A stretch of 64,000 nt of DNA, taken from positions 211,660 to 275,659 of the forward strand of contig JNJK01000005.1 in the NCBI GenBank assembly GCA_000701625.1. The letters are read 5' to 3'. The translations under genes and the position numbers were made by a program. Shown piece by piece: positions 1 through 64,000 of the stretch (the stretch's first letter is position 1; the number at the start of each line of letters is the position of its first letter). The notes under the pieces are model-generated. The model was not told where the DNA came from and searched no databases. It saw only the letters and a list, made by a program, of their open reading frames with translations. Origin of the DNA: Lachnospiraceae bacterium MC2017. GTDB taxonomy: Bacteria; Bacillota; Clostridia; Lachnospirales; Lachnospiraceae.

Positions 1-328
1 AATAAGCTTTTTTTGCATATTCTGTATCGATATATCGCGATTCTTCAGGAAAGGCATTTTCATTAAGCCAGTCCAAAAGTTCCATGTCCATCCCCAGTCC
101 GCGATAGGTATACTGAGGCGCATGTACATGCAGATCAGTCATTCCGGGGACTATAAGCTTTCCGGTATAGTCTTCAACAGGAAAGTCTCTGTACTGCTCA
201 GGAATATCCGTAAATACACCCTCGCATTTACCATCCTTACATATCAGAAAGGAATCCGGCACGGTTTGAACTTTCCTGTCCTCTGTACAGAAAAGAACAT
301 CACCCTTTAATACAAAATCATACTTCAC
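1..328 (-). CDS. guaD: Guanine deaminase / amidohydrolase, N-terminal part (cut by window edge)
   Basis: The minus strand reads open from a GTG at 328 to the window edge, giving about 109 residues. The GTG follows a GGAAG ribosome binding site at about 10 bases; no in-frame ATG is nearby. The start looks like the beta-sandwich of cyclic amidohydrolases, followed by LIVPGMTDLHVHAPQ at about residues 56-70, the first metal-binding HxH. HVHxPQ is typical of guanine deaminase, which hydrolyses guanine to xanthine and ammonia with zinc. The gene before it on this strand is xanthine phosphoribosyltransferase, which uses xanthine, so the two would form a guanine salvage route. A leader with a terminator hairpin precedes it. 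The rest of the protein is outside the window. An atypical chlorohydrolase of the same family is the main alternative. Confidence 0.8.
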   Translation of the reverse strand, partial: MKYDFVLKGDVLFCTEDRKVQTVPDSFLICKDGKCEGVFTDIPEQYRDFPVEDYTGKLIVPGMTDLHVHAPQYTYRGLGMDMELLDWLNENAFPEESRYIDTEYAKKAY

Positions 329-365
329 TTTCGTGCCACTTCCTTTCAAAAAAACAATTGGATTA

Positions 366-460
366 AGAAAAAAACGAAGCTTTAAGGAATTCTTATTCTT
401 CTTAAAGCTCCGTTGCTGACATCTCTTATTTAGATGTAGAGGACCAAACCCTCTTTACTA
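366..460 (-). promoter_or_regulatory. Candidate structured leader with attenuator terminator ahead of guaD
   Basis: Read on the minus strand, two short hairpins sit side by side: 454-438 (AGAGG stem, GTTTGGT loop) and 437-419 (ACATCT stem, AAATAAG loop). About ten bases later an intrinsic terminator follows (412-375, stem around AGCTTTAAG, then T7). It lies about 40 bases before the guaD start, too close to be only the end of xpt. Compact stems plus a terminator suggest a small riboswitch or attenuator. I do not see the canonical purine riboswitch core. I recall purine-linked leader motifs in clostridia, including one named ssnA, but could not match this one from memory. Confidence 0.5.
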
Positions 461-538
461 CTATTTAATTATAAATATAAAATTTTGATCAGTCAATCAA
501 AAATGCTATATAGTCAATTTCACAAGTCGTAGTAACGA

Positions 539-1117
539 TCATTCCCCACGGAAGAATATTTGTCCATCATCTGTCATCTTCTCAACGATAGCAAGTGATG
601 TAACTTCATATCCACGCTCACGAAGGTAATCTCCACCTTCCTGGAATCCCTTCTCGATACAGATACCGATTCCACAAACCTTAGCATTTGCCTGCTCACA
701 AATATCGATAAGGCCTCTCATAGCCTTTCCAACAGCCAGGAAATCGTCCACCAGTAGAACTCTGTCTTCTGCATTCAGAAATTTCTTTGCAAGTGTAACA
801 GTATAGTCCTTATCATAAGTAAATGAATGAACCACAGATGTATATACATCACCATCAATATTCTTGCTCTTTGCCTTTTTCGCAAATACAACCGGCACAT
901 GGAACCATTTTGCAGCCGCGCACGCAATAGCGATTCCGGATGCTTCTACCGTCATGATCCTTGTGATACCCGAATCCCTGTACTTCTCGTAAAAAGCCTT
1001 ACCTATCTCATCCAAAAGATCAACATCGATCTGATGGTTCAAAAAATTGTCAACCTTTAAGATATTGCCCGGACGAACCTGTCCATCCTGTCTGATACGG
1101 TCTTCAAGAAATTTCAT
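539..1117 (-). CDS. xpt: Xanthine phosphoribosyltransferase
   Basis: The protein has 192 residues from the ATG at 1117, which follows GAAAGGA at a good distance; an upstream ATG nine codons earlier lacks a site. It matches the xpt family along its whole length: MKFLEDRI at the start, VEASGIAIA in the middle, and the PRPP-binding loop [13 protein letters not shown] near residues 120-132. The enzyme joins xanthine to PRPP to make XMP in the cytoplasm. In many Firmicutes xpt is paired with a purine permease; here the next gene on the strand is guanine deaminase, which makes xanthine. A clear TATAAT lies about 40 bases upstream, so it probably has its own promoter. The usual purine riboswitch is not visible, as only 79 bases separate it from the previous gene. 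Confidence 0.93.
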
Positions 1118-1155
1118 AAGTGATTCCTTTCTTAAACAATACATTATAATTTTCC

Positions 1156-1161
1156 ATTATA
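1156..1161 (-). promoter_or_regulatory. Putative -10 box of xpt
   Basis: The minus strand shows TATAAT about 38 bases before the xpt ATG, inside an AT-rich 79-base gap. No convincing TTGACA is seen at the right spacing, so the call rests on the -10 match alone. Confidence 0.35.
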
Positions 1162-1196
1162 ACCTACTTTTATTGCTTTGGAGCATAAAAAATTGA

Positions 1197-2360
1197 TTAA
1201 ACAGTCTGTTTTTTTACAAGCAGATCATATAATGTCGGCTGAACATTAAATTCTTTCATGGCATTTTCCACTTCTGTCAGAGCAGTCTTTCTCGCTGCAG
1301 GAAGCGCAGGCTTTTTAACTGCACGGATCAGGATGTTCTTTGGCGTATGCTCAAAATCAATGAACTCGAGGAGCTGCGTCCTGTATCCGGCATAGGTCAG
1401 AAGATTTCCACGTATTGAATCCGTAAGCAAAGCAGAAAACCGTTCCTGTACTATTCCAAATCTCGTTAGAACCGAGAGATTATCCGTCTTCATCTGCTGA
1501 TTAAGCTCATGTTGACAACACGGAACCGAAAAAATCATCTTTGCGCCCCATGAAACAGCGTTATACAAAGCGTAGTCTGTCGCTGTATCACATGCATGAA
1601 GCGTAATGACCATATCAACGTCAAACGGACAATCATAGCCGTTGATATCTCCCAGTTCAAAACGGAGACCTGTATAACCATACTTTTTCGACGCAGCATT
1701 ACACTTATCTATTACATCCGCTTTCAGATCAAGTCCGATAATGTTTGCTTCTATTCCACGGATTTCCGTAAGATAATAGTAAACGATAAATGTAAGGTAT
1801 GACTTTCCGCATCCAAAATCTATGACATTTAGCCGGCTCAAGTTTCTTTCACGTATGGTATCATCGATGATCTCGATAAAACGATTGATCTGACGATACT
1901 TATCATACATGGATCTGACGATCTTTCCGTCCTTTGTGAAAATCCCCATATCGATCAGCGGCTCAATTATATTTCCCTCTCGCAGTATATAGTTTTTCTG
2001 TCGATTATGGTCGCCTGTGCTCTGATTTTTTACCATTTCATCAGGCGAAAGCTTTTTTGCCTTATAAAAAACCTTACCCTTTTTCGTAATTTTAATAGAA
2101 GATTCCTTTGTATCAGACCAGGCATTTAGCTGCATAAAACGGTTATTCATAAGAACTGCACATTGAAATGCGATCTCATCTGATCCAACATTTTCATGAA
2201 AAACCTGTTTTTCCGTATATTTAGCTATCTGATAATAGTCTTTTACGGGAGACACTGTGATCTTCCTGTATTTATCAGACTTGTCAGCGGGTTTACTTAT
2301 GATCAGCTTCTGAACTTTTTCTTCAAAAATCTGCCCAATATATTGTTCTAATTCGCTCAA
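1197..2360 (-). CDS. SAM-dependent methyltransferase, Methyltransf_32-like
   Basis: This 387-residue protein starts at a TTG that follows GAGGT by seven bases; no ATG is near. The middle holds a class I methyltransferase core: VIDFGCGKSYLTF (about residues 180-192) is the SAM-binding motif I, ANIIGLDLK motif II, and MVITLHACDTATDYAL (about 259-274) the post-I region. SVPCCQHEL (about 288-296) gives the Cys-Cys pattern known from the Methyltransf_32 group. The N-terminal 160 residues are unlike a standard domain and may bind substrate. Family members are thought to act on RNA, but the substrate is unknown here. It starts 24 bases after the MBOAT gene, so it is probably the last gene of that operon, though no functional link is evident. 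Confidence 0.75.
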   Translation of the reverse strand: MSELEQYIGQIFEEKVQKLIISKPADKSDKYRKITVSPVKDYYQIAKYTEKQVFHENVGSDEIAFQCAVLMNNRFMQLNAWSDTKESSIKITKKGKVFYKAKKLSPDEMVKNQSTGDHNRQKNYILREGNIIEPLIDMGIFTKDGKIVRSMYDKYRQINRFIEIIDDTIRERNLSRLNVIDFGCGKSYLTFIVYYYLTEIRGIEANIIGLDLKADVIDKCNAASKKYGYTGLRFELGDINGYDCPFDVDMVITLHACDTATDYALYNAVSWGAKMIFSVPCCQHELNQQMKTDNLSVLTRFGIVQERFSALLTDSIRGNLLTYAGYRTQLLEFIDFEHTPKNILIRAVKKPALPAARKTALTEVENAMKEFNVQPTLYDLLVKKQTV

Positions 2361-2384
2361 TTATATTACCTCAAATGTATCCCA

Positions 2385-3977
2385 TTAAAACTTTGCGTAG
2401 ATCATTCCGGCTTTATCATAACCATTTCCGTATGCGCCGAATATAACTACCGCTATGATCATAAGATACCACAAAGTCCACCTCACAGGCTTTGGAAGTG
2501 CAGTAAATTTCTCTTTCAAAGGATATTTATATTCTCTAAGTACACCATAAACTACAACAAAAATAAAAGAAATCGTAACTGTCCAATAATCGAATTGATC
2601 GAGGCCAAACGATCCCAGATGTTTAACTAACTTATGTGGTCTGTATTTTGTAAAGATCATACGGAACATCTGGAAACCATCTTCCATCGTTTCTGCTCTG
2701 AAGAACATTTCTCCTATCAAAACAATGAAAGTAAGCTTGATAAACCTGAATAATCTGACAGAAATGCTCTCTTCTGTCAGATGTATCTTCTCTAATAATG
2801 AAAGAAACGGTTTTTCTACTATATTCTCAATAAAGATCAGTACGAAATAATACATTCCGTAAAAAATGTAATTCCATTTAGGACCATGCCATAAACCATT
2901 TGATATCCAAACACAAAAAATAGCAATTGTTGGTCCAGCAAAATGACTTATCGTCTTTCCTAACAGATTCTTTATGTTCTTTGTAAGCTTCATTACCGGT
3001 TTGGAAACTGAAACCGGATAGAAAATATAATCTCTGAAAAATGTTCCGAGTGTGATATGCCATCTATGCCAAAAATCAGATGCATTCTTCGCAAAGAAAG
3101 GCTGCATAAAGTTTTCCGCCAGATCGATCCCAAAGATCTTAGCACTACCTATTACTATATCTATCGCTCCGGAAAAATCCATATATTCCTGAACTGTAAA
3201 AATAACAGCACCAAAAAGTGCTATAGAACCGGCTTTCTCATTCCATTTAAATACCGAATCCACCGCCGGTGCAAGATGATCCGCTATCATAAGCTTCTTA
3301 AATACACCAAGATAGATCCTCTGATAACCGGCAGTTAAATTTTCATATGTTATAGGACATCCGGAAAACAGCGCTTTGGCATCATCACCATATCGCGTGA
3401 TCGGTCCCTCAACGATTTTCGGAAAGAATCCCATGTAAAGAGCAACATGACTAAAATCCGGATCGGCTTGTATATCCTCTCTATAAACATCCGTAAGATA
3501 TGAGATCGCTTCCAGCGTATAATATGAAATACCAAGAGGGATAGCCAGGTTCAGCATTTTCCATTCTCTTGATATATGAAATACATTAAGTATCTGAACA
3601 ATATTCATACCTGTAAAATCCAGATACTTCAGTACAAAAAGTACAGTGAGCAAAGACAAGATGCCGAAAGCAAGAACTTTTTTCTTACGTTTATTTTTTT
3701 CTTTGCGCTTTAGTTCCTTATTATCAGACAGTCGCTGAATAGCAAGCCCCATCTGCCAGATCCAGATAACTTCTAATACATGTATCAGAAATAGCCATCC
3801 GCTAAGTGTTATGAAATAAAACCAACTGGCAAGTAAAAGAACTCTGAAGCGATTTTTCGCCGGAGTAAAATTGTAGGCAAGTATAACAATTGGCAAAAAC
3901 AATGCAAAGTAGATCCAGCTCGCATAAGACGGATCCCACCACAAAGCAATACATTTAAAAAACAATTCCGGTGTCAT
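2385..3977 (-). CDS. MBOAT family O-acyltransferase (AlgI/DltB-like)
   Basis: The product has 530 residues and about 10-12 membrane segments. Family signatures are clear: PLGISYYTLEAISYLTDVYR, VEGPITRY, DFWHRWHITLGTFFRDYIFYP (about residues 301-321), and NGLWHGPKWNYIFYG (about 360-374), which contains the conserved His. MBOAT proteins of the AlgI group move acyl groups, usually acetyl, across the membrane onto exported polysaccharides; DltB moves D-alanine to teichoic acids. The ATG shares one base with the stop codon of the SGNH-like gene before it (TAATG), so the two are translationally coupled. Such MBOAT/SGNH pairs generally acetylate an envelope or secreted glycan; the glycan is not identified by neighbours here. 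Confidence 0.9.
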   Translation of the reverse strand: MTPELFFKCIALWWDPSYASWIYFALFLPIVILAYNFTPAKNRFRVLLLASWFYFITLSGWLFLIHVLEVIWIWQMGLAIQRLSDNKELKRKEKNKRKKKVLAFGILSLLTVLFVLKYLDFTGMNIVQILNVFHISREWKMLNLAIPLGISYYTLEAISYLTDVYREDIQADPDFSHVALYMGFFPKIVEGPITRYGDDAKALFSGCPITYENLTAGYQRIYLGVFKKLMIADHLAPAVDSVFKWNEKAGSIALFGAVIFTVQEYMDFSGAIDIVIGSAKIFGIDLAENFMQPFFAKNASDFWHRWHITLGTFFRDYIFYPVSVSKPVMKLTKNIKNLLGKTISHFAGPTIAIFCVWISNGLWHGPKWNYIFYGMYYFVLIFIENIVEKPFLSLLEKIHLTEESISVRLFRFIKLTFIVLIGEMFFRAETMEDGFQMFRMIFTKYRPHKLVKHLGSFGLDQFDYWTVTISFIFVVVYGVLREYKYPLKEKFTALPKPVRWTLWYLMIIAVVIFGAYGNGYDKAGMIYAKF

Positions 3978-4945
3978 TAATATACTTCAAACTCCTTATT
4001 ATCTCTCTCCCAGTCTTCATATGCTTTTTCTCCATAATGATTCGGAAGCTTATAGTTTTCAGAAAGATATGCTCCTATAAACGAGCTTGCCTTTTTGGAA
4101 CCCTTAAACGATAAATGATTTCCGCCATCCATCGTATCAACATTCCAATCTATTCCCATATCCTCGATATGAAGATTGAGATCAACAAAGGGGATTCCAT
4201 ACTTATCTGCATACGCCTGAAGGACATTATGTCTTGACCATGTCCAGTTATTTGGATTAGGTGCTGCCGTGAGCACCAACGGAACCTTCTTTTCATCACA
4301 GAACTCCCGAAATCTCTCCAAATACCTCATACTGTCTTCACCGATAGCAGCCTGTTCTTCACGGTTCATATAATCTGCCGGACCTGTATAAGGAACAGCC
4401 AGATCAGTTTTTATGAACCCCCTTAATGGATGCTCAACTTTTAGATCATTATTTTTCTCTTTCATTTTTTTCGTTACAAATGATTTATAAAAAATATGAT
4501 AGTGAAAGATTGGAAACATATCTTCTATAAAATTAGTTGGAAGTGCGTAATCATCCTTATGCGGATCCGCATCCGAAAAGATCGCGTCAGCCTCAAGAAC
4601 TACAACCTTTGGATTCTGGGTATTAAAAGAAGCCTTTGTCAGCTCAAGAGCATCACACAAACGTAGCGCACTCTCACTCATACAATATGAACTGATACCA
4701 CGTTCCAGATAAAGCTGCAGTGGGGAAAATGTGCTATAAACTTCACTATTTCCCGCAAATATCACGTCTATAGTATTTTCTTTTTCTTTTGAGAAGGATT
4801 CGAGTTTCTGATTGACCTGAACAATATTGTAAACCTGACCAAAATCCGGCTTTACGAGCGACGAAAGTATTGAAAGTATGATAACGAAGATAACCGCAAA
4901 CATTATCCCGTTAAATATATTATTTTGATTTAGTTTTTTTAGCAT
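3977..4945 (-). CDS. Membrane-anchored SGNH/AlgX-like acetylation partner
   Basis: From the ATG at 4945 the protein has 322 residues; a TTG at 5023 would add 26 residues that do not look like a signal and put charged residues ahead of the membrane segment. One N-terminal helix (about residues 11-32) is followed by an extracellular domain. IDVIFAGNSEVYSTFSP (about 57-73) fits the first block of SGNH hydrolase-like proteins, and DGGNHLSFKGSKKASSF (about 273-289) fits the C-terminal DxxH block. Such proteins work with an MBOAT transporter to finish O-acetylation outside the membrane. The next gene is that MBOAT protein, overlapping by one base. Neither start has a strong binding site, so the exact N terminus is uncertain. 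Confidence 0.75.
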   Translation of the reverse strand: MLKKLNQNNIFNGIMFAVIFVIILSILSSLVKPDFGQVYNIVQVNQKLESFSKEKENTIDVIFAGNSEVYSTFSPLQLYLERGISSYCMSESALRLCDALELTKASFNTQNPKVVVLEADAIFSDADPHKDDYALPTNFIEDMFPIFHYHIFYKSFVTKKMKEKNNDLKVEHPLRGFIKTDLAVPYTGPADYMNREEQAAIGEDSMRYLERFREFCDEKKVPLVLTAAPNPNNWTWSRHNVLQAYADKYGIPFVDLNLHIEDMGIDWNVDTMDGGNHLSFKGSKKASSFIGAYLSENYKLPNHYGEKAYEDWERDNKEFEVY

Positions 4946-5078
4946 ATTTATCCAACGTATTCTGTTATTATTTATGATCCTGTTTGCTGCTTCGGGCTGT
5001 TCTGAATAGTCTCCAAACAACAAGCCTTTTTAGTTTACCACATTTGTGCATTAATGTTATAGGAATTTCTTATATGTT

Positions 5079-5117
5079 AAAAAAGCAATCCAAGCTGATA
5101 ATTCACTTGGATTGCTT
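5079..5117 (-). terminator. Intrinsic terminator of the eutP operon
   Basis: A 12-base stem (AAGCAATCCAAG and its complement) with an 11-base loop is followed on the minus strand by six T. The first arm overlaps the last eutP codons and includes its stop, a compact arrangement. Confidence 0.85.
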
Positions 5118-5633
5118 TTTCTGTCCTATCATATGATTCAACGGTTCCCACTCACTTAAACCGATACTCTGTCTGTAAAGAGCTTCCTCAAATGACATAC
5201 GTGGAAGATCTTCTTTTAAGTACTCAAGTAATTCATTTATACCATCCCGGGTTTTGTTATTCACTTCAAACACTCTCTCACAACCCGCATTCTCCATCCA
5301 CTGCCTGATCATAGGCACATTCGCATACGGCGAATCCGTCTTTGTAATAACTCCTATTAGCGGTCTCTGTATAAAAGTGTGTAAACTCGGGCCAAACAGA
5401 TTATAGGGTTCATCTGCCGCCTGTACCACTGCTATCACATCTGCTTCAAATGAAAAGCATGCAAGCCCCAGACTAAAATACTTTGATTCCGCATATTCTC
5501 CGGGCGAATCGATCGTATCTTCACCAGTATTTGTATATTGTGTTTTAACGTAATGAAGCTCTTCTCCCCGAAGCGCCTGAGTAAGCGATGTTTTACCGGC
5601 TTCACTCCTACCCATTAAAAAAATCTTTTTCAT
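5103..5633 (-). CDS. eutP: EutP/PduV-type GTPase
   Basis: The 176-residue product is a small P-loop GTPase of the EutP/PduV family. MGRSEAGKTSL near residue 7 is the P-loop, DSPGEY near 43 the Walker B/G3 box, and TKTD near 98 the G4 base-recognition box. Family length is 140-180, so it is complete. EutP/PduV proteins accompany bacterial microcompartment (BMC) operons; they have been linked to compartment positioning and, for EutP, to acetate kinase activity. It is the last of three genes, four bases after a eutS-like gene. No ethanolamine or propanediol enzyme lies in the window, so the substrate of any compartment is unknown. Confidence 0.85.
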   Translation of the reverse strand: MKKIFLMGRSEAGKTSLTQALRGEELHYVKTQYTNTGEDTIDSPGEYAESKYFSLGLACFSFEADVIAVVQAADEPYNLFGPSLHTFIQRPLIGVITKTDSPYANVPMIRQWMENAGCERVFEVNNKTRDGINELLEYLKEDLPRMSFEEALYRQSIGLSEWEPLNHMIGQKKQSK

Positions 5634-5637
5634 GCTA

Positions 5638-6057
5638 TTAATTCCTGCACACCCTGCATGTCCTAAATTTAAGATCTTCCCTGAAAAATCTCACGACTTC
5701 CTCTACAGAACTTTGAACATCAGAGAGTCTCCCGGTAACAATAAGTGTTCCGCAAAAGCGATCCATAAAACCTATCTCAACATCACCTGATTTCATAGCT
5801 ATGTCCGCAGCAACGACAACAGCTTCCCACGGCGTAAACTTTATGATCCCGATAGATTCACCTGTGTGATCTTCCCCCTCATGTACTCCTATGTGAAGTC
5901 CCAGATTTTTGTATATACTTTCTTCCGATGGACTGAATATATGCGCCATGCAAACTTCCCGCCCGGGGACACGTACTCTCGTCATACGAAGAGTCTTTCC
6001 CTTAAGCTTTCTGTAATCATCATGGAATATCTTTTCCAGTAATTCTTCTTTAGTCAT
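5638..6057 (-). CDS. EutS/PduU-like microcompartment shell protein with N-terminal extension
   Basis: The 139-residue protein starts at the ATG at 6057, which follows AGGA by nine bases. A TTG at 6090 would overlap the previous gene by 22 bases and has no binding site. Residues about 45-130 form a BMC domain of the circularly permuted EutS/PduU type: SIGIIKFTPWEAVVVAADIAMK, then VEIGFMDRFCGTLIVTGRLSDV. This is the same order as in the neighbouring paralogue, with moderate identity. The first 35 residues are extra compared with EutS (about 110) and are basic. BMC proteins form hexameric shell tiles. Two non-identical EutS-type tiles in a row without other shell proteins is unusual. Confidence 0.8.
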   Translation of the reverse strand: MTKEELLEKIFHDDYRKLKGKTLRMTRVRVPGREVCMAHIFSPSEESIYKNLGLHIGVHEGEDHTGESIGIIKFTPWEAVVVAADIAMKSGDVEIGFMDRFCGTLIVTGRLSDVQSSVEEVVRFFREDLKFRTCRVCRN

Positions 6058-6068
6058 CAAGCTGCATC

Positions 6069-6434
6069 CTATCGTCTGGTTATCCTGCAAACAACATATT
6101 CTAATTCGTCTCTGAAATAATTCACTATCTCCGTCATAGCAGAATTAACATCAGAAAGTTCTCCTGTAATGATCAAAGTACCTGTGAAACGGTCCGCAAA
6201 TCCCAGATAAACATTTCCACTTTTTACAGCTATATCTGACGCAATAACCGCTGACTCAGGCGGCGTCATATTCATGATACCTATTGCAGATGATCCATAG
6301 TCGACCTGTGGGTTAAGTCCTAATTTTTGGTATATAACAGGAGCCGGTCCACCCATGATATGCGCAAAAGTTATTTCCTTACCTGCAACAGTTTCCTGTA
6401 CTATTCTTATCTGTTCTCCGTGTTCATTAGCCAT
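6069..6434 (-). CDS. eutS: EutS-like microcompartment shell protein
   Basis: This 121-residue protein is a full-length EutS-type BMC domain: HIMGGPAPVIYQKLGL, SAIGIMNMTPPESAVIASDIAVK, and LGFADRFTGTLIITGELSDV. EutS and PduU are permuted BMC proteins that form hexamers with a closed or beta-barrel-capped pore in the shell of ethanolamine and propanediol compartments. It is the first of three tightly spaced genes (11 bases to the next) and has an AGAGAGGA site before its ATG. Conserved Asp-Arg-Phe and Gly-Thr-Leu-Ile positions are intact, so it is likely functional. The main shell tiles and pentamer would have to be encoded elsewhere. Confidence 0.85.
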   Translation of the reverse strand: MANEHGEQIRIVQETVAGKEITFAHIMGGPAPVIYQKLGLNPQVDYGSSAIGIMNMTPPESAVIASDIAVKSGNVYLGFADRFTGTLIITGELSDVNSAMTEIVNYFRDELEYVVCRITRR

Positions 6435-6603
6435 TTAAATTTCCTCTCTTCTGGCTATCATTTTATCACATCGGGCATAAACCGTCACCATTTAAATAGT
6501 TTTTTCACACAATCTCACATATTTTCTTTCAAAATACCACACAGAATTCGTTTTTTCCCAAAATCCACCTTCCCATCGTAATATCCTATAAGCTAATAAA
6601 ATA

Positions 6604-6650
6604 AGCGCTCGTCCCTTTGGCATTTCTGCTGCAAAGGAGATCGAACGCTC
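6604..6650 (-). terminator. Imperfect intrinsic terminator after the 6660-7646 gene
   Basis: On the minus strand GAGCGTTCGATCTCCTTTG pairs imperfectly with CAAAGGGACGAGCGC across a 12-base loop and is followed by TTATTTTATT. The gap 6435-6659 also holds the eutS promoter region; I see nothing else in it. Confidence 0.55.
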
Positions 6651-6659
6651 AATTCATTT

Positions 6660-7646
6660 TTATCTCTCAATTATTTTTTCAAGCGGTTCCGGATTGTACT
6701 CAAAGTGATAGCGATCATCAAGCTTGTCTCTGAGTGACTTACAGGTATCCTGAACTACATTATAATTACCTAATTCACTCTCATACGAAGCCTGTCTTGT
6801 TCGTGTATATCTGTGCTCAACTTTTGTAATCTGTTCGTCCATCTGCTGACGATAAAGAGCACTCAATTCCTCTATAACATTACGCCTTTCTTCTTCACTT
6901 TCAAATCCTGCAGACGCATTCTTTTTCCACCAGTCCACAGGTGTCATATGAAAATTTGCTTTTTGTAAAGGCCGGCAGTCAAATGCGTGATCACGTATAT
7001 ATAAAGGCACACCCTCTGCACCGTTTTCACATACTATACATTTTTTTAACGAAACAGGATATTGCGCGACCACAAAATCCAAAAACTCTCTTTGAAGGTT
7101 TTCAAATTCTGATTTTAATCCCTTGAGCCAAAATGGTGTCTCTTTTTCGTCTGTCAGGTCATTTCCTGCTTTCGACATCACTTTATCCATCATTTCATCA
7201 TATGTACGATTCAGAAGATCTACTTCTTCGTCAACCTGTTTCTTTATTATCGCATTCTGATCATTAAGGACTATCGCCCTTTTGATACACTCTTCCATGA
7301 TCTCACAGATCTGTTCTGCATAAAACTCAAGCTTTTCTTTTCCGTCACGGATCATATCATCAAGAGATTCTGTTTCTTCAGGCATCTTTCCTTCTGCCTG
7401 TTCTCTGCATATCAGATCATGAATAGCATCCACATTTCCCATGAGAGCCTTTTGGATCCGACCGTTTCCCATGGCATGTATATCCACTGCACTGTTTCTT
7501 GCAAATATTTCCAGTCTCTTTAATTCTCTCCTGTAAACTGTACGAAACTGTATCTTTTCGACACTTTCCAACTGTAGAAATAAATCCAACGCCTGCTCCG
7601 AAAGTGACTCAATTTCCTCTAAAGCATTGGAGCAATAACGCATCAT
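6660..7646 (-). CDS. Coiled-coil protein of unknown function
   Basis: I do not recognise this 328-residue protein. The ATG at 7646 overlaps the stop of the gene before it (ATGA) and follows AAGAAGG, so translation is coupled; earlier starts would run back into that gene. It is acidic, rich in Glu, Lys and Arg, predicted almost wholly helical with coiled-coil stretches (about residues 1-150 and 250-310), and has no membrane segment. KKCIVCENGAEGVPLYIRDHAF near the middle and TPVDWWKKN are the only distinctive patches. The upstream partner is a coiled-coil membrane protein, so the pair may form a membrane-attached complex. This is inference from overlap and composition. Confidence 0.6.
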   Translation of the reverse strand: MMRYCSNALEEIESLSEQALDLFLQLESVEKIQFRTVYRRELKRLEIFARNSAVDIHAMGNGRIQKALMGNVDAIHDLICREQAEGKMPEETESLDDMIRDGKEKLEFYAEQICEIMEECIKRAIVLNDQNAIIKKQVDEEVDLLNRTYDEMMDKVMSKAGNDLTDEKETPFWLKGLKSEFENLQREFLDFVVAQYPVSLKKCIVCENGAEGVPLYIRDHAFDCRPLQKANFHMTPVDWWKKNASAGFESEEERRNVIEELSALYRQQMDEQITKVEHRYTRTRQASYESELGNYNVVQDTCKSLRDKLDDRYHFEYNPEPLEKIIER

Positions 7647-8215
7647 TTCCACACCTTCTTTGCAAATACCGCAGATACAGCTGCAATAACACATTTAACA
7701 GCTATAAGTATTATACCGTCTGAAGGAATGATCCCCATCAAAACGACTACAGCAAAAATGATAACACTCATCCAACCGATATTTGTTTTTTGTCTATGTA
7801 TTTCCTCTACTACAGCTGAGTTCTCAGAAGCCTGATCTGAAAGCATCTCAAGAATTTTTTTCTGCTCTTCCAGAAGATTTGTGCCGAATTCCTTTATTTC
7901 TTCAGTTTCAGCTTTGATAACAGCACACTGGTTTGCAAGGTTGTCATACAATTCTTCGTTTTTTTCTCCGGCTTTTTTCACCTGACGAAGAACATCCTCA
8001 AGAGTTGAACGCAGCTCATCTTCTTTTTTATTTACTTCTGCGATCGTATCATTGGAAAGATTTATATCCTTGATCTTTTCTTCAATAATTTGTGAACTTT
8101 GACCTATATCATCACGGATTTTTTCGAGATCATCAAGAAATATATTTTTACTGACTTTATCGATAGTTTCAGACATGAAATCTCTAAACTCATCTTTAAG
8201 ACTTTTTCGTTCCAT
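7643..8215 (-). CDS. Coiled-coil membrane protein of unknown function
   Basis: This 190-residue protein has a long charged helical N-terminal part (about residues 1-145) with heptad-like spacing, then two membrane helices (about 149-164 and 168-185) and a short basic tail. The shape resembles small coiled-coil membrane anchors, but I recognise no family. A GGGGGG ribosome binding site precedes the ATG. Its stop overlaps the start of the next gene by four bases, which argues that the two products work together. The roughly 260 bases upstream hold its promoter and the terminator of the preceding gene. Confidence 0.65.
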   Translation of the reverse strand: MERKSLKDEFRDFMSETIDKVSKNIFLDDLEKIRDDIGQSSQIIEEKIKDINLSNDTIAEVNKKEDELRSTLEDVLRQVKKAGEKNEELYDNLANQCAVIKAETEEIKEFGTNLLEEQKKILEMLSDQASENSAVVEEIHRQKTNIGWMSVIIFAVVVLMGIIPSDGIILIAVKCVIAAVSAVFAKKVWK

Positions 8216-8394
8216 TAAGAATAATCCCCCTGAAAATATTTAAAATAACCCAAATCTATTTTATCGGCATTTATGCCAATTAATCAATAAACATACTGTA
8301 TAATTTCCAGGCGCAGATTTTTGTACTTTTGCCTATTGATTTTGACGTAGTGCATTTTTATCTTATAGAAATTCCAATGGTATTTCTTTTATGT

Positions 8395-8453
8395 TAAAAA
8401 AGGGATCACGTTCAGATGTGAATCCACATTTCCACATTAAACGATGATCCCTT
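8395..8453 (-). terminator. Terminator of the 8480-8869 gene
   Basis: AAGGGATCA and TGATCCCTT pair around an inner hairpin (TGTGAATCCACA), followed on the minus strand by TTTTTTAACATAAAAG. The remainder of the gap 8216-8394 is AT-rich with no gene. Confidence 0.8.
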
Positions 8454-8479
8454 ATGATACGACCAATGGTCATTAATTA

Positions 8480-8869
8480 TCAGAACATGAAAATACTTCC
8501 ATTTTCACTTTCATTTATAACATAGTATGCTCTGTCTTCAGCCGGTTTCAGATAAATATTGATGGACTTGATTGAATCCTTGTCATGACCTGTTACTGTC
8601 CATGCATCATATATTCTCTGAAGAAGAACCTCCTGATTTACAGACTTTCCATCAAACTGGATCTCAGCCTCTATCTTTGGTAATGTCTTAGTCTTAGTCG
8701 TAGTCTTCTTTGCAGTTGTAGCTTTCTTTGCAGTTGTTGTCTTAGCCGGTGCCTTCTTCGCTGTAGCCTTCTTCTCTGTTGTAGCCTTCAATGCAGCTGT
8801 TTTCTCCGCTGCCGGCTTAACTGCCTTTGATTCTGTCTCTGTTCCTGCTGTCTTAGTCCTTGGTGCCAT
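8480..8869 (-). CDS. Lysine/alanine/threonine-rich protein with DUF6465-type C-terminal domain
   Basis: The 129-residue protein has two parts. Residues 1-62 are low-complexity Lys-Ala-Thr repeats (KKA, KKT and similar), like histone H1 tails or bacterial nucleoid proteins. Residues 63-129 form a compact domain (IEAEIQFDGKSVNQEVLLQRI, INIYLKPAEDRAYYVINE) that I associate with the Lachnospiraceae family DUF6465. The basic tail suggests binding to DNA or another polyanion in the cytoplasm; the C-terminal domain has no known activity. It stands alone, with a clear GGAGA site and its own terminator. The tail is coded by near-identical short repeats and probably varies in length between strains. 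Confidence 0.7.
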   Translation of the reverse strand: MAPRTKTAGTETESKAVKPAAEKTAALKATTEKKATAKKAPAKTTTAKKATTAKKTTTKTKTLPKIEAEIQFDGKSVNQEVLLQRIYDAWTVTGHDKDSIKSINIYLKPAEDRAYYVINESENGSIFMF

Positions 8870-8990
8870 AAAATGTATCTCCTCTCAACATTGTATCTGT
8901 CACTGATCCACATAAATAACCCCTATTGTGAATCAACAAACATTGTCATCATAATAATACACATTTTTTTGTTCTTTTTTCAATACTTTT

Positions 8991-10007
8991 TTATCCCATT
9001 GAAAAAATTGGATAACAATGTGCCCCTTCCTGCGCTTCCATAATATAATCATGCGTTTCCCCGTCAGCTGTTGCAATCCTTGCGTGATTACCGCTGGCAT
9101 ATACTGTTATAGTAAATAGCAGTCGACCGGTCTCTCCGTAGTACTTCACAGACTTAACTGCCGTTTCTTCATCAAGCTTTGACGCACGAGTCTCATCACC
9201 ATAAACATAATCATTGATAAGTTTAGCAGCATCACTTACTGACCCCGAAACAAAAAGCGCAGGTGAGATCGTATGGAACACGTTCTGGACTGATGTTCCA
9301 CCTGAGTTCGCTATCTCTTCTTCACTCAATGCGGGCAACGCCGTTCCATCCTCAAGAGAAGCTGAACCATCTGTATGTATCACGCACTCTGTTTTATTTA
9401 CAAGATAATTTTTTGCTGCTCCGTTCTCCGCTGTGACAACAATTTTTCCCAAAACGAGGTTAGAATTCAATACGATATCATTCCCACTATATTCTGCATT
9501 TAATGCTCCCGTGAGACTGCCGGTAAAACTAAGCTTTTTTGAACCATTTTTTGTTTTCATGGTCAGCTGATATCCGTAATCATCACCATTTATCGTTACT
9601 CCATTGGAAACATTTGCGACAACCGACTCCGCATTTGTAACCTTAAACGAACAAAAATATGTACTATTCTTTATTTCCGCAGAAGCTTCTTCCCCGAGAT
9701 TTGTAAACGTCACCTTTTTTGAAAAAGGAATGCTTTTTTCAGTTCCACCCTCTATGCTGCTTTCCGATCCGTCAGCAGCAGTTACCGTGATCGGCTCTTT
9801 TCCGGATGAAGTGATAGTAAAATCATCTTCACCTATATCTGACTCAGGGATAACGATCGTGTATTCATCATCTCCCTCACGTTCCGTTGCCTTTTCTATC
9901 GTTTCCGCCTTCACGGCATCTCGTCCGTATCCGGTTTCTACTGCATACACACAAACTCCACATATACATAACACTGCCACGACGGCAGGTACAAAAATCC
10001 GCTTCAT
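8991..10007 (-). CDS. Secreted protein of unknown function
   Basis: The 338-residue product begins with MKRIFVPAVVAVLCICGVCVYA, a signal peptide or N-terminal anchor. The rest is extracytoplasmic: an acidic linker (about 30-60), then predicted beta-rich segments with many Gly, Ser, Thr and Asn, ending in a possible small alpha/beta region (about 240-338; ISPALFVSGSVSDAAKLINDYVYG, LLFTITVYASGNHARIAT). No catalytic motif, lipobox or sortase signal is visible. AGGAG precedes the ATG at 11 bases. It stands alone between the lysine-rich protein gene and the acidic repeat protein cluster. I do not recognise the family. Confidence 0.6.
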   Translation of the reverse strand: MKRIFVPAVVAVLCICGVCVYAVETGYGRDAVKAETIEKATEREGDDEYTIVIPESDIGEDDFTITSSGKEPITVTAADGSESSIEGGTEKSIPFSKKVTFTNLGEEASAEIKNSTYFCSFKVTNAESVVANVSNGVTINGDDYGYQLTMKTKNGSKKLSFTGSLTGALNAEYSGNDIVLNSNLVLGKIVVTAENGAAKNYLVNKTECVIHTDGSASLEDGTALPALSEEEIANSGGTSVQNVFHTISPALFVSGSVSDAAKLINDYVYGDETRASKLDEETAVKSVKYYGETGRLLFTITVYASGNHARIATADGETHDYIMEAQEGAHCYPIFSMG

Positions 10008-10173
10008 TACTAATAAACTCCTACAATTATTTCTATTATCAACGCCATCTTTTAGCGTTATTTTTCAAACCGTAACACATTATACAATAAAATGTATTCG
10101 ACTTGATACATGAATGAAACGAAAAAGTAAAAAACAAAAAGAATACAAAACTACATTTTGATTGCGTTATGCA

Positions 10174-10207
10174 GAAAAAAGTCCCGGCGGATCACTCCAC
10201 CGGGACT
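10174..10207 (-). terminator. Terminator of the acidic repeat protein cluster
   Basis: AGTCCCGG pairs with CCGGGACT, extended by a GG/CC step, and is followed on the minus strand by TTTTTTCTGC. It lies 20 bases after the small gene at 10228-10485. Confidence 0.85.
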
Positions 10208-10227
10208 TCGTTTGGTTCATAATTTTG

Positions 10228-10485
10228 TTATTTGGGAGATTCCGCTACCTTTATCCTATGGCGAAATTTGATGTGGCTGTATAGTTTATCCAGAATTTCC
10301 TCTTCCGGACCACTTTGGATCGACTTTTCTCCTTCATCGTTAACTTTCTGAAGAAACCATACTCCGCCTTCTTCCCAACAACTTATTGCATTTATATCCG
10401 ATACTTCTTCACCATAATAAATATCAAGGTCACTAATATCTGTATTTAAAATATCCAGCTTAAACTCCAGTTCAGCCATTGTCAT
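10228..10485 (-). CDS. Small acidic protein of unknown function
   Basis: This 85-residue protein starts at the ATG at 10485, which follows AAGGA at ten bases; a second ATG two codons on is too far. It has no membrane segment. The sequence (LDIYYGEEVSDINAISCWEEGG, VWFLQKVNDEGEKSIQSG) suggests a small alpha/beta fold. It follows the acidic repeat protein gene by 57 bases and precedes a strong terminator, so it is probably the last gene of that cluster. I recognise no family. Confidence 0.55.
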   Translation of the reverse strand: MTMAELEFKLDILNTDISDLDIYYGEEVSDINAISCWEEGGVWFLQKVNDEGEKSIQSGPEEEILDKLYSHIKFRHRIKVAESPK

Positions 10486-10542
10486 GATAGATCATTCCTT
10501 TCTTGCAAAGCTTTAACATCTGTCTGGTGCCTCGCGATCAGC

Positions 10543-13362
10543 TTATACCGTCTGAATTTCCTTCTTTCCCTCACGCATGATCACCGATGCAACATAATTC
10601 TTTTTTGCCTCTGCATTGATCTTCGCACGATATTCCGGATCGCATCTATAATTCGTTTCTTTCTGGATCGTATCAAGGAGTTTGCACCTTTCTGACCAGA
10701 TACCAAAGTCTCTGATATGGATCTTCTTTATTACATCGCTTGAGCTTATTCCACCATCAGGGTTCAGATGAAGTTCAGCCACGAGACCGTCTATACTGAT
10801 CTGATTTGAATCATCCCGGAACTTTGTATTGGTCTTATTTACAAAGTCCTCTGCAATCTTCGGATCAAGCTCATAGAGTAGGATCATCGCTACATCAAAG
10901 CGCTTTCTACCGTACTCTTTCTTTCTGATCCTTGGCTTGTTCTTCACATAATTAATTACGTTATTCAGAAGTTCCTTACGACTTTCTTCGGCTTCTCTTC
11001 TGGAATTGGTTCCCTCTCTGCTGCCATTCATTTCTGCGATCCACCCAGCAACCTTGTAGCGATAATCTCGAAGAGCCCACATCATATCACTATATGAATC
11101 AGAATTGTATCCCCAGCTCTTTGCAGAAAGAAGTGCGTCTTCAAGAATAACAATATTTTCAACGTGTTCCATGAGCCAGTTACGATCATAGTCTCTTGCT
11201 GCGCCTTCAACCTCAGCTTCTTTCTTGTTGAGTTCTTTTAGGCTGACACGTTCTATTGCAACCGGAGGCGCCACAGGAGTAACGACTTCATTGATCACTA
11301 CCGGTTCAGCTTCGTTGTTCATTATCGCCTCAGGTTCAGGACTGACTGCCTCTTCTGCTTCCTGAGCTTTATCAACTTCCAGAGTAAATTCCTCTACAAA
11401 GTTTTCTTCCTGGATAGCTTCGATGTCTTTGTTTTCACTACTCTGAACAGCGTCTGTTTCAATGTTTTCACCACCCTGACTATTAATCTCATTGATCGCA
11501 TCAATGATCTCACGCTGCTTGTCCGTAATAATTGGAGCTTCCTCCATTACCGGAGCTTCTTCCATCACCATTTCTGGCATTACGGGCGTCTCGGCTGCTG
11601 GTTCTTCTGGCATTATTGGAGTTTCCTCCATCACCATGTCAGGTATTACAGGTGTCTCGGCCACTGGTTCTTCTGACATTATTGGAGTTTCCTCCATCAC
11701 CATGTCAGGTATTACAGGTGTCTCGGCTACTAGTTCTTCTGACATTATTGGAGTTTCCTCCATCACCATGTCAGGTATTACAGGTGTCTCGGCCACTGGT
11801 TCTTCTGACATTATTGGAGTTTCCTCCATCACCATGTCAGGTATTACAGGTGTCTCGGCTACTGGTTCTTCTGGGATTACATCCTGCATTAATGTTTCTG
11901 TATAATCTATGGATGTCTCTGGTAAAGCCGCTGCTTCTGGTGAAGCCACTGCCTCCGCAGGAATATCCTGCATCAAAGTCTCTGTATAATCTACAGATGC
12001 TTCGGGCATTACCGGTGCTTCTGCCATTGGCATATCCGGGATGATCGGTGTCTCTTCTGTTGGCATCACCAAATCTTCCGGATTGATTGCGTCTGTCGGC
12101 ATCGCTATATCTTCGGGCGCAATCGCATCTGTCGGCATCGCTATGTCTTCTGGCGCAATCGCATCCGTCGGCATCGCTATATCTTCAGGCGCAATCGCAT
12201 CCGTCGGCATTATCGGTTCTTCTGGCATTACCGGGGTTTCTGCCATCGCCATATCAGGCATTACCAGTGCTTCTTCTACCGGCAAATCCGGAATGATAGG
12301 TGTCTCATCCACTGGCATATCCGGAATTACCGGTGCCTCATCCACCGGCATGTCAGGAATGATCGGTGCTTCTTCCGGCATTGCCAAGTCTTCCGGACTG
12401 ATCGCGTCTGTTGGCGTCGCTATATCTTCAGGCGCAATCGCATCCGTCGGCATCGCTATATCTTCGGGCGCAATTGCATCCGTCGGCATTATCGGTTCTT
12501 CTGGCATTACCGGGGTTTCTGCCATCGCCATATCAGGCATTACCAGTGCTTCTTCTACGGGCATATCCGGAATGATAGGTGTCTCATCCACTGGCATATC
12601 CGGAATTACCGGTGCCTCATCCACCGGCATGTCGGGAATGATCGGTGCTTCTTCCGGCATTGCCAAGTCTTCCGGACTGATTGCGTCTGTTGGCGTCGCT
12701 ATATCTTCGGGCGCAATTGCATCCGTAGGCATTATCGGTTCTTCTGGCATTACCGGGGTTTCTGCCATCGCCATATCAGGCATTACCGGTGCTTCTTCTA
12801 CCGGCATATCCGGAATGATAGGTGTCTCATCCACTGGCATATCCGGAATTACCGGTGCCTCATCCACCGGCATGTCGGGAATGATCGGTGCTTCTTCCGG
12901 CATTGCCAAGTCTTCCGGACTGATTGCGTCTGTTGGCATCGCTATATCTTCGGGCACAATCGCATCCGTAGGCACTATCGGTTCTTCCGGAATAATCGGG
13001 GCTTCTTCTGCCACCGGCATATCGGGGATGATCGGAGGCTCTTCTGTTGGCATTGCCAAGTCTTCCGGACTGATTGCGTCTGTTGGCATCGCTATATCTT
13101 CTGGCGCAATCGCATCCGTCGGCATCGCTATATCTTCGGGCGCAATCGCATCCGTAGGTATTATCGGTTCTTCCGGAATGATCGGGGCTTCTTCTGCTAC
13201 CGGCATATCGGAAATCACGGGAGCCTCATCCATAGGCATATCCGGAATAATCGGTGCTTCTTCTGCCACCGGCATATCTGGAATGACCGGTGCTTCTTCT
13301 GCTACTGGCATATCGGGCATTATCGGTTCTTCCGGCATTACCGCAGCTTCTTCCACCGGCAT
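10543..13362 (-). CDS. Large acidic repeat protein with C-terminal globular domain
   Basis: The frame encodes 939 residues. Residues 1 to about 635 are Pro-, Met-, Glu- and Ile-rich repeats with blocks such as PIIPDMPVDEAPV, PTDAIAPEDIAM and VIPDMVMEETPIMSEE. About 636-700 is an acidic linker, and about 710-939 a charged helical domain (RNWLMEHVENIVILEDALL, MMWALRDYRYKVAGWIAEM). There is no signal peptide or membrane segment. The start is doubtful: the first ATG has no ribosome binding site, and the frame continues upstream without a break to a TGA that is the stop of the preceding gene in the same frame. One longer gene broken by TGA, readthrough, or coupled restart are all possible. The function is unknown. 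Confidence 0.6.
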   Translation of the reverse strand: MPVEEAAVMPEEPIMPDMPVAEEAPVIPDMPVAEEAPIIPDMPMDEAPVISDMPVAEEAPIIPEEPIIPTDAIAPEDIAMPTDAIAPEDIAMPTDAISPEDLAMPTEEPPIIPDMPVAEEAPIIPEEPIVPTDAIVPEDIAMPTDAISPEDLAMPEEAPIIPDMPVDEAPVIPDMPVDETPIIPDMPVEEAPVMPDMAMAETPVMPEEPIMPTDAIAPEDIATPTDAISPEDLAMPEEAPIIPDMPVDEAPVIPDMPVDETPIIPDMPVEEALVMPDMAMAETPVMPEEPIMPTDAIAPEDIAMPTDAIAPEDIATPTDAISPEDLAMPEEAPIIPDMPVDEAPVIPDMPVDETPIIPDLPVEEALVMPDMAMAETPVMPEEPIMPTDAIAPEDIAMPTDAIAPEDIAMPTDAIAPEDIAMPTDAINPEDLVMPTEETPIIPDMPMAEAPVMPEASVDYTETLMQDIPAEAVASPEAAALPETSIDYTETLMQDVIPEEPVAETPVIPDMVMEETPIMSEEPVAETPVIPDMVMEETPIMSEELVAETPVIPDMVMEETPIMSEEPVAETPVIPDMVMEETPIMPEEPAAETPVMPEMVMEEAPVMEEAPIITDKQREIIDAINEINSQGGENIETDAVQSSENKDIEAIQEENFVEEFTLEVDKAQEAEEAVSPEPEAIMNNEAEPVVINEVVTPVAPPVAIERVSLKELNKKEAEVEGAARDYDRNWLMEHVENIVILEDALLSAKSWGYNSDSYSDMMWALRDYRYKVAGWIAEMNGSREGTNSRREAEESRKELLNNVINYVKNKPRIRKKEYGRKRFDVAMILLYELDPKIAEDFVNKTNTKFRDDSNQISIDGLVAELHLNPDGGISSSDVIKKIHIRDFGIWSERCKLLDTIQKETNYRCDPEYRAKINAEAKKNYVASVIMREGKKEIQTV
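11550..11875. repeat. Tandem 66-bp repeats (about five units) inside the acidic repeat gene
   Basis: A 66-base unit recurs about five times with few changes; each unit encodes 22 residues (VIPDMVMEETPIMSEEPVAET type). The middle units are almost identical, so they spread recently by slippage or recombination. The length is a multiple of three, so the frame is kept. Confidence 0.9.
12035..13340. repeat. Higher-order repeats of 30-60 bp units in the acidic repeat gene
   Basis: Units coding for PTDAIAPEDIAM and PDMPVDEAPVI alternate and are combined into three or four near-identical blocks of roughly 280-330 bases. The plus strand also stays open for over 1.4 kb here, a by-product of the repeat composition. 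Confidence 0.85.
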
Positions 13363-13404
13363 TTCAGGTGCTGCATTTACAGAATACTTACTCAGTATGT
13401 CCGG

Positions 13405-13731
13405 TCATTCAACCATTCCTGATGCCAAGTATCCTTCTAAACTGTCATTTGAAAGATAAATACCCTTTATAGCATTGATAAAAGGCTCCGTATCCAGCTG
13501 CCTCCAGTTTTCCCGATCGGTATTATCCAGAACAGCTGCCAAAATTCTTGTATCTTCCTTTATATTTCTATTTGCCTTTGCTGCCTTATCAAGATTTCTC
13601 ATTCTGCATAGATCTGTTTCCGGTCTGTCCAACAGATGCTGCAAAAAATTGCTGTCTTCCAAAAATCCATGATACAGTGTCGCTATATAATTAACGAGTG
13701 CCGTATCATCCATGACATATCCTTCACCCAT
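13405..13731 (-). CDS. Short protein in frame with the acidic repeat gene
   Basis: The best start is the ATG at 13731, nine bases after a perfect AAGGAGG; the ATG at 13791 adds an Arg-rich stretch and has no site. This gives 108 residues, predicted helical (DDTALVNYIATLYHGFLEDSNFLQHLL, RILAAVLDNTDRENWRQL). It ends GMVE-TGA, and after the TGA the same frame continues directly into the repeat protein. The segment looks like the N-terminal domain of a single long protein cut by one stop codon. If the stop is real, this product is a free 12-kDa domain. I recognise no family. Confidence 0.6.
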   Translation of the reverse strand: MGEGYVMDDTALVNYIATLYHGFLEDSNFLQHLLDRPETDLCRMRNLDKAAKANRNIKEDTRILAAVLDNTDRENWRQLDTEPFINAIKGIYLSNDSLEGYLASGMVE

Positions 13732-13856
13732 CTGATCGATCCTCCTTCGTCGTCGGCTCTGTCTGAATCCATTCTTACGCCGCGAAAACATACAATTTAT
13801 CTAATATGAAATACGAATTCCTACTCCATAATCCACGAATAATGTAAAAAAATACA

Positions 13857-13911
13857 AAAGAAGAGCCGCTATCCCAAGTGAACATTCACTCGAAATAACG
13901 GCTCTTCTTTT
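13857..13911 (-). terminator. Terminator of the Fe-S operon
   Basis: AAAAGAAGAGCCG pairs with CGGCTCTTCTTTT around a long imperfect loop containing a further small stem. The minus strand then reads TTTTGTATTTTTTT. It lies 12 bases after the C-GCAxxG-C-C gene. Confidence 0.8.
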
Positions 13912-13922
13912 ACGACAAAATA

Positions 13923-14297
13923 TCAAATTTTGCTTTCAAGTATCTTTACAGCATTTCTTACACAATCATCACAATCGCAGAGAACTTTTCCTGTCCCGAT
14001 TCCCTTTAAATCTCCACAGATAGTTGCACCACTCTTTTCTTCAAACTCCTGCAGCATCTCACGTGATACAGCTGTTGTTGGCTTTCCGGTATCATTTGCA
14101 AGTCCTAACACCATATTCGCTCCGACAAGTGCACCGCATGTAGCCTTCATGCAGCCCATTCCACCGCCAAAACCGGAACCAACCGCTTTTAGCTGCTCAT
14201 CTGTCATCCCTGTACGATCTTCAAATGCCTTCAGCACCGCCTGACAACAATTGAAACCACTGTGCTTAAATTCTACTGCCTGTTCTGCTCTTTCCAT
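13923..14297 (-). CDS. C-GCAxxG-C-C family redox-type protein
   Basis: The ATG at 14297 follows AAAGGA by nine bases; an ATG 24 bases earlier overlaps the previous gene and lacks a site. The 124-residue protein carries the family pattern: NCCQAVLKAF near the start, GSGFGGGMGCMKATCGALVGA (the GG.G...C....G core), and closing cysteines in CGDLKG and LCDCDDCV. Conserved cysteines suggest metal or Fe-S binding or redox chemistry; the biochemical role is not established. It is the last gene after a ferredoxin and a NapH-like membrane protein, which fits an electron-transfer role. A second, diverged family member lies at 36740-37198. Confidence 0.85.
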   Translation of the reverse strand: MERAEQAVEFKHSGFNCCQAVLKAFEDRTGMTDEQLKAVGSGFGGGMGCMKATCGALVGANMVLGLANDTGKPTTAVSREMLQEFEEKSGATICGDLKGIGTGKVLCDCDDCVRNAVKILESKI

Positions 14298-14310
14298 ATT
14301 TCTCTTTCCT

Positions 14311-14883
14311 TTACTTTCCATTCTTTAATTTACAAATTCCCTGAGTCATAGTTCCCATAGGACAAAAAGTACACCATGTCCTCGGACGATACAATTTCAT
14401 GACGATCAGTCCGATAAGCGTGGACGTAAGCATCATGCTGTAAAATCCAAAACTGAATTGTGCTACCCAATCAGGTGCCATCCCCACAGTATATGCCCAG
14501 TTCCACGGAACCTTAAACGTCCAGAAAAGCTTTAATACCTGACGCAGATCCCGCGCGCCACCTGCCACAAGCCATGTCTGATATAACATATTTACAAACA
14601 TAGTCATGAAAAATACCAAAAATCCATAGCGGAAATATTTGGATGACATCCACGCCGGAGCCGGTCTCTTTCCCGAAAACTTCAACTTCTTTCCAAGGAA
14701 TCTGAATAATTTACCACGCCCGCAATACTGATTGCAAAACATCTTGTTTCCACCAAATATCGCAAGTATGAGCGGCAGGATAAAATCAATCATCCCGAGC
14801 CATGCAAACAGGATATTAAAGAATCCCAGCGAAAAATAAATGATCGGCCATATCCAGAGATAGTCAGTCCACTTTTTCTTCAT
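14311..14883 (-). CDS. NapH/NosR-type 4Fe-4S membrane protein
   Basis: The protein has 190 residues from the ATG at 14883, seven bases after GGAGG at the end of the ferredoxin gene; an ATG at 14889 is too close to that site. It has about four membrane segments. Two short cysteine motifs sit at the membrane face: FCNQYCGRG near residue 50 and WCTFCPMGTMTQGIC near 170, as in the NapH/NosR/RdxA group. Such proteins pass electrons between quinols or flavins and periplasmic or cytoplasmic acceptors. The overlap with the 2[4Fe-4S] ferredoxin gene suggests the pair works as a unit. It lacks the extra domains of NosR and is shorter than NapH. Confidence 0.8.
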   Translation of the reverse strand: MKKKWTDYLWIWPIIYFSLGFFNILFAWLGMIDFILPLILAIFGGNKMFCNQYCGRGKLFRFLGKKLKFSGKRPAPAWMSSKYFRYGFLVFFMTMFVNMLYQTWLVAGGARDLRQVLKLFWTFKVPWNWAYTVGMAPDWVAQFSFGFYSMMLTSTLIGLIVMKLYRPRTWCTFCPMGTMTQGICKLKNGK

Positions 14884-14885
14884 CT

Positions 14886-15077
14886 TCATACCTCCATGAC
14901 CGCGATACTGCCTGCCGGACAGCTGCCTGCGCAAAGACCACATCCGACACAAAGATTCTGATCTACCTCTGCTGCGATGCCCTTTCGTATATGAACAGCC
15001 CCTCTCGGGCACTCATTCACACATTCACCACACGCCACACACACGTCTGCATTAACAAATGCTTTTTTCTTAGCCAT
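14886..15077 (-). CDS. 2[4Fe-4S] ferredoxin
   Basis: A 63-residue protein with two complete cluster motifs: CVACGECVNECPRG (about residues 13-26) and CVGCGLCAGSCPAG (about 43-56). This is a classic clostridial-type two-cluster ferredoxin, a low-potential electron carrier. It is the first structural gene after the Crp/Fnr regulator, with an 83-base gap that may hold a promoter, and it is followed with overlap by the NapH-like membrane protein. The electron donor is not identified here. Confidence 0.92.
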   Translation of the reverse strand: MAKKKAFVNADVCVACGECVNECPRGAVHIRKGIAAEVDQNLCVGCGLCAGSCPAGSIAVMEV

Positions 15078-15160
15078 TTCTTCCTCCTACATACGGTCAT
15101 TGACCCGCTTTCGAAGATATCATACCCGATACTAAAAGCATTGTATGTAACTCAATCACA

Positions 15161-15820
15161 TTACACGTATTTTTTTAATAATTCCGTATCATTTATTACA
15201 ATTTTTCCTCTTTGCAACTCTATTGCCGAATCCTCTTCCATATATTTCAAAACACGACTCACAACTTCTCTCGCGCTGCCGATCAGTTTTGCGATCTGCT
15301 CATGTGTATAACAAACGACCTTCTCTCCGCTCTCATTCACTTCGTGCAGTAAAAATTCTGCCACTCGCCTATCTGCACTATAGAAAAGAATCTGCTGCAT
15401 AAGCCACAACATATCAGAAAACTTCTCACTTGCATGTTTATACAAAAACAATTCCAGCTCCATGTGCTTCTCTGCAATTTCATGAAGGATAGCTGATGGA
15501 ACGACGATAACTTCTGTCTTTTCTATAGCTTCTATCATGATATCCACGGTTATGGCATCCATAAGACACGATGCTGTGAGAATACAAACATCACCGCTCT
15601 GTACCCTGAAAAGCGTCACTTCTCTGCCTTCTTCAGAAACTATATACGGTCGGAGCTGTCCTTTTTTTATAAGCAATATCCCTCTGCAATCATCACTGCT
15701 TCTATGAACCACATCTCCCTTTTGATATGTTTTCGTAACTGCCTGTTCAATAATACGCTGCTTCTCATCATCGGACAGCAGCTCCCACTTCGGAAAATTT
15801 GACCCCAAAAAATCTTTCAT
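15161..15820 (-). CDS. Crp/Fnr family transcription regulator
   Basis: From the ATG at 15820 the protein has 219 residues, the usual length. An N-terminal cyclic-nucleotide-type beta-barrel (about 15-130: QKGDVVHRSSDDCRGILLIKKG, VQSGDVCILTASC) is followed by a winged helix-turn-helix (about 165-210: THEQIAKLIGSAREVVSRVLKYM). No N-terminal Cys cluster as in FNR is seen, but C-ILTASC in the barrel is typical of a clostridial subgroup. It lies just upstream of the ferredoxin, NapH-like and C-GCAxxG-C-C genes on the same strand, so it probably controls them and may sense redox state or a small ligand. The gene order supports this; the ligand is unknown. Confidence 0.85.
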   Translation of the reverse strand: MKDFLGSNFPKWELLSDDEKQRIIEQAVTKTYQKGDVVHRSSDDCRGILLIKKGQLRPYIVSEEGREVTLFRVQSGDVCILTASCLMDAITVDIMIEAIEKTEVIVVPSAILHEIAEKHMELELFLYKHASEKFSDMLWLMQQILFYSADRRVAEFLLHEVNESGEKVVCYTHEQIAKLIGSAREVVSRVLKYMEEDSAIELQRGKIVINDTELLKKYV

Positions 15821-15870
15821 AACAAACAAAAACCTTTTTATTCTTCACCTGTCTTCACGATCAAAAAACT

Positions 15871-16731
15871 CTATTTTTTCACAAATAAAGCTCTGTAACT
15901 CCTCGGAGACATACCCATTTCTTCACGAAAAACCCTGTTGAAACTCGAAATACTCTGAAACCCGGAAAGCATAGCAACCTCAGTAAGCGTAGTATCACTT
16001 TTAGATAATAACTCCGCTGCTTTTTCAAGCCTGATCATATTCAACCATTTGCTGTAATTTTTACCGGTAACATTTTTAAATATCCTGGAAAAATAATCCC
16101 TGCTGATGCCTGCCATCTTTGCCATCGCATTCTGCGAGAGATCGTCTGCCGTAAGATTATGCTTAATATACTCAGTTACCATTATCATTCTCTGCATAAC
16201 ATCATCTGTGTAGCTTATCTGTTCCCCATCAATATCCGCTAACAGCTCTGAACGATATTCCAAGAGAGTAAGCATATAATCCATGAAAAGCATACAGCAT
16301 TTTATCTCTCGCTCCGGATCTCCCGACAAAAAAATATCCTTCATTTTTTGAATGATCTCAAGTAATTTTCCTGAGAGCTCCGGATGATTATCTGCACTTA
16401 TCTTATGTAGATGTCTAAATAAATGCATTATTTTTTGCAGATCAAAAAATGTATTTACAAAAGTATTTGAAAATTTGATTATCACTGCATTTTCAACATT
16501 CGCATCCACTATAGCATGCATCTCCATTGGCCATACAATGATAAAATCTCCGGGTTTAAGATCATAAGTATTTTTACCAACCTTATAAATATTTGTATCT
16601 CCGGCTTCTATCAGAATGAGTTCACCATACGAATGCCAATGAGTTTGATAGCCTCTTCCCTTATGGCCATAAGACAGATTAAAATTACTCGTGCTTTCGA
16701 AATCATATATTTCAAACTTACTATAATCCAT
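15871..16731 (-). CDS. AraC family transcription regulator
   Basis: The ATG at 16731 follows GGGGAG at about 11 bases and gives 286 residues; a TTG at 16764 lacks a site. Residues about 20-110 form a cupin sensor domain (THWHSYGELILIEAGD, LKPGDFIIVWPMEMHAI). The C-terminal 100 residues are two AraC-type helix-turn-helix units (MAKMAGISRDYFSRIFKNVTGKNYSKWL and VAMLSGFQSISSFNRVFREEMGMSPRSYR). Members usually activate sugar or stress genes in response to a small molecule. No obvious target operon is adjacent: brnQ lies upstream on the same strand and the Crp/Fnr gene downstream. The target and ligand are unknown. Confidence 0.85.
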   Translation of the reverse strand: MDYSKFEIYDFESTSNFNLSYGHKGRGYQTHWHSYGELILIEAGDTNIYKVGKNTYDLKPGDFIIVWPMEMHAIVDANVENAVIIKFSNTFVNTFFDLQKIMHLFRHLHKISADNHPELSGKLLEIIQKMKDIFLSGDPEREIKCCMLFMDYMLTLLEYRSELLADIDGEQISYTDDVMQRMIMVTEYIKHNLTADDLSQNAMAKMAGISRDYFSRIFKNVTGKNYSKWLNMIRLEKAAELLSKSDTTLTEVAMLSGFQSISSFNRVFREEMGMSPRSYRALFVKK

Positions 16732-17055
16732 AACTGTCAGTTCTCCCCACAACATTGATATCAAAAACTTTGTCGTGCTCCCCTGTCATCAACATAATAA
16801 TAAAGTGCAAGAAAGAGGTCTATAGATTATTTCAATCCAGACCTCTTCTCGCGTGTATACTCAGCAAACTGAAAAGTATGGGGTACGAATATTTTCAGTA
16901 GCTTCGCCATATATAATTCTTTCTCTTTACTATAGTGTTAAGAAGGGCAAAATTTCTTTTGGGGTTAACATCATATAATAAAGAAAAAGTATTTTATATT
17001 CACATATTATCTATCATATCTTACTTTTTCTAATCATTTTTTGTCACGATAATCA
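16732..17055. other. Intergenic region with one inverted repeat
   Basis: This 324-base gap holds the AraC gene promoter region and the end of brnQ. An inverted repeat at 16812-16847 (AAGAGGTCT and its complement, 17-base loop) could be a weak minus-strand terminator for brnQ or an operator; the T-run is poor. The rest is AT-rich with no supported gene. Confidence 0.4.
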
Positions 17056-18408
17056 TCACTTTTTGCACAATTGTTCAGAATGAAATCTAACGATCATTCC
17101 TATAAATAAACCAATCAAAGCAGGAACTCCCCAGCCTATACCCAGATCGTAAAGCGGCAAAAATTTTGACACTGCGTGTACAATTATATCAGCATGAATA
17201 CCTGTTTGAACGTCATCAGGCAGTGTACGGAGCAGATCAAAAAATGCTGCAACCGAAGTAAATGCCGTTACTGATATGAATACTCGTTTATCATACTGTA
17301 TCACTCCTCCAAAAAGACACATAAGTATGAGAGTGATCGCCAGAGGATACAGGAACATCAATACCGGAACTGCATATGAGATCAACACAGTAAGTCCTAC
17401 ATTTGAAATTACAAGCGGCAGGATAGTGAAAATAACTGCCCATTTTTTATAAGTAATTTTCGGAAAAAGCTGTTCAAAAGTCTCAGCACAACTTGTTACC
17501 AGACCGATCGCAGTTTTCAGGCATGCCAAAAATACCATTATCGCCAAAAGCAGCTGACCTGTTTTTCCGAAATAATGAGCTGCAATCTGTGCGAGTGCGA
17601 TACCACCGTTATCGCTGATATCAAGTACTCCACGGCTCTGTGCACCCATAAGTGTGATCAGCGCATAGATCGTTCCCATTAAAATGCAGCAGAATACGCC
17701 GGCTTTCAATGTACATTTAGCAATAGCCGCAGGTTCACTGACACCGAGTTCTCTGACTACGCGGATGATGATTATACCAAATGCGATCGACGCAAGTGCA
17801 TCCATTGTATTGTAACCTTCGAGAAATCCATTAAAAAATGTATTATCAGCAATTGACGGATCCGGTACTACATTCCCCATCATTCCCATCGGACGAACGA
17901 AAGCCAATAGAAGCAAAAGTCCCAAAAATGTCAGGAAAACCGGATTAATAACCTTTCCGACCCACATCAGTATTTTTCCCGGCTTCAGAGAGAATATGAG
18001 TACCAGTGCAAAGAAAAACACAGAAAATGCAGGCAGCCATAAAGATGAGCCCGACGCAGCAAGCATGGGTTCTATTCCTACCGTAAATGAAGTTGTGGCG
18101 CATCTCGGTATCGCAAAGAAAGGTCCTATCGTCAGGTAAAGCGCACAAGTAAAAAAGAGTGACCAGCCTTTACCAACACGGCTAGCCATGTCAAAAAGAC
18201 CTTCGCTCCGTGAGCTTCCCATAGCGGCCACACCCAGGAGCGGCAGCCCCACTCCGGTCGCAATAAAACCTGCAGCTGCGATCAATGCCTTTGATCCTGC
18301 GAGCTGTCCCATATGCACTGGGAATATCAGGTTTCCGGCTCCGAAAAAGAGCCCAAATAACATACTGGCAACAGCCAGTGTTTCTTTAAGTGTCAGTTTT
18401 GTTTTCAT
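17056..18408 (-). CDS. brnQ: Branched-chain amino acid:cation symporter
   Basis: The 450-residue protein has 12 predicted membrane segments and matches BrnQ/LIVCS transporters: MLFGLFFGAGNLIFPVHMGQLAG at the start, GVGLPLLGVAAMG, TIGPFFAIPRCATTSFTVGIEP (about 92-113), and ALASIAFGIII. BrnQ imports leucine, isoleucine and valine with Na+ or H+. The ATG at 18408 is preferred over a TTG seven codons earlier. It stands alone, with a strong hairpin upstream ending the preceding operon. The family length of 430-450 is met, so it is intact. Confidence 0.92.
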   Translation of the reverse strand: MKTKLTLKETLAVASMLFGLFFGAGNLIFPVHMGQLAGSKALIAAAGFIATGVGLPLLGVAAMGSSRSEGLFDMASRVGKGWSLFFTCALYLTIGPFFAIPRCATTSFTVGIEPMLAASGSSLWLPAFSVFFFALVLIFSLKPGKILMWVGKVINPVFLTFLGLLLLLAFVRPMGMMGNVVPDPSIADNTFFNGFLEGYNTMDALASIAFGIIIIRVVRELGVSEPAAIAKCTLKAGVFCCILMGTIYALITLMGAQSRGVLDISDNGGIALAQIAAHYFGKTGQLLLAIMVFLACLKTAIGLVTSCAETFEQLFPKITYKKWAVIFTILPLVISNVGLTVLISYAVPVLMFLYPLAITLILMCLFGGVIQYDKRVFISVTAFTSVAAFFDLLRTLPDDVQTGIHADIIVHAVSKFLPLYDLGIGWGVPALIGLFIGMIVRFHSEQLCKK

Positions 18409-18520
18409 AGCTAAAAATGTATCCTTCAAATCATTACTCTTTTAAGAGCATAATATATCTATTATGATGTTCCACATCATTTTGGTCAATACCCTAAAAC
18501 AAAGTTCCAACACTGACACA

Positions 18521-18560
18521 AAAGAGCTTTACTGGCATAAAAACCAGTAAAGCTCTTTTT
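18521..18560 (-). terminator. Strong terminator of the EIIC-EIIA/PP2C operon
   Basis: AAAGAGCTTTACTGG pairs perfectly with CCAGTAAAGCTCTTT around a seven-base loop, with T-rich ends on both strands. It lies about 40 bases past the EIIC-EIIA stop and could work in both directions. Confidence 0.9.
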
Positions 18561-18601
18561 CGCATTTCACTATACCCTTATTCGGATCCCGGCAACTGAT
18601 G

Positions 18602-20227
18602 TCAACTACTCAAAACCGTAACAACTATTGGAGATAATCCTGCCTGTGTGATCTTCTCGAGCTCAACTTCCATCACTTCCTGTCCGGCTGTGACACTTTC
18701 TCCTTCTTTGACTAATGGCTTTAGTCCCTTTCCGTTAAGCGTAAATGTATCGATACCCACTAAAAGGATAATCTCCGTATTATCATCGATCCGGAATGTC
18801 ATTGCATGATTTGTATCCGCGATTTCAGAGATCACCCCATCACAGGGAGCAAAAATATGTCCATTCTCCGGCATGATACCCATGCATTTTCCGATTACAC
18901 CTGATGAAAACATTATATCCGGGATACAGTTCATCGGAACAGTTTCTCCGTCCGCAGCAGCTGCGATCGACAGATTACTCCTGCCGTGCCCTCCGGTCTC
19001 CATCAAAGCATCGCCCGCATGAACAACTTTTGATTTTTTCCTGCTAAGACGTGCAAAAGCTGCCGAACGCCAAAATGACACCTGTTCATCAGAAAGAGAT
19101 GCTTCGATATTCAGCCCCTTATCACCATAGAAAATATTTGTAATTACAAATCCACCTAAATAGCTGATAACGATCGCTATCAGATAACAAAGAACACTGA
19201 TAAAACGACCACCACGACCGGCTGTCATCATAAACGCACCCATAAGGCCGGATGGTCCCCAACCTGTCGAAGCAACCCCTGTAAGCATGATAAATGCTCC
19301 TCCGAAACCCGCTCCTAGTCCTGCTGTAAGAAAAGGCATACCTAACGGCAGAGTTACTCCGTAGATCAGCGGTTCTCCAACACCCATTATTCCCGCAGGC
19401 AGTGCACCTGCGATAACAGAACAAAAATCGTTGTTGCCGGTTTTCCTGGCTTTTTTCCAAAGTGCCAGTGCCGCACCAACCTGTCCTGCTCCTGCCATGG
19501 CAAGTGCAGGATAAAGTGTTACATAACCAAGTTCCGACAACTGAACACTATAAAGAGCAACCAGACCATGATGCATACCTGTAGCCACCAACGGCAAAAA
19601 ACATGCTGACGCAAGATAACCTGAGACAGCCTTGATCAAAATATTCTGTGATAGACATGCCCTGCCAAAAATCCAGACAATTCCCTCTGAAATATATCCG
19701 TATAATGGCATTACAAATATGATATACGGGATCACACACACAACCATAGTGATGACCGGTGTAAAGATCACATCAACGGAACGAGGCATTATCGTACGGA
19801 CAGCCCTTTCAACATTGGCTATCAGCATCGCTCCAACGATAACCGCCATGATGCCGCCTTTCCCGCTTCGAAGGATCGAATCCAGCGGAACCTCATTATT
19901 ATAAAGTCCAAGGATTTCCGCTATCACATTTATCCCTTCCATAGATGTGATCATTCCCAGCATACCACCAAGGATAGGCGTACCTCCAAACCTCTCAGAT
20001 GCACGGTACCCCGCCCAGGCAGTCAAAAAAGTCATGACAGATGAATTTATCAATGACAAGATCTGGTAAATAAACATCCACACATCATTTTCTGCGTAAT
20101 TCGGAACCATTTGCGCTATGAGCGACGCAAAACCACCGCAAAGACCTGCACAAATAATACCCGGCAACAGTGGAATAAAGATCTCTCCTATAGTTTTCAG
20201 GTCATTTTTTAGCCTGTTCATTCTCAT
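18602..20227 (-). CDS. PTS-like EIIC-EIIA protein with non-phosphorylatable EIIA
   Basis: The ATG at 20227 follows GGAGGGG by seven bases and gives 541 residues; longer starts run into the phosphatase gene. Residues about 10-400 form a glucose/sucrose-family EIIC with about ten membrane segments and the motif GVGEPLIYGVTLPLGMPF near 280. Residues about 430-541 form an EIIA-Glc-like domain (FSSGVIGKCMGIMPENG, FAPCDGVISEI). Its helper histidine is kept (TNHAM), but the phosphate-accepting histidine of HxGIDT is leucine (EIILLVGIDTF). No EIIB domain is present. A normal phosphate relay is therefore not possible in this protein alone. It follows an RsbU-type phosphatase by 31 bases. It may be a sensor or a facilitator; its substrate is unknown. 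Confidence 0.82.
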   Translation of the reverse strand: MRMNRLKNDLKTIGEIFIPLLPGIICAGLCGGFASLIAQMVPNYAENDVWMFIYQILSLINSSVMTFLTAWAGYRASERFGGTPILGGMLGMITSMEGINVIAEILGLYNNEVPLDSILRSGKGGIMAVIVGAMLIANVERAVRTIMPRSVDVIFTPVITMVVCVIPYIIFVMPLYGYISEGIVWIFGRACLSQNILIKAVSGYLASACFLPLVATGMHHGLVALYSVQLSELGYVTLYPALAMAGAGQVGAALALWKKARKTGNNDFCSVIAGALPAGIMGVGEPLIYGVTLPLGMPFLTAGLGAGFGGAFIMLTGVASTGWGPSGLMGAFMMTAGRGGRFISVLCYLIAIVISYLGGFVITNIFYGDKGLNIEASLSDEQVSFWRSAAFARLSRKKSKVVHAGDALMETGGHGRSNLSIAAAADGETVPMNCIPDIMFSSGVIGKCMGIMPENGHIFAPCDGVISEIADTNHAMTFRIDDNTEIILLVGIDTFTLNGKGLKPLVKEGESVTAGQEVMEVELEKITQAGLSPIVVTVLSS

Positions 20228-20258
20228 TATCAACCCCTCCGGCAAGACTATGGTTTTC

Positions 20259-21533
20259 TTACGCTGATAATCCGTCTGTTCCGTAGTAACATAAGCACAG
20301 CATGGTGATATCGTCAAACTGTTCTGCCCCATCCACAAAGCGATTTATGTCATCCATAACATTTGTCAGGGTCTTTTCCGGAAGTGCATCCGGTTCACTG
20401 TTAAGTGCAGCCAGCATCCGTTCAGTACCGTAAAGCTCATTATCAGCGTTAGTAGCTTCCGCAACACCGTCCGTATATACAAAAAAGCTGTCTCCCGGAT
20501 TCATCTGGAATTCATGCTGTCTGAACTTTAATCCTTCCATAATTCCGACTGGCATCGAATGCCTGTAGACTATCAATTCATAACTGCCGTCAGCTCTTCG
20601 GACTGCAGGATGTTCATGACCGGCATTCGCAACGATTCCCTTACCTGTAGAAATCTCAAGCACCGCAACCCACATTGTCACGAAAAATCCCTCATCATTT
20701 CCTTCACAAAGCTGATTATTCACGTGTTCCAAAGCTTCCGATACACTATTACCGTTCTGAAGACCGGACTTAATAAGAACACGACTAACCATCATGAGCA
20801 GTGCCGCAGGAACTCCCTTTCCAGATACATCCGCCATTACAAAACCGATGTGGTCATGATCTATCATAAAGAAATCGTAAAAGTCTCCTCCAACTTCTTT
20901 CGCAGGAGTCATGCTGGCATATAAACGGAATTCTTTTCTATCAGGGAATGGTGGAAAAAGTCTTGGAAGTTGGCTTTGCTGGATCTTGCTCGCCATCTCA
21001 AGTTCCGCGCCGATCCTCTCTTTTTCAGCAGTAACTCTTTTTATCTGGTCGATATAAAGTGCTGTACGGAGCGACTGCTTTGCAAAAGCTTCCGCAAGAA
21101 CCTCAATCTCATCTCCTGTTCTGTACACATCTTCCATCTTGAATTGTCTGTGCCTGATACCAAGAGATGCTATCCGTCTCGTGATGGTATTCAGCGGATC
21201 GATGATCCTCCTCGAAATGGAATACGCCGAGATTAGACCAGCTGCTACTATCAACACTACCAGGATAAGAAGTATATTTCGCGCATGGAACATTTTTTTA
21301 CGAAATGAAGTCATAGCACCACTTTGGATTTCTTCATACTTATCCTGTAGTCCGTTTTCCTCATACACCTGTCTTTGCATCTCGTAGGTGTCATCGACCA
21401 GTTTTTCTACCCTGCTCGTCTGATAAAAAAAGACTGCAGTATATGCCACGATGATAAGTACGATCGTAACCAGCATCATGCTAAATATTTTATGCCGGAT
21501 ACCACCTCTAAGAATCCCCCTTTGATCTCCCAT
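20259..21533 (-). CDS. RsbU-type PP2C (SpoIIE) phosphatase with HAMP and membrane sensor
   Basis: The 424-residue protein has a membrane helix (about 17-38), an outer loop of about 45 residues, a second helix (about 86-107), a HAMP domain (about 108-160, RRIIDPLNTITRRIASLG), a linker helix (AELEMASKIQQSQLP) and a PP2C domain. Metal-binding motifs are intact: EVGGDFYDFF, VMADVSGKGVPAALLM, ANAGHEHPAV and YTDGVAEA. Such phosphatases act on phosphorylated STAS antagonist proteins, which then bind RsbW-type kinases. No STAS gene is in the window, but two nearby transporters carry RsbW-like domains. The degenerate EIIC-EIIA gene follows in the same operon and may signal to it. Confidence 0.9.
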   Translation of the reverse strand: MGDQRGILRGGIRHKIFSMMLVTIVLIIVAYTAVFFYQTSRVEKLVDDTYEMQRQVYEENGLQDKYEEIQSGAMTSFRKKMFHARNILLILVVLIVAAGLISAYSISRRIIDPLNTITRRIASLGIRHRQFKMEDVYRTGDEIEVLAEAFAKQSLRTALYIDQIKRVTAEKERIGAELEMASKIQQSQLPRLFPPFPDRKEFRLYASMTPAKEVGGDFYDFFMIDHDHIGFVMADVSGKGVPAALLMMVSRVLIKSGLQNGNSVSEALEHVNNQLCEGNDEGFFVTMWVAVLEISTGKGIVANAGHEHPAVRRADGSYELIVYRHSMPVGIMEGLKFRQHEFQMNPGDSFFVYTDGVAEATNADNELYGTERMLAALNSEPDALPEKTLTNVMDDINRFVDGAEQFDDITMLCLCYYGTDGLSA

Positions 21534-21654
21534 CGATACTCCTCCGCTTTCACAGCGATTTCGCTAGTTTTATATATACACTACATTTATTTTTCGACAT
21601 TTTTTTATCATATATATAGTTAATACAACTAATTTCTTTTTAAGTATAAGCGCA

Positions 21655-21692
21655 GAAATAGCGCCTGCGGATTTGCAGGCGCCTGTGTTTAG
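21655..21692 (-). terminator. Terminator of the lipoprotein gene
   Basis: GCGCCTGC pairs with GCAGGCGC around GGATTT. The minus strand then reads TATTTC, while the plus strand has a better T-run. It lies between the lipoprotein stop and the PP2C start. Confidence 0.65.
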
Positions 21693-21706
21693 TTTTTTAC
21701 CAACGA

Positions 21707-22687
21707 TCATTCCTGATCAAATGTGATCGAATCGATTATTCCTGAAAGAGCATCTGACACAGCTATGTTCTGCGCTTCATCATTTCCGTTATGTCCTGAA
21801 ATCTCAAATATAAGTGCTCCATCCATATAATCTCTGCCGAGAGCGGTCGCGTATGCGCCGGAACCATCTTTGTCCGGATCGAGAATAGCCCAATATCCGG
21901 TAACAGCCTCATTACCAAGGAAAGGTGCTTCAGAGTATGTTGTCTTATCAGAACCCCATGACTCACCAAGCTTCTTTATAGCAGCTTCTGCCTTATCCTC
22001 AACAGTGTAAGTCACTGTGATCATATTTGTACCGGCAGATTCACCTGTATAAACTATAAAAACATTACCGTTTTCTCTATTTATCTCGAAATCATTTGCA
22101 TTGTACTTGATGCTCCAGCCATTGGCATCGTGATAAACACTCTTCTCCGGTCCATTCACATAGTTCTCTGCGCTGAAATTGTCCGCATCTACATCATCAA
22201 GTCTCTCAAATACCAGCTCTAGTCCATCGACAAATGAACCTGTGATCCTGTCTTCTTCAAAAGATGTAATCTTTAATGTGTCTTCAACAGAATCCGAACC
22301 TCCGAAACTAAAGGAAACTTCGCCATCTCCCTGAGTGCAGTCAAAAGGTACGCCTGTTCCTGTTGTGCCATCCTCGGTATAACCATAATCAGCTCCGTTA
22401 AATACGTAGAAATAAGTCTTATCAGGATTTTCAGCTTCCTTTGCATAATTAACGTACACACCCTTTGTGAAATAAACCTCTCCGGCTGCGGTTTGCATGA
22501 TGTCATCTTCGATCGAATCCAAAACTTCCGATGCGCCTGCTGATAAAGACACATCTTCCTCAGCGCTCTCTGTCGTCTGGGCTGCGGCCTCTGTTGCAGT
22601 TCCTGCCGGCGCACTCTCTTTTCCGCATCCTGACATAACTGTCAGAGCAACCACACCTGTAACCATGATCACCATAAATTTTTTCAT
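21707..22687 (-). CDS. Lipoprotein of unknown function
   Basis: The ATG at 22687 follows GAGGGG by eight bases and gives 326 residues. MKKFMVIMVTGVVALTVMSGC is a lipoprotein signal with the cysteine at residue 21. A Thr/Ala/Glu-rich linker follows, then about 270 residues of beta-rich sequence (VYFTKGVYVNYAKEAE, GSFVDGLELVFERLDD, GWSIKYNANDFEINRENGNVFIVYTG). It is anchored on the outer face of the membrane. I recognise no family. It has its own promoter region and terminator, between the PP2C operon and the NRPS-like operon; a link to either is only positional. Confidence 0.65.
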   Translation of the reverse strand: MKKFMVIMVTGVVALTVMSGCGKESAPAGTATEAAAQTTESAEEDVSLSAGASEVLDSIEDDIMQTAAGEVYFTKGVYVNYAKEAENPDKTYFYVFNGADYGYTEDGTTGTGVPFDCTQGDGEVSFSFGGSDSVEDTLKITSFEEDRITGSFVDGLELVFERLDDVDADNFSAENYVNGPEKSVYHDANGWSIKYNANDFEINRENGNVFIVYTGESAGTNMITVTYTVEDKAEAAIKKLGESWGSDKTTYSEAPFLGNEAVTGYWAILDPDKDGSGAYATALGRDYMDGALIFEISGHNGNDEAQNIAVSDALSGIIDSITFDQE

Positions 22688-22855
22688 TTTGTTTACCCCT
22701 CTGCTAATTTTTGATTTTATCAGTACTTTGGACTGAACAAAAATTGAATCAGTCTCTTGTTTTCCTTGGGACAAACAAATAATACCAACATGATCATCAC
22801 AGAATTGTCACACGATAAAAATTGTGTCATATCGTTTTTATCCCGACCAAATTTA

Positions 22856-22915
22856 ATTGTTTCTACTCATATTCTAAAAAACGAGAATGACACCATCTGT
22901 CATTCCCGCTAAAAA
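22856..22915 (-). terminator. Terminator of the NRPS-like operon (copy 1 of a repeated element)
   Basis: GAATGACA pairs with TGTCATTC, followed on the minus strand by TTTTTTAGAATATGAG. The same 60-base sequence recurs at 29471-29534 with about 85-90 % identity, including the bases past the T-run. Confidence 0.85.
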
Positions 22916-22927
22916 CTGCAATTCGTG

Positions 22928-24574
22928 TTATGAATTAAATTTACTCATATCGACAAGACCTTCTTTTTTAGCAATGATCGTAGATACAACTGCATCGCCT
23001 GTGACGTTGGTACAGGTCTGCATCATTCCAACTAACGGGTACAGACCCATGACAAGACTTACTGCCTCTGCCGGTACGCCGATCTGCGGTATCAAAAGTG
23101 CGATGCAGACCAGATTTCCACCAGGAACTCCGGGGCTTCCAACAGAAAGAACCATTATCGCAATAAACAAGGACAACAGCACGCTGGGAGTAACCGGTAT
23201 CTGAAAGATCTTTGCGCAGAATAAAGCTGAGATCAAAAGCGAAATACAGCTTCCATCCATATTTATAGTAGCTCCAAGCGGCAGTGAAAACGAATAAATC
23301 TTTGGTGAAATTCCTAATTTATCGCAGCACTCGATAGATGTAGGAAGAGCCGCATTACTCGATGCACAGGTAAATGCAGATGCCATTGCAGGGTAATACT
23401 TCTTTAGGAACTTGTTCGGTGTCAGACCTGCAAACAATGCCAATAAGATGATATACACACAGATCATCAAAACATCGCCGAAATAAATAACCGGTGCCCA
23501 TACAAATACATTCAAGAGTGTCTCAAAATTCATTGCGATCATCATCTTCGCCATAGAGCAAAAGACAATTAAAGGAATTAACTTTACCATCACAGACGTG
23601 ATCTTAGAAAACACATCATTTAAAATGCCAAGCATTTTTTTAACTTCGGGGATTTTTCCTGCTAAAGAAGCCGCAGCTATGCCAAGTACCACAGCCATAA
23701 ATATCAGCTGAAGCATATCTGACTTCTGAAATGGCGTAATGATATCACTTGGTACGATACCTACAATAGTATCCTTGATGGAAATAGTCACTCCTTCAGC
23801 CTTCTGCAGGGTTGCCTCTGCCGTCTCTTCAGAAACTGCCACTGCCAGATCAGTACTTCCTATCGGGAAAAGCTGATATGTAAAATATCCAACACAGATC
23901 GCGATCATAGAAGTCAGGAGGTAAAAGGCAACTATCCGGGTCGCAATCCTTCCAAGAGCCTTTAGATCCGTAAAGTCAGCAATACTGTAAGCCACCGAGA
24001 AAAATACCAGAGGCGCCACGATCAATTTAAGGAAATTTAAAAACATGGTATAAACCGGCGTAATAAGCAGCGTGCTGATATTTTTTCCAACTTCTGCAGG
24101 CAAAAAATTGTGGATCAGAAATCCTGTCAAAATACCGAGTATCAGCGCAGCGATAGTATATATCAGGTTTGTGTAGGTAGATTTTTTTACAGGAAAAGTA
24201 ACTATAGTCTTCCCTTTATTTCTACGTACCAAAAGAGTATCAGCAAATAGCTTATCATAAAGCTTCTTGATAACATCTCCTGCGTCTTCATCAAGTTCAT
24301 CAACCTTAAGCCTCTCATAAATATCAGAAACCGCAAAAGCATCACAACCTGCCTTTATCTGAACTGACAGATTTCCAAAAAGCCCCCTGATCTCTATCAC
24401 AATATCACTACCTACAGGAGCAGATTCCAAAATCTTAGCCAATACCTCCTCTGTGGTCAAAAGAGTCTGAACGATCTGTTTCGAATTAATGTTCCGTTCC
24501 TTCAAAGAATCCTGAACAAACTTCACTCCACTTGCTATTACACCACTATCTGCTTTCAGTACCTTCTTATCCAT
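22928..24574 (-). CDS. Dicarboxylate/amino acid:cation symporter with N-terminal RsbW-like domain
   Basis: The ATG at 24574 follows AAGGAA by about six bases, giving 548 residues. Residues about 130-540 are a full DAACS/SDF transporter like GltP/DctA: SSNAALPTSIECCD (the serine-rich turn), LPLGATINMDGS (substrate and Na+ site), and VGSPGVPGGNLV. It would import glutamate, aspartate or C4-dicarboxylates. The first 125 residues are foreign to this family. TTEEVLAKIL, the run of strands after it, and DVIKKLYDKLFADTLLVRRNKGKTIVTF resemble an RsbW-type histidine-kinase-like ATPase, though the N-box Asn is not evident. It starts four bases after the NRPS-like gene. Function is inferred: transport controlled by, or feeding, a partner-switch signal. 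Confidence 0.85.
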   Translation of the reverse strand: MDKKVLKADSGVIASGVKFVQDSLKERNINSKQIVQTLLTTEEVLAKILESAPVGSDIVIEIRGLFGNLSVQIKAGCDAFAVSDIYERLKVDELDEDAGDVIKKLYDKLFADTLLVRRNKGKTIVTFPVKKSTYTNLIYTIAALILGILTGFLIHNFLPAEVGKNISTLLITPVYTMFLNFLKLIVAPLVFFSVAYSIADFTDLKALGRIATRIVAFYLLTSMIAICVGYFTYQLFPIGSTDLAVAVSEETAEATLQKAEGVTISIKDTIVGIVPSDIITPFQKSDMLQLIFMAVVLGIAAASLAGKIPEVKKMLGILNDVFSKITSVMVKLIPLIVFCSMAKMMIAMNFETLLNVFVWAPVIYFGDVLMICVYIILLALFAGLTPNKFLKKYYPAMASAFTCASSNAALPTSIECCDKLGISPKIYSFSLPLGATINMDGSCISLLISALFCAKIFQIPVTPSVLLSLFIAIMVLSVGSPGVPGGNLVCIALLIPQIGVPAEAVSLVMGLYPLVGMMQTCTNVTGDAVVSTIIAKKEGLVDMSKFNS

Positions 24575-24584
24575 ATGCATTTCC

Positions 24585-27533
24585 TTATAAATAATGCACC
24601 CCTACGCTCTTTATAGACAACGAATGATCCTTTAATCTAACCAACTCCGAGCAGACTTTGCAAAAAAGCTTTGCGAAAGCCTCCGCTGTAGTTCTTTCAT
24701 AGACTCCGGCATCGTAATCAACCAAAACCCCGAAAGCATTTTCGCTGTCAAGTATCTCCAAATCCATTTTGTTGTCACATGCTGTATTTGGTGACACCAG
24801 TTCAGATATCTCTTTTACTATTTCGTCATTTTCCTTAAAATCATAAATATCTCCTTGAAAAATCATGCAAAGAAGATCATTTCCATAATATCCGCCGCAT
24901 TCTTCCCAGTACGATACATGACCATGGGCGATACCATCCCTTACCTGTGCTGCAACTTCATTTAAAAAACTCTCTATAGACAGGTCTTCCTCAAGCGTAA
25001 ATGTCACCGGCAGATCCAGCAAAAAACATCCGACCGAATCCATCTTTCGCAGATCATTTCTTCCGTTCCAGTTCCATGTAAATGCCACATTTCCGTTTTC
25101 ACTATCTAAAGAGAGCGCGATCGCCGCTGCCGCGATATATAGCCCGTTCCTACCAAGCTCGTACATATCACTGATCCGCTGCACTTCTTCTCTCTTAAAC
25201 GGAAACTTCAGGAAAAACTTGTCATCCACATTCTCGCGATCATTATGATCAGGCGTTGGATACGTAACACAGTCTGTCCTGTCATAGCGTTCTCTAAAAT
25301 AATCCATTTCCTTGCCAAACGCATCCGACTCCCTGAACAATTCTTCATCAACACAGATTTCTAAATACTCATCCTTAACCACGGGCTCATTTCTGTATAT
25401 CCTGCCTATATCTTCCAAAAGTAAGTGATATGATCCCCCAGCGCATATCGCGTGGCATACATCTATCAAACATACCTTTGAGTCCGGTGTTTCTATCAAT
25501 CTGCATCGAAACAGCGGAGTATTGTCAAAGCGAAACGGCTTTACAAATTCCGCGGCGGCTATTTCAAGTTCTTCGTTATTCATCTTTTCCGGAACGATCT
25601 TCGACATGACACATTTATCAAATCTCTGCAGAAAACCGGATTCAGTTTCTTCTATAGTGCTGGTTATCGACGGATGCAGGAGCATCGCTTTTTCAATAGC
25701 CTCCGCTAACTTATTGAGATCAACCGAAGTATCAAGTAAAAATCTTTCCGCTAGATTTAATACCGAAGAATCCGGATTCTCTTTTTGAACACATATCAGA
25801 TAATTCTGGGTAGCATTTACATGTACATAAGGAACCTCTTTAGCAGGTACCGGTATGTCTGATCTTTCTTGCTTCCTAATCAGCGTCTCTATCTCTTTCG
25901 CAGTCCTTCCTTCATATATATCCTGCGCGTTTAATCCCTTAAGACGGCATTTCAATATCACGAGCATCACCTTGATCGAGTCTCCGCCAAGGTCAAAGAA
26001 ATCATCATTTATGCCGACTTTTCTATTACATTGAAGAACTGTCTCAAACGCTTCACATATAGCCCTCTGTACATCATTTTCAGGCTCTGCATATGTACCA
26101 TGCGTCCCTACAGCAGAGGGTTCCGGCAATCTAAGCTTATCAACTTTTCCATTTGCATTAAGCGGGATCTCCGTGATCCTCACAAAGCACTGCGGTATCA
26201 TATACTCCGGAATATATGAACTGAGCAGCTTAAAAGATTTTCCCGGAGAAAGCTCTATGTCTCCCTTATAATATGCACAGAGATACGACGTGCCATTATC
26301 TCCCTTAAACGCCTTTACAGCGCAAAACTCTGTGCCAAATGCTTTATTTACAGCATTTTCAACTTCTGATAATTCTACGCGGTTTCCGTTGATCTTTACC
26401 ATTTCACCGATCCGGCCCCAAACGGTATATCTGCCCTCTTTATCCAGTGAAGCATAATCTGCGCTCTTAAAGAACCTCTTTCCGCGGATCGTTACAAATG
26501 CTCGTTCATTTTCCTTTTGCAGGTCATGATATCCTCTAAAGAACGGAAGATATACGCACAGCTCACCTTCATCAGCTTCGTTCCTGTCTTCATCTATAAG
26601 CACTATCTCACTGTTCTTTGTAGGGTAGCCTATTGGCGTGTTGCTGTATGCACGGTCTATCTTAAAATGGCAGGCAGCGTATGCAAATTCACTAGAACCG
26701 TAGATATTTATTACATCAAAATCACCTCCGGCAATACCGGATACGATCTCCCCTCCCGTATAGCAGACACGCATTGACTTTATTCCAAGCTGCTGCAGTA
26801 CTTTTAAAAATGTAGGTGTCATAAATGTTGAATCGATCCTGTGCTCATTTAAATATGAACTGAGTCTGACCGGGTCCATTGTGATCTCCCATGAAATGGC
26901 GTGGATCGTACATCCAAACCCGAGAACCCCCACAGTTATATAAACTCCACCCACAAAAGATTCCGGAATAACGTGTCCAAATCTCAATATTTCTTTTCGT
27001 TTTCCTTCTCCCTCTCCATCAGGATACACATGTTCATACAGGAAACCTTTACCTAACCCCTCCCACATGAGGTCATATACACCATATTCTTCAGCTGCCC
27101 CCTTAGGTGCACCGCTGCTGCCGGAAGTATAGATATAAAATGCAAGGTCATGAGGATCCGGCTCAATAAACTCCGGACATTCCGGAAGCTTCATAGCTTC
27201 TTCCCATTCTGCCTCTCTCATTACCAGTGCGCAGCCGCAGTCTTTTATCACATAATCTATTCGCTCTTTCCCCATCAGGTCTTCAAGCGCGACCCACGCT
27301 GCACCAGCCATCATTACACCGATGCGAGTAGCTATATACTCCATTCCCTTGGGATAATATATCCCAACTGTATCCTCTTTACCGATGCCTCTGTCCTGTA
27401 GATAGCGGTTGACCCTCATAGCACAGTTAAAAAGATCCCTGTAGGTCGTACTCCGCGCACCATCCCGATCCACCACCGCAACACGGTCAGGATACTGCTC
27501 CGCATTCTTTTTAAGTCTTTCTATAAAATCCAT
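24585..27533 (-). CDS. Single-module NRPS-like enzyme (A-T-C)
   Basis: The 982-residue protein starts eight bases after AAAGGG. Residues about 1-460 are an adenylation domain with YTSGSSGAPKG (A3), NIYGSSE (A5), GELCV (A6), GRIGEMVKINGNRVELSEVE (A8) and NGKVDK with the catalytic Lys (A10). About 480-550 is a carrier domain with DDFFDLGGDSIKV, whose Ser takes phosphopantetheine. About 570-982 is condensation-like; CHAICAGGS keeps the catalytic second His of HHxxxDG but not the Asp, and VGCFLLDLPV is present. No thioesterase or reductase follows. The A4 region lacks the usual Asp that binds an alpha-amino group, so the substrate may be unusual. The gene lies between two transporters in one operon. 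The product is unknown. Confidence 0.88.
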   Translation of the reverse strand: MDFIERLKKNAEQYPDRVAVVDRDGARSTTYRDLFNCAMRVNRYLQDRGIGKEDTVGIYYPKGMEYIATRIGVMMAGAAWVALEDLMGKERIDYVIKDCGCALVMREAEWEEAMKLPECPEFIEPDPHDLAFYIYTSGSSGAPKGAAEEYGVYDLMWEGLGKGFLYEHVYPDGEGEGKRKEILRFGHVIPESFVGGVYITVGVLGFGCTIHAISWEITMDPVRLSSYLNEHRIDSTFMTPTFLKVLQQLGIKSMRVCYTGGEIVSGIAGGDFDVINIYGSSEFAYAACHFKIDRAYSNTPIGYPTKNSEIVLIDEDRNEADEGELCVYLPFFRGYHDLQKENERAFVTIRGKRFFKSADYASLDKEGRYTVWGRIGEMVKINGNRVELSEVENAVNKAFGTEFCAVKAFKGDNGTSYLCAYYKGDIELSPGKSFKLLSSYIPEYMIPQCFVRITEIPLNANGKVDKLRLPEPSAVGTHGTYAEPENDVQRAICEAFETVLQCNRKVGINDDFFDLGGDSIKVMLVILKCRLKGLNAQDIYEGRTAKEIETLIRKQERSDIPVPAKEVPYVHVNATQNYLICVQKENPDSSVLNLAERFLLDTSVDLNKLAEAIEKAMLLHPSITSTIEETESGFLQRFDKCVMSKIVPEKMNNEELEIAAAEFVKPFRFDNTPLFRCRLIETPDSKVCLIDVCHAICAGGSYHLLLEDIGRIYRNEPVVKDEYLEICVDEELFRESDAFGKEMDYFRERYDRTDCVTYPTPDHNDRENVDDKFFLKFPFKREEVQRISDMYELGRNGLYIAAAAIALSLDSENGNVAFTWNWNGRNDLRKMDSVGCFLLDLPVTFTLEEDLSIESFLNEVAAQVRDGIAHGHVSYWEECGGYYGNDLLCMIFQGDIYDFKENDEIVKEISELVSPNTACDNKMDLEILDSENAFGVLVDYDAGVYERTTAEAFAKLFCKVCSELVRLKDHSLSIKSVGVHYL

Positions 27534-27544
27534 AATTTTTCCCT

Positions 27545-29266
27545 TTAGTCTATCTCAAATGAATTTCGGTTAAAGCTGAGTGACGTGAAGTTAAGTTTAT
27601 TATTCGTAATATTTTCGATAAGGCATGAAACAACAAACGATCTGAGCGATCCAATCTCGTTATCCGGATCAGTTAGATCATAAAAGACCCCATTATCCTT
27701 GGTTATTATATGCACTCCCTTTCCTGCTTCTACTATGCACTCCGCAAGAACCTTTTTCCCGGGATTCAGATCATATATGAGCATAAACAGTTCTTCGAAA
27801 AGTATCATGACCCTGTTTACAGTCGTATCACTTTTTCCATCATCCCTCAGCGTCTGACATATCCGGTCTCTTGTGGAAATGACCACCTCAGGTGTGACTT
27901 CAAATTCATACATCCAGATGTGGCGCTCTTTTTCCAGAGGGGAGATGAAAAGGGCATAGCTATCTTTATCATACCGGATGCAGATATAGAGATATGACAG
28001 CAGATACCCAAGCCCCGGAGCGATCGTCAGTCCGACAAACATACCAAAAACTCCCCCGATCTGTCCGCCGATAACAGCTAACGGAGCCGCGACTGCCGCA
28101 TCTCTTAATGCACATATCAATACACCCAATGGAATTTTGTCTATGAGGATATAATAAGAAGAGTCAAGATACATCCTGCTCGTGAAAACCAGCGTAAGAG
28201 ACATCATTCTCAGCCCCGTCACAGCTATACCCACAGTCTGCGGATCTGTTATACCGAGGAACCGCACGATCAGCGGGGCACCCAAAATGATCATAGCTGT
28301 AACAATTGCGCTCTCGATCACTGCTGTATTTCTCGCGAGCTTCCATACTTCACTCACCCCCGGATATGTTTTCTCTCCGAGATACACGCTTACTATCGGA
28401 GTGAGTGCCACCCCGACTCCGTCAAAAGCAAACTGTATTTCTTTGATAAAAGCCACAACAGAGATCAATATCATCATACTGCTGCCGAAACTCCAGGATA
28501 TGTAACGGCTCAATACAAATGTAAATATCACCAGGAATAAAAATGTGCTTGAATCCACAATACTGTATTCGATAATGCCCTTAAGCTTCGCATATGAAAA
28601 ATAAAGATTAAATCGAAGTGAATTTTTCTTCTTAAAAAAGTGGATTAATAATATGAGCATGGATGCTGCACGTGTAAAAAAAGATGCGAAACTCAAGCCT
28701 CCGATTCCCATTACCGGAGCCAGCAAAATCGAAAAGATGATATTGCCTATAGCAGATGACGCAGTTGCCAGGGTACTCAGGAACTCATCCCCATCAGCAA
28801 AGACCATACCGGAAAGCAGTGTTTCAAAAGGAGCGATAAGGGCAACATAGTTTATCCAAAACAAATACTTCCTTGCCTGTATCAGTCCCTCACCCTCAGC
28901 TCCGATAAAATCAAGGTATATTTTTTCGCTGGAAAGCAGCAGGACAAACAGAAAGACCCCAGTAACGATCGTTCCGAGAACCCCTACACCAAATGTACGG
29001 TCAGCTTCTTTTCTGTCAAATGCACCAACCTCTTTTGAATAAATGATTGGTACGCCCAGCGAAAACATCAGTGCAAAAAAGCTCGCCAGAGAGTAAAACG
29101 GCAAAGCCAGATTTACGCCTATGACAGCATCCGCTCCCAGCATGATACCCGCGATGAACGAATCCGACATCACCACAAATGCCAGAAAAAACGAAGTCAC
29201 TATTCCTCCTGCCAGCATGGAATAAAATTTTGACGATATAAAAGTCTGTTTAGTTAACACGTTCAT
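27545..29266 (-). CDS. MATE family transporter with C-terminal RsbW-like domain
   Basis: The likely start is the ATG at 29266 (573 residues), about 12 bases after AAGGGGAG; upstream codons give a basic stretch without a site. Residues about 10-440 are a 12-helix MATE transporter (GIVTSFFLAFVVMSDSFIAGIMLG, ALPFYSLASFFALMFSLG, EIQFAFDGVGVALTPIVSVYLG). MATE proteins export drugs and metabolites using Na+ or H+. The last 120 residues are cytoplasmic and unusual: TVNRVMILFEELFMLIYDLN resembles the N-box helix of RsbW ATPases, and IITKDNGVFYDLTDP the strand region after it. It is the first gene of the operon, followed by the NRPS-like gene after 11 bases. It may export that enzyme's product. Confidence 0.85.
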   Translation of the reverse strand: MNVLTKQTFISSKFYSMLAGGIVTSFFLAFVVMSDSFIAGIMLGADAVIGVNLALPFYSLASFFALMFSLGVPIIYSKEVGAFDRKEADRTFGVGVLGTIVTGVFLFVLLLSSEKIYLDFIGAEGEGLIQARKYLFWINYVALIAPFETLLSGMVFADGDEFLSTLATASSAIGNIIFSILLAPVMGIGGLSFASFFTRAASMLILLIHFFKKKNSLRFNLYFSYAKLKGIIEYSIVDSSTFLFLVIFTFVLSRYISWSFGSSMMILISVVAFIKEIQFAFDGVGVALTPIVSVYLGEKTYPGVSEVWKLARNTAVIESAIVTAMIILGAPLIVRFLGITDPQTVGIAVTGLRMMSLTLVFTSRMYLDSSYYILIDKIPLGVLICALRDAAVAAPLAVIGGQIGGVFGMFVGLTIAPGLGYLLSYLYICIRYDKDSYALFISPLEKERHIWMYEFEVTPEVVISTRDRICQTLRDDGKSDTTVNRVMILFEELFMLIYDLNPGKKVLAECIVEAGKGVHIITKDNGVFYDLTDPDNEIGSLRSFVVSCLIENITNNKLNFTSLSFNRNSFEID

Positions 29267-29395
29267 TACTTTATGTATTCTCCCCTTGTGTAACAAGTTA
29301 TGCCTGGCTCGATAAAGCCTTGTTACTCTATTATCTACATCGGTATTTTTTCTTAAAAATGTACATTGCATATTCTTGTTTTCAAAAAAATGACT

Positions 29396-29445
29396 ATAGC
29401 CTCAGGCTTTCCAAGGTCATGAAAAACTCCGAATCTATTTATCTG
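29396..29445 (+). pseudogene. Short relic of a chemoreceptor gene
   Basis: This stretch reads [15 protein letters not shown] and matches both DNA and protein of the chemoreceptor gene 0.77 kb further on ([16 protein letters not shown], near 30170-30215). The surroundings do not match. It looks like the remains of a partial duplication. Confidence 0.45.
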
Positions 29446-29470
29446 TTTATAGCATTTTCATTCCGAACAT

Positions 29471-29534
29471 ATTTGATTGTTTCTACTCATATTCTAAAAA
29501 AGGGAATGACATCTTCTGTCATTCCCGCTAAAAA
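29471..29534 (-). terminator. Terminator after the dehydrogenase relic (copy 2 of a repeated element)
   Basis: GGGAATGACA pairs perfectly with TGTCATTCCC, then TTTTTTAGAATATGAG on the minus strand. Nearly the same sequence ends the NRPS-like operon at 22856-22915. Confidence 0.85.
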
Positions 29535-29548
29535 ATTAATATCCTCTC

Positions 29549-29735
29549 TTTTTATCTACCACATATTTCAGCGGTAACCCATTGACATAGTTTTCCAGAT
29601 CTTCACAGAACATCTCTACATTTTTATCTACCGTGTATTCCAGCGGAATGACTGCTCTGAACATTTTCCACTTCTGGATATTCCTACTATAGTCTTGAGA
29701 TCAAAGGCCTTCGCTCTTTTCGCAATCATCATTGT
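29549..29735 (-). pseudogene. Decayed D-2-hydroxyacid dehydrogenase
   Basis: Two pieces in different minus-strand frames look like this family. Near 29735-29680, MIAKRAKAFDLKTIVG resembles the Rossmann helix and strand (RAKAFGMKVIG type). In the other frame, 29695-29549 ends ENYVNGLPLKYVVDKKRGY-stop, close to the family's usual C terminus (ENL..L.GEPL.NVVDKE.GY). About 150 residues between them are missing. The shared terminator follows directly. The gene is clearly dead. Confidence 0.55.
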
Positions 29736-29772
29736 CAAAATACGCAATTAATATACATTTTATCAAAAAACT

Positions 29773-29781
29773 GCCGAATAA
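29773..29781 (+). promoter_or_regulatory. Possible sigma-28-type -10 element of the chemoreceptor gene
   Basis: GCCGAATAA lies 58 bases before the ATG and resembles the GCCGATAA motif of flagellar sigma promoters. No clear TAAA is found at the proper distance upstream, so support is weak. Confidence 0.3.
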
Positions 29782-29838
29782 TATATTGGAAACCCGTATA
29801 CCTCAACCTTTTTTAATCATTTTTAAGGGGGAACTACC

Positions 29839-31551
29839 ATGAATATAAAAAATCTTGTAAAAGTGGATAAAAAGAAAATACATGACATGAATGTTGAATC
29901 TAAATTCAGTTCAACTTTCAAACAGATTATCGTGATGTTCTGCGCTGCAGTTGCCATGCTTACGATCACTATAGTCTCATCAGGCATATCTGTAAGCAGG
30001 CTTTATAACACCTACTACACCATGAACACTATACAGGGTGATATAAGAATAGATATGCAGGCTTTATCAAAGGCCTTTCTCTGGGCGCTGTCATCTCCGG
30101 ATGATGCTATCAGAAAAGAACAGCTTCAAAAAGCTATGGACAAATTTGGTGAGTTTGAAGATAATCTCAGCAACCTATCTAAAGTCATGAAAAATTCTGA
30201 CTCTATTTCATTGGTATCAAAAGACCTGAAAACTGTCGAAGCAAATGGAAAAGTTCTCGGTGATATGTTCAGCAATAATGCAAGTTCTGAGGATTTATTC
30301 TATTACTTTAACGATACTCTGTATCCATCTATAGATGCAGCTGTAAAAGATTTTAAGGCTGTGTCCTCCGCTTCTACCGACGAAGCCGCGAAAGCATATA
30401 AAACTTCTCTCGTTTTCTGCATCATTATGTCTGTCATTACTCTTATTGTCGTTATATTGGTAATGCTTTACATAGTTGATGTAAAAATCGCACTGTCTGA
30501 GTCGATACTTAAGCCTGTCGAAGAGATTTCCAAAGCTGCCGATAAAATGGCCACGGGTAATCTCCATATAAATATCGACTATGAATCAGAGGATGAACTC
30601 GGACGACTGGCAAAAGACCTTAATTCCTCAACTTCCGTGACAGAACAGATCATAAATGATATCCGAGAAACACTTTTACTCCTTTCCAACGGAGATTTTA
30701 CACACGGAACTCTTAAGCCTGAACTATACAAAAACGATTTTGCACAAATTAGCGAAGCTCTGACAAACATTACTGATTCTCTTTCTGATACATTGTCACA
30801 GGTTCGTGATTCTTCTAATCATGTTTCAGATGGTGCAAATGGTATGAGCACGGCAGCCTCCGATCTGGCTGAGGGCACTGCAAATCAGGCGGCAGCTGTT
30901 CAGGAACTCAACGCTTCTGTCTCTACGATAACTTCTCAGACCAAAAACATGGCTGAAATAGCCGAAAGATCAGAAAAAATGGCTGACAAGGTTAGAGAAG
31001 ATGCAGATGCCAGCGCACGAAAGATGAGCCTCGTTACAGAAGCTATGGTCCGCATCACCGAAGCCTCTACCGAGATCGAGCAGGTTACAAATACTATCGA
31101 ATCCATAGCCAAGCAAACTCAGCTCCTCGCTCTTAACGCTTCTATAGAAGCTGCGCGCGCCGGAGAATCAGGACGCGGCTTTGCCGTAGTTGCTGATGAG
31201 ATCAGCACTCTCGCCAGTCAGAGTACTGACGCCGCTAAGAATACTTATCAGCTCATTCAGGATACTATGAGCGAGATAAAGAACGGAAATGCTGTTGTCG
31301 GCGAAACAACCGACGCCCTGCAGCATATGCAGGAATCTGTTGAATCTATCACGACCATGATAGTAGAAACCGGTAATATGGCAAAACATCAGGCAGCCAG
31401 CATGACCGAGATCTCAGCAGGAATCGAACAGATATCCACCGTTGTACAAAGTAATTCCGATACAGCCCAGCAATCAAATGATCTATCCCAGTCACTAACC
31501 GAACAGGCTGAAAATCTGATTGGAATAATTAATAACTTTAATCTGAAATAA
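29839..31551 (+). CDS. Methyl-accepting chemotaxis protein
   Basis: The 570-residue receptor has a membrane helix at about 28-50, an outer four-helix-type sensor (about 51-190), a second helix (about 192-215), a HAMP domain (about 217-275), a further linker, and the signalling domain. The hairpin tip is intact: [40 protein letters not shown] (about 440-480), where CheA and CheW bind. AAGGGGG lies before the ATG. It senses an unknown outside ligand and steers the flagellar motor; a CheY-type gene is 12 kb away and no other chemotaxis genes are near. It is transcribed alone and ends at a very strong hairpin. Confidence 0.93.
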
Positions 31552-31573
31552 ATTCTAAATAAGATCAGCTACG

Positions 31574-31606
31574 CAAGATCCCCGCCGGAAACCGGCGGGG
31601 ATCTGC
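31574..31606. terminator. Strong bidirectional terminator
   Basis: GCAGATCCCCGCCGG and its complement form a 15-base, GC-rich stem around AAA, between two convergent genes (chemoreceptor and GH43 enzyme). The T-runs are short. Confidence 0.75.
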
Positions 31607-31645
31607 TGATTTGGAATTCTTATGGGATTTTTATCTACACACAGA

Positions 31646-34600
31646 TTACTTAAGAGTAACCTTTGTTGTGTACTTCTTGCCATTGATCTCTGCAGATACT
31701 TTGAGAGTACCCTTCTTTGCACAGGTAACACTTACATGTTTACCGTCCTTAGATACAGAAATCTTTGCGTCTTTTAACTTATTTGTACTCCATACAGCTG
31801 TGCTGATGTCTGTGCCCTTAAGTTCAAGTGCAACAGCTTCACTAACCTTACCAGCTGCCTTCTTCTCCATTTCAGGAGCCTGGATCCTGAGGGACTTTGT
31901 GACATCCTTACCCTCAACCTTGTAGCCGATCACTACTTCAGAAGCACCCTTCTTAAATGTGATCTTGCCATTCTTACTGATCTTTACTCCCTTTCCGCTG
32001 ACTACCTTAAATGTTCCCTTATCACCCTTAAGTACTACCTTCTTTGCACCAAAGTTAATAGTTACATTACCTGACTCAGCAGATGCAAGAGTAGTTGTAT
32101 CACCAGGTGCTGCGATCTGGTCAGCTGTAGAAGATTTTCCGTTACCTGCTGATGCCTTTGCTGCAGGCTCTGATGCAGGCTTTGTTGTGTCTTCCGGTTT
32201 TGCAGGAGCCGGCTGATCCGGTGTCTCTGGTGCCGGTGTTTCAGGTTTCGGAGCATCAGGATTCGGTGTATCCGGTGTCTCTGGTGCCGGCTTGTCCGGT
32301 GTCTCTGGTGCCGGCTTGTCCGGTGTCTCTGGTGCCGGCTTGTCCGGTGTCTCTGGTGCCGGTGTTTCAGGTGTCGGAGCATCAGGAGTCGGTGTCTCCG
32401 GTGTCGGCTTGTCCGGGGTCGGATCATCCGGTGTTGTCGGTGTCGGATCATCCGATGTCGGATCATCCGGAGTTACAGGAGTCGGATCATCCGGGGTAGG
32501 CTGATCCGGTGTCTCTGGTGTCGGATCTTCAGGTATTTCAGGTGAAGGATCCGGTGTCAGATCGCCTGTGTGTCCTTCGCCTTCAAATACGTAAGAGTCA
32601 AGTTTCATCAGCTCAGTGCCTTCACCCTTAAATACAAGGAACACATTTCTCTTTCCGGTAATGTTTGTGATATCTGTAGAAAGTTCAGTATACTCCTCTG
32701 TACCTGCCGGAACTTCCAATGTTCCTAAGAGGCTTCCTTCAGGGCTGTCTACACGTACTTCAATGCTTCCACCCTTTTCAGACTTTACTCTTGCCTTAAA
32801 TGTATCAGCGCCGGCTTCACCAAAATCTGCACCAGCAACACTTGTCCAGTCACCGTCATCAAGCTTTACAAGTTCTCTGTGGAAATCATCGATATTAGCA
32901 ACTTTGATGCCCTTATTCCAAGCAATTGTCTCAGCTTCGATCTTCTTATATGGATCAAGAGATTCAAGCTGGCTGATTCCTTCGTAAGTTCCCTTTACAG
33001 GCTTGATCATACCATCTTCATCAAGTTCAAGAGCATCGATATGAGTTGAGCGATAGCCCTGTGCCTTGTTATATTCCTTTGCAACAGTCTGAGCATGATA
33101 GATAAAGTAACTCTTACCTCTGAATACGAATGTTGCGTGATGGTTATTTCCACCTACTCCGAACCATGTCTGCGGATTATCGAAAATCTCACCTACATAC
33201 TCAAAGGGTCCCATCGGACTGTCGCTAGTCATATACGCGATGTTTCCTGTTCCCGGATATCCAGCCTTATGAGGTCCGATGAAGTTGGAGCAATAGCTGT
33301 AGTAGTATTTATCTCCATACTTAAAGATACCGGAATCCTCAAACATCGCAGGAGCATCGATTTCTACTGCTTCACCCTCGATGCTTATCATGTCATCACC
33401 GAGCTTTGCAACTCTTGCTGTATGCGGGTTGTTATTCTCACCATTCCTTCCATCATTCGGAACACCGCCGCCAAAGTAGATGTAAGCAGATCCGTCATCA
33501 TCTACGAGTACAGCCGGATCAAAACACCATGTTACGCCTGCACACCCAGGTGTAGCACGTGTGATGAGAGCCTTTTTGATAGGATCCCTCCAGGGACCTA
33601 TAGGTGTATCTCCCTCTATAACGCCAATACCGCTGGCATCGTTTGCGAAATACAGGAAGAACTTATCCTTGCCGTTGATCTTTTTATGAGCGATAGCAGG
33701 AGCCCATGAATGATTTGCCCACTCTTTAGCTGCGCCATCTTTGCCTGCGACTTTGATCTCTCCATGGTCTGTCCAGTTAACCATATCAGATGATGAGATA
33801 ACTCTAAGAGTTTTGATATAACCAAAGCTGTTGTCCTTCAGACTTCCGTCTGTTTTATACTCATAATCATCAGATGTCATATAAACATATACTCTGTCAT
33901 TGTAAACAAGAGCATATGGATCTGCGCCGAGTTCCTGAGTTACGAGCGGGTTAGAATAACCAAGCTGCTTTGCAATTGCGCCTGTGTTAAGGAACTTGAG
34001 CTTTACAACCTTTACTGCATCCTTAACATCATAGAATACAGTCTTGCCGCCGTCCACGTGAGCAGAAAGAAGATTAAACTTGCCCTCAACATCCTTTCTT
34101 ACATATCCGCTCATCTTGAGCTTAAGTGTTGCGAAAAGTCCGTCCTCAGCATCAAATGCAACATCATCACCGTCTACGTCGATCACGAGCTTGCCGTCTT
34201 CGACAGCAAATTTAGCATCTCCACTGATAGCATCCTCATTGAACTCAACGTCATCAACATTAACCTTTTCAGGAAGAGCTAATGTAAGTTTAAGGTTCTT
34301 GTAACCATTCTTCTCAAGCTTATCGAGTTTGATCTTTGCTTCTGCTTCCTGGTTGATAACACCAAGGATCTCATCGGGAACTTCAAGCTCTGCTTTAATA
34401 TTGCTCTCTCTGTAGTCCTTATTTCCTTCATTTACATCCTTTGAAAGCTCAACGATAGAAAGATCATCAACTATGATATCTAAGAGATCGGCTTCTGTTG
34501 CCTGTTGTGCGTTCTTATATGGTGTTTCAATGTAAACATTTACAATATCTCTGTCATCATTCTCAGAGAATGTATACTGACCGGAAAGATTTACCCACTC

Positions 34601-35656
34601 ACCCTTCGGTACTGCTTTTGCGTCGATATTGGTAAAGCTCTGTCCTGTGCCCTTTCTGATAGAAAGTTGGATATCCTGTGAATCAAACTGATCCTGTTTT
34701 ACCCAAGCGCTGAACTTATATGTATAGCCTTCTTTGAACTCGTTCTCAAACCGCTGACCCAAACCGTCGTTTGTAAGAGTTCTGTTTACTACCTTAAGAG
34801 CTTTCTTTCCGCTGTGAGCATCATCTGTTTCTACGATCTTGAGGTTTTCATTCTTGCCTTCTTCGTGTTCGTATGTTGTCCAGCCTTCTGCTCCATTTTC
34901 AGCATCACCATTTTCTGCGAGTTCTACATCACCTGTCTCTTCTGTCATGGACACATCGTCAACATAGAAATCCATCAAATCCTTATCTTTTGACGGATTC
35001 TGTGCCCAAGGTGTTTCAAAGAAAACATAGTTCTGATCAGCAGTGAACTCACAGTTCTCATTTTGTGTATTTACGAACTCAGGTATTTTATACGTTCCCT
35101 CAAACTCAGTCCATTCACCCTTCTTGGCATCGACCCTAAGGATTTGATGTCTCCACTTATAGTTCGGACCATTCTGAATCTCCAAATGGAAAGTTTTTGT
35201 ATCCGGACCATCCTTATACATAATCTTTCCCTTAAATGTATAAGTCTTTCCAACTTCGAGTTTTCCTGACACATCCTGCTGTGCACCTGCTCCGCAAGTC
35301 TCTCTGTTCTTTACCCAGATACAAGTATCATCTTCAGATACGTCTTCTCTGCCTTTTGCTCCGAGCTCTTTTACATTAGCAACATCGAGCTCTCCTCTTT
35401 CGGTATTGGTGATAGTCCATCCTTCTGTTGTTCGTTTGGAAACATCACCATTTGTAAACAGCTCTTTTGTTAATTTCTTTCTTGAAGCTTTTGCGGACAT
35501 TGCCCGAACTGCACCATCTTCAAGAACTGCATTGACTACTGCTTCATCACGGACTTCCTTCGCCAATACATTTATCGGTGCGCTGCCCGCTGCCAGCATG
35601 AGTGCCAGGCTAACAGCCGCAGCACGTGTCCCCACTAACCTTGCTTTTTTTCCCAT
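31646..35656 (-). CDS. Large secreted GH43 glycosidase with several carbohydrate-binding domains
   Basis: The 1336-residue protein has a signal peptide (about 1-32). Two CBM4/9-type domains follow (about 43-235 and 240-405), then a cohesin- or Ig-like domain (about 420-560), and a five-bladed GH43 domain (about 575-880). Catalytic acids are visible: GADPYALVY (base), CFDPAVLVDDDG (pKa modulator) and FEDSGIFKYG (acid). A CBM6-type domain (about 905-1040), a Pro-Thr-Asp linker of about 130 residues, and an Ig-like C-terminal region (about 1190-1336) complete it. GH43 enzymes remove xylose or arabinose from plant hemicellulose. It lacks an LPxTG signal; the C-terminal domain may bind the cell wall. 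The linker is coded by near-perfect 18-36 base repeats. Confidence 0.92.
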   Translation of the reverse strand: MGKKARLVGTRAAAVSLALMLAAGSAPINVLAKEVRDEAVVNAVLEDGAVRAMSAKASRKKLTKELFTNGDVSKRTTEGWTITNTERGELDVANVKELGAKGREDVSEDDTCIWVKNRETCGAGAQQDVSGKLEVGKTYTFKGKIMYKDGPDTKTFHLEIQNGPNYKWRHQILRVDAKKGEWTEFEGTYKIPEFVNTQNENCEFTADQNYVFFETPWAQNPSKDKDLMDFYVDDVSMTEETGDVELAENGDAENGAEGWTTYEHEEGKNENLKIVETDDAHSGKKALKVVNRTLTNDGLGQRFENEFKEGYTYKFSAWVKQDQFDSQDIQLSIRKGTGQSFTNIDAKAVPKGEWVNLSGQYTFSENDDRDIVNVYIETPYKNAQQATEADLLDIIVDDLSIVELSKDVNEGNKDYRESNIKAELEVPDEILGVINQEAEAKIKLDKLEKNGYKNLKLTLALPEKVNVDDVEFNEDAISGDAKFAVEDGKLVIDVDGDDVAFDAEDGLFATLKLKMSGYVRKDVEGKFNLLSAHVDGGKTVFYDVKDAVKVVKLKFLNTGAIAKQLGYSNPLVTQELGADPYALVYNDRVYVYMTSDDYEYKTDGSLKDNSFGYIKTLRVISSSDMVNWTDHGEIKVAGKDGAAKEWANHSWAPAIAHKKINGKDKFFLYFANDASGIGVIEGDTPIGPWRDPIKKALITRATPGCAGVTWCFDPAVLVDDDGSAYIYFGGGVPNDGRNGENNNPHTARVAKLGDDMISIEGEAVEIDAPAMFEDSGIFKYGDKYYYSYCSNFIGPHKAGYPGTGNIAYMTSDSPMGPFEYVGEIFDNPQTWFGVGGNNHHATFVFRGKSYFIYHAQTVAKEYNKAQGYRSTHIDALELDEDGMIKPVKGTYEGISQLESLDPYKKIEAETIAWNKGIKVANIDDFHRELVKLDDGDWTSVAGADFGEAGADTFKARVKSEKGGSIEVRVDSPEGSLLGTLEVPAGTEEYTELSTDITNITGKRNVFLVFKGEGTELMKLDSYVFEGEGHTGDLTPDPSPEIPEDPTPETPDQPTPDDPTPVTPDDPTSDDPTPTTPDDPTPDKPTPETPTPDAPTPETPAPETPDKPAPETPDKPAPETPDKPAPETPDTPNPDAPKPETPAPETPDQPAPAKPEDTTKPASEPAAKASAGNGKSSTADQIAAPGDTTTLASAESGNVTINFGAKKVVLKGDKGTFKVVSGKGVKISKNGKITFKKGASEVVIGYKVEGKDVTKSLRIQAPEMEKKAAGKVSEAVALELKGTDISTAVWSTNKLKDAKISVSKDGKHVSVTCAKKGTLKVSAEINGKKYTTKVTLK

Positions 35657-35998
35657 ATATCATTCTCCCTTACAAAAAACTTTTGACGAAAGAGTTTTTA
35701 TAATTTCACACGCATTCTGATACCCTACAGTACAGGACTGGTGATTTTTTATAAAAACCTGTCTCATCTGTATATATTTTTGCACGAATAGGAGAACAAT
35801 CCATCCCTTTAAAGTATATTAATTAGCCACTTTTATCCTTAAAACTATACTTTTGATGATTTTTAAAGCAATTAACACAATACAACTTTGCAATTATTTG
35901 AATTTATATAGCCATTTTTGCCCGATATATGTATATCAGTTCATTTTAATTGTGCAACTTGTTTCCATTTATAGAAAATCCTTATAAGTTAAAAAATG
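35657..35998. other. AT-rich intergenic region, promoter of the GH43 gene
   Basis: About 340 bases, very AT-rich, with no open frame I can support. It must hold the promoter of the GH43 gene on the minus strand, but no single -35/-10 pair stands out. No catabolite-repression-type palindrome was recognised. Confidence 0.4.
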
Positions 35999-36028
35999 CA
36001 CTGCGTGCATTGAATGCAACGCAGTGCG
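35999..36028 (-). terminator. Terminator of the alkD gene
   Basis: GCACTGCGT pairs with ACGCAGTGC around a loop that itself contains GCATTGAATGC. The minus strand then reads ATTTTTTAACTTATAAGG. Confidence 0.85.
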
Positions 36029-36035
36029 GAGAATC

Positions 36036-36737
36036 TTACTCTTTCCTGATATTCTTGAGTTTTAAGGTCTTTAAGTATTCTTTCTGCTCATCCGTGATCC
36101 TATAGCTTTCCACCGCCTTCTGGATCGACTTATTATGAGTCCACGTATCAAGCTTTTTTTGTTCTATATATGGGAGGATCACATCATATTGTTTCGCAAG
36201 TGCCGTAGCAAAGTACCATGCGATCATCATATTTACGTAGTATTCATCAGACCTAAGCTTAGATACCATCTCCGGATATTCTTCAGAAAAATCCTCATCA
36301 AGAAAATGCTCCATGAGCATACCTACAGCAAAACGTATCGTATAGACTTCTGTTGAACCGATCCATTCTTTTACCTTCGGCAATAGTTCCGGTCTGTGTT
36401 TTTTAAAGACCTTTGGAGACATCTGGTCGCAGGTAGCCCAGTTGTCTACATAAGGCAAAAAATTGCACAAAGCATTCAGACATTCCTCATAGTCTTTCAT
36501 CCCGGAGATCAAAAACGCATGCAGTTGATTTTCATCAAAATACTTATGCGGCAGATCACTTAAAAACTCTGCATAATCTCCGCTTTTCAAAATTTCTTTG
36601 GAGAACTTTCTGAGTTCCGGTGTCCTGACGCCTATCACTGTCTCCGGATCAATAGAAGGTATGAGTTTACTCTGAAAATCTCTGTACTTTGTATCCTGAA
36701 GCTCAAAAAGTCTTTTTCGAATTTCATCAACTGACAT
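36036..36737 (-). CDS. alkD: AlkD-type DNA alkylation repair protein
   Basis: The ATG at 36737 follows TAGGAGA by about seven bases, giving 233 residues. The protein is all-helical and matches the HEAT-like AlkD family: IGVRTPELRKFSKEI near residue 35, YVDNWATCDQMSPKVF (about 95-110, with the Trp and Asp used for catalysis), and YYVNMMIAWYFATALAKQY (about 165-183). AlkD glycosylases remove bulky or positively charged alkylated bases such as 7-methylguanine from DNA. It overlaps the previous gene (a C-GCAxxG-C-C protein) so that the two share an operon, a link often seen in gut Firmicutes but unexplained. Confidence 0.9.
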   Translation of the reverse strand: MSVDEIRKRLFELQDTKYRDFQSKLIPSIDPETVIGVRTPELRKFSKEILKSGDYAEFLSDLPHKYFDENQLHAFLISGMKDYEECLNALCNFLPYVDNWATCDQMSPKVFKKHRPELLPKVKEWIGSTEVYTIRFAVGMLMEHFLDEDFSEEYPEMVSKLRSDEYYVNMMIAWYFATALAKQYDVILPYIEQKKLDTWTHNKSIQKAVESYRITDEQKEYLKTLKLKNIRKE

Positions 36738-36739
36738 AA

Positions 36740-37198
36740 TCATTCTCCTACCGGATGCTCATTTATATATTGTTCAAGAATTTCCGCAGCATCTCCGATT
36801 ATCTCCGCACAGGGACGCTTTTTATAGTATTCCTGTGTGCGGGCTTCGGGAGTAGCCGCATCATGCTTTACATTTAATCCCAGCATCTCACGACAGACGA
36901 TAGTGCCATGCTTTTCCTCAAATTTATGTGCCAGTTCCTGTATCCTTGCATAATGAGCAGCCTTAACCTCGCCTGTTTCCGGTCCATCATAACCGTAAAG
37001 GATTCCGGCTACCATAAACATACCTGTCACTGAGCCGCAAACTTCCCTGAGTCTTCCCATCCCACCGCCAAAGGATGATGCGAGGCTCATGAGGATCTTC
37101 TGATCTCCGGGAAGCAGATCCATAAATGTGAGCATTATAGACTGGGAACAGTTATATCCCTCTTTAAAATGCGCCATTGCCTGTTCTCTTCTGGTCAT
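36740..37198 (-). CDS. C-GCAxxG-C-C family protein
   Basis: The ATG at 37198 follows GGAGGA by nine bases; a GTG two codons earlier is too close. The 152-residue protein has GYNCSQSIMLTF near the start, SSFGGGMGRLREVCGSVTGMFMVAG (about 43-67) and later cysteines in IVCREMLG and RPCAEIIGDAAEIL. It is longer than the paralogue at 13923-14297. The family is thought to bind metal or take part in redox chemistry, with no proven reaction. It precedes alkD with an overlapping start, so the two are made together. Confidence 0.88.
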   Translation of the reverse strand: MTRREQAMAHFKEGYNCSQSIMLTFMDLLPGDQKILMSLASSFGGGMGRLREVCGSVTGMFMVAGILYGYDGPETGEVKAAHYARIQELAHKFEEKHGTIVCREMLGLNVKHDAATPEARTQEYYKKRPCAEIIGDAAEILEQYINEHPVGE

Positions 37199-37251
37199 TA
37201 TCACTATTCCTCCATATCAGATAATTCATTATCTATCTTATCATCTACAAT

Positions 37252-37301
37252 AAAAAATCCCAACAGAACTTTTGACTAAAAGTCCTGTCAGGATTTTTTA
37301 T
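37252..37301 (-). terminator. Terminator of the SNF transporter gene
   Basis: AATCCTGACAGGACTTTT pairs with AAAAGTTCTGTTGGGATT around a short loop on the minus strand, followed by TTTTTTATT. Three mismatches are tolerated by the long stem. Confidence 0.8.
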
Positions 37302-37340
37302 TTGCCATTCTATTTTGGAAAGCCGATCAAGAAGGGGAGA

Positions 37341-38690
37341 TCAGCCGATTCCACCGTAGATCGCACCAAGGATAAGTGCTGCGATGCAGGCAATTACATA
37401 TACGTACTTGCCAATCGCAAACCATTTCTCGCCAAGAGGCTTAGCACATCCGCGATTAACTTCCTTCAAAACATATTTCTTTCCGAACACCCAGAAGAAC
37501 ATCAGGCCTGCAAGAGCTGCTCCGAGTGGGCAGATATAGATAGAAACTACATCCATCCATTCAGAAACAATACCCTGAATAACAAGTCCTATAACTGTTC
37601 CTACAACACCTATAGCCACAACAGCCTTCACGCGGCTAAGTCCAAACTGCTGCTGCAAAGTCGCAACCGGTGCTTCGAAAAGATTCACCAGTGAGCTAAG
37701 ACCTGCAAAAATAACGCAGAGATAAAATACCATTGCTACTATTCGTCCGCCAGGCATGCTGTTCATTACATTTACGAGATATATGAACATGAGGCCCGGT
37801 CCGCCTGATTCCAGCTGAGAACCGGTCGTTGCGATAGCAGGGATCATAAGGAAAGCTGCTACCAATGCAGCGATAGTATCGAAAAGCGCGATATTTACTG
37901 CTGCTGCCGGCACATCCTCATCAGAGCCCAGATAAGAACCGTAGATAACAGTTCCGTTTCCGGCGATGGAAAGTGAGAAAAATGCCTGACCAAAAGCAAA
38001 TATCCAAAGCTTAGGATCTGCAAGACCTGCTGGATTTACAGTAAAGATATACTTATAGCCTGCAGCTGCTCCCGGCTGAAATGCAACATAGACAGCAAGT
38101 GCGATAAGCATAGCAAAAAGCAAAGGCATCATGACTTTATTGGCTTTCTCAATACCATCGGCGATACCAAATGCCATGATCGCAAATGTGACAGCCATTC
38201 CTACAACGAGCCATACATTATTACCCCACGCAGAAGCAGTCGCTCCAAATGTACCGCCGATCTGATCCATGTCAGTTCCCATAGCATAAATCTGTCCCGA
38301 GAAAGCCATGACCAGATATTTAACGATCCATCCAACTACACAGGAATATCCAATTGCAAGTGCCATAGAACCAAGAACCGGTATAAGACCGATCATTTCA
38401 CCGAGTCTCTTGCCTTTGCCGGCTTCTTCCGTAGCCTTACCAAAGGCACCGATCGGACCACATCCTGTGCTTCGTCCGAGAGCGATCTCCCCAACCACTC
38501 CCGTGCGTCCGATCAGAATAACGAAAATAAAATACGGGATCAGAAATGTCATTCCTCCCCAGGCGGAAACAAGTACCGGGAATCTCCACAAATTTCCCAT
38601 ACCTACTGCCGATCCTACGCAGGCAAGCACAAAACCGATCTTCGAATCAAATCCATCTTTCGCAACAGGTTCATTCGTATTTGCGATCAT
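37341..38690 (-). CDS. SNF family Na+-dependent amino acid transporter
   Basis: The 449-residue protein starts after GAGGAGGG and has 11-12 membrane segments. The neurotransmitter:sodium symporter signature is clear: KIGFVLACVGSAVGMGNLWRFPVL (about 16-39), the sodium and substrate site of helix 1, and GQAFFSLSIAGNGTVIYGSYLG (about 238-259) for helix 6. Bacterial members such as TnaT and TutB carry tryptophan or tyrosine. It follows a tryptophanase/tyrosine phenol-lyase family gene on the same strand, so it probably imports that enzyme's substrate, with a hairpin between the two genes. Confidence 0.9.
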   Translation of the reverse strand: MIANTNEPVAKDGFDSKIGFVLACVGSAVGMGNLWRFPVLVSAWGGMTFLIPYFIFVILIGRTGVVGEIALGRSTGCGPIGAFGKATEEAGKGKRLGEMIGLIPVLGSMALAIGYSCVVGWIVKYLVMAFSGQIYAMGTDMDQIGGTFGATASAWGNNVWLVVGMAVTFAIMAFGIADGIEKANKVMMPLLFAMLIALAVYVAFQPGAAAGYKYIFTVNPAGLADPKLWIFAFGQAFFSLSIAGNGTVIYGSYLGSDEDVPAAAVNIALFDTIAALVAAFLMIPAIATTGSQLESGGPGLMFIYLVNVMNSMPGGRIVAMVFYLCVIFAGLSSLVNLFEAPVATLQQQFGLSRVKAVVAIGVVGTVIGLVIQGIVSEWMDVVSIYICPLGAALAGLMFFWVFGKKYVLKEVNRGCAKPLGEKWFAIGKYVYVIACIAALILGAIYGGIG

Positions 38691-38770
38691 TGAGTACCCT
38701 CCTCATTATATCTGTACCTGTTCAAATTTTTCTTTGTGGAAACAATTCTCGTTATTTCAACAAACAACAT

Positions 38771-38805
38771 GGCGATCTTACCGGTCACCCCACCGATAAG
38801 ACCGC
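38771..38805 (-). other. Hairpin between the lyase and transporter genes
   Basis: GGCGGTCTTATCGGT and ACCGGTAAGATCGCC pair around GGGGTG with two mismatches, but no T-run follows. It may be an mRNA processing or stabilising stem that adjusts transporter levels relative to the lyase. Confidence 0.45.
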
Positions 38806-38848
38806 CTGTTCTATGTACGCTTTATTTAGTTTTTAATGAACGGAACAC

Positions 38849-40555
38849 TTACTTTCTCTTCTTCTCCTGCTCCTTCTCCCATTCTGTCCAGTATGAATAG
38901 TCCAGACCATCTGCCAGTTCTTCCTTCTTAGGTGCATACGGCTCAAGCCATGCATGGAAATGTCTCATAGGAAGTGTATGACCAAAGGTGATCTTGAGAT
39001 CAGGAATAGTGTCACGATCCTTGTAAAGCTGTGTCAGAGCTGCGACAATGTACTCCATGTGCTGCTTGCTGAACTGACTTCTATTGATAGCGAGACGAAC
39101 TACGTTGCAGACCTCTGCCTGCTGTTCAGGCGTCTTCAGATCGTACTCCATTGAGAAATCACCGAGTTCTGAGCAACGGATTCCGTAACGATGAACCATT
39201 TCAAGAGAAAGTGCCTGACCTGCAAAGCTCTCATGACCTCTCTTGTAATCAAAGAATTTATCTACATCTACATAGATTCCATGTCCGCCGGCAGGCTGTA
39301 CAACCGGAACTCCATTCTTTGTCAGCTCATCTGCAAGGAACTGGCACTGCTTTACTCTCTCATCCTGATAATCAAATCTCTGCTCCTCATAAAGTCCCTG
39401 TGCAAGAGCCATGATATCGTGACCTGACATTCCACCATAGGAATCATTACCATATGCAGAAATCTGACGAACCTTTAAGAGATGTCCGATATCTGTCTTA
39501 ACTGTGCCGTCCTCATTGAAGTCTGAGAATTTCTTCCAGAAAAGACCCTTATCTCTGAATGCAAGGAGTCCGCCCATATTTGCATGACCATTCTTCTTAA
39601 GAGAAGCAGATACAACATCGAAATATGAGAACATTTCCTTTGCGATCTCAGGAATGGACTTATCCCTGTATCCGGGCTCGTTCATCTTGATAAAGTAGCA
39701 GTTCTCAGCCCATCTTGCACCATCCATAACGAACGGGATGTCATACTTATGAGCAAGCTTTGCAGTCTCACGGATACTATGCATGGAAACAGCCTGTCCA
39801 CATACAGAGTTATTTGTAACTGTTGTGTAGATAAGAGGAATACTGTCTACTCCAACTGCATCGATAAGCTGCTGAAGCTTATCCAGATCCATATCACCCT
39901 TAAACGGATTCACATCATACTTTCCGCTCTCCGGTACTTCAAAGAGGATCTCTTTATGGAACAGGTTACGAGGAACACTGCCCATCTGCTTGATATTTCC
40001 TTCTGTAGTATCGAAATGTGCATTTGACGGGATAACAAACTGCTTTCCCGGCCACTTTCTGGCAAATACAGGCTTCAATACATCAAAAAGAAGTGACTCT
40101 GCACAACGTCCCTGAGGAACAATGAAAGTATTCGGACGCGACAGCTGATACTGTCCACCATTTATGAATCCGCCTTCATGATCCACAAGATAAACATCAT
40201 CCATCATCTTCTCGACATCATCACGATCAATGCCCTCTTTCATATAATTAATCAGGCGCTTCTGATCATCACCACGCTCCCAGACATCTCTGAATGCGTC
40301 GAGAAGCACGTAATAGCCCTTGTTTCGTCCATAGGACTCATCTGCAAGAAACATTGCAGCCCACTGTGTATCCGTCATGGATGTCGTACCGGAATCAGAC
40401 AGGCAGTCTACATAGAGCATACCTGCCGGAAATGCAAATTCGTTATAGTGTGTCATTTCCAGCGCTCTCTGTCTCTGCTCTGCCGTTACGGTAGGAACCT
40501 CACGTACCACATGAGTCCAGGACTTCGGTGCTTCGATATTTAACTTGTAATCCAT
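38849..40555 (-). CDS. Tryptophanase / tyrosine phenol-lyase family enzyme (enlarged)
   Basis: From the ATG at 40555, seven bases after GGAGG, the protein has 568 residues, about 100 more than TnaA or TPL (456-471). It carries the fold-type I PLP motifs: GGQYQLSRPNTFIVPQGRCAESLLF (about 132-156), FVMDGARWAENCYF (about 275-288) with the PLP-binding Asp, and SASLKKNGHANMGG (about 315-328) with the Schiff-base Lys in the KK pair. SYGGMSGHDIMALAQGL is also typical. The extra length includes an insert (SDFNEDGTVKTDIGHLLKVRQIS). The family splits tryptophan to indole or tyrosine to phenol, plus pyruvate and ammonia. The transporter and RidA neighbours fit; the exact substrate is not decided by sequence. 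Confidence 0.88.
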   Translation of the reverse strand: MDYKLNIEAPKSWTHVVREVPTVTAEQRQRALEMTHYNEFAFPAGMLYVDCLSDSGTTSMTDTQWAAMFLADESYGRNKGYYVLLDAFRDVWERGDDQKRLINYMKEGIDRDDVEKMMDDVYLVDHEGGFINGGQYQLSRPNTFIVPQGRCAESLLFDVLKPVFARKWPGKQFVIPSNAHFDTTEGNIKQMGSVPRNLFHKEILFEVPESGKYDVNPFKGDMDLDKLQQLIDAVGVDSIPLIYTTVTNNSVCGQAVSMHSIRETAKLAHKYDIPFVMDGARWAENCYFIKMNEPGYRDKSIPEIAKEMFSYFDVVSASLKKNGHANMGGLLAFRDKGLFWKKFSDFNEDGTVKTDIGHLLKVRQISAYGNDSYGGMSGHDIMALAQGLYEEQRFDYQDERVKQCQFLADELTKNGVPVVQPAGGHGIYVDVDKFFDYKRGHESFAGQALSLEMVHRYGIRCSELGDFSMEYDLKTPEQQAEVCNVVRLAINRSQFSKQHMEYIVAALTQLYKDRDTIPDLKITFGHTLPMRHFHAWLEPYAPKKEELADGLDYSYWTEWEKEQEKKRK

Positions 40556-40705
40556 TATTAATACCTCCAAAAATATATTACTTTTGATATTCGTAATACC
40601 CCGGTCATCATCCTTCGACACAACCATGAGTCGACAGCTATGACTGGCGGACAGTATTAACAGCTATTTATTTAGTTTTCTAATAATCACATGTTTCTAA
40701 ATCGC

Positions 40706-41083
40706 TTATCCCACAACCGCAAGACACTCTATCTCGACCTTTGCGTCTTTCGGCAGTTTTGCAACCTGCACAGCACTTCTTGCCGGACATACGCCATTAA
40801 AGAAAGTCTCATAAACACCGTTCATTGAAGCAAAATCATTCATATCCTTCAAAAAAACCGTCGTCTTTATGACATCATCCATGGTCGCTCCGGCTTCCTC
40901 CAGAACCGCCTTGCAATTCTCAAGCGACTGTCTTGTCTGCTCTTCAATAGTATCCGGAAAAGTACCGGTTTCTGTATTGATCGGGAGCTGACCTGAAGTA
41001 ATGATAATATTCCCTGCCTTTATACCCTGAGAATATGGCCCTATTGCAGCAGGTGCCTTCTTCGTTTCCACCTGTGTTTTCAA
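40706..41083 (-). CDS. ridA: RidA family enamine/imine deaminase
   Basis: A TTG at 41083, six bases after GGAGG, gives a standard 125-residue RidA; the longer reading adds 35 unrelated residues. Motifs are IGPYSQGIKAGNIIITSGQLPI near the start, ENCKAVLEEAGATMDDVIKTTVFLKDM, and CPARSAVQVAKLPKDAKVEIEC with the active-site Arg. RidA hydrolyses reactive 2-aminoacrylate and similar enamines released by PLP enzymes. The next gene is a beta-eliminating PLP lyase whose intermediate is exactly 2-aminoacrylate, so RidA clears a by-product of that reaction. A 430-base divergent region with palindromes lies upstream. Confidence 0.93.
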   Translation of the reverse strand: MKTQVETKKAPAAIGPYSQGIKAGNIIITSGQLPINTETGTFPDTIEEQTRQSLENCKAVLEEAGATMDDVIKTTVFLKDMNDFASMNGVYETFFNGVCPARSAVQVAKLPKDAKVEIECLAVVG

Positions 41084-41151
41084 ACTATCACCTCCATTCT
41101 GATAATTTTTTCTCAGTACGAAAATGATTATTTCATCTTCTTTGTCATTTT

Positions 41152-41178
41152 CTGATAATAAATTATCATCTTGATAAA
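41152..41178. promoter_or_regulatory. Putative operator pair upstream of ridA
   Basis: Two overlapping inverted repeats: TGATAA-TAAA-TTATCA (41152-41167) and TTATCA-TCT-TGATAA (41164-41178). They lie 70-95 bases before the ridA start. The same half-sites recur near the divergent regulator gene. Confidence 0.6.
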
Positions 41179-41314
41179 TTTGTGTCAATACAGTTTTTGT
41201 ATATATTGTGTATTTAAATTGACGTATATTATTTTATGTTGTGCATTATGACGTGTTAATTCTTTAAAGCATTAAATTATGCTTGTGTATTTTGCGTATT
41301 TTATACTCCAAGAA

Positions 41315-41329
41315 GATAATCCTATTATC
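41315..41329. promoter_or_regulatory. Putative GATAAT/ATTATC operator in the middle of the divergent region
   Basis: GATAAT-CCT-ATTATC is a perfect inverted repeat with the same half-site family as the palindromes on either side. Confidence 0.4.
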
Positions 41330-41441
41330 ACTTTACGATAATTGTATCATCGTTCGATCATTACAGATTTTTTCTCAAATGCCAATCAAAGATATGATTG
41401 ATTTTCAGCCATAATCATCTATAATCAAAACATAACCGTTC

Positions 41442-41477
41442 ATTATCATTCTTTTTATCATCTTTGATAATGATAAT
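41442..41477. promoter_or_regulatory. Nested operator palindromes upstream of the YheO-like regulator
   Basis: TTATCA-TCTT-TGATAA (41455-41470) sits inside a wider pair ATTATCATT (41442-41450) and AATGATAAT (41469-41477). It lies about 40-70 bases before the regulator ATG, consistent with autoregulation. Confidence 0.6.
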
Positions 41478-41514
41478 TCTCACGAGAACAACGAATTATT
41501 TGAAAGGAATCCAT

Positions 41515-42225
41515 ATGAACGCTCATACCATAGAACAGTACACAAACCTGGCTAATTTTCTGGGGCAGGCTCTTGGACCGCATTTTGAGGCTATCCTTTA
41601 TGACCTTCACAATGTCATCGCCACCTACAATAGTTCGATAAGCGGCAGACACATCGGTGATCCGCTCACCAATACGTTAAAGCAGATCATCCGCGACAAA
41701 AGATACATAAAAGAGAACTATATCGCTAATTTCCGTGGTCTCACTTCTAACGGAAAGGTTTTGCGATGCTCCTGTCTTTTCTTAAAGGATAAGTATGGTG
41801 AACTTGAGGGTTTTTTCTGCCTTAATTTTGACGATAATCGATTTAAGGAACTCGCTGAACAGCTTTTCCGTCTCTGCCATCCTGACAGCTACGTTGAGAG
41901 AAATATCGCTATTGAGATCAGAGGAAGCGATGACTCCGGGACATTTTATGACACCATCTCCGGTGCAACTAACGAAGTGCTGCAGCGAGTCGTAGGTGAT
42001 GAAAACATCCCGTCCAGTCGTCTCACAAAGACAGAAAAACTCGAAATCATCCGCCAGCTTTACCAGCGCGGTGTTTTCCACATGAAGGATTCCATAAACA
42101 CCGTTGGACAACAGTTGGACTGCTCTCAGGCAACCATGTACCGCTATATAGCCCAGGTCAAAAAAGAAGATAAACAACTTGACCCGCTTAACAGTCTGAA
42201 TTTCGGAGGCAATATTTCCGAATAA
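41515..42225 (+). CDS. YheO/DauR-like transcription regulator (PAS plus HTH)
   Basis: The ATG at 41515 follows AAAGGA by six bases and gives 236 residues. Residues about 5-120 form a YheO-type PAS domain (LGQALGPHFEAILYDLHNVIATYNSSISGRHIGDP, GEEGFFCLNFD-like strand). The C-terminal 60 residues form a helix-turn-helix of the DauR type (KLEIIRQLYQRGVFHMKDSINTVGQQLDCSQATMYRYIAQVK). DauR controls D-arginine breakdown; relatives often sit next to RidA and amino-acid lyase genes. Here the regulator is divergent from ridA and the lyase gene, with shared palindromes between them, so it very likely controls that cluster and itself. The ligand is probably an amino acid or its product. Confidence 0.85.
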   Translation: MNAHTIEQYTNLANFLGQALGPHFEAILYDLHNVIATYNSSISGRHIGDPLTNTLKQIIRDKRYIKENYIANFRGLTSNGKVLRCSCLFLKDKYGELEGFFCLNFDDNRFKELAEQLFRLCHPDSYVERNIAIEIRGSDDSGTFYDTISGATNEVLQRVVGDENIPSSRLTKTEKLEIIRQLYQRGVFHMKDSINTVGQQLDCSQATMYRYIAQVKKEDKQLDPLNSLNFGGNISE

Positions 42226-42243
42226 CTACTTTTGGAGGTTCTA

Positions 42244-43269
42244 ATGACAGACATTAATAACGAAGAAGTAATAGAGTTTTCAGATCAGGACGGAACCGTC
42301 CCCAAAGATTTGATATACGATGAAGTTAAACGCCTCCTGGAAGCCTGGGATACAGCCTTTCAGGAAGATCCCGAGGATAGTTACATATCACGCATTATAT
42401 ACGAAGAAAAACTTCCGGATCTCATTGATAGTGTCGCTGTTATCATGGTATTCCGTGATGAACTCATGCAGGTAGCTACAAAATATCAGCAATCCGTTCC
42501 GGTTTCAAAATCCGCTGATATTCTTAACTACATGAATTACATTAACTCACGACTTGAATATGGAGCTTTCACATTGATCGATGATCACATAACCTTCCGC
42601 ACGCATCTTTCATACGATGATATGACAAGAGTGTCTATGGCTACTCTTTCTAATACGATCCAAAAGGGCATCGACAGTTTCTATGATTACGGTGATGGTT
42701 TTGCCCGTATCCTGCGCGGCGATACGACTTCAGTGGAAGAAAACCTAAATGCGCTTAATTTTACACTGCTGTCCACTGTCACGGATTATATAGCTGACGA
42801 GGATTTCGAAGAGTACGACGTTCATCATGTGCTTCAGCAGGAATGGCTACCTACTCTCTTCTATAACCTGGAATACACCCGCGACCTCCTTGAAATATTG
42901 GATAAGAATGGTGCAAATTTTCTTTCTTCCGCTCTTCACGGAGCATATGACGAGCTAGAAATAGATGCAGATGATGTGCAGTATGATGTTTCAAAAAATG
43001 TATCAGCCGACGGGATCACCCACTTTCGAATCACTCTGCCTGAAACCGATGAAGATGATCTTTGCTTAGAAATACACCTGCTCTGCACTGAGGATCTCGC
43101 TCTCAGGCAGTACTTTATGATCGTGTACGACGAAACTGAAAACCGCTACGTCATCGCATCCCTGCTGCCCGATCCGGATGATATGGTCTATTACAGCAAA
43201 GCAGACGATGATCCTGCGTTAAATGCCTCCGCTATAGAAGATCTTTTCCACTCCGAAAACGGTATATAA
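42244..43269 (+). CDS. Acidic cytoplasmic protein of unknown function
   Basis: The ATG at 42244 follows GGAGG by five bases, giving 341 residues. The protein is strongly acidic, has no membrane segment, and looks like helices in the first two-thirds and an alpha/beta region at the end (HFRITLPETDEDDLCLEIHLL, YFMIVYDETENRYVIASLLPDPDD). I recognise no family. It is read in the same direction as the regulator gene, 18 bases after its stop, so the two may be co-transcribed, and it ends at a strong terminator. A role in the regulated pathway is possible but not shown. Confidence 0.65.
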   Translation: MTDINNEEVIEFSDQDGTVPKDLIYDEVKRLLEAWDTAFQEDPEDSYISRIIYEEKLPDLIDSVAVIMVFRDELMQVATKYQQSVPVSKSADILNYMNYINSRLEYGAFTLIDDHITFRTHLSYDDMTRVSMATLSNTIQKGIDSFYDYGDGFARILRGDTTSVEENLNALNFTLLSTVTDYIADEDFEEYDVHHVLQQEWLPTLFYNLEYTRDLLEILDKNGANFLSSALHGAYDELEIDADDVQYDVSKNVSADGITHFRITLPETDEDDLCLEIHLLCTEDLALRQYFMIVYDETENRYVIASLLPDPDDMVYYSKADDDPALNASAIEDLFHSENGI

Positions 43270-43292
43270 TGTACCTTTTCTCATAATACAAG

Positions 43293-43337
43293 AACGGCCG
43301 AAAACGTTAATTTTATAACGTTTTCGGCCGCTTTTTG
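43293..43337 (+). terminator. Strong intrinsic terminator
   Basis: CGGCCGAAAACGTTA pairs perfectly with TAACGTTTTCGGCCG and is followed by CTTTTTG on the plus strand. Confidence 0.93.
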
Positions 43338-43456
43338 TACAATATGATAAACAATCGAAAAAGATATTGTACACATTATACAAGCATGGTAATATCCATT
43401 TCCAGAGAAACAAAACGCATATTAAATAACAAAATCGTATTCGGAGGTACAATTAA

Positions 43457-43816
43457 ATGGCTAAGGTTTTAATCGTAGATGATGCTGCTTTCATGAGAAT
43501 GATGATCAAAGATTGCATCACCAGCGGTGGCCACGAGGTAGTAGGAGAAGCTGTAAACGGAAAAGACGCTGTTGATAAATTCACCACATTAAAACCCGAT
43601 ATCGTAACAATGGATATCACAATGCCGGAAATGGATGGCATCCAGGCTCTCAAGGCGATCAAAGCTCAGGATCCCAATTCAAAGGTTGTTATGTGTTCTG
43701 CTATGGGACAGCAGGCAATGGTTGTAGAGGCGATCAAGAACGGCGCAAAGGACTTCATCGTAAAGCCTTTTGAAAAGGACAAAGTTCTTGCTGCTATCGC
43801 AAAGCTTGCAGGCTGA
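43457..43816 (+). CDS. cheY: CheY-type response regulator
   Basis: A single receiver domain of 119 residues with no output domain. The acidic pocket is VDDAAF (Asp 8-9), the phosphorylated Asp is in VTMDITMPEMDG (about residue 53), and VVMCSAMGQ and FIVKPFEKDK supply the Ser/Thr and Lys. GGAGG precedes the ATG. CheY proteins of this type carry signals from CheA to the flagellar motor in Firmicutes. No other chemotaxis gene adjoins it, but a chemoreceptor lies 12 kb to the left, so the cell is probably motile. A stand-alone receiver with another partner is the alternative. Confidence 0.88.
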   Translation: MAKVLIVDDAAFMRMMIKDCITSGGHEVVGEAVNGKDAVDKFTTLKPDIVTMDITMPEMDGIQALKAIKAQDPNSKVVMCSAMGQQAMVVEAIKNGAKDFIVKPFEKDKVLAAIAKLAG

Positions 43817-43837
43817 TAAAACTCTAAATAGTTTTTA

Positions 43838-43867
43838 AAGCGCATCCGTAAGGGTGCGCTTATATAT
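43838..43867 (+). terminator. Terminator between cheY and hypB
   Basis: AAGCGCA pairs with TGCGCTT, followed by ATATATTTTTT on the plus strand. It overlaps the stop codon of the convergent hypB gene. Confidence 0.75.
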
Positions 43868-44525
43868 TTTTTCGTTCCTCTAGTATCCACTCTATGACAC
43901 GTTCTATGCCTTCACCTGTTTTCGCACTTACAGGGATCACAACGGCCTCAGGATTTAAGCTCTTTATCCGTTTCTCAGCGAGTTTTACATCAAATTCAAA
44001 ATAATCCAGTGTATCTATCTTATTAATGATGACCAGATCTGACACGCTGAACATAAGCGGATATTTCAGAGGTTTATCATCTCCCTCCGGAACACTCAGG
44101 AGCATGATGTTTTTATGCGCTCCTGTGTCAAATTCCGCAGGACATACAAGATTTCCGATGTTTTCCAGGATCAGCAGATCAAGTCCCTCTGTGTCGTATT
44201 CCTGCAAAGCTCTTGAAACCATATCCGCATCAATATGGCATAGTCCCCCATTGTGGATTTGGATAGACTCGACTCCGGTAGCATCGGCAACTTTCTGTGC
44301 ATCAAGACTGGTTTCTATATCAACGTCCATTTCACCGATTTTAAATTTATCCTTCATCCGATTAATCAAGCTGATCAAAAACGTAGTCTTTCCACTCCCG
44401 GGTGCTGACATCACATTCATAAAAAATGTTTTCTGATCTGTAAGTTTTACCCTTATTTCTTCTGCAGTCTTATCATTATCAGCAAAAACACTCTCGTTTA
44501 TTTCAATAACCTTTACTTCGCTCAT
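43860..44525 (-). CDS. hypB: HypB-type nickel GTPase (copy 1)
   Basis: The ATG at 44525 gives 221 residues; a GTG six codons earlier is possible. The SIMIBI GTPase motifs are complete: MSAPGSGKTTFL (P-loop, about 39-50), VDIETSLDAQ, ENIGNLVCPAEFDTGA (about 122-137, with the metal-binding Cys) and INKIDTLD. HypB, with HypA, puts nickel into [NiFe]-hydrogenase. No hypA, hypC-F or hydrogenase gene is in the window. A second hypB lies just upstream, 34 bases away, at about 50 % identity by eye. The N terminus lacks the His-rich nickel store of some HypB. Its client enzyme is unknown. Confidence 0.88.
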   Translation of the reverse strand: MSEVKVIEINESVFADNDKTAEEIRVKLTDQKTFFMNVMSAPGSGKTTFLISLINRMKDKFKIGEMDVDIETSLDAQKVADATGVESIQIHNGGLCHIDADMVSRALQEYDTEGLDLLILENIGNLVCPAEFDTGAHKNIMLLSVPEGDDKPLKYPLMFSVSDLVIINKIDTLDYFEFDVKLAEKRIKSLNPEAVVIPVSAKTGEGIERVIEWILEERKNI

Positions 44526-44559
44526 AACCTCATACCATTCCACTCATTTTCATTATTGT

Positions 44560-45234
44560 TCACTCGCTATCTGTATACTGTAACGTCTTTTCTACCAGAT
44601 ACTCCGCAAGTTCTTCTACTCCCTCTCCTGTCTTTGCAGAAATATAAAAGATCTTTATATCCGGATTTTCTACTCTTGCGTATTGCTCAACCTTGCTCTT
44701 ATCAAAATCAAAAACAGGGAGCGTATCTATTTTATTTATCACAAGTATATCTGAAACCTGATATATAAGCGGATATTTGGCAGGCTTATCATCCCCCTCA
44801 GGAACAGAAAGAATGGTCATATTTACCGACGCCCCTGTATCAAATTCTGCAGGGCATACCAGATTTCCGATATTCTCAAGTACCACGAGATCCAGATCAT
44901 CTCTGTCAAAAGCACGCAATCCCTGTCTCGTCATATCCGCATCAAGGTGACACATACCTCCTGTATGAAGCTGGATAGATGGGATTCCTGCATCGATAAG
45001 GGTATTTGCATCCACATCAGAGTCAATATCTGCCTCCATAACGCCCCATTTAATATGGTTGTCAAAATACTGTTTTAACGCAAGAAGTGTACTTGTCTTT
45101 CCGCTTCCGGGGCTCGACATGAGATTTATCAGGCATATCTTTTTGTTCTTTAGTTCCTGACGCAACACCTCAGCATCAGCATCGTTATTCTCAAGTATAG
45201 TTTCTTTTAGTTCAATTATCTTAGCTTTATCCAT
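44560..45234 (-). CDS. hypB: HypB-type nickel GTPase (copy 2)
   Basis: This 224-residue paralogue has MSSPGSGKTSTL (P-loop), EADIDSDVDANTL, HTGGMCHLDADM, ENIGNLVCPAEFDTGA and INKIDTLP, so it is catalytically complete. It starts two bases after the barstar stop codon, which puts it in one transcript with the barnase and barstar genes. Tandem hypB genes may form a heterodimer or serve two nickel enzymes; HypB proteins dimerise through a shared metal site. Without hypA or a nickel enzyme nearby the role is not settled. Confidence 0.88.
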   Translation of the reverse strand: MDKAKIIELKETILENNDADAEVLRQELKNKKICLINLMSSPGSGKTSTLLALKQYFDNHIKWGVMEADIDSDVDANTLIDAGIPSIQLHTGGMCHLDADMTRQGLRAFDRDDLDLVVLENIGNLVCPAEFDTGASVNMTILSVPEGDDKPAKYPLIYQVSDILVINKIDTLPVFDFDKSKVEQYARVENPDIKIFYISAKTGEGVEELAEYLVEKTLQYTDSE

Positions 45235-45236
45235 TG

Positions 45237-45533
45237 TTACAAATCACTTTCTGATGTTACTTTATCCCGAAAAATGAATATACAAAGATGCCTGTTTTCG
45301 CTTTCTGCATGTTCACAGACTCTGTTTACACGTTTTAAATATCCAAAAATCTCACTGTGTTCATCCGGTTCATATATGCCTATGCAGACATCCTCTGTTA
45401 TATCGGTAAGACAATCATGCAGCGAGTCCAGATTTCTTCCGTAATACTCCGGAAACTCCAGCGCACTTTCAAGCATATCATGTATATCATCTTTATTCTC
45501 TGAATTTCTGAAATCCAAAACAATTTTTTTCAT
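45237..45533 (-). CDS. Barstar family ribonuclease inhibitor
   Basis: The 98-residue protein matches the barstar fold: KKIVLDFRNSENKDDIHDMLESALEFPEYYGRNLDSLHDCLTDI has the inhibitor helix whose Tyr, Trp/Asn and Asp residues plug the barnase active site (YYGRNLDSLHDCL, about residues 30-42). It follows AGAGGG. The gene before it encodes a secreted barnase, so the barstar protects the producing cell from its own enzyme and acts as an immunity protein against related strains. The length (90-100) is normal. Confidence 0.92.
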   Translation of the reverse strand: MKKIVLDFRNSENKDDIHDMLESALEFPEYYGRNLDSLHDCLTDITEDVCIGIYEPDEHSEIFGYLKRVNRVCEHAESENRHLCIFIFRDKVTSESDL

Positions 45534-45559
45534 ACAAAACCCTCTAAACTTTTGACTTT

Positions 45560-46192
45560 CTAATATAGCTGTTCAAAGCTTTCGTAATGATCTTCAGTAT
45601 AGTATATCAAGCCGTCATCCGAAAAAACGATCCTTTTGGCATTACGCCTGCCGCCGTTATAATCGATATCACATTCATGATAGTCACGCCCTTTCTTCTC
45701 CGGAAGCAATCCCTCATAATTTCCAAAATAACTTCCGCCGATGCTTTTCCCAGGCGCAACGTCCCACAGATTTCCTTCTTTATTGTTCCACCCGAGGGCT
45801 TCCGCTTCTTTCTTAGTTATATAATTGTCCGGCAGATGATCATACAAATGTATATAGAGCGCAACTTCATCCTTTGATGTGTATTCACCATCTTCCGTTA
45901 CAGAAACCTTATCACTCTCCGTTTCTTCTGATGATAATGCCTCTGTTTCAGATAACGATTCATCCGTTTCAGATGTCGATCCGTCACTGTCCGATATCTC
46001 TTCTGTTTCAGATGATGATGCTTCTTCACGCACTTCCCTGTAATCGTCTGTAGCTGCTTCTTCAGTACTTTCCAGCACTTCCGCAGCATATCTCGCTACC
46101 TCCAGAGCTGTATCGCTCCTGCATGCCGACGCAGAAAGTGCCAACATGATCACCAACTGAAATACAGCCAGTTTCTTTATAATCTTTTTCAT
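45560..46192 (-). CDS. Secreted barnase family ribonuclease
   Basis: The 210-residue protein has a signal peptide ending near LSASAC (residue 24), possibly a lipoprotein site, then a Ser/Glu/Thr-rich linker (about 25-105) and a barnase domain (about 106-210). Active residues of barnase are kept: Lys in LPDNYITKKEA, Glu in HECDIDY, Arg in RRNAKRIVF and His in TEDHYESF; GNLWDVAPGKSIGG is the family signature. It cuts RNA outside the cell or in rival cells. Barnase of B. amyloliquefaciens lacks this long linker, so this one may be displayed on the surface. The barstar gene follows by 26 bases. Confidence 0.93.
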   Translation of the reverse strand: MKKIIKKLAVFQLVIMLALSASACRSDTALEVARYAAEVLESTEEAATDDYREVREEASSSETEEISDSDGSTSETDESLSETEALSSEETESDKVSVTEDGEYTSKDEVALYIHLYDHLPDNYITKKEAEALGWNNKEGNLWDVAPGKSIGGSYFGNYEGLLPEKKGRDYHECDIDYNGGRRNAKRIVFSDDGLIYYTEDHYESFEQLY

Positions 46193-46290
46193 TATTATCT
46201 CCTCTTCTCTAAATTTTAATCGCCTTCAACGATTGCGATTTTGCTATAGTATCCCACATACGACATTTTTTTGCCACTATACACTATGTA

Positions 46291-46326
46291 AAAAAGCCCT
46301 CCGGACTTTTTATCCGGAAGGCTTTA
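46291..46326 (-). terminator. Terminator of pta
   Basis: GCCTTCCGGA pairs with TCCGGAGGGC around TAAAAAG with one mismatch, followed on the minus strand by TTTTTTAC. Confidence 0.9.
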
Positions 46327-46346
46327 TCATGTATATAAAGATTTAC

Positions 46347-47330
46347 TTATGCAAGTGATGCTGTGATGATAGCCATTGAGTAAACCTCAAGAGCATTACA
46401 TCCACGGGAAAGATCGTTGATCGGAGCGTTAAGTCCGAGAAGGATCGGTCCGTATGCCTCGAAATTGCCCATACGCTGAGCAATCTTATAACCTAAGTTA
46501 CCTGCATTTACATCAGGGAAGATAAATGTATTTGCATGTCCTGCAACCGGTGAACCCGGAGCCTTCTGACGTGCAACACGAGGTGAAACAGCTGCATCAA
46601 ACTGAAGCTCGCCATCAATCGGGATCTCAGGATACTTTGCCTGAGCCTTTGCAGTAGCATTCTGCATCTTTGTAACTGTAGGATCCTTTGCAGAGCCCTT
46701 TGTTGAGAATGAAAGGAAAGCAACCTTAGGATCAACGCCAAAACGACGAGCACACTCTACTGTCTCACCACAGATCTCAACGAGCTGATCTTCATCAGGA
46801 TTGATGTTGATAGCGCAGTCACCCATTGCAATTACTTCGTTCTCCCCTGTAGCTGAAGGACGTACGAGAATGAAACAGGATGATACAACACTGTTGCCCG
46901 GCTTTGTCTTAATGATCTGCAGCGCGGGTCTTACTGTATCAGCAGTTGAGTAAGTAGCACCTCCAAGGAGACAGTCTGCCTTACCCATCTTTACGAGCAT
47001 TGTACCAAAGTAATTTGTCTGGCCAAGAAGTTCTCTTGCCTTCTCCGGTGTCATACCCTTTGCCTTACGAAGCTCTACGAACTCATTAACCATCTCATCA
47101 AACTCTGCATAATTTGCAGGATCGATTATCTCTGCACCACGAATATTGTAACCTGCCTCTTCCGCAGACTTCTGGATAACAGCCTCGTTTCCAAGAAGGA
47201 TCGGCTTCAGGAAATTGCTTGCAAGCAGTCTGGATGCTGCCTCAAGAATTCTTGCATCCTCACCCTCAGTTAAAACGATCGTCTTCGGGTTTGCTCTGAG
47301 CTGATCGATCATTGTTCCAAATCCGTACAT
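46347..47330 (-). CDS. pta: Phosphate acetyltransferase
   Basis: The ATG at 47330 follows AGAGGA by eight bases and gives 327 residues, the usual length of the short Pta class. Motifs are IVLTEGEDARILEAASRLLA near the start, LVKMGKADCLLGGATYSTADTVRPALQIIKTKPG, and GDCAININPDEDQLVEI; SPRVARQKAPGSPVAGHANTFIFPDVNAGNLGYKIAQRM is the C-terminal signature. Pta converts acetyl-CoA and phosphate to acetyl phosphate, which acetate kinase uses to make ATP. No ackA adjoins it, which is unusual because the two genes are generally together. Its leader carries two small palindromes. Confidence 0.94.
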   Translation of the reverse strand: MYGFGTMIDQLRANPKTIVLTEGEDARILEAASRLLASNFLKPILLGNEAVIQKSAEEAGYNIRGAEIIDPANYAEFDEMVNEFVELRKAKGMTPEKARELLGQTNYFGTMLVKMGKADCLLGGATYSTADTVRPALQIIKTKPGNSVVSSCFILVRPSATGENEVIAMGDCAININPDEDQLVEICGETVECARRFGVDPKVAFLSFSTKGSAKDPTVTKMQNATAKAQAKYPEIPIDGELQFDAAVSPRVARQKAPGSPVAGHANTFIFPDVNAGNLGYKIAQRMGNFEAYGPILLGLNAPINDLSRGCNALEVYSMAIITASLA

Positions 47331-47837
47331 AATAATAGTCCTCTTTTCTCTACCGTAAACGGTAGTTAAAATTTTTGATGGGTTACGTATCACTGCCGAT
47401 CACTCTGATCGGTAAAATCTCGTTAAGCCATTCATATTAAATTTTACATGTGAAAAATTTAACGTCTTGTATTTTTTTAAATACAATCTTAAAAATTGCA
47501 CATATTTTTATAAAAAAGAGTCTTATTGTTAAAATTTTATCACAATACACCATATTTTCAAGCTTTTGATCACTATAAAAATGTACTATTACACATTAAA
47601 AATTATGTTAAATCATTAACACTTTATCCAATTAAATCATCAGAGTGAATTTGAATGCTCCATTTGCGTCTGAACTGTAAATACGCATGAAACCCGTGAA
47701 CTATAATCCTAAAGAGTCTAATTTATCAAAGCTAACATTTATAATGTGTGGTATGATGACAGGGTCAAAAAGAGTAAAGAATCCCAATGCACATAGTGCA
47801 TTCCCCATTAATTAGAATCGGACAAACAGAGGAAAAA
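47331..47837. promoter_or_regulatory. Divergent promoter region between pta and the xre gene
   Basis: This AT-rich 507-base region holds several inverted repeats: CTACCGT-AA-ACGGTAG (47350-47365) close to pta, TGCCGATCA/TGATCGGTA (47397-47418), AAATTTT around ACATGTG (47440-47461), and TATGATGACAGGGTCAAAAAG (47752-47772), which resembles the end of the MITE-like element at 56391. A TATAATG lies at 47741. Which protein uses these sites cannot be told. Confidence 0.45.
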
Positions 47838-48068
47838 ATGAACAACAAACTGTTAAAGCAATTTGGTGAAACCGTTAGAACAAGCCGCGAAGCACATAAT
47901 CTTACTATAGAAGCTCTGTCAGAACAGCTAGAAATAGATGCAGACATACTCCGGTCTATCGAAGCAGGAACATATGATGCGCAATATGACACTTTTCTCC
48001 CACTGATTTGGGCTCTGGAAATAAAGGGTGCCGCATTGGACGCCCTTATCGAAGCAGAAAAAGAATAA
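47838..48068 (+). CDS. Small XRE-type helix-turn-helix regulator
   Basis: The ATG at 47838 follows AGAGGA by about five bases, giving 76 residues that are nearly all helix-turn-helix: FGETVRTSREAHNLTIEALSEQLEIDADILRSIEAGTYDAQYDTFLPLIWALEIKGAALDALI. Such proteins are repressors or antitoxin-like regulators. No toxin gene is adjacent; the divergent gene is pta and the convergent gene is an HPr-like protein. Whether it controls pta is a guess from position. Confidence 0.75.
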   Translation: MNNKLLKQFGETVRTSREAHNLTIEALSEQLEIDADILRSIEAGTYDAQYDTFLPLIWALEIKGAALDALIEAEKE

Positions 48069-48097
48069 GAGCAGTGCCTTTTTATCACACTGCTCTT
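48067..48097. terminator. Bidirectional terminator
   Basis: AAGAGCAGTG pairs with CACTGCTCTT around CCTTTTTATCA, between two convergent genes. The T-run is poor on both strands. Confidence 0.6.
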
Positions 48098-48130
48098 CGT
48101 TCATATCAACCCTTTGTACTCTATGTAGTT

Positions 48131-48391
48131 TTATACAGCCTTGCTAACGAGAAAATCTGACAGACCGTTTACTGCTTCCTCTTCATCGCTTCCCTCTGCG
48201 ATCACTTCCACATCCTGCCCTTTACCCATGCGAAGCGCCATCATTCCCATGATGCTTTTAGCGTTTACATTCTTTATTCCGGCTCTGATATGGATCACGC
48301 TGTCATAGTTACCTGCAAGCTGTACGATCTCTGAAACGACAGATGTTGACTCTTTTTCCCACTCACCCGTTGTGATCTTTCTACTTGTCAT
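48131..48391 (-). CDS. HPr-like protein without the phosphorylatable His15
   Basis: This 86-residue protein has the HPr fold and length. The regulatory Ser46 region is intact: VNAKSIMGMMALRMGKGQDVEVIAEGSDEEEAVNGLSDFL. At the active site the normal GIHARPA is replaced by a stretch with no His (WEKESTSVV, about residues 11-19), so it cannot carry phosphate for the PTS. Bacillus Crh also lacks His15 but keeps Ser46 for HPr kinase and works with CcpA. A similar regulatory role is inferred here. It is transcribed alone. Another PTS protein with a lost histidine lies at 18602-20227. Confidence 0.85.
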   Translation of the reverse strand: MTSRKITTGEWEKESTSVVSEIVQLAGNYDSVIHIRAGIKNVNAKSIMGMMALRMGKGQDVEVIAEGSDEEEAVNGLSDFLVSKAV

Positions 48392-48668
48392 ATACGCACC
48401 ACCCTTTACAAGCTTTGTACAAATACAAAAACAATTATAGTGATATTCTTTTCACAATTCAATGCATATTTTCGCATTTTCGCAAATTTTCTATACATAT
48501 TTTACAATCATCATTCGAATCTCCCTCAATAATCATCACATTTCGTTAATACGAGTTTTACCGTTCCCTTTTTAAGTACAGGCTCAAAAAGTGTGATATA
48601 ATGCTCAACGTGCATCAATTTTAGGAACAGCCATACTAGATTTTTCACCATAGAAAGAGTACCTAGCA
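48392..48668. other. AT-rich intergenic region with a likely promoter
   Basis: A divergent gap of 277 bases. TATAATG at 48596-48602 lies about 65 bases before the plus-strand gene and is a good -10 box. Nothing else is recognised. Confidence 0.4.
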
Positions 48669-49298
48669 ATGAACGAAATACCGGAAAATGCTTTCAAAAA
48701 CATGTCCTTAAACCAGAAGATCGAATATATATTTGATTATTACAAGTTTCATATAGGCGCTGTGCTGCTTGTAATTGCTATTATCATTTATATATTTCAT
48801 GGCATCATTACCCACAAAGATTCTGCAATAAATATAACTGTTTCGAACCTTTACCTTGATTCCGAAACCGAATCTCTTATCACCGATTCTTTTTTAAAAT
48901 CACAAAATATCGACACAAACAAAAACAAAGCAGAGATCTACAGTATCTCTGTCACCAAAGAGGATAATGCAGGCTCTGAATACACATACGCTTCACAGAT
49001 GAAGCTAATGACGATGACCACTGCTGAACAGATTGATGTCATCCTGATGGACAAAAACTCCTATGAACTTTTTTCATCAGAAGGGTATCTTTCAGATATG
49101 AAAGAATATGTAAGTGATGACGCTCTTTTCACCGATGGAAAGACCGATCACATAATACTTCCTGCTTCAAAATATTTTAGCGATAACGGTCCTAATGATA
49201 TCTATCTGGCCGTAGCCGGAAATACCCCGCATAAAGAACTTACTGCAGCATTTATCAAATATCTTCTGAGTTCAATAGCAGAGAATCCTGCTCAGTAA
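48669..49298 (+). CDS. Membrane-anchored extracytoplasmic protein of unknown function
   Basis: This 209-residue protein has a short cytoplasmic start (MSLNQKIEYIFDYYKFHIG) and one membrane helix (about 31-48). The outer domain of about 160 residues has AINITVSNLYLDSETESLITDSFL and QIDVILMDKNSYELFSSEGYLSDMKEYV, which recalls a fragment of an ABC substrate-binding fold. I recall similar small proteins in Lachnospiraceae with the KIEYIFDYYKFH start but know no function. There is no strong ribosome binding site. It is followed by a terminator shared with uppP. Confidence 0.65.
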   Translation: MNEIPENAFKNMSLNQKIEYIFDYYKFHIGAVLLVIAIIIYIFHGIITHKDSAINITVSNLYLDSETESLITDSFLKSQNIDTNKNKAEIYSISVTKEDNAGSEYTYASQMKLMTMTTAEQIDVILMDKNSYELFSSEGYLSDMKEYVSDDALFTDGKTDHIILPASKYFSDNGPNDIYLAVAGNTPHKELTAAFIKYLLSSIAENPAQ

Positions 49299-49308
49299 CC
49301 TAAAAATG

Positions 49309-49350
49309 AAAAGCGTTGTGAAACGAATGACAGTTTCACAACGCTTTTTT
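49309..49350. terminator. Bidirectional terminator
   Basis: AAAAGCGTTGTGAAAC pairs perfectly with GTTTCACAACGCTTTT around an eight-base loop, with T-runs on both strands. Confidence 0.92.
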
Positions 49351-49354
49351 AATC

Positions 49355-50191
49355 TTATTTAACTATCGCAAAATATCCTAAAACAACAATTCCAAGTGCA
49401 ATCCTATACCAGCCAAACGGCTTGAAATCATGCTTTCTGATATAGCTCATAAGGCATCTGATAACGAAAATAGATACTGCAAATGCAGATATCATTCCGA
49501 TAAGCAGGATCGCTGCCTCAGTACCTGTGAAATCAAATCCAAACTTCACTATCTTCAAAAGACTTGCGCCAAACATAACCGGGATTGCAAGGAAGAATGT
49601 GAACTGTGCTGCAACTGTCCTGGAAACGCCAAGGAGTAATGCCCCAACGATAGTAGCACCACTTCTCGATGTACCGGGTAGCAGTGCTGCTATAACCTGC
49701 CATGCACCGATTATCAGTGCAGTCTTAAAGGTGATCTCATCAAGTGAATTAATCTTACTTTCTTTACCCTTATTGCGTGTCTCAACAACGATAAACAAGA
49801 TACCGAAGAGTATCAACATCACAGCGACAACAAATCCGTTATAAAGATGCTCATCGATCCAGTCATCAAGCGGTAATCCCACGACTACAGCCGGAAGACA
49901 GGCTATGATGATCTTAACCCACAACATCCAGATATCCGGTCGGTTTATCTTTTTTTCAGCAATCGCTTTCTTTGATAAATCGAACGGGAATATCTGATTC
50001 CAATAAAGAACTACTACCGAAAGTATCGCACCAAGCTGTATCACAACGAGGAACATGTTCCAGAATTCTGCAGAAACATTCATCTTAACGAATTCATTTA
50101 AAAGGATCATGTGTCCTGTGGAACTTACCGGAAGCCACTCAGTGATACCCTCTACGATACCAAATAAAAGTGCTTTTATAAAATCCAGCAT
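49355..50191 (-). CDS. uppP: Undecaprenyl-diphosphatase (BacA type)
   Basis: The 278-residue membrane protein matches UppP: GIVEGITEWLPVSSTGHMIL (about 11-30) and the second motif LLPGTSRSGATIVGALLLGVSR (about 170-191) with the catalytic Glu, His and Arg. It removes a phosphate from undecaprenyl diphosphate outside or within the membrane so that the lipid carrier can be reused for peptidoglycan and wall polymers; it also gives bacitracin resistance. AGGA precedes the ATG. It follows proS on the same strand by about 75 bases with a small hairpin between them. Confidence 0.95.
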   Translation of the reverse strand: MLDFIKALLFGIVEGITEWLPVSSTGHMILLNEFVKMNVSAEFWNMFLVVIQLGAILSVVVLYWNQIFPFDLSKKAIAEKKINRPDIWMLWVKIIIACLPAVVVGLPLDDWIDEHLYNGFVVAVMLILFGILFIVVETRNKGKESKINSLDEITFKTALIIGAWQVIAALLPGTSRSGATIVGALLLGVSRTVAAQFTFFLAIPVMFGASLLKIVKFGFDFTGTEAAILLIGMISAFAVSIFVIRCLMSYIRKHDFKPFGWYRIALGIVVLGYFAIVK

Positions 50192-50224
50192 AACTATTCT
50201 ATTCCTGTCTTATACATATTTACA

Positions 50225-50250
50225 GCCGGTACTTTAACAAACAGTACCGA
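50225..50250 (-). terminator. Possible weak terminator between proS and uppP
   Basis: CGGTACTGTTTGTTAAAGTACCG forms a seven-base stem without a T-run. It may only reduce read-through into uppP. Confidence 0.35.
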
Positions 50251-50265
50251 CCGTAGTTTCTATTA

Positions 50266-52008
50266 TTAGATCCTGTCCTTAACTTTTGAGTTAATCTGAG
50301 CATAGAGATCATCCACAAGCTTCTTTGTCTCTGTGATGATATCCTCTTTATTTACCTTGAGCTGAACACTCTTATCTCTTGTAGAAAGCTCGATCTGACC
50401 CTCTGCAAGAGCCTTCGGTCCAACTGTAACTCTTACCGGAACACCGAGAAGATCTGCATCAGCGAACATTACACCGGCTCTTACGTCCCTGTCATCGTAG
50501 ATCACATCGATTCCAAGCTTCTGAAGCTCAGCATAGATCTCATCTGCAGCAGCCTTGCACTCTGCATTATCCTGTCTCATGCAGCATACATGTACCTGCC
50601 ATGGAGCAACTGTGATAGGCCAGATAGGTCCCTTTTCATCATGGCATGCTTCCATAATGCAGGCAGCGAGACGACCAACACCGATACCATAGCATCCCAT
50701 GATAGGAGTCTTTGTATTGCCCTCTTCATCAATATAAGTCATGCCCATGCTCTCTGTATACTTTGTGCCGAGCTGGAAGATGTTACCTGCCTCGATACCA
50801 CGGCTGATACGGATGGTCTTCTTTCCGCAGCAAGGGCAAATGCCGCCGTCCTGGATCTTGCTCACATCAACGTACTCTACATCGCCTATATCACGCTTGA
50901 TATTGAGACCCGTATAGTGGTAATCAACCTCATTTGCTCCGCAGCAAAGGTTCTCGATGCCCTCAAGAGACTTATCATAAATAATACGGCACTTTGCCTT
51001 CTGATCATAAGGTCCGCAGAAACCTGCTACCAGACCGGAATCCTGTGTTACTTCACCCGGATGAACTGCCTCATGGAGATAGTTTGTGAGTTTTGTCTCG
51101 TTTACTTCGTAATCGCCGCGAAGGAATACAACGATATACTCATCTGTTGCATTTACCTGATAGATAACAGCCTTACAAGACTCTTCTACTCTTGACTTAA
51201 GGAACTTGCATACGTCCTCGATAGTCTTGCAGCCCGGTGTATGAACCTTCTGAAGCTCAGCTGCTGCACTGCATCCACTGTTATCTACAGTTGTGTCAGC
51301 TGCTTCCATATTTGCGCTGTATCCACACTCATCACAAAGAACAATGGAATCCTCACCTGCATCTGCGAGAAGCATGTACTCGTGAGAAACACTTCCGCCG
51401 ATCATACCGGAATCAGACTTTACGGAAATAACGTCCGGCAGACCTGCACGCTCAAAAATACGATCATAAGCGTTTGCCATTCTGTCGTAGTACTGCTCCA
51501 GATCTTCCTGAGAAGTATGGAAAGAGTACGCATCTTTCATTGTGAACTCACGAACACGGATAAGTCCTGCTCTCGGTCTTGCCTCATCACGATACTTTGT
51601 CTGGATCTGGAAGATAGAGAACGGATAGTTTGCATATGTCTTTCCGTAGTCTCTTGCAAGATGAACTGCTGCTTCCTCGTGAGTCATACCAAGAACCATC
51701 GGTGTATCATTACGATCCTTAAAACGAAGAAGCTCTTCTCCTACGCTCTGATATCTTCCTGACTCTTCCCAAAGAGAACCCGGCAGAACTACAGGGAACA
51801 TTACTTCCTGACAGTCGACTCCATCCATCTCTTCACGAAGGATTTTTTCGATATTCTGAGTAACGCGTTTCATCGGGTTATATAAAGAGAAAATACCGTT
51901 TGATACACGCTTTACATAGCCGCCTCTAAGACTGAAAGTATGGCTGTCGATCACGCAGTCAGCCGGCTTTTCCTTAAATCTCACACCTACTAATTTACTG
52001 AGTTTCAT
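50266..52008 (-). CDS. proS: Prolyl-tRNA synthetase (bacterial type)
   Basis: The 580-residue enzyme is the long bacterial type with an editing domain. The class II motifs are YPFSIFQIQTKYRDEARPRAGLIRVREFTMKDAYSFH (about 126-162, motif 2) and GCYGIGVGRLAACIMEA (about 435-451, motif 3); IGGSVSHEYM and the INS editing insert (about 230-385) lie between. The anticodon-binding domain is at the end (LGIDVIYDDRDVRAGVMFADADLLGVPVRVTVG). It loads proline on tRNA-Pro in the cytoplasm. GGAAGG precedes the ATG. Expression is controlled by a T-box leader upstream. Confidence 0.96.
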   Translation of the reverse strand: MKLSKLVGVRFKEKPADCVIDSHTFSLRGGYVKRVSNGIFSLYNPMKRVTQNIEKILREEMDGVDCQEVMFPVVLPGSLWEESGRYQSVGEELLRFKDRNDTPMVLGMTHEEAAVHLARDYGKTYANYPFSIFQIQTKYRDEARPRAGLIRVREFTMKDAYSFHTSQEDLEQYYDRMANAYDRIFERAGLPDVISVKSDSGMIGGSVSHEYMLLADAGEDSIVLCDECGYSANMEAADTTVDNSGCSAAAELQKVHTPGCKTIEDVCKFLKSRVEESCKAVIYQVNATDEYIVVFLRGDYEVNETKLTNYLHEAVHPGEVTQDSGLVAGFCGPYDQKAKCRIIYDKSLEGIENLCCGANEVDYHYTGLNIKRDIGDVEYVDVSKIQDGGICPCCGKKTIRISRGIEAGNIFQLGTKYTESMGMTYIDEEGNTKTPIMGCYGIGVGRLAACIMEACHDEKGPIWPITVAPWQVHVCCMRQDNAECKAAADEIYAELQKLGIDVIYDDRDVRAGVMFADADLLGVPVRVTVGPKALAEGQIELSTRDKSVQLKVNKEDIITETKKLVDDLYAQINSKVKDRI

Positions 52009-52065
52009 ACGTACACCTTCCTTAAATAACTTATATCAGCTGCCCAGGATTTTAATTTTAAATAG

Positions 52066-52350
52066 AAAAAGTCCTAAGCATACCTTTTTTTGTACACTTA
52101 GGACGAATAAAAATCCGCGTTACCACCTAAATTCAGGTCTTTGACCTGCTCTCTGCGTGAGGCATCCTCACTTGTCCATGATCACGGTGACTGCCGTCAG
52201 AAGTTTCCGATCACTTTGTAACCGATCGTTTTTACCTCCTGCTGCTCCCAGGCGGGTTCAGTATCCGAAAACCAAAGCCTCGCACCAACCGGCTCCTCTC
52301 TAAAGGTCTCAAAACACCTACTATTCCTGCTCGACGCATTTAACAAGAAT
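52066..52350 (-). promoter_or_regulatory. T-box leader of proS with terminator
   Basis: On the minus strand the T-box sequence AGGTGGTAACGCGG (52128-52115) is followed by a terminator hairpin, GTCCTAAG/CTTAGGAC (52103-52071), and TTTTT. Upstream is a stem I region with AGAGAGGAGCC and GGTGCGAGGC. GAACCCGCC near 52258-52250 offers CCC, a proline codon, as specifier. Uncharged tRNA-Pro would pair with the antiterminator and let proS be transcribed. Confidence 0.92.
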
Positions 52351-52707
52351 TTTACCCTCTGAAATCAAAAAGGTCAACCGAAAAAGTTGTTTTCATGAAA
52401 GCTTACTAAGTTTATTAACACTTTACAGTTCTTTCAACAGATGTTATATTCTAACAGCCTCAATTTCTTACATAAGAGGTGTCTTGAGCATTTCGCTCAC
52501 AGAATCCCTTTATAAATCATTTTTCAAAACGAATTCCCTTTATAGACCAAAGCGACTACATATGGCAATTTTCCAATTTTTAAGGAATTCAATTATATTT
52601 ATCATTTTTAAATTGTTATAAAACAACACATTTTCTTATACACCTCTATGCACAGTTATTGAGCCAAGCATCACTAAATGATAGTATTAAGAAAGGCAAA
52701 TAAACTA
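52351..52707. other. AT-rich intergenic region
   Basis: About 350 AT-rich bases hold the promoter of the T-box leader and the upstream region of the Rpn-like gene. The last 60 bases (GAGCCAAGCATCACTAAATG and onward) recur at 54186-54230 ahead of the second Rpn fragment. No gene is supported. Confidence 0.4.
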
Positions 52708-53370
52708 ATGTCCAGCACTAAAAAGAGAACAAAGAAACCTTTTGATGAGCTTACCATCACCGATAACTATATGTTTCAGACGGTGATGACTGAGCCAAAG
52801 CACGTCCGACCGTTACTGGAAATGGTCATCGGAAAGAAAATTCGTAAGATAGATAGTTTTATTATCTTTATAACCACCTACGATCCTTTCGACAAGGGTT
52901 GGTATATGTATCCCTTTGAAACGATATGTACTTGGGACAGCAGCGTAAAGATGAAAGACCACGCTAAACGGATCATCCTGAATACCAAGGGAACAAACGA
53001 TAAAGAAGGTCACGAAGTAAGCGATGAGATCAAGGGCATGCTATCCTACATGGACGGAAATACACCGGACTCCGATTACGCTAAAATGCTTGATGACGCA
53101 GTGAAAAAGGTTAAAGATAATCAAGAGAGGAGGAATGAGTATATGAACTTAAACTTATTTGCTATAGACGAGCGAGTGATTGGTAAGTACAGTAAAGTTG
53201 TAGAGCAAATCAGAAATAATAATGGTTTACTGTCTGATGAAATGATGGTGAAATTTATGAATATCACTCCCGAATTCCTGCAATGTGTCCGTGAAGCCAT
53301 TGAAAATAATCCGGATTGGGATGACGAAGACATCGCAGACTATGCAATATCAGAGACTGAGAGTGATTAA
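52708..53370 (+). pseudogene. Rpn-family PD-(D/E)XK nuclease with the catalytic core deleted
   Basis: The frame gives 220 residues from the ATG at 52708. The start (KRTKKPFDELTITDNYMFQTVMTEPKHVRPLLEMVIGKKI) and the part after it (SFIIFITTYDPFDKGWYMYPFE, SVKMKDHAKRIILNTKGT, EIKGMLSYMDG) match Rpn/transposase-31 proteins. Between GKKIRKI and DSFIIFI about 80 family residues are missing, including the strand pair with the active Asp, Glu and Lys (VRLDVY and EMQ type). The deletion is in frame. It should therefore be inactive as a nuclease. The C-terminal tail is helical and acidic and is duplicated at 54276-54596. Confidence 0.8.
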
Positions 53371-53397
53371 TTCTCTCCCATTATCCTGCTCTTAAAA

Positions 53398-53438
53398 AAG
53401 TTAGGATCAAAGGTCGTTATAACCTTTGATCCTAACTT
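53398..53438. terminator. Bidirectional terminator, copy A
   Basis: AGTTAGGATCAAAGGT pairs with ACCTTTGATCCTAACT around a short loop, with T-runs on both sides. It ends both the Rpn-like gene and the convergent SDR gene. A near copy lies at 54628-54668. Confidence 0.9.
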
Positions 53439-53439
53439 T

Positions 53440-54138
53440 TTATTCATACGTCCATCCATGCTCACCGTGATAGATCATCTGTCTGGTCATACCACCATCA
53501 ATACAGATATTTTCTCCTGTAATAAATCCTGCTTTTTCTGAACAGAGGAACATCACCATTTCTGCTATATCCTCCGGTCTTCCTACTCGGCCTGTCGGCT
53601 GTTGTAATGCATCTGCACCACTATAAACCTCATCTGTTGTATTTATCCATCCGGGTGAAATGCTATTTACTCTTGCTTTTCCTGCGAGACTAACTGCCAT
53701 CGCATGCGTAAGAGCAGATATTCCACCTTTCGCAGCAGTATAACTCTCAGTCTGTGGCTGACTCATCCTGTCGCGTGATGAGGAGATATTTACGATCGAT
53801 GCGTTTTCAGAAAAGATCGGCATCAGAAGTTTTGTCAGATAAAACGGGGCAGTCACACCAACCGAGAGAGCATACTGGAACTCTTCATAACCGCATTCGT
53901 TTATCCCCTTCATAATGGGCAGAGCGTTATTTATAAGATAATCCACACGTCCGGATTGCTCGGTCACATACTTTGCAAATTGTTCAATATCATCTTTTTT
54001 GCCCACATCACCTACAAACCATTCTCCCTGCTTTATATCTATAATATGAACAATTACATCTTTCGCTCTAAACGCGTCCGCGACAGCTTTGCCAATCCCA
54101 TGACCGCCGCCGGTTATCACTGCAACTTTTTTTGACAT
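53440..54138 (-). CDS. Short-chain dehydrogenase/reductase
   Basis: A complete 232-residue classical SDR. TGGGHGIGKA near residue 9 is the NAD(P) glycine motif, INNALPI the NNAG-like motif, NISSSRDR the catalytic Ser, YTAAKGG (about residues 152-158) the Tyr-xxx-Lys pair, and SPGWINT the following loop. It oxidises or reduces an alcohol/ketone with NAD(P)(H); the substrate is unknown. GGAGGT precedes the ATG. It sits between two copies of an Rpn-like sequence with matching terminators, suggesting insertion during the duplication or capture with it. Confidence 0.9.
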   Translation of the reverse strand: MSKKVAVITGGGHGIGKAVADAFRAKDVIVHIIDIKQGEWFVGDVGKKDDIEQFAKYVTEQSGRVDYLINNALPIMKGINECGYEEFQYALSVGVTAPFYLTKLLMPIFSENASIVNISSSRDRMSQPQTESYTAAKGGISALTHAMAVSLAGKARVNSISPGWINTTDEVYSGADALQQPTGRVGRPEDIAEMVMFLCSEKAGFITGENICIDGGMTRQMIYHGEHGWTYE

Positions 54139-54185
54139 AGTTTACCTCCGTAAGAATGAATTAAACAAACACCTATCTGTTTGTT

Positions 54186-54596
54186 ATTGAGACAAATATC
54201 ACTAAATGATAGTATTAAGAAAAACAACGTTATTAATGACCGAAATTAATAAACCTTTTGATATGATTATCTTACATGAATAGAAATACATCAGACTCCG
54301 ATTATGCTAAAATGCTTGATAATGCAGTTAAGAAGGTTAAAGATAATCAGGAGAGGAGGAATGAATATATGAACTTAAATTTATTTGCTATAGACGAGCG
54401 AGTCTTGGGAAAATATAGTGAAAAAGTAGAACGAATACGAAAAAATAATGGCCAACTCTCAGATGATCAGTTAATTAAATTTATGGAGATCACGCCCGAG
54501 TTCCTGCAATGTGTCCGTGAAGCTATTGAAAATAATCCGGATTGGGATGATGAAGACGTTGCAGACTTTGCACTGTCAGAGACTGAGAGTGATTAA
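54186..54596 (+). pseudogene. Truncated second Rpn-like copy
   Basis: The upstream 40 bases (ATCACTAAATGATAGTATTAAG) and the last 106 codons match the Rpn-like gene at 52708-53370. The open part begins at the ATG at 54276: NTSDSDYAKMLDNAVKKVKDNQERRNEYMNLNLFAIDERVLGKYSEKVERI, then PEFLQCVREAIENNPDWDDED. The N-terminal two-thirds are gone except for a scrap reading KPFDMI. Identity in the shared tail is about 85 %, so the duplication is not brand-new. The remaining tail may still be translated. Confidence 0.8.
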
Positions 54597-54627
54597 TCCT
54601 CTCTCTATTATCTGATCTTTTAAGAAA

Positions 54628-54668
54628 ATGTCAGGATCAAAGGTCCTTAGAACCTTTGACCCTGACAT
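54628..54668. terminator. Bidirectional terminator, copy B
   Basis: TGTCAGGATCAAAGGT pairs with ACCTTTGACCCTGACA, followed by TTTTTT on the plus strand. It resembles copy A at 53398 and was duplicated with the Rpn-like gene. It overlaps the last codons of the HipA-like gene. Confidence 0.88.
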
Positions 54669-55771
54669 TTTTTTATAACGTCTATCCTTTTCCTTACATA
54701 TTCTCCGTATTTATACTTAGAAAGATCGATATTAAAATTGATCTGCCCACTTTCTATTTTTTCCGAAAGCATTTTAACAGCAGAACATGCAGCATCTTTC
54801 ATACTTATTCTTTTTCCGAGTAAAATATACGGCTGACAGATATCTTCTCCCTCAGACTCAAAAGCATGGTCAAAGTCATAAAGATAGGATAATCCTTTTA
54901 TTGAAAATGCCTGCTCATCTGAGTCCTCGCATAGTTCATACATCATTCCCCAATTTCTACTATGCCTGTCCGTATTTCCTACAAGATAGTCTGCAATGAC
55001 CATTGTACAAAATTCTGTCGAAAGCTCCCCAGTTAATTCAGAAACTATATCTTCATCTCTGTTCATTTTATATATCGCATAGTATTCTGCCTTCACCATG
55101 TTAAGTTTTTCATCTGTAAAACATTTGCAAACCGATACATCATGACCGGCAAAACTATCTTTCGTATATTTGACAACCTTTTCACCGAATATTTCTCTAA
55201 GAATTTCCGAGGCTTCCACCTCTTTTGTAACAGAATCATTTCCATTATCTCTTTTCAGTAAAAAGAAGCTATTTCCTGTCCGCTTCCAGGCTTTAGGTGC
55301 CTTTCCGTCTGTATGAATATCCGGCGTATTAATATCCTTTCTATCAGCTGTAAATCCCCGCCCCAAAAGTGGGATCTCAAGCACATTGTTTTCAAGACTG
55401 TTTTCAAAAAGGTTTACATCTTCCCACGTCAGTTTTTCATCTGCTTTCTTTACCCAAAAGCAATCGTTTATTGATAAACATCGGGTTGCGATCCCGATTT
55501 CTGCTCTCATCGGAAGAGATAACGGATTATCATACCCGTAATATGCCAGCAGTTCCTTTGCATATTTCCTATCCAAAGGAATGATTCTTTCAGAACACCA
55601 GGTATTAAAATTCACAATATTATTTGTCCTGGATTCAATATCATCATCTGTTTCCAAATAAATTTCCATTGGCATGAGATCAGGATTCGCAAGCTCAACC
55701 TTTCCTCCGCCATCAATGGAAAACACTTTGAAATTCTTGTAAAAAACCTCATGCGTTATGGTTGATGTCAT
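54647..55771 (-). CDS. HipA-like kinase family protein
   Basis: The 374-residue protein has a HipA-like C-terminal half: FCTMVIADYLVGNTDRHSRNWGMMYE (about 250-275) with the catalytic Asp and Asn, and LSYLYDFDHAFE (about 291-302) with the metal-binding Asp. The first part (LPMRAEIGIATRCLSINDCFWVK, DINTPDIHTDGKAPKAWKR) resembles the substrate side of this group. HipA kinases phosphorylate proteins such as GltX to slow growth. No HipB-like repressor is next to it, so it may not be a toxin-antitoxin. It follows the TIGR04076-type gene by three bases and is co-transcribed with it. Confidence 0.72.
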   Translation of the reverse strand: MTSTITHEVFYKNFKVFSIDGGGKVELANPDLMPMEIYLETDDDIESRTNNIVNFNTWCSERIIPLDRKYAKELLAYYGYDNPLSLPMRAEIGIATRCLSINDCFWVKKADEKLTWEDVNLFENSLENNVLEIPLLGRGFTADRKDINTPDIHTDGKAPKAWKRTGNSFFLLKRDNGNDSVTKEVEASEILREIFGEKVVKYTKDSFAGHDVSVCKCFTDEKLNMVKAEYYAIYKMNRDEDIVSELTGELSTEFCTMVIADYLVGNTDRHSRNWGMMYELCEDSDEQAFSIKGLSYLYDFDHAFESEGEDICQPYILLGKRISMKDAACSAVKMLSEKIESGQINFNIDLSKYKYGEYVRKRIDVIKKCQGQRF

Positions 55772-55774
55772 CTT

Positions 55775-56089
55775 CTACTCTGCCTCCTCGTCCAATGTTT
55801 CCAAAAGGAAACTGACTGGTCTGAACCCGTCGTTACAGGATATCATAGCTGACCTCGGGTTCTTCATCCAGCCATCATAAAAATTCTCACCTCCGTGAGC
55901 CAAGGTCATGACAAACGAAGAAACCGTATCCCACGCACTATCACAAAATCCCTGTGGTTTTTTCCATCCATTGCAGATGAAAGTCTGCCCAAGCTGCATG
56001 TCGCAGGCATGCTCTATCGGATTTTCATATTGCTCTATCAGATCATCGTATCGGGCAATTTTTTTCACAGTAATACGTACTTTCTTCAT
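55775..56089 (-). CDS. TIGR04076 family protein
   Basis: This 104-residue protein matches the small clostridial family TIGR04076: KVRITVKKIARYDDLIEQYE, CDMQLGQTFICNGWKKPQGFCDSAWDTVSSFVMTLAHGG near the middle, and FYDGWMKNPRSAMISCNDGFRPVSFLLE at the end. The several conserved Cys and Trp residues suggest metal or substrate binding. No biochemical role is known to me. It sits three bases before the HipA-like gene. Confidence 0.8.
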   Translation of the reverse strand: MKKVRITVKKIARYDDLIEQYENPIEHACDMQLGQTFICNGWKKPQGFCDSAWDTVSSFVMTLAHGGENFYDGWMKNPRSAMISCNDGFRPVSFLLETLDEEAE

Positions 56090-56110
56090 AATTGTACCCC
56101 ACCGGCAGTT

Positions 56111-56362
56111 TTAGATATCTCTAAGGAACCACGCAAATCCGAGACAGCCACTTCCTATTACGAAAAATATCAGTGACAGCGGAATATTTCCCGAATAAGT
56201 CATTGTTCTATAGATAAGGTAATACATCAGGACACCGACTCCACTATAAATGATCATCTTGCCATAACGTATTTCCATGAGTTTCATAATTCCAAAACCG
56301 ACAACCAGAGAAAGTACCCATCTCAAGGCATGTGTATGCATGATAGTTTCTATAATCTCCAA
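56111..56362 (-). CDS. Small membrane protein
   Basis: A TTG at 56362 following TAGGAG and AAGGA gives 83 residues; an ATG seven codons on is further from the site. Three membrane segments cover most of the protein (about 12-28, 36-52 and 60-78). No known family is recognised. It is 22 bases before the TIGR04076-type gene and probably in the same transcript. Confidence 0.55.
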   Translation of the reverse strand: MEIIETIMHTHALRWVLSLVVGFGIMKLMEIRYGKMIIYSGVGVLMYYLIYRTMTYSGNIPLSLIFFVIGSGCLGFAWFLRDI

Positions 56363-56390
56363 AATTCCTTATCTCCTATACGTATCAGTT

Positions 56391-56810
56391 TATATAATAT
56401 GATGTCAGGGTCAAAAGGTCAAAATCCGATTGTGCTTGCACAAAGAGGATTGAGACCTTGGGACCCGCAAAACACGAGCAAGTAGCGTTATTACGCGGAA
56501 TGCGAGTGTTTTAGGATTGCGGGAATTGCGTAGCAATGAAGCAATCCGTGTTATTGTTCAGACGCAACCGGAGCACTACGCTGCGGATGCTACGAACACT
56601 TTGCGAACGAATGTGAGCTTAGTGAGAGTGTATGCTTTAGCTGGTTGCGACCAAGAAAGATGAAAAGCCATTGGATTTTGCCCATCGCCGGAGGCGATTT
56701 AATTGGCAAAATCCGTTACGTGAGCGAGCTGGAAGCGAGTGAACAGTAACCAATCCGTGACATCAGTAAGGGGCAAAATTTACTTTTGACCCTTACATCA
56801 TAATATATAT
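56391..56810. mobile_element. MITE-like element with terminal inverted repeats
   Basis: About 420 bases without a gene start with ATGATGTCAGGGTCAAAAG and end with the inverted form (CTTTTGACCCTTACATCAT), flanked by TATATAATAT and TAATATATA. The inside is far richer in G and C than its surroundings and holds several internal inverted pairs (GGATTTTGCC/GGCAAAATCC, GCAACC/GGTTGC). It encodes no protein. It looks like a non-autonomous miniature element or a structured repeat. Confidence 0.7.
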
Positions 56811-56843
56811 CAAGTATAACACAGACATATCCATCACATGAAG

Positions 56844-56887
56844 AAAGGACCACAGATCAGAGTTACTCTCAATCTGTGGTCCCCTTT
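56844..56887 (-). terminator. Terminator of the iron-chelate ABC operon
   Basis: AAAGGGGACCACAGAT pairs with ATCTGTGGTCCTTT around a 16-base loop, with TTTCTTC on the minus strand. Confidence 0.85.
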
Positions 56888-56894
56888 GTTCTGT

Positions 56895-57677
56895 TCACGC
56901 CATGATCGCCCTATTATACAGGATATGTGTCGCGCCATCGTTTGTCTTTATGATATCTGCGTCGATCTTGAAAACATCCGCAAGCAGGTTTTTCGTAATG
57001 ATCTCAGATGGAGCGCCGTGGGCGACTATGCAGCCTTTATCAACCACATAGATCTCATCACAATAATTAGAAGCAAGATTAAGCTCATGAAATACTGATA
57101 TGACAGTCTTTCCTATATTTTTAATGAGTTCCATGATCGCCCATTGATAATGCACATCGAGGTGATTTGTGGGCTCATCCAGGATAAATATTTCCGTATC
57201 CTGCGCGATGGATCTGGCGATCATTACGCGTTGCTTCTCACCACCCGAGAGTTCCGCGTATGGTCGCTCAAGCATCTTGTCCATGCCCACATACTTAAGT
57301 GACCTAAGCACTATTTCCCTGTCGTCCCGCGTATCGGCTTCAAACATTTTTCTGTACGGAGTTCTCCCCATCATCACCATCTCATAGATACTGTAAGAGA
57401 AATCCGTATTATGCTCCTGCTTCATGACAGTCATTTCTCTGGCACTTTCCCGATAACTATACGCATGGACATCTTTGCCATTTAGAAAAACTGCCCCATC
57501 TTTTGGATCTATAGCTCTGTAAATATGCTTGAGCGTAGTCGTCTTTCCGCTGCCGTTTGGTCCGATAATACCGATCATCCTGCCCTTTGGTACGTTAAGA
57601 GTCACACCATTTAGGATTTTGTGCGATCCCGCAGAATACTTCAGATCTTTAACAGATATCTTTATTGTATTTTCCAT
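56895..57677 (-). CDS. Iron-chelate ABC transporter ATP-binding protein (FecE type)
   Basis: The 260-residue ATPase has all core motifs: GPNGSGKTTTL (Walker A, about 40-50), LSGGEKQRV (signature), IFILDEPTNHLD (Walker B) and SVFHELN (switch His). It is closest to FecE/FhuC/BtuD-type ATPases that power uptake of siderophores, haem or cobalamin. It starts four bases after the FecCD-type permease gene and ends the operon at a strong terminator. It probably works as a homodimer with two copies of that permease. Confidence 0.93.
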   Translation of the reverse strand: MENTIKISVKDLKYSAGSHKILNGVTLNVPKGRMIGIIGPNGSGKTTTLKHIYRAIDPKDGAVFLNGKDVHAYSYRESAREMTVMKQEHNTDFSYSIYEMVMMGRTPYRKMFEADTRDDREIVLRSLKYVGMDKMLERPYAELSGGEKQRVMIARSIAQDTEIFILDEPTNHLDVHYQWAIMELIKNIGKTVISVFHELNLASNYCDEIYVVDKGCIVAHGAPSEIITKNLLADVFKIDADIIKTNDGATHILYNRAIMA

Positions 57678-57680
57678 CTC

Positions 57681-58703
57681 TCACACCTTTCCACCGTTAT
57701 TCCGATACAAAAGCCATGCAAAGAAAGGACCTCCGCAAAATGCCGTAAATATTCCGATCGCAAGTTCCTGCGGCGCCATAATGGTTCTCGCAAGTATATC
57801 CATCCATAAGAGAAATATCCCACCACCAACAAAGCACATCGGCAATGTCTTTCTGTGGTCAGAACCCACAAGACTCCGTATAATGTGTGGAATAATAAAT
57901 CCCACAAAACCAACAAGTCCTGCCGCAGAAACGATTATTCCGGTAAGGAACGAAACCGCGATGATCGTCCTTTTCTTAACTTTTCTGGCATCCACTCCGA
58001 GGCTTATCGCAGTTTCATCCCCAAGTGACATTGCATTGTACGCTCTGGCATTTGTGAGGAGATATACAAAACCGATGAACGATCCAAGGCAAGGGATCAA
58101 CACATTATTCCACCTTGCTCCGGCGAGGCTTCCCATCATCCACATGGTCACGCTTCTGATGGCAGAATTATTATCCATCATTGAAATAAAAAACTGAGAA
58201 ACCGCATTTAAAATAACCGTTACTGTCATTCCGGCAAGTACCAGCCTGCTGTTATTTCTGCCATTCATGCCTATCTTATAAACCATCATCATAGAGAGCA
58301 TCGCCCCGGCAAAGGCAAATGCCGGGATCACATATCCAACATATACAAGAGATGCTGCAAAAAAATACACACCTGTGACCATCGCAGATGCTCCGCTGGA
58401 TACACCAAGGATATACGGTTCTGCCAGTACATTCTGAGTGATCGCCTGCATCGCTGCTCCCGCAATGGCAAGTCCTCCACCCACAGCTATAGCAAGCAAG
58501 GCTCTTGGAAACCGCAGATCCCATATGATCTTTACCATAACTTCTTTTGTCTGACCGTCATACAGTCCAAACAGCTTATTTGCTATGATGTGAAATGTAT
58601 CCATCCATGTCGCTCCTGCTGTTCCGACGCTCATTGCCATGATAAAGCTGACACTGATTATCAACAGCATCGCTATACTTATCAATATAACCTTCTTACC
58701 CAT
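57681..58703 (-). CDS. FecCD-type iron-chelate permease
   Basis: The 340-residue protein has about ten membrane segments and the FecCD family signature: LRFPRALLAIAVGGGLAIAGAAMQAITQNVLAEPYILGVSSGAS (about 68-111), MVYKIG, and GLVGFVGFIIPHIIRSLVGSDHRKTLP (about 262-288), the coupling helix with its Gly-rich loop. It forms the channel for a siderophore, haem or vitamin B12. One gene only is present, so a homodimer is likely. It follows the ABC half-transporter gene by 17 bases. Confidence 0.93.
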   Translation of the reverse strand: MGKKVILISIAMLLIISVSFIMAMSVGTAGATWMDTFHIIANKLFGLYDGQTKEVMVKIIWDLRFPRALLAIAVGGGLAIAGAAMQAITQNVLAEPYILGVSSGASAMVTGVYFFAASLVYVGYVIPAFAFAGAMLSMMMVYKIGMNGRNNSRLVLAGMTVTVILNAVSQFFISMMDNNSAIRSVTMWMMGSLAGARWNNVLIPCLGSFIGFVYLLTNARAYNAMSLGDETAISLGVDARKVKKRTIIAVSFLTGIIVSAAGLVGFVGFIIPHIIRSLVGSDHRKTLPMCFVGGGIFLLWMDILARTIMAPQELAIGIFTAFCGGPFFAWLLYRNNGGKV

Positions 58704-58720
58704 TGACTCTCCATTACTCC

Positions 58721-60493
58721 TTACGATGCTTCTCCTACAGCTACCAGATTTCTAAAATCTTCATTTGTATCTATGAGATCATCGTATCTGCCCTCAGCTT
58801 CCACACAGCCGTCTTTCAAAAAAATGACTCTGTCTGCACTTCTGATCGTTGACAATCTATGTGCGATCATTATCGTCGCTCTTCCTTTTTTCAGATCATC
58901 TATGCCCTTATTAATTATCCTCTCGTTTTCCGCATCCAGATTTGCAGACGCTTCATCCAGTATCAGTACAGGGGAATCTTTTATCATAGCCTGAGCTATC
59001 GAGATCCGCTTTTTTTCTCCTCCGGATAGTCTCAGTCCATGCTCACCGAGAACCGTCTGATATCCGTCACCAAGTTTTCTTATGAATTCATCTGCTCCCG
59101 CACGCTTTGCCGCATCCTGCATTTCTTTGCCGCTGCACTCCGGATTTGCCATCATGATATTATTTTCCACCGTATCAGCAAAAAGAAATGCTTCCTGTGG
59201 TACAAGAGTTATCATTCTTTGCAGTTCTGACAGTTTATAATCCCTGATCTTTGCCCCTGCGACGGAGATACTTCCGTGATCCGTATCCCAAAATCTCAGG
59301 ATAAGTTTGGAAATAGTGGATTTCCCACATCCTGACGCTCCAACCAGCGCTACAGTCTCCCCTTTATCAACATGGAAAGACACATCCTTTAACACTTCCG
59401 TCTTTTCCTTATCACCTTCATTCGGATATCCAAATCCCACATGAGAAATCTCCAGAAAATGCTCTTTATCCGAAAACTGTCCCAAAACCTGCTCTTTTGT
59501 AAGCACTCCATCATCTCTGACATCCGGCTTACTTTCCAGAAGTCCCACAACTCTTCTCGCTGCGCCAAAAATTAGTCCGTAGTTATTACTCATATTCATT
59601 GCTTCCATGATAGGTACGAAAACGCCTGTTGCCATGAGAAATATCGGGAGCATGAATTTAGCAGGTATCACACCATTTTTTACAAGAATAACCGTCAGAA
59701 CATCTGATGAGAATCCGGCAATGCCGACTATCAGATTTAAGAAACTGCTGTCTCCTGCGCTTCTTTTTTCGTATGTAAGATATGCTTTCTGATATTCCTT
59801 CTGTGTCTTGGCAAAACGTTCCAGATATTTTTTATTCCATCCGAAGCTCAGAATATCCCTTAATCCCTGTACTCCGTCTACGATCTCAGCACTGACTTTA
59901 CCTGCTGCAGTCCTGACTTTACTACCCTGCATATTTGCTTTTGCCGCCTGATGTTTGGGAACCATTATCATTGCGATTATGAAAGGAATGATGAGGAGCG
60001 GTATCCATACAGAAAATACTCCCATAGAAATGAGCATGATGACCGGTACGCAGAAAGCCACAATGAGCTGAGCTATGACGTGTGCATAAAACCATTCCAA
60101 TAGTTCCACGTCTTCAAGAATTATACTTATATAATCTCCGCTTTGTTTTCCAACCATTGCCGCCGGAGAAAGTTCACTTATCTTGTCATAGGTCAGATCT
60201 CGAAGCTTCGTTAAGATCCTGTAGGTCACATCGTGAGAGATCAGTATATCCAGATATGAAAACACGGCATCTGCAATGATGAGACCGATAAGTGTTATGA
60301 GCAGCGTCGGTATCATAGCAAGATCATGCAGAAAGACCTTGCTTATCATAAATGACATCACAAATGAGATTGCGAGTGGCAGCAAAATAAAGATCATATT
60401 GCAGAGTATCGCAAAAAATAGAAAAACTCCGTATCCCTTTATATATTTTGATAATCTCACCGCATATCCAATGCGTGAACGTTCTTTTTCCAC
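58721..60493 (-). CDS. ABC half-transporter, second subunit of a YbtPQ/IrtAB-like pair
   Basis: A GTG at 60493, after GGAGG, gives 590 residues. Six membrane helices (about 1-310) are followed by an ATPase domain with GASGCGKST (Walker A), LSGGEKKRISIAQ and VLILDEASANLD (Walker B). The start directly follows the stop of the previous half-transporter. Such exporter-like pairs next to FecCD genes import iron-siderophores in other bacteria (YbtPQ, IrtAB), which the neighbours support. A plain multidrug exporter is the alternative. Confidence 0.85.
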   Translation of the reverse strand: MEKERSRIGYAVRLSKYIKGYGVFLFFAILCNMIFILLPLAISFVMSFMISKVFLHDLAMIPTLLITLIGLIIADAVFSYLDILISHDVTYRILTKLRDLTYDKISELSPAAMVGKQSGDYISIILEDVELLEWFYAHVIAQLIVAFCVPVIMLISMGVFSVWIPLLIIPFIIAMIMVPKHQAAKANMQGSKVRTAAGKVSAEIVDGVQGLRDILSFGWNKKYLERFAKTQKEYQKAYLTYEKRSAGDSSFLNLIVGIAGFSSDVLTVILVKNGVIPAKFMLPIFLMATGVFVPIMEAMNMSNNYGLIFGAARRVVGLLESKPDVRDDGVLTKEQVLGQFSDKEHFLEISHVGFGYPNEGDKEKTEVLKDVSFHVDKGETVALVGASGCGKSTISKLILRFWDTDHGSISVAGAKIRDYKLSELQRMITLVPQEAFLFADTVENNIMMANPECSGKEMQDAAKRAGADEFIRKLGDGYQTVLGEHGLRLSGGEKKRISIAQAMIKDSPVLILDEASANLDAENERIINKGIDDLKKGRATIMIAHRLSTIRSADRVIFLKDGCVEAEGRYDDLIDTNEDFRNLVAVGEAS

Positions 60494-62269
60494 TTATGCA
60501 ATACCTCCTGCAACCGCACTTTGTGATCCGGCATCCCACTGAGATCCCATTATCTTTCTGTATGTCTGATTTTTGTCTGCTAGTTCCTTATGCGTTCCCA
60601 CGGCCTCTATCACTCCATTGGAAAGGATACATATCTGATCCGCATTTTGAATAGTTGATAGTCTGTGAGCTATCATTAAAACAGTCTTGTCTTTACTTAA
60701 TCTGTCTATACTTTCTTGGATTTCCTTTTCATTTTTCCTGTCAAGTGATGAAGTCGCTTCATCTAGGATCAGGATAGGTGTATTCCTTAAGAAAGCTCTT
60801 GCTATAGCAATTCTCTGTTTCTCACCTCCGGAAAACCTCATTCCATCCTCTCCAAGAAGTGTGTCATATCCATTTGGTAAGGACTCAATAAACTCGTGGA
60901 TATTTGCCTGTGCGGCAGCCCCCTTTATCTCTTCATCCGTCGCATCAGGCTTTCCTATGGCGATATTTTCCCTGACCGTACCGTAAAAAAGATGGCCTTC
61001 CTGCCACACAACAGATACATATTTTTGTAGTTCACTGACATTATCCATGGTGATGATTTTGTCACCGAGTTTCAGTTTTCCCTCCGTCACTTCATAAAAT
61101 CCGGAAAGCAGATTTCCTATGGTGCTTTTTCCGCTGCCCGACTGACCGACGAGCGCTGTGACCGTATTATTTTTGAGCGTGAGATTTATGTTATGCAGTA
61201 CATTCCCATCTTCTTTTGTGTACGCAAAGCTAACATCTTCAAACCTGATGTCTTCGTTAAACTCTGCTTTTCTATCCGATTCAAAATGCCCTTCTCTCCT
61301 CATATAATTACTACGAGCATCGATCAACTGAATGATTCCCTGAGAAGCCGTGATCCCCTTATAACCGATGTGCCACGCAGGTATCAGGTTTAATAATGGT
61401 GTAAACCATGCGCTTATAAAAAACATGACATAGATCAGATAATCCGAATCCATCATCCCACGATATGCAAGATAAGCCGCTATCGCAGGACAAAATGCGG
61501 TGCCGAGCCTGCCAAAAAACTCCAGGCATCCATTCTCTATCATCGATATCTTCAGCTGACCCATAACCGTTTTTCTGAGTCTTTCTCCGGATGCATGTAT
61601 CTTCTTTTTCTGTTTCCCATCCGCTCTGAAAGCCTTTAAGGTCACGATTCCCTGTATTCCTTCCAGACAATCGGAGTAGTACTTTTCCTCAGCTTCCCAC
61701 TCTTTTTTACCTCTCTCACTCATGATCTTGTAAAAGCTCATGGGGCATATCAAAATCCCTGCCATGGCAGCGATCCCGACCATTGCTACGACCTTATTGA
61801 TGTTAAAAATTATGAACATGATAAAGAATGCGTTAAGGATGCCCGATATTGCCACAGGAATATACGCCGTATAGTAATTTCCCAGCCATTCAACTTTATT
61901 AAAAACAGTTGTCGCAACAGCTCCGGTCTGCTTGTCCGCCATATATTCCGGTCCGAGTGAGAAAAGCTTTTCGATCAGCCTGATACGCACGTTTTCTTTG
62001 ATCTTAGTACTGCAAACAGCCGCCATCACACTTTTTGTCCTAAGTACGGCGTACTGGAGCAATATGAGTATAAATAATATGGAGAATAAATATTTCGGCT
62101 CGACCACATCATATTTTCCGGAAGAACCGAGTATCTTTCGAATTATCATTGCAGTGCAAAAAGATATGCTCGTAGAAATGATCACAAACACGATATTCCA
62201 GAGACAGGTTATGAAAATCTCTTTCTCCGCTCCCTTTGCAAGCTTGATAAGAGCTTTATTGATAAACAT
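60494..62269 (-). CDS. ABC half-transporter, first subunit of a YbtPQ/IrtAB-like pair
   Basis: The ATG at 62269 follows AAAGGA by eight bases, giving 591 residues; a GTG 12 codons earlier lacks a site. Six membrane helices (about 1-310) precede the ATPase domain with GQSGSGKST, FSGGEKQRIAIARAF and ILILDEATSSLD. It pairs with the next gene to form a heterodimer. It is the first gene of the four-gene iron-chelate operon and divergent from the binding-protein gene, with two DtxR-like boxes between them. Confidence 0.87.
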   Translation of the reverse strand: MFINKALIKLAKGAEKEIFITCLWNIVFVIISTSISFCTAMIIRKILGSSGKYDVVEPKYLFSILFILILLQYAVLRTKSVMAAVCSTKIKENVRIRLIEKLFSLGPEYMADKQTGAVATTVFNKVEWLGNYYTAYIPVAISGILNAFFIMFIIFNINKVVAMVGIAAMAGILICPMSFYKIMSERGKKEWEAEEKYYSDCLEGIQGIVTLKAFRADGKQKKKIHASGERLRKTVMGQLKISMIENGCLEFFGRLGTAFCPAIAAYLAYRGMMDSDYLIYVMFFISAWFTPLLNLIPAWHIGYKGITASQGIIQLIDARSNYMRREGHFESDRKAEFNEDIRFEDVSFAYTKEDGNVLHNINLTLKNNTVTALVGQSGSGKSTIGNLLSGFYEVTEGKLKLGDKIITMDNVSELQKYVSVVWQEGHLFYGTVRENIAIGKPDATDEEIKGAAAQANIHEFIESLPNGYDTLLGEDGMRFSGGEKQRIAIARAFLRNTPILILDEATSSLDRKNEKEIQESIDRLSKDKTVLMIAHRLSTIQNADQICILSNGVIEAVGTHKELADKNQTYRKIMGSQWDAGSQSAVAGGIA

Positions 62270-62311
62270 CTGATTTTTCCTTTCCGCTAAAGTTGAATTG
62301 AACACGTGTTA

Positions 62312-62325
62312 TTAGTGTATGCTAA
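62312..62325. promoter_or_regulatory. DtxR-like box 1
   Basis: TTAGTGTATGCTAA has TTAG/CTAA arms around six bases, like the core of DtxR/IdeR operators. It lies about 45 bases before the ABC operon start. Confidence 0.5.
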
Positions 62326-62414
62326 CGTAATTAACGCGTCAACGCACTAAAATAACAACTTTTCTCAATACCATTTATTGCTAATTCAAGTTATGAATGG
62401 TACGATATTTCGGA

Positions 62415-62428
62415 TTAGTGTTGACTAA
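62415..62428. promoter_or_regulatory. DtxR-like box 2
   Basis: TTAGTGTTGACTAA, extended to ATTAGT/ACTAAT arms, matches box 1 at 10 of 14 positions or better. It lies about 45 bases before the binding-protein start. Iron-loaded repressor on both boxes could shut off both directions. Confidence 0.55.
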
Positions 62429-62470
62429 TTCATTTCATCAATTTTATGTACTTTACACATGGAGGAGAAT

Positions 62471-63550
62471 ATGAAGATCAAGAAAATCTTATCTGCATCA
62501 CTTGTTTTATGTATGAGTTTATCTCTCGCAGCCTGTACCGGAGAAACCTCTGCAAATGCAAATTCCGCATCTACTGAAGCTACATCAAGCGCAACGATCT
62601 CAGAGTCATCTGATGTATCTAATGATATATCCACTGCATCCGTTGCTGTAGAATCGCAAGACACGACTTACTCACCCGTAACTATCAAAAATATGGACAA
62701 CGATCTCGTATTCGAATCCGCCCCCGAAAAAGTCGTAGTTCTGTCCTACGATACAGCAGAGATTCTGGCAGCTCTCGGTCTAGAAGATAAGGTCATCGGA
62801 CTCGCAGAAGCTGACAGTTCAATCGATGATGTCCTGCCGGAATACCGTGACAATGTTTCAAAAATGCCTCTTATAGAAGGTCTTTCAAATGGTGTTCCTT
62901 CCCTCGAAACTGTTTTGGCAATGAATCCTGATTTTGTTTACGGTGCTTCCTATTCCTTTATGGAACAGAATGCCGGTAATGCATCTGATTATCTTGATTC
63001 CGGTATCAATGTCTATGGCTCTACCGGAACATATTCAGACGTGCCGACTATCGAAGACACCTATACTGATATAGAAAACCTTGGAAAAATCTTTGGCGTG
63101 GAGGACCGCGCACAGGCTCTTGTCAGCGATTTTAAGTCACGAGTTGATGCTATCACCTCAAACACAGATCCAAACTCTAAACTAACTGTATTTGTATATG
63201 ATTCCGAAGAAGATGCACCCTATACAGCAGGTGGAACAAGCCTTGAAAACGAACTTATAGAACTCGCAGGTGGAACTAATATCTACAAGGACCTCGATTC
63301 TGATTTCACCTCAGTTGCATGGGAAGATGTGATTGCAAAAAATCCTGACGTCATCCTCATCAATAAGTACGGGGACGAAAATGACGTTCAGAAAAAGATT
63401 GAATTTTTGAAAAACATGCCGGAGCTTGCCGACGTAACAGCTGTCAAGGAAGGCCGCTTCGTTTCCGCATCCATGCTCGCGATCTTCCCCAGCCTCCAGA
63501 ATGTAAATGTGATCGAAGATTTGAATAAATCACTTGATGAGTGGAAGTGA
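62471..63550 (+). CDS. Iron-chelate substrate-binding lipoprotein
   Basis: The ATG at 62471 follows GGAGGAGA; an ATG 12 bases earlier overlaps that site. The 359-residue protein has a lipoprotein signal (KILSASLVLCMSLSLAAC), a Ser/Thr linker to about residue 65, and a periplasmic-binding domain of the FecB/BtuF class: KVVVLSYDTAEILAALGLEDKVIGLA, LEDLETVLAMNPDFVYG-like segment, and VIAKNPDVILINKYGD. It catches a ferric siderophore, haem or cobalamin and hands it to the FecCD permease. Divergent from the ABC operon, it shares its putative iron boxes. Confidence 0.92.
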   Translation: MKIKKILSASLVLCMSLSLAACTGETSANANSASTEATSSATISESSDVSNDISTASVAVESQDTTYSPVTIKNMDNDLVFESAPEKVVVLSYDTAEILAALGLEDKVIGLAEADSSIDDVLPEYRDNVSKMPLIEGLSNGVPSLETVLAMNPDFVYGASYSFMEQNAGNASDYLDSGINVYGSTGTYSDVPTIEDTYTDIENLGKIFGVEDRAQALVSDFKSRVDAITSNTDPNSKLTVFVYDSEEDAPYTAGGTSLENELIELAGGTNIYKDLDSDFTSVAWEDVIAKNPDVILINKYGDENDVQKKIEFLKNMPELADVTAVKEGRFVSASMLAIFPSLQNVNVIEDLNKSLDEWK

Positions 63551-63568
63551 TTAATTTGCTTCAATAAA

Positions 63569-63760
63569 GTAAGCGTCATATATGCCCCCGGATTCCCATG
63601 CAGCTGATTTTTCTTCATAATGGTGTCGAAATCCGATCTGCCACATTGGAAGGTTGGAAAAATTGTAAGCGTCATATATGCCCCCGGATTCCCATGCAGC
63701 TGATTTTTCTTCATAATGGTGTCGAAATCCGATCTGCCACATTGGCAGGTTGGAAAAATT
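63569..63760. repeat. Tandem duplication (2 x 96 bp) of an IS66 left end
   Basis: Two 96-base units, 63569-63664 and 63665-63760, differ at one base (A at 63650, C at 63746). Each begins GTAAGCG followed by CCCCCGG, the form of an IS66-family terminal inverted repeat. They precede tnpA. Short direct repeats (GTTGGAAAAATTTACTT) continue to 63801. Confidence 0.85.
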
Positions 63761-63822
63761 TACTTTCATATTGTCTAAACGTTGGAAAAATTTACTTCCA
63801 ATGTGCCAAGGAAGGAGATTCG

Positions 63823-64000
63823 ATGCCCAAAGCTCTTTTTAAGTCTGATGATGAATTGTTTGAAGCAATCCAAAGATGTCGTACTAGCGGTATGACTGAT
63901 AAAGATTGGTGTGCTGCTAATGGAATCAGTCAAACCGCTCTTTATAGATACATCAGGAAATTGAAGAAAAAGTCATATGAGATTCCAAATCATACCAGGT
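63823..64000 (+). CDS. tnpA: IS66 family accessory protein TnpA, N-terminal part
   Basis: The frame is open from the ATG at 63823, five bases after AAGGAG, to the window end (59 residues). LFEAIQRCRTSGMTDKDWCAANGISQTALYRYIRKLKKK is the short helix-turn-helix of IS66 TnpA (IQ.CR.SG.....WC...GIS...FY.W...L type). TnpA and TnpB are needed with the TnpC transposase. The rest of the element lies to the right, outside the window. Confidence 0.88.
   Translation, partial: MPKALFKSDDELFEAIQRCRTSGMTDKDWCAANGISQTALYRYIRKLKKKSYEIPNHTR

Follow-up and report, generated by a model that had tools for sequence, protein, structure and literature searches.

Introduction

Partner switches are known chiefly for the control of transcription. 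The closest described systems are the SpoIIAA-SpoIIAB and RsbV-RsbW pairs of Bacillus with their phosphatases SpoIIE and RsbU, which our locus resembles in a predicted RsbW fold and, at the loci of its relatives, in a STAS protein with the aligned Ser and a SpoIIE-family PP2C; unlike in the Bacillus switches, however, the RsbW-like domain lies within a membrane transporter, the window's family is without the N-box Asn, and no sigma client is evident. The partner sensor of DctA is DcuS. DctA itself is a DAACS-family transporter with a signalling role in C4-dicarboxylate sensing, but it works with a separate sensor, and the excerpted text of that source mentions no RsbW-like domain (PMC6978683). 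SulP/SLC26 transporters are fused to one half of a partner-switch pair, as ours are, with the difference that the STAS half is fused there and the RsbW half here (excerpts of PMC8256260). In MlaFB, too, the target of a STAS protein is a transporter, with MlaB bound to an ABC ATPase and possible phospho-control raised for MlaB Thr52, but that partner is neither a MATE nor a DAACS protein, and the excerpted text mentions no RsbW-like domain or PP2C (PMC7367683). SypA-SypE, which controls biofilm formation (excerpts of PMC10120452), and SiaB-SiaC share with our system a STAS-type protein and a serine kinase-like partner, whereas a transporter fusion is mentioned neither in those excerpts nor in the PDB titles. 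Partner switching and STAS on transporters (SulP, MlaB) are already known, whereas an RsbW half within MATE or DAACS transporters is unreported in the excerpted texts of PMC8256260, PMC7367683, PMC9540692, PMC6978683, PMC11418112 and PMC10120452, and among the matches listed from the open-licence PMC literature there was no report of a MATE-RsbW or DAACS-RsbW fusion.

Results and discussion

Genomic context and the A-T-C enzyme

In the window, by which we mean the whole 64,000-nt stretch of DNA that was analysed, the genes of a MATE exporter, an A-T-C enzyme and a DAACS symporter make up a single minus-strand operon, with tiny gaps between them on the ORF map, an arrangement already described in a first-pass annotation of this DNA and confirmed here by ORFs and Pfam. 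The exporter (27545..29266, minus strand; 573 aa; ORF map, Pfam) has MatE domains in two stretches (Pfam, 6e-16) and a C-terminal RsbW-like domain; its start at 29266 was picked from relatives and upstream sequence, the longest ORF beginning at 29371. The symporter (22928..24580, minus strand; 550 aa; ORF map, Pfam) has an N-terminal RsbW-like domain and an SDF domain (Pfam, 3.4e-92). Past the symporter, at a distance of 1.4 kb from the operon and not the 6 kb first given, lies the gene of an RsbU-type (SpoIIE-family) PP2C with an N-terminal membrane part (20259..21533, minus strand; Pfam SpoIIE, 1.7e-48; a HAMP match is under the Pfam cut-off), which is a candidate regulator and is separated from the symporter by a single lipoprotein-like gene (21707..22774, minus strand; ORF map, no family over cut-off). 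No STAS gene was found in the 64,000 nt.

The enzyme itself (24585..27533, minus strand; 982 aa; Pfam, motif alignment, PDB alignment) has AMP-binding, PP-binding and Condensation domains that are all over the Pfam cut-offs, namely an adenylation domain (26124..27512, minus strand; Pfam, PDB alignment, motif alignment), a carrier domain with its Ser present in a GGDS motif (25881..26063, minus strand; Pfam, motif alignment) and a condensation domain (24636..25820, minus strand; Pfam, motif alignment) whose HHxxxDG motif is replaced by CHAICAG; at this site CHA-CDG prevails among close relatives, with CNAICDG in L046. In adenylation domains that act on amino acids, the Asp of the SFD motif anchors the substrate by its amino group. 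The best PDB match, the linear gramicidin synthase LgrA (PDB 6mfz), shares the A-T-C order of modules over the part that aligns, but the window's enzyme is a stand-alone protein with a variant C motif, and its Val194, a residue common in the family, aligns with the SFD Asp of LgrA. Because Val194 replaces the Asp that would hold an amino group, it is possible, as judged from sequence, that the substrate of the adenylation domain is an acid without an alpha-amino group.

Predicted RsbW-like domains of the two transporters

About 130 residues at the C terminus of the MATE protein (long-ORF residues 476-608; 27548..27946, minus strand) and about 140 at the N terminus of the symporter (residues 1-140; 24161..24580, minus strand) are unassigned: Pfam and NCBIfam searches of the window's proteins gave no HATPase in either extra domain, and neither transporter matched PF13581 (HATPase_c_2) above its gathering score. 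Structure models and profiles were therefore applied to both domains (AlphaFold2, Foldseek, VIA-align, hhalign and alignment). For both AlphaFold2 models, the best PDB matches by Foldseek and VIA-align were RsbW, SpoIIAB and UsfX, the SiaB-SiaC structure (PDB 6kko) was matched as well (VIA-align), and profile comparison with hhalign agreed, with scores exceeding those of shuffles. The model of the exporter domain has moderate confidence (pLDDT 73, with a weak stretch at about residues 89-125), none of its Foldseek matches reaches an E of 0.001, and its profile without the L039 row scored only 58% probability against canonical RsbW (hhalign). Taken together, both extra domains are predicted to have the RsbW/SpoIIAB (GHKL) fold, which bears out, at the level of models and profiles, the fold first proposed for them.

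That annotation had also likened them to RsbW-type ATPases, and here the alignment lends no support to ATPase or kinase activity, with the N-box Asn absent from 24/24 exporter and 29/29 symporter domains, those of the window included, and present in 5/5 canonical RsbW proteins in the same alignment. Where the canonical N box is EEIFVN or similar, the window's exporter reads EELFML and its symporter EEVLAK, and the EE pair is retained almost throughout both sets. By eye, the alignment has the D-x-G of the G1 box in 23/24 exporter domains, no such Asp in the symporter domain, and a Gly-rich G2 box or lid (GxG) in neither. The exporter domain shows no variation in the EE helix or at certain further positions. 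In canonical proteins, the N-box Asn binds the Mg of Mg-ATP. Because this Asn is lost, the exporter and symporter domains are probably RsbW-fold pseudokinases.

Distribution and gene neighbours of the fusions

The exporter fusion was found at 24 loci in a contig collection of 84,980 species (searched through an exact-pattern prefilter) and in 13/299 genomes of the window's family. Phylum-wide, a search for the exporter domain found it in 2/338 genomes, namely the window's own and one other of its family, so the degenerate exporter-domain family looks narrow. For gene neighbours, 36 exporter loci were entered, of which 35 had a usable centre, and genes were counted within 5 kb, a radius that several contigs end short of; no exporter pair among the loci compared was at least 90% identical.

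Seven of the 35 exporter relatives have a STAS gene within this radius (L062, L064, L065, L067, L175, L176, L183; Pfam-confirmed at L065 and the six others), and nine have an RsbU-type PP2C, these being the same seven loci with L178 and L179 (SpoIIE confirmed by Pfam at L062, L064, L065, L067, L175, L176, L178 and L183, and a custom profile match at L179). Canonical RsbW is encoded near four (L062, L064, L067, L176). The orders are STAS, RsbU-RsbW, MATE at L062, L064 and L067; A-T-C, STAS, MATE, RsbU at L065; MATE, RsbU, STAS at L175; and RsbU, MATE, sugar kinase, STAS at L183. The switch genes mostly run in the same direction, the STAS gene of L176 being on the opposite strand. From the gene density of the window's genome, 0.14 STAS and 0.20 RsbU genes would be expected near the exporter loci, and the excess persists at an assumed ten genes each per 3 Mb (p 6e-5 for STAS, 8e-7 for RsbU), p values that are too small, since there is partial relatedness among the linked loci, with L062, L064 and L067 resembling a single group. 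An A-T-C or related NRPS gene lies within 5 kb of eight of the 35 exporters (L045-L051, L065), with 64-71% identity for the A-T-C relatives adjoining the exporter at L045-L048 and L050; the gene is a divergent one of two modules in L051 and is cut by the contig end in L049 and L065. These linkages support two earlier proposals, that of partner switching, as far as the exporter is concerned, and that of an enzyme-exporter pairing.

The symporter fusion occurs in 13/299 family genomes at 18 loci (counted by eye), and across the order 47/392 genomes match its domain, some through stand-alone ORFs only. These fusions mostly stand alone, with a STAS gene within 5 kb at one of 28 loci (L037) and an RsbU gene at none, several contigs again ending sooner; the STAS excess near them is not significant (p 0.11). 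Exporter and symporter loci differ in RsbU (9/35 vs 0/28, p 0.003), and their difference in STAS is not significant (7/35 vs 1/28, p 0.066).

A second MATE-RsbW family and the switch genes of the window's genome

Another MATE family whose members carry RsbW at the C terminus, the second family, was found at 13 loci in 11/331 genomes of the class. Here the N-box Asn is retained in 13/14 rows, L039 included, the exception being L196, and HATPase_c_2 is above the Pfam cut-off at all five loci scanned (L200, L202, L203, L207, L208); the MATE protein of L039, which served as the query, is under it at 13.1 bits. Counted by eye, a STAS or RsbU gene lies within 5 kb at 9/13 loci, with STAS at L200, L201, L202, L203, L204 (4.6 kb off, opposite strand), L205 and L207, and RsbU at L200, L202, L205, L208 and L209. 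Pfam was run on the STAS proteins of L200, L201, L203 and L207 and on the RsbU of L208, and the other second-family assignments are profile matches. At L200 and L201, a STAS and an APH-type kinase-like domain occur as a fusion, followed in L200 by RsbW.

The window's own genome has one free STAS gene, on another contig (contig 3), beside the genome's only above-cut-off match to canonical RsbW and a third ORF, which looks RsbW-like by eye. Because the genome has these STAS and RsbW matches and three SpoIIE-family matches, the window's PP2C among them, the parts of a switch are present in this cell. The five SigBFG matches in the genome are all below cut-off.

Transport as the probable output of a partner switch

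Since switch genes adjoin several related exporters, these bacteria likely toggle transport by a partner switch. We consider it on balance probable that transport is the direct output of the switch, with the RsbW-like domain of the transporter as the dock for STAS. Mechanistically, a membrane PP2C would respond to an outside signal and dephosphorylate STAS, the unphosphorylated STAS would dock on the RsbW-like domain and alter the activity of the transporter, turning it on or off, and a canonical RsbW kinase would then rephosphorylate STAS and release it from the transporter. The domain of the window's family would only dock, because its N-box Asn is lost, whereas a second-family transporter could itself be the kinase, because its Asn is kept. 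The product of the enzyme would be a small molecule exported by the MATE protein. More tentatively, we posit a class of transporters with an RsbW of their own, for which transport and not transcription would be the direct RsbU-STAS output, and of which the window would hold a pseudokinase version whose exporter and symporter handle the enzyme product under one STAS signal. If true, this would place secondary transport directly under serine phosphorylation, as a fast and reversible output, would offer a testable route to the control of small-molecule export in gut and rumen Clostridia, where exporter relatives are found, and would turn switch genes into a lead for finding the products of such enzymes.

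The main rival to transport as the output, and one that we regard as unlikely, is that the transporters are sensors, in which substrate flux would alter the RsbW-like domain so that STAS is held or released, and another target, such as a sigma factor or RsbU-controlled regulon, would respond. A second-family transporter, with the Asn kept in 13/14 rows, could phosphorylate STAS itself, as such a sensor might, but with the Asn lost from 24/24 and 29/29 domains the window's family could signal by sequestration only, and this genome has no sigma-B/F/G match at cut-off. We favour transport as the output. Decidedly improbable, in our judgement, is that the RsbW-like domains have a structural or stabilising role, in dimerisation or folding, and have given up contact with STAS, and that the linkage is an ancestral leftover: the loss of the N-box motif would fit such a role, as would the fact that no STAS gene lies within 5 kb at most loci (28/35 for the exporter, 27/28 for the symporter, several contigs ending sooner), but the EE helix and further exporter-domain residues are invariant, and the degenerate domain itself has STAS and RsbU neighbours at the seven loci from L062 to L183 named above.

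Conservation of the three-gene arrangement

The order exporter, A-T-C enzyme, symporter was seen at 0/35 other exporter loci and 0/28 symporter loci, and within 5 kb no symporter fusion lies near any of the 35 exporters and no such exporter near any of the 28 symporter fusions, so that the cassette finds no support as a conserved unit. Six loci have the exporter followed by A-T-C, four of them with sequence beyond it (L045 and L049 end too soon). At the genome level, all three families occur together in 4/299 genomes, the window's included (G000, G080, G261, G293), against about 0.03 expected by simple product with phylogeny ignored; the exporter fusion and the A-T-C family share 6/299 genomes (5 without the window's genome, expected 0.52, p 5e-5, phylogeny ignored), the symporter and exporter fusions 5/299, and the symporter fusion and the A-T-C family 5/299. 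Among genomes, then, co-occurrence exceeds expectation with phylogeny ignored, and no examined locus repeats the three-gene order. The three other genomes with all three families have A-T-C relatives of only 29-34% identity, and their genes are spread over separate contigs, apart from G080, where one symporter fusion is about 48 kb from one A-T-C relative.

Re-import by the symporter is a weak proposal, because the symporter fusion is usually alone and has STAS near it at 1/28 loci. To a full loop, in which a single switch would govern both the export of the enzyme product through the MATE protein and its return through the symporter, we give the least credence of all, for although the three genes share one operon, an A-T-C or related NRPS gene lies near 8/35 exporter relatives, the three families co-occur above expectation, an intact MATE-RsbW gene adjoins a symporter fusion at L039 and a plain DAACS-like gene at L208, and at L130 an A-T-C relative is divergent to a MATE-like ORF that matches the exporter domain weakly (5e-6), the order recurs at none of the other loci, the symporter fusions mostly stand alone, and in the other three genomes the identity of the A-T-C relatives is only 29-34% and the genes, with the exception of the G080 pair, are on separate contigs.

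Repeats flanking the operon

An Rfam search of positions 18000-32000 gave nothing above its cut-offs. Terminator-like repeats lie downstream (22829..22915, minus strand) and upstream (29449..29534, minus strand) of the operon, and a mobile cassette with direct-repeat ends was considered and rejected, since the terminator region has eight matches in the genome and thus looks like a repeated terminator: besides the two that flank the operon there are five matches on contig 3 and another on contig 32, those away from the operon being partial.

Partner-switching domains near the transporter and A-T-C genes

Near MATE-RsbW genes of the second family, three loci each encode a single protein that carries a STAS domain at its N terminus and a canonical RsbW domain at its C terminus (L200 10952-12541, L202 12702-14309 and L205 7139-8701), with Pfam placing an APH-type kinase-like domain in the middle of the L200 protein, between STAS and RsbW. 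The 194-aa and 204-aa ORFs that adjoin STAS in L200 and L203 had no match in Pfam. On contig 3 of the genome that contains the window, a 230-aa ORF (L080 8004-8696, minus strand) immediately follows the canonical RsbW-STAS pair; judged by eye, from its IAEETIG helix, it looks like a further degenerate RsbW-like domain, and a 212-aa portion of it matched no NCBIfam family. Immediately following the MATE-RsbW gene in two genomes is a gene of 616-630 aa (L205 1831-3681 and L207 10661-12553), the L205 copy of which contains a Bmp/PnrA-like substrate-binding domain.

Among relatives of the adenylation-carrier-condensation (A-T-C) enzyme, one minus-strand locus (L133 4327-9483) has an A-T-C gene, apparently split into two frames, in line with a MATE fragment; between these two lies the gene for a protein of 431 aa that ends in a STAS domain. 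Carboxylesterase-like genes, recognized by eye, adjoin the A-T-C relatives at L129 and L131, the esterase matches of the L129 gene being weak, and by Pfam another sits between a plain MATE gene and a symporter fusion at L040. Because of these carboxylesterase-like genes, there is a hint that the product is hydrolysable.

Repeats and small proteins in the window

Near-identical terminator-like repeats lie on either side of the operon (window 22829-22915 and 29449-29534), both copies sharing ~50 bases of downstream sequence, and partial matches occur elsewhere in the genome, five on contig 3 (122740 to 127925) and one on contig 32. By eye, a short ORF of 42 codons (window 29536-29664, minus strand) ends just ahead of the upstream repeat and is perhaps a gene remnant. 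Two small proteins that appear similarly Cys-rich by eye, with SGFNCCQAVLKAF (window 13923-14321) and EGYNCSQSIMLTF (window 36740-37204), perhaps form one family.
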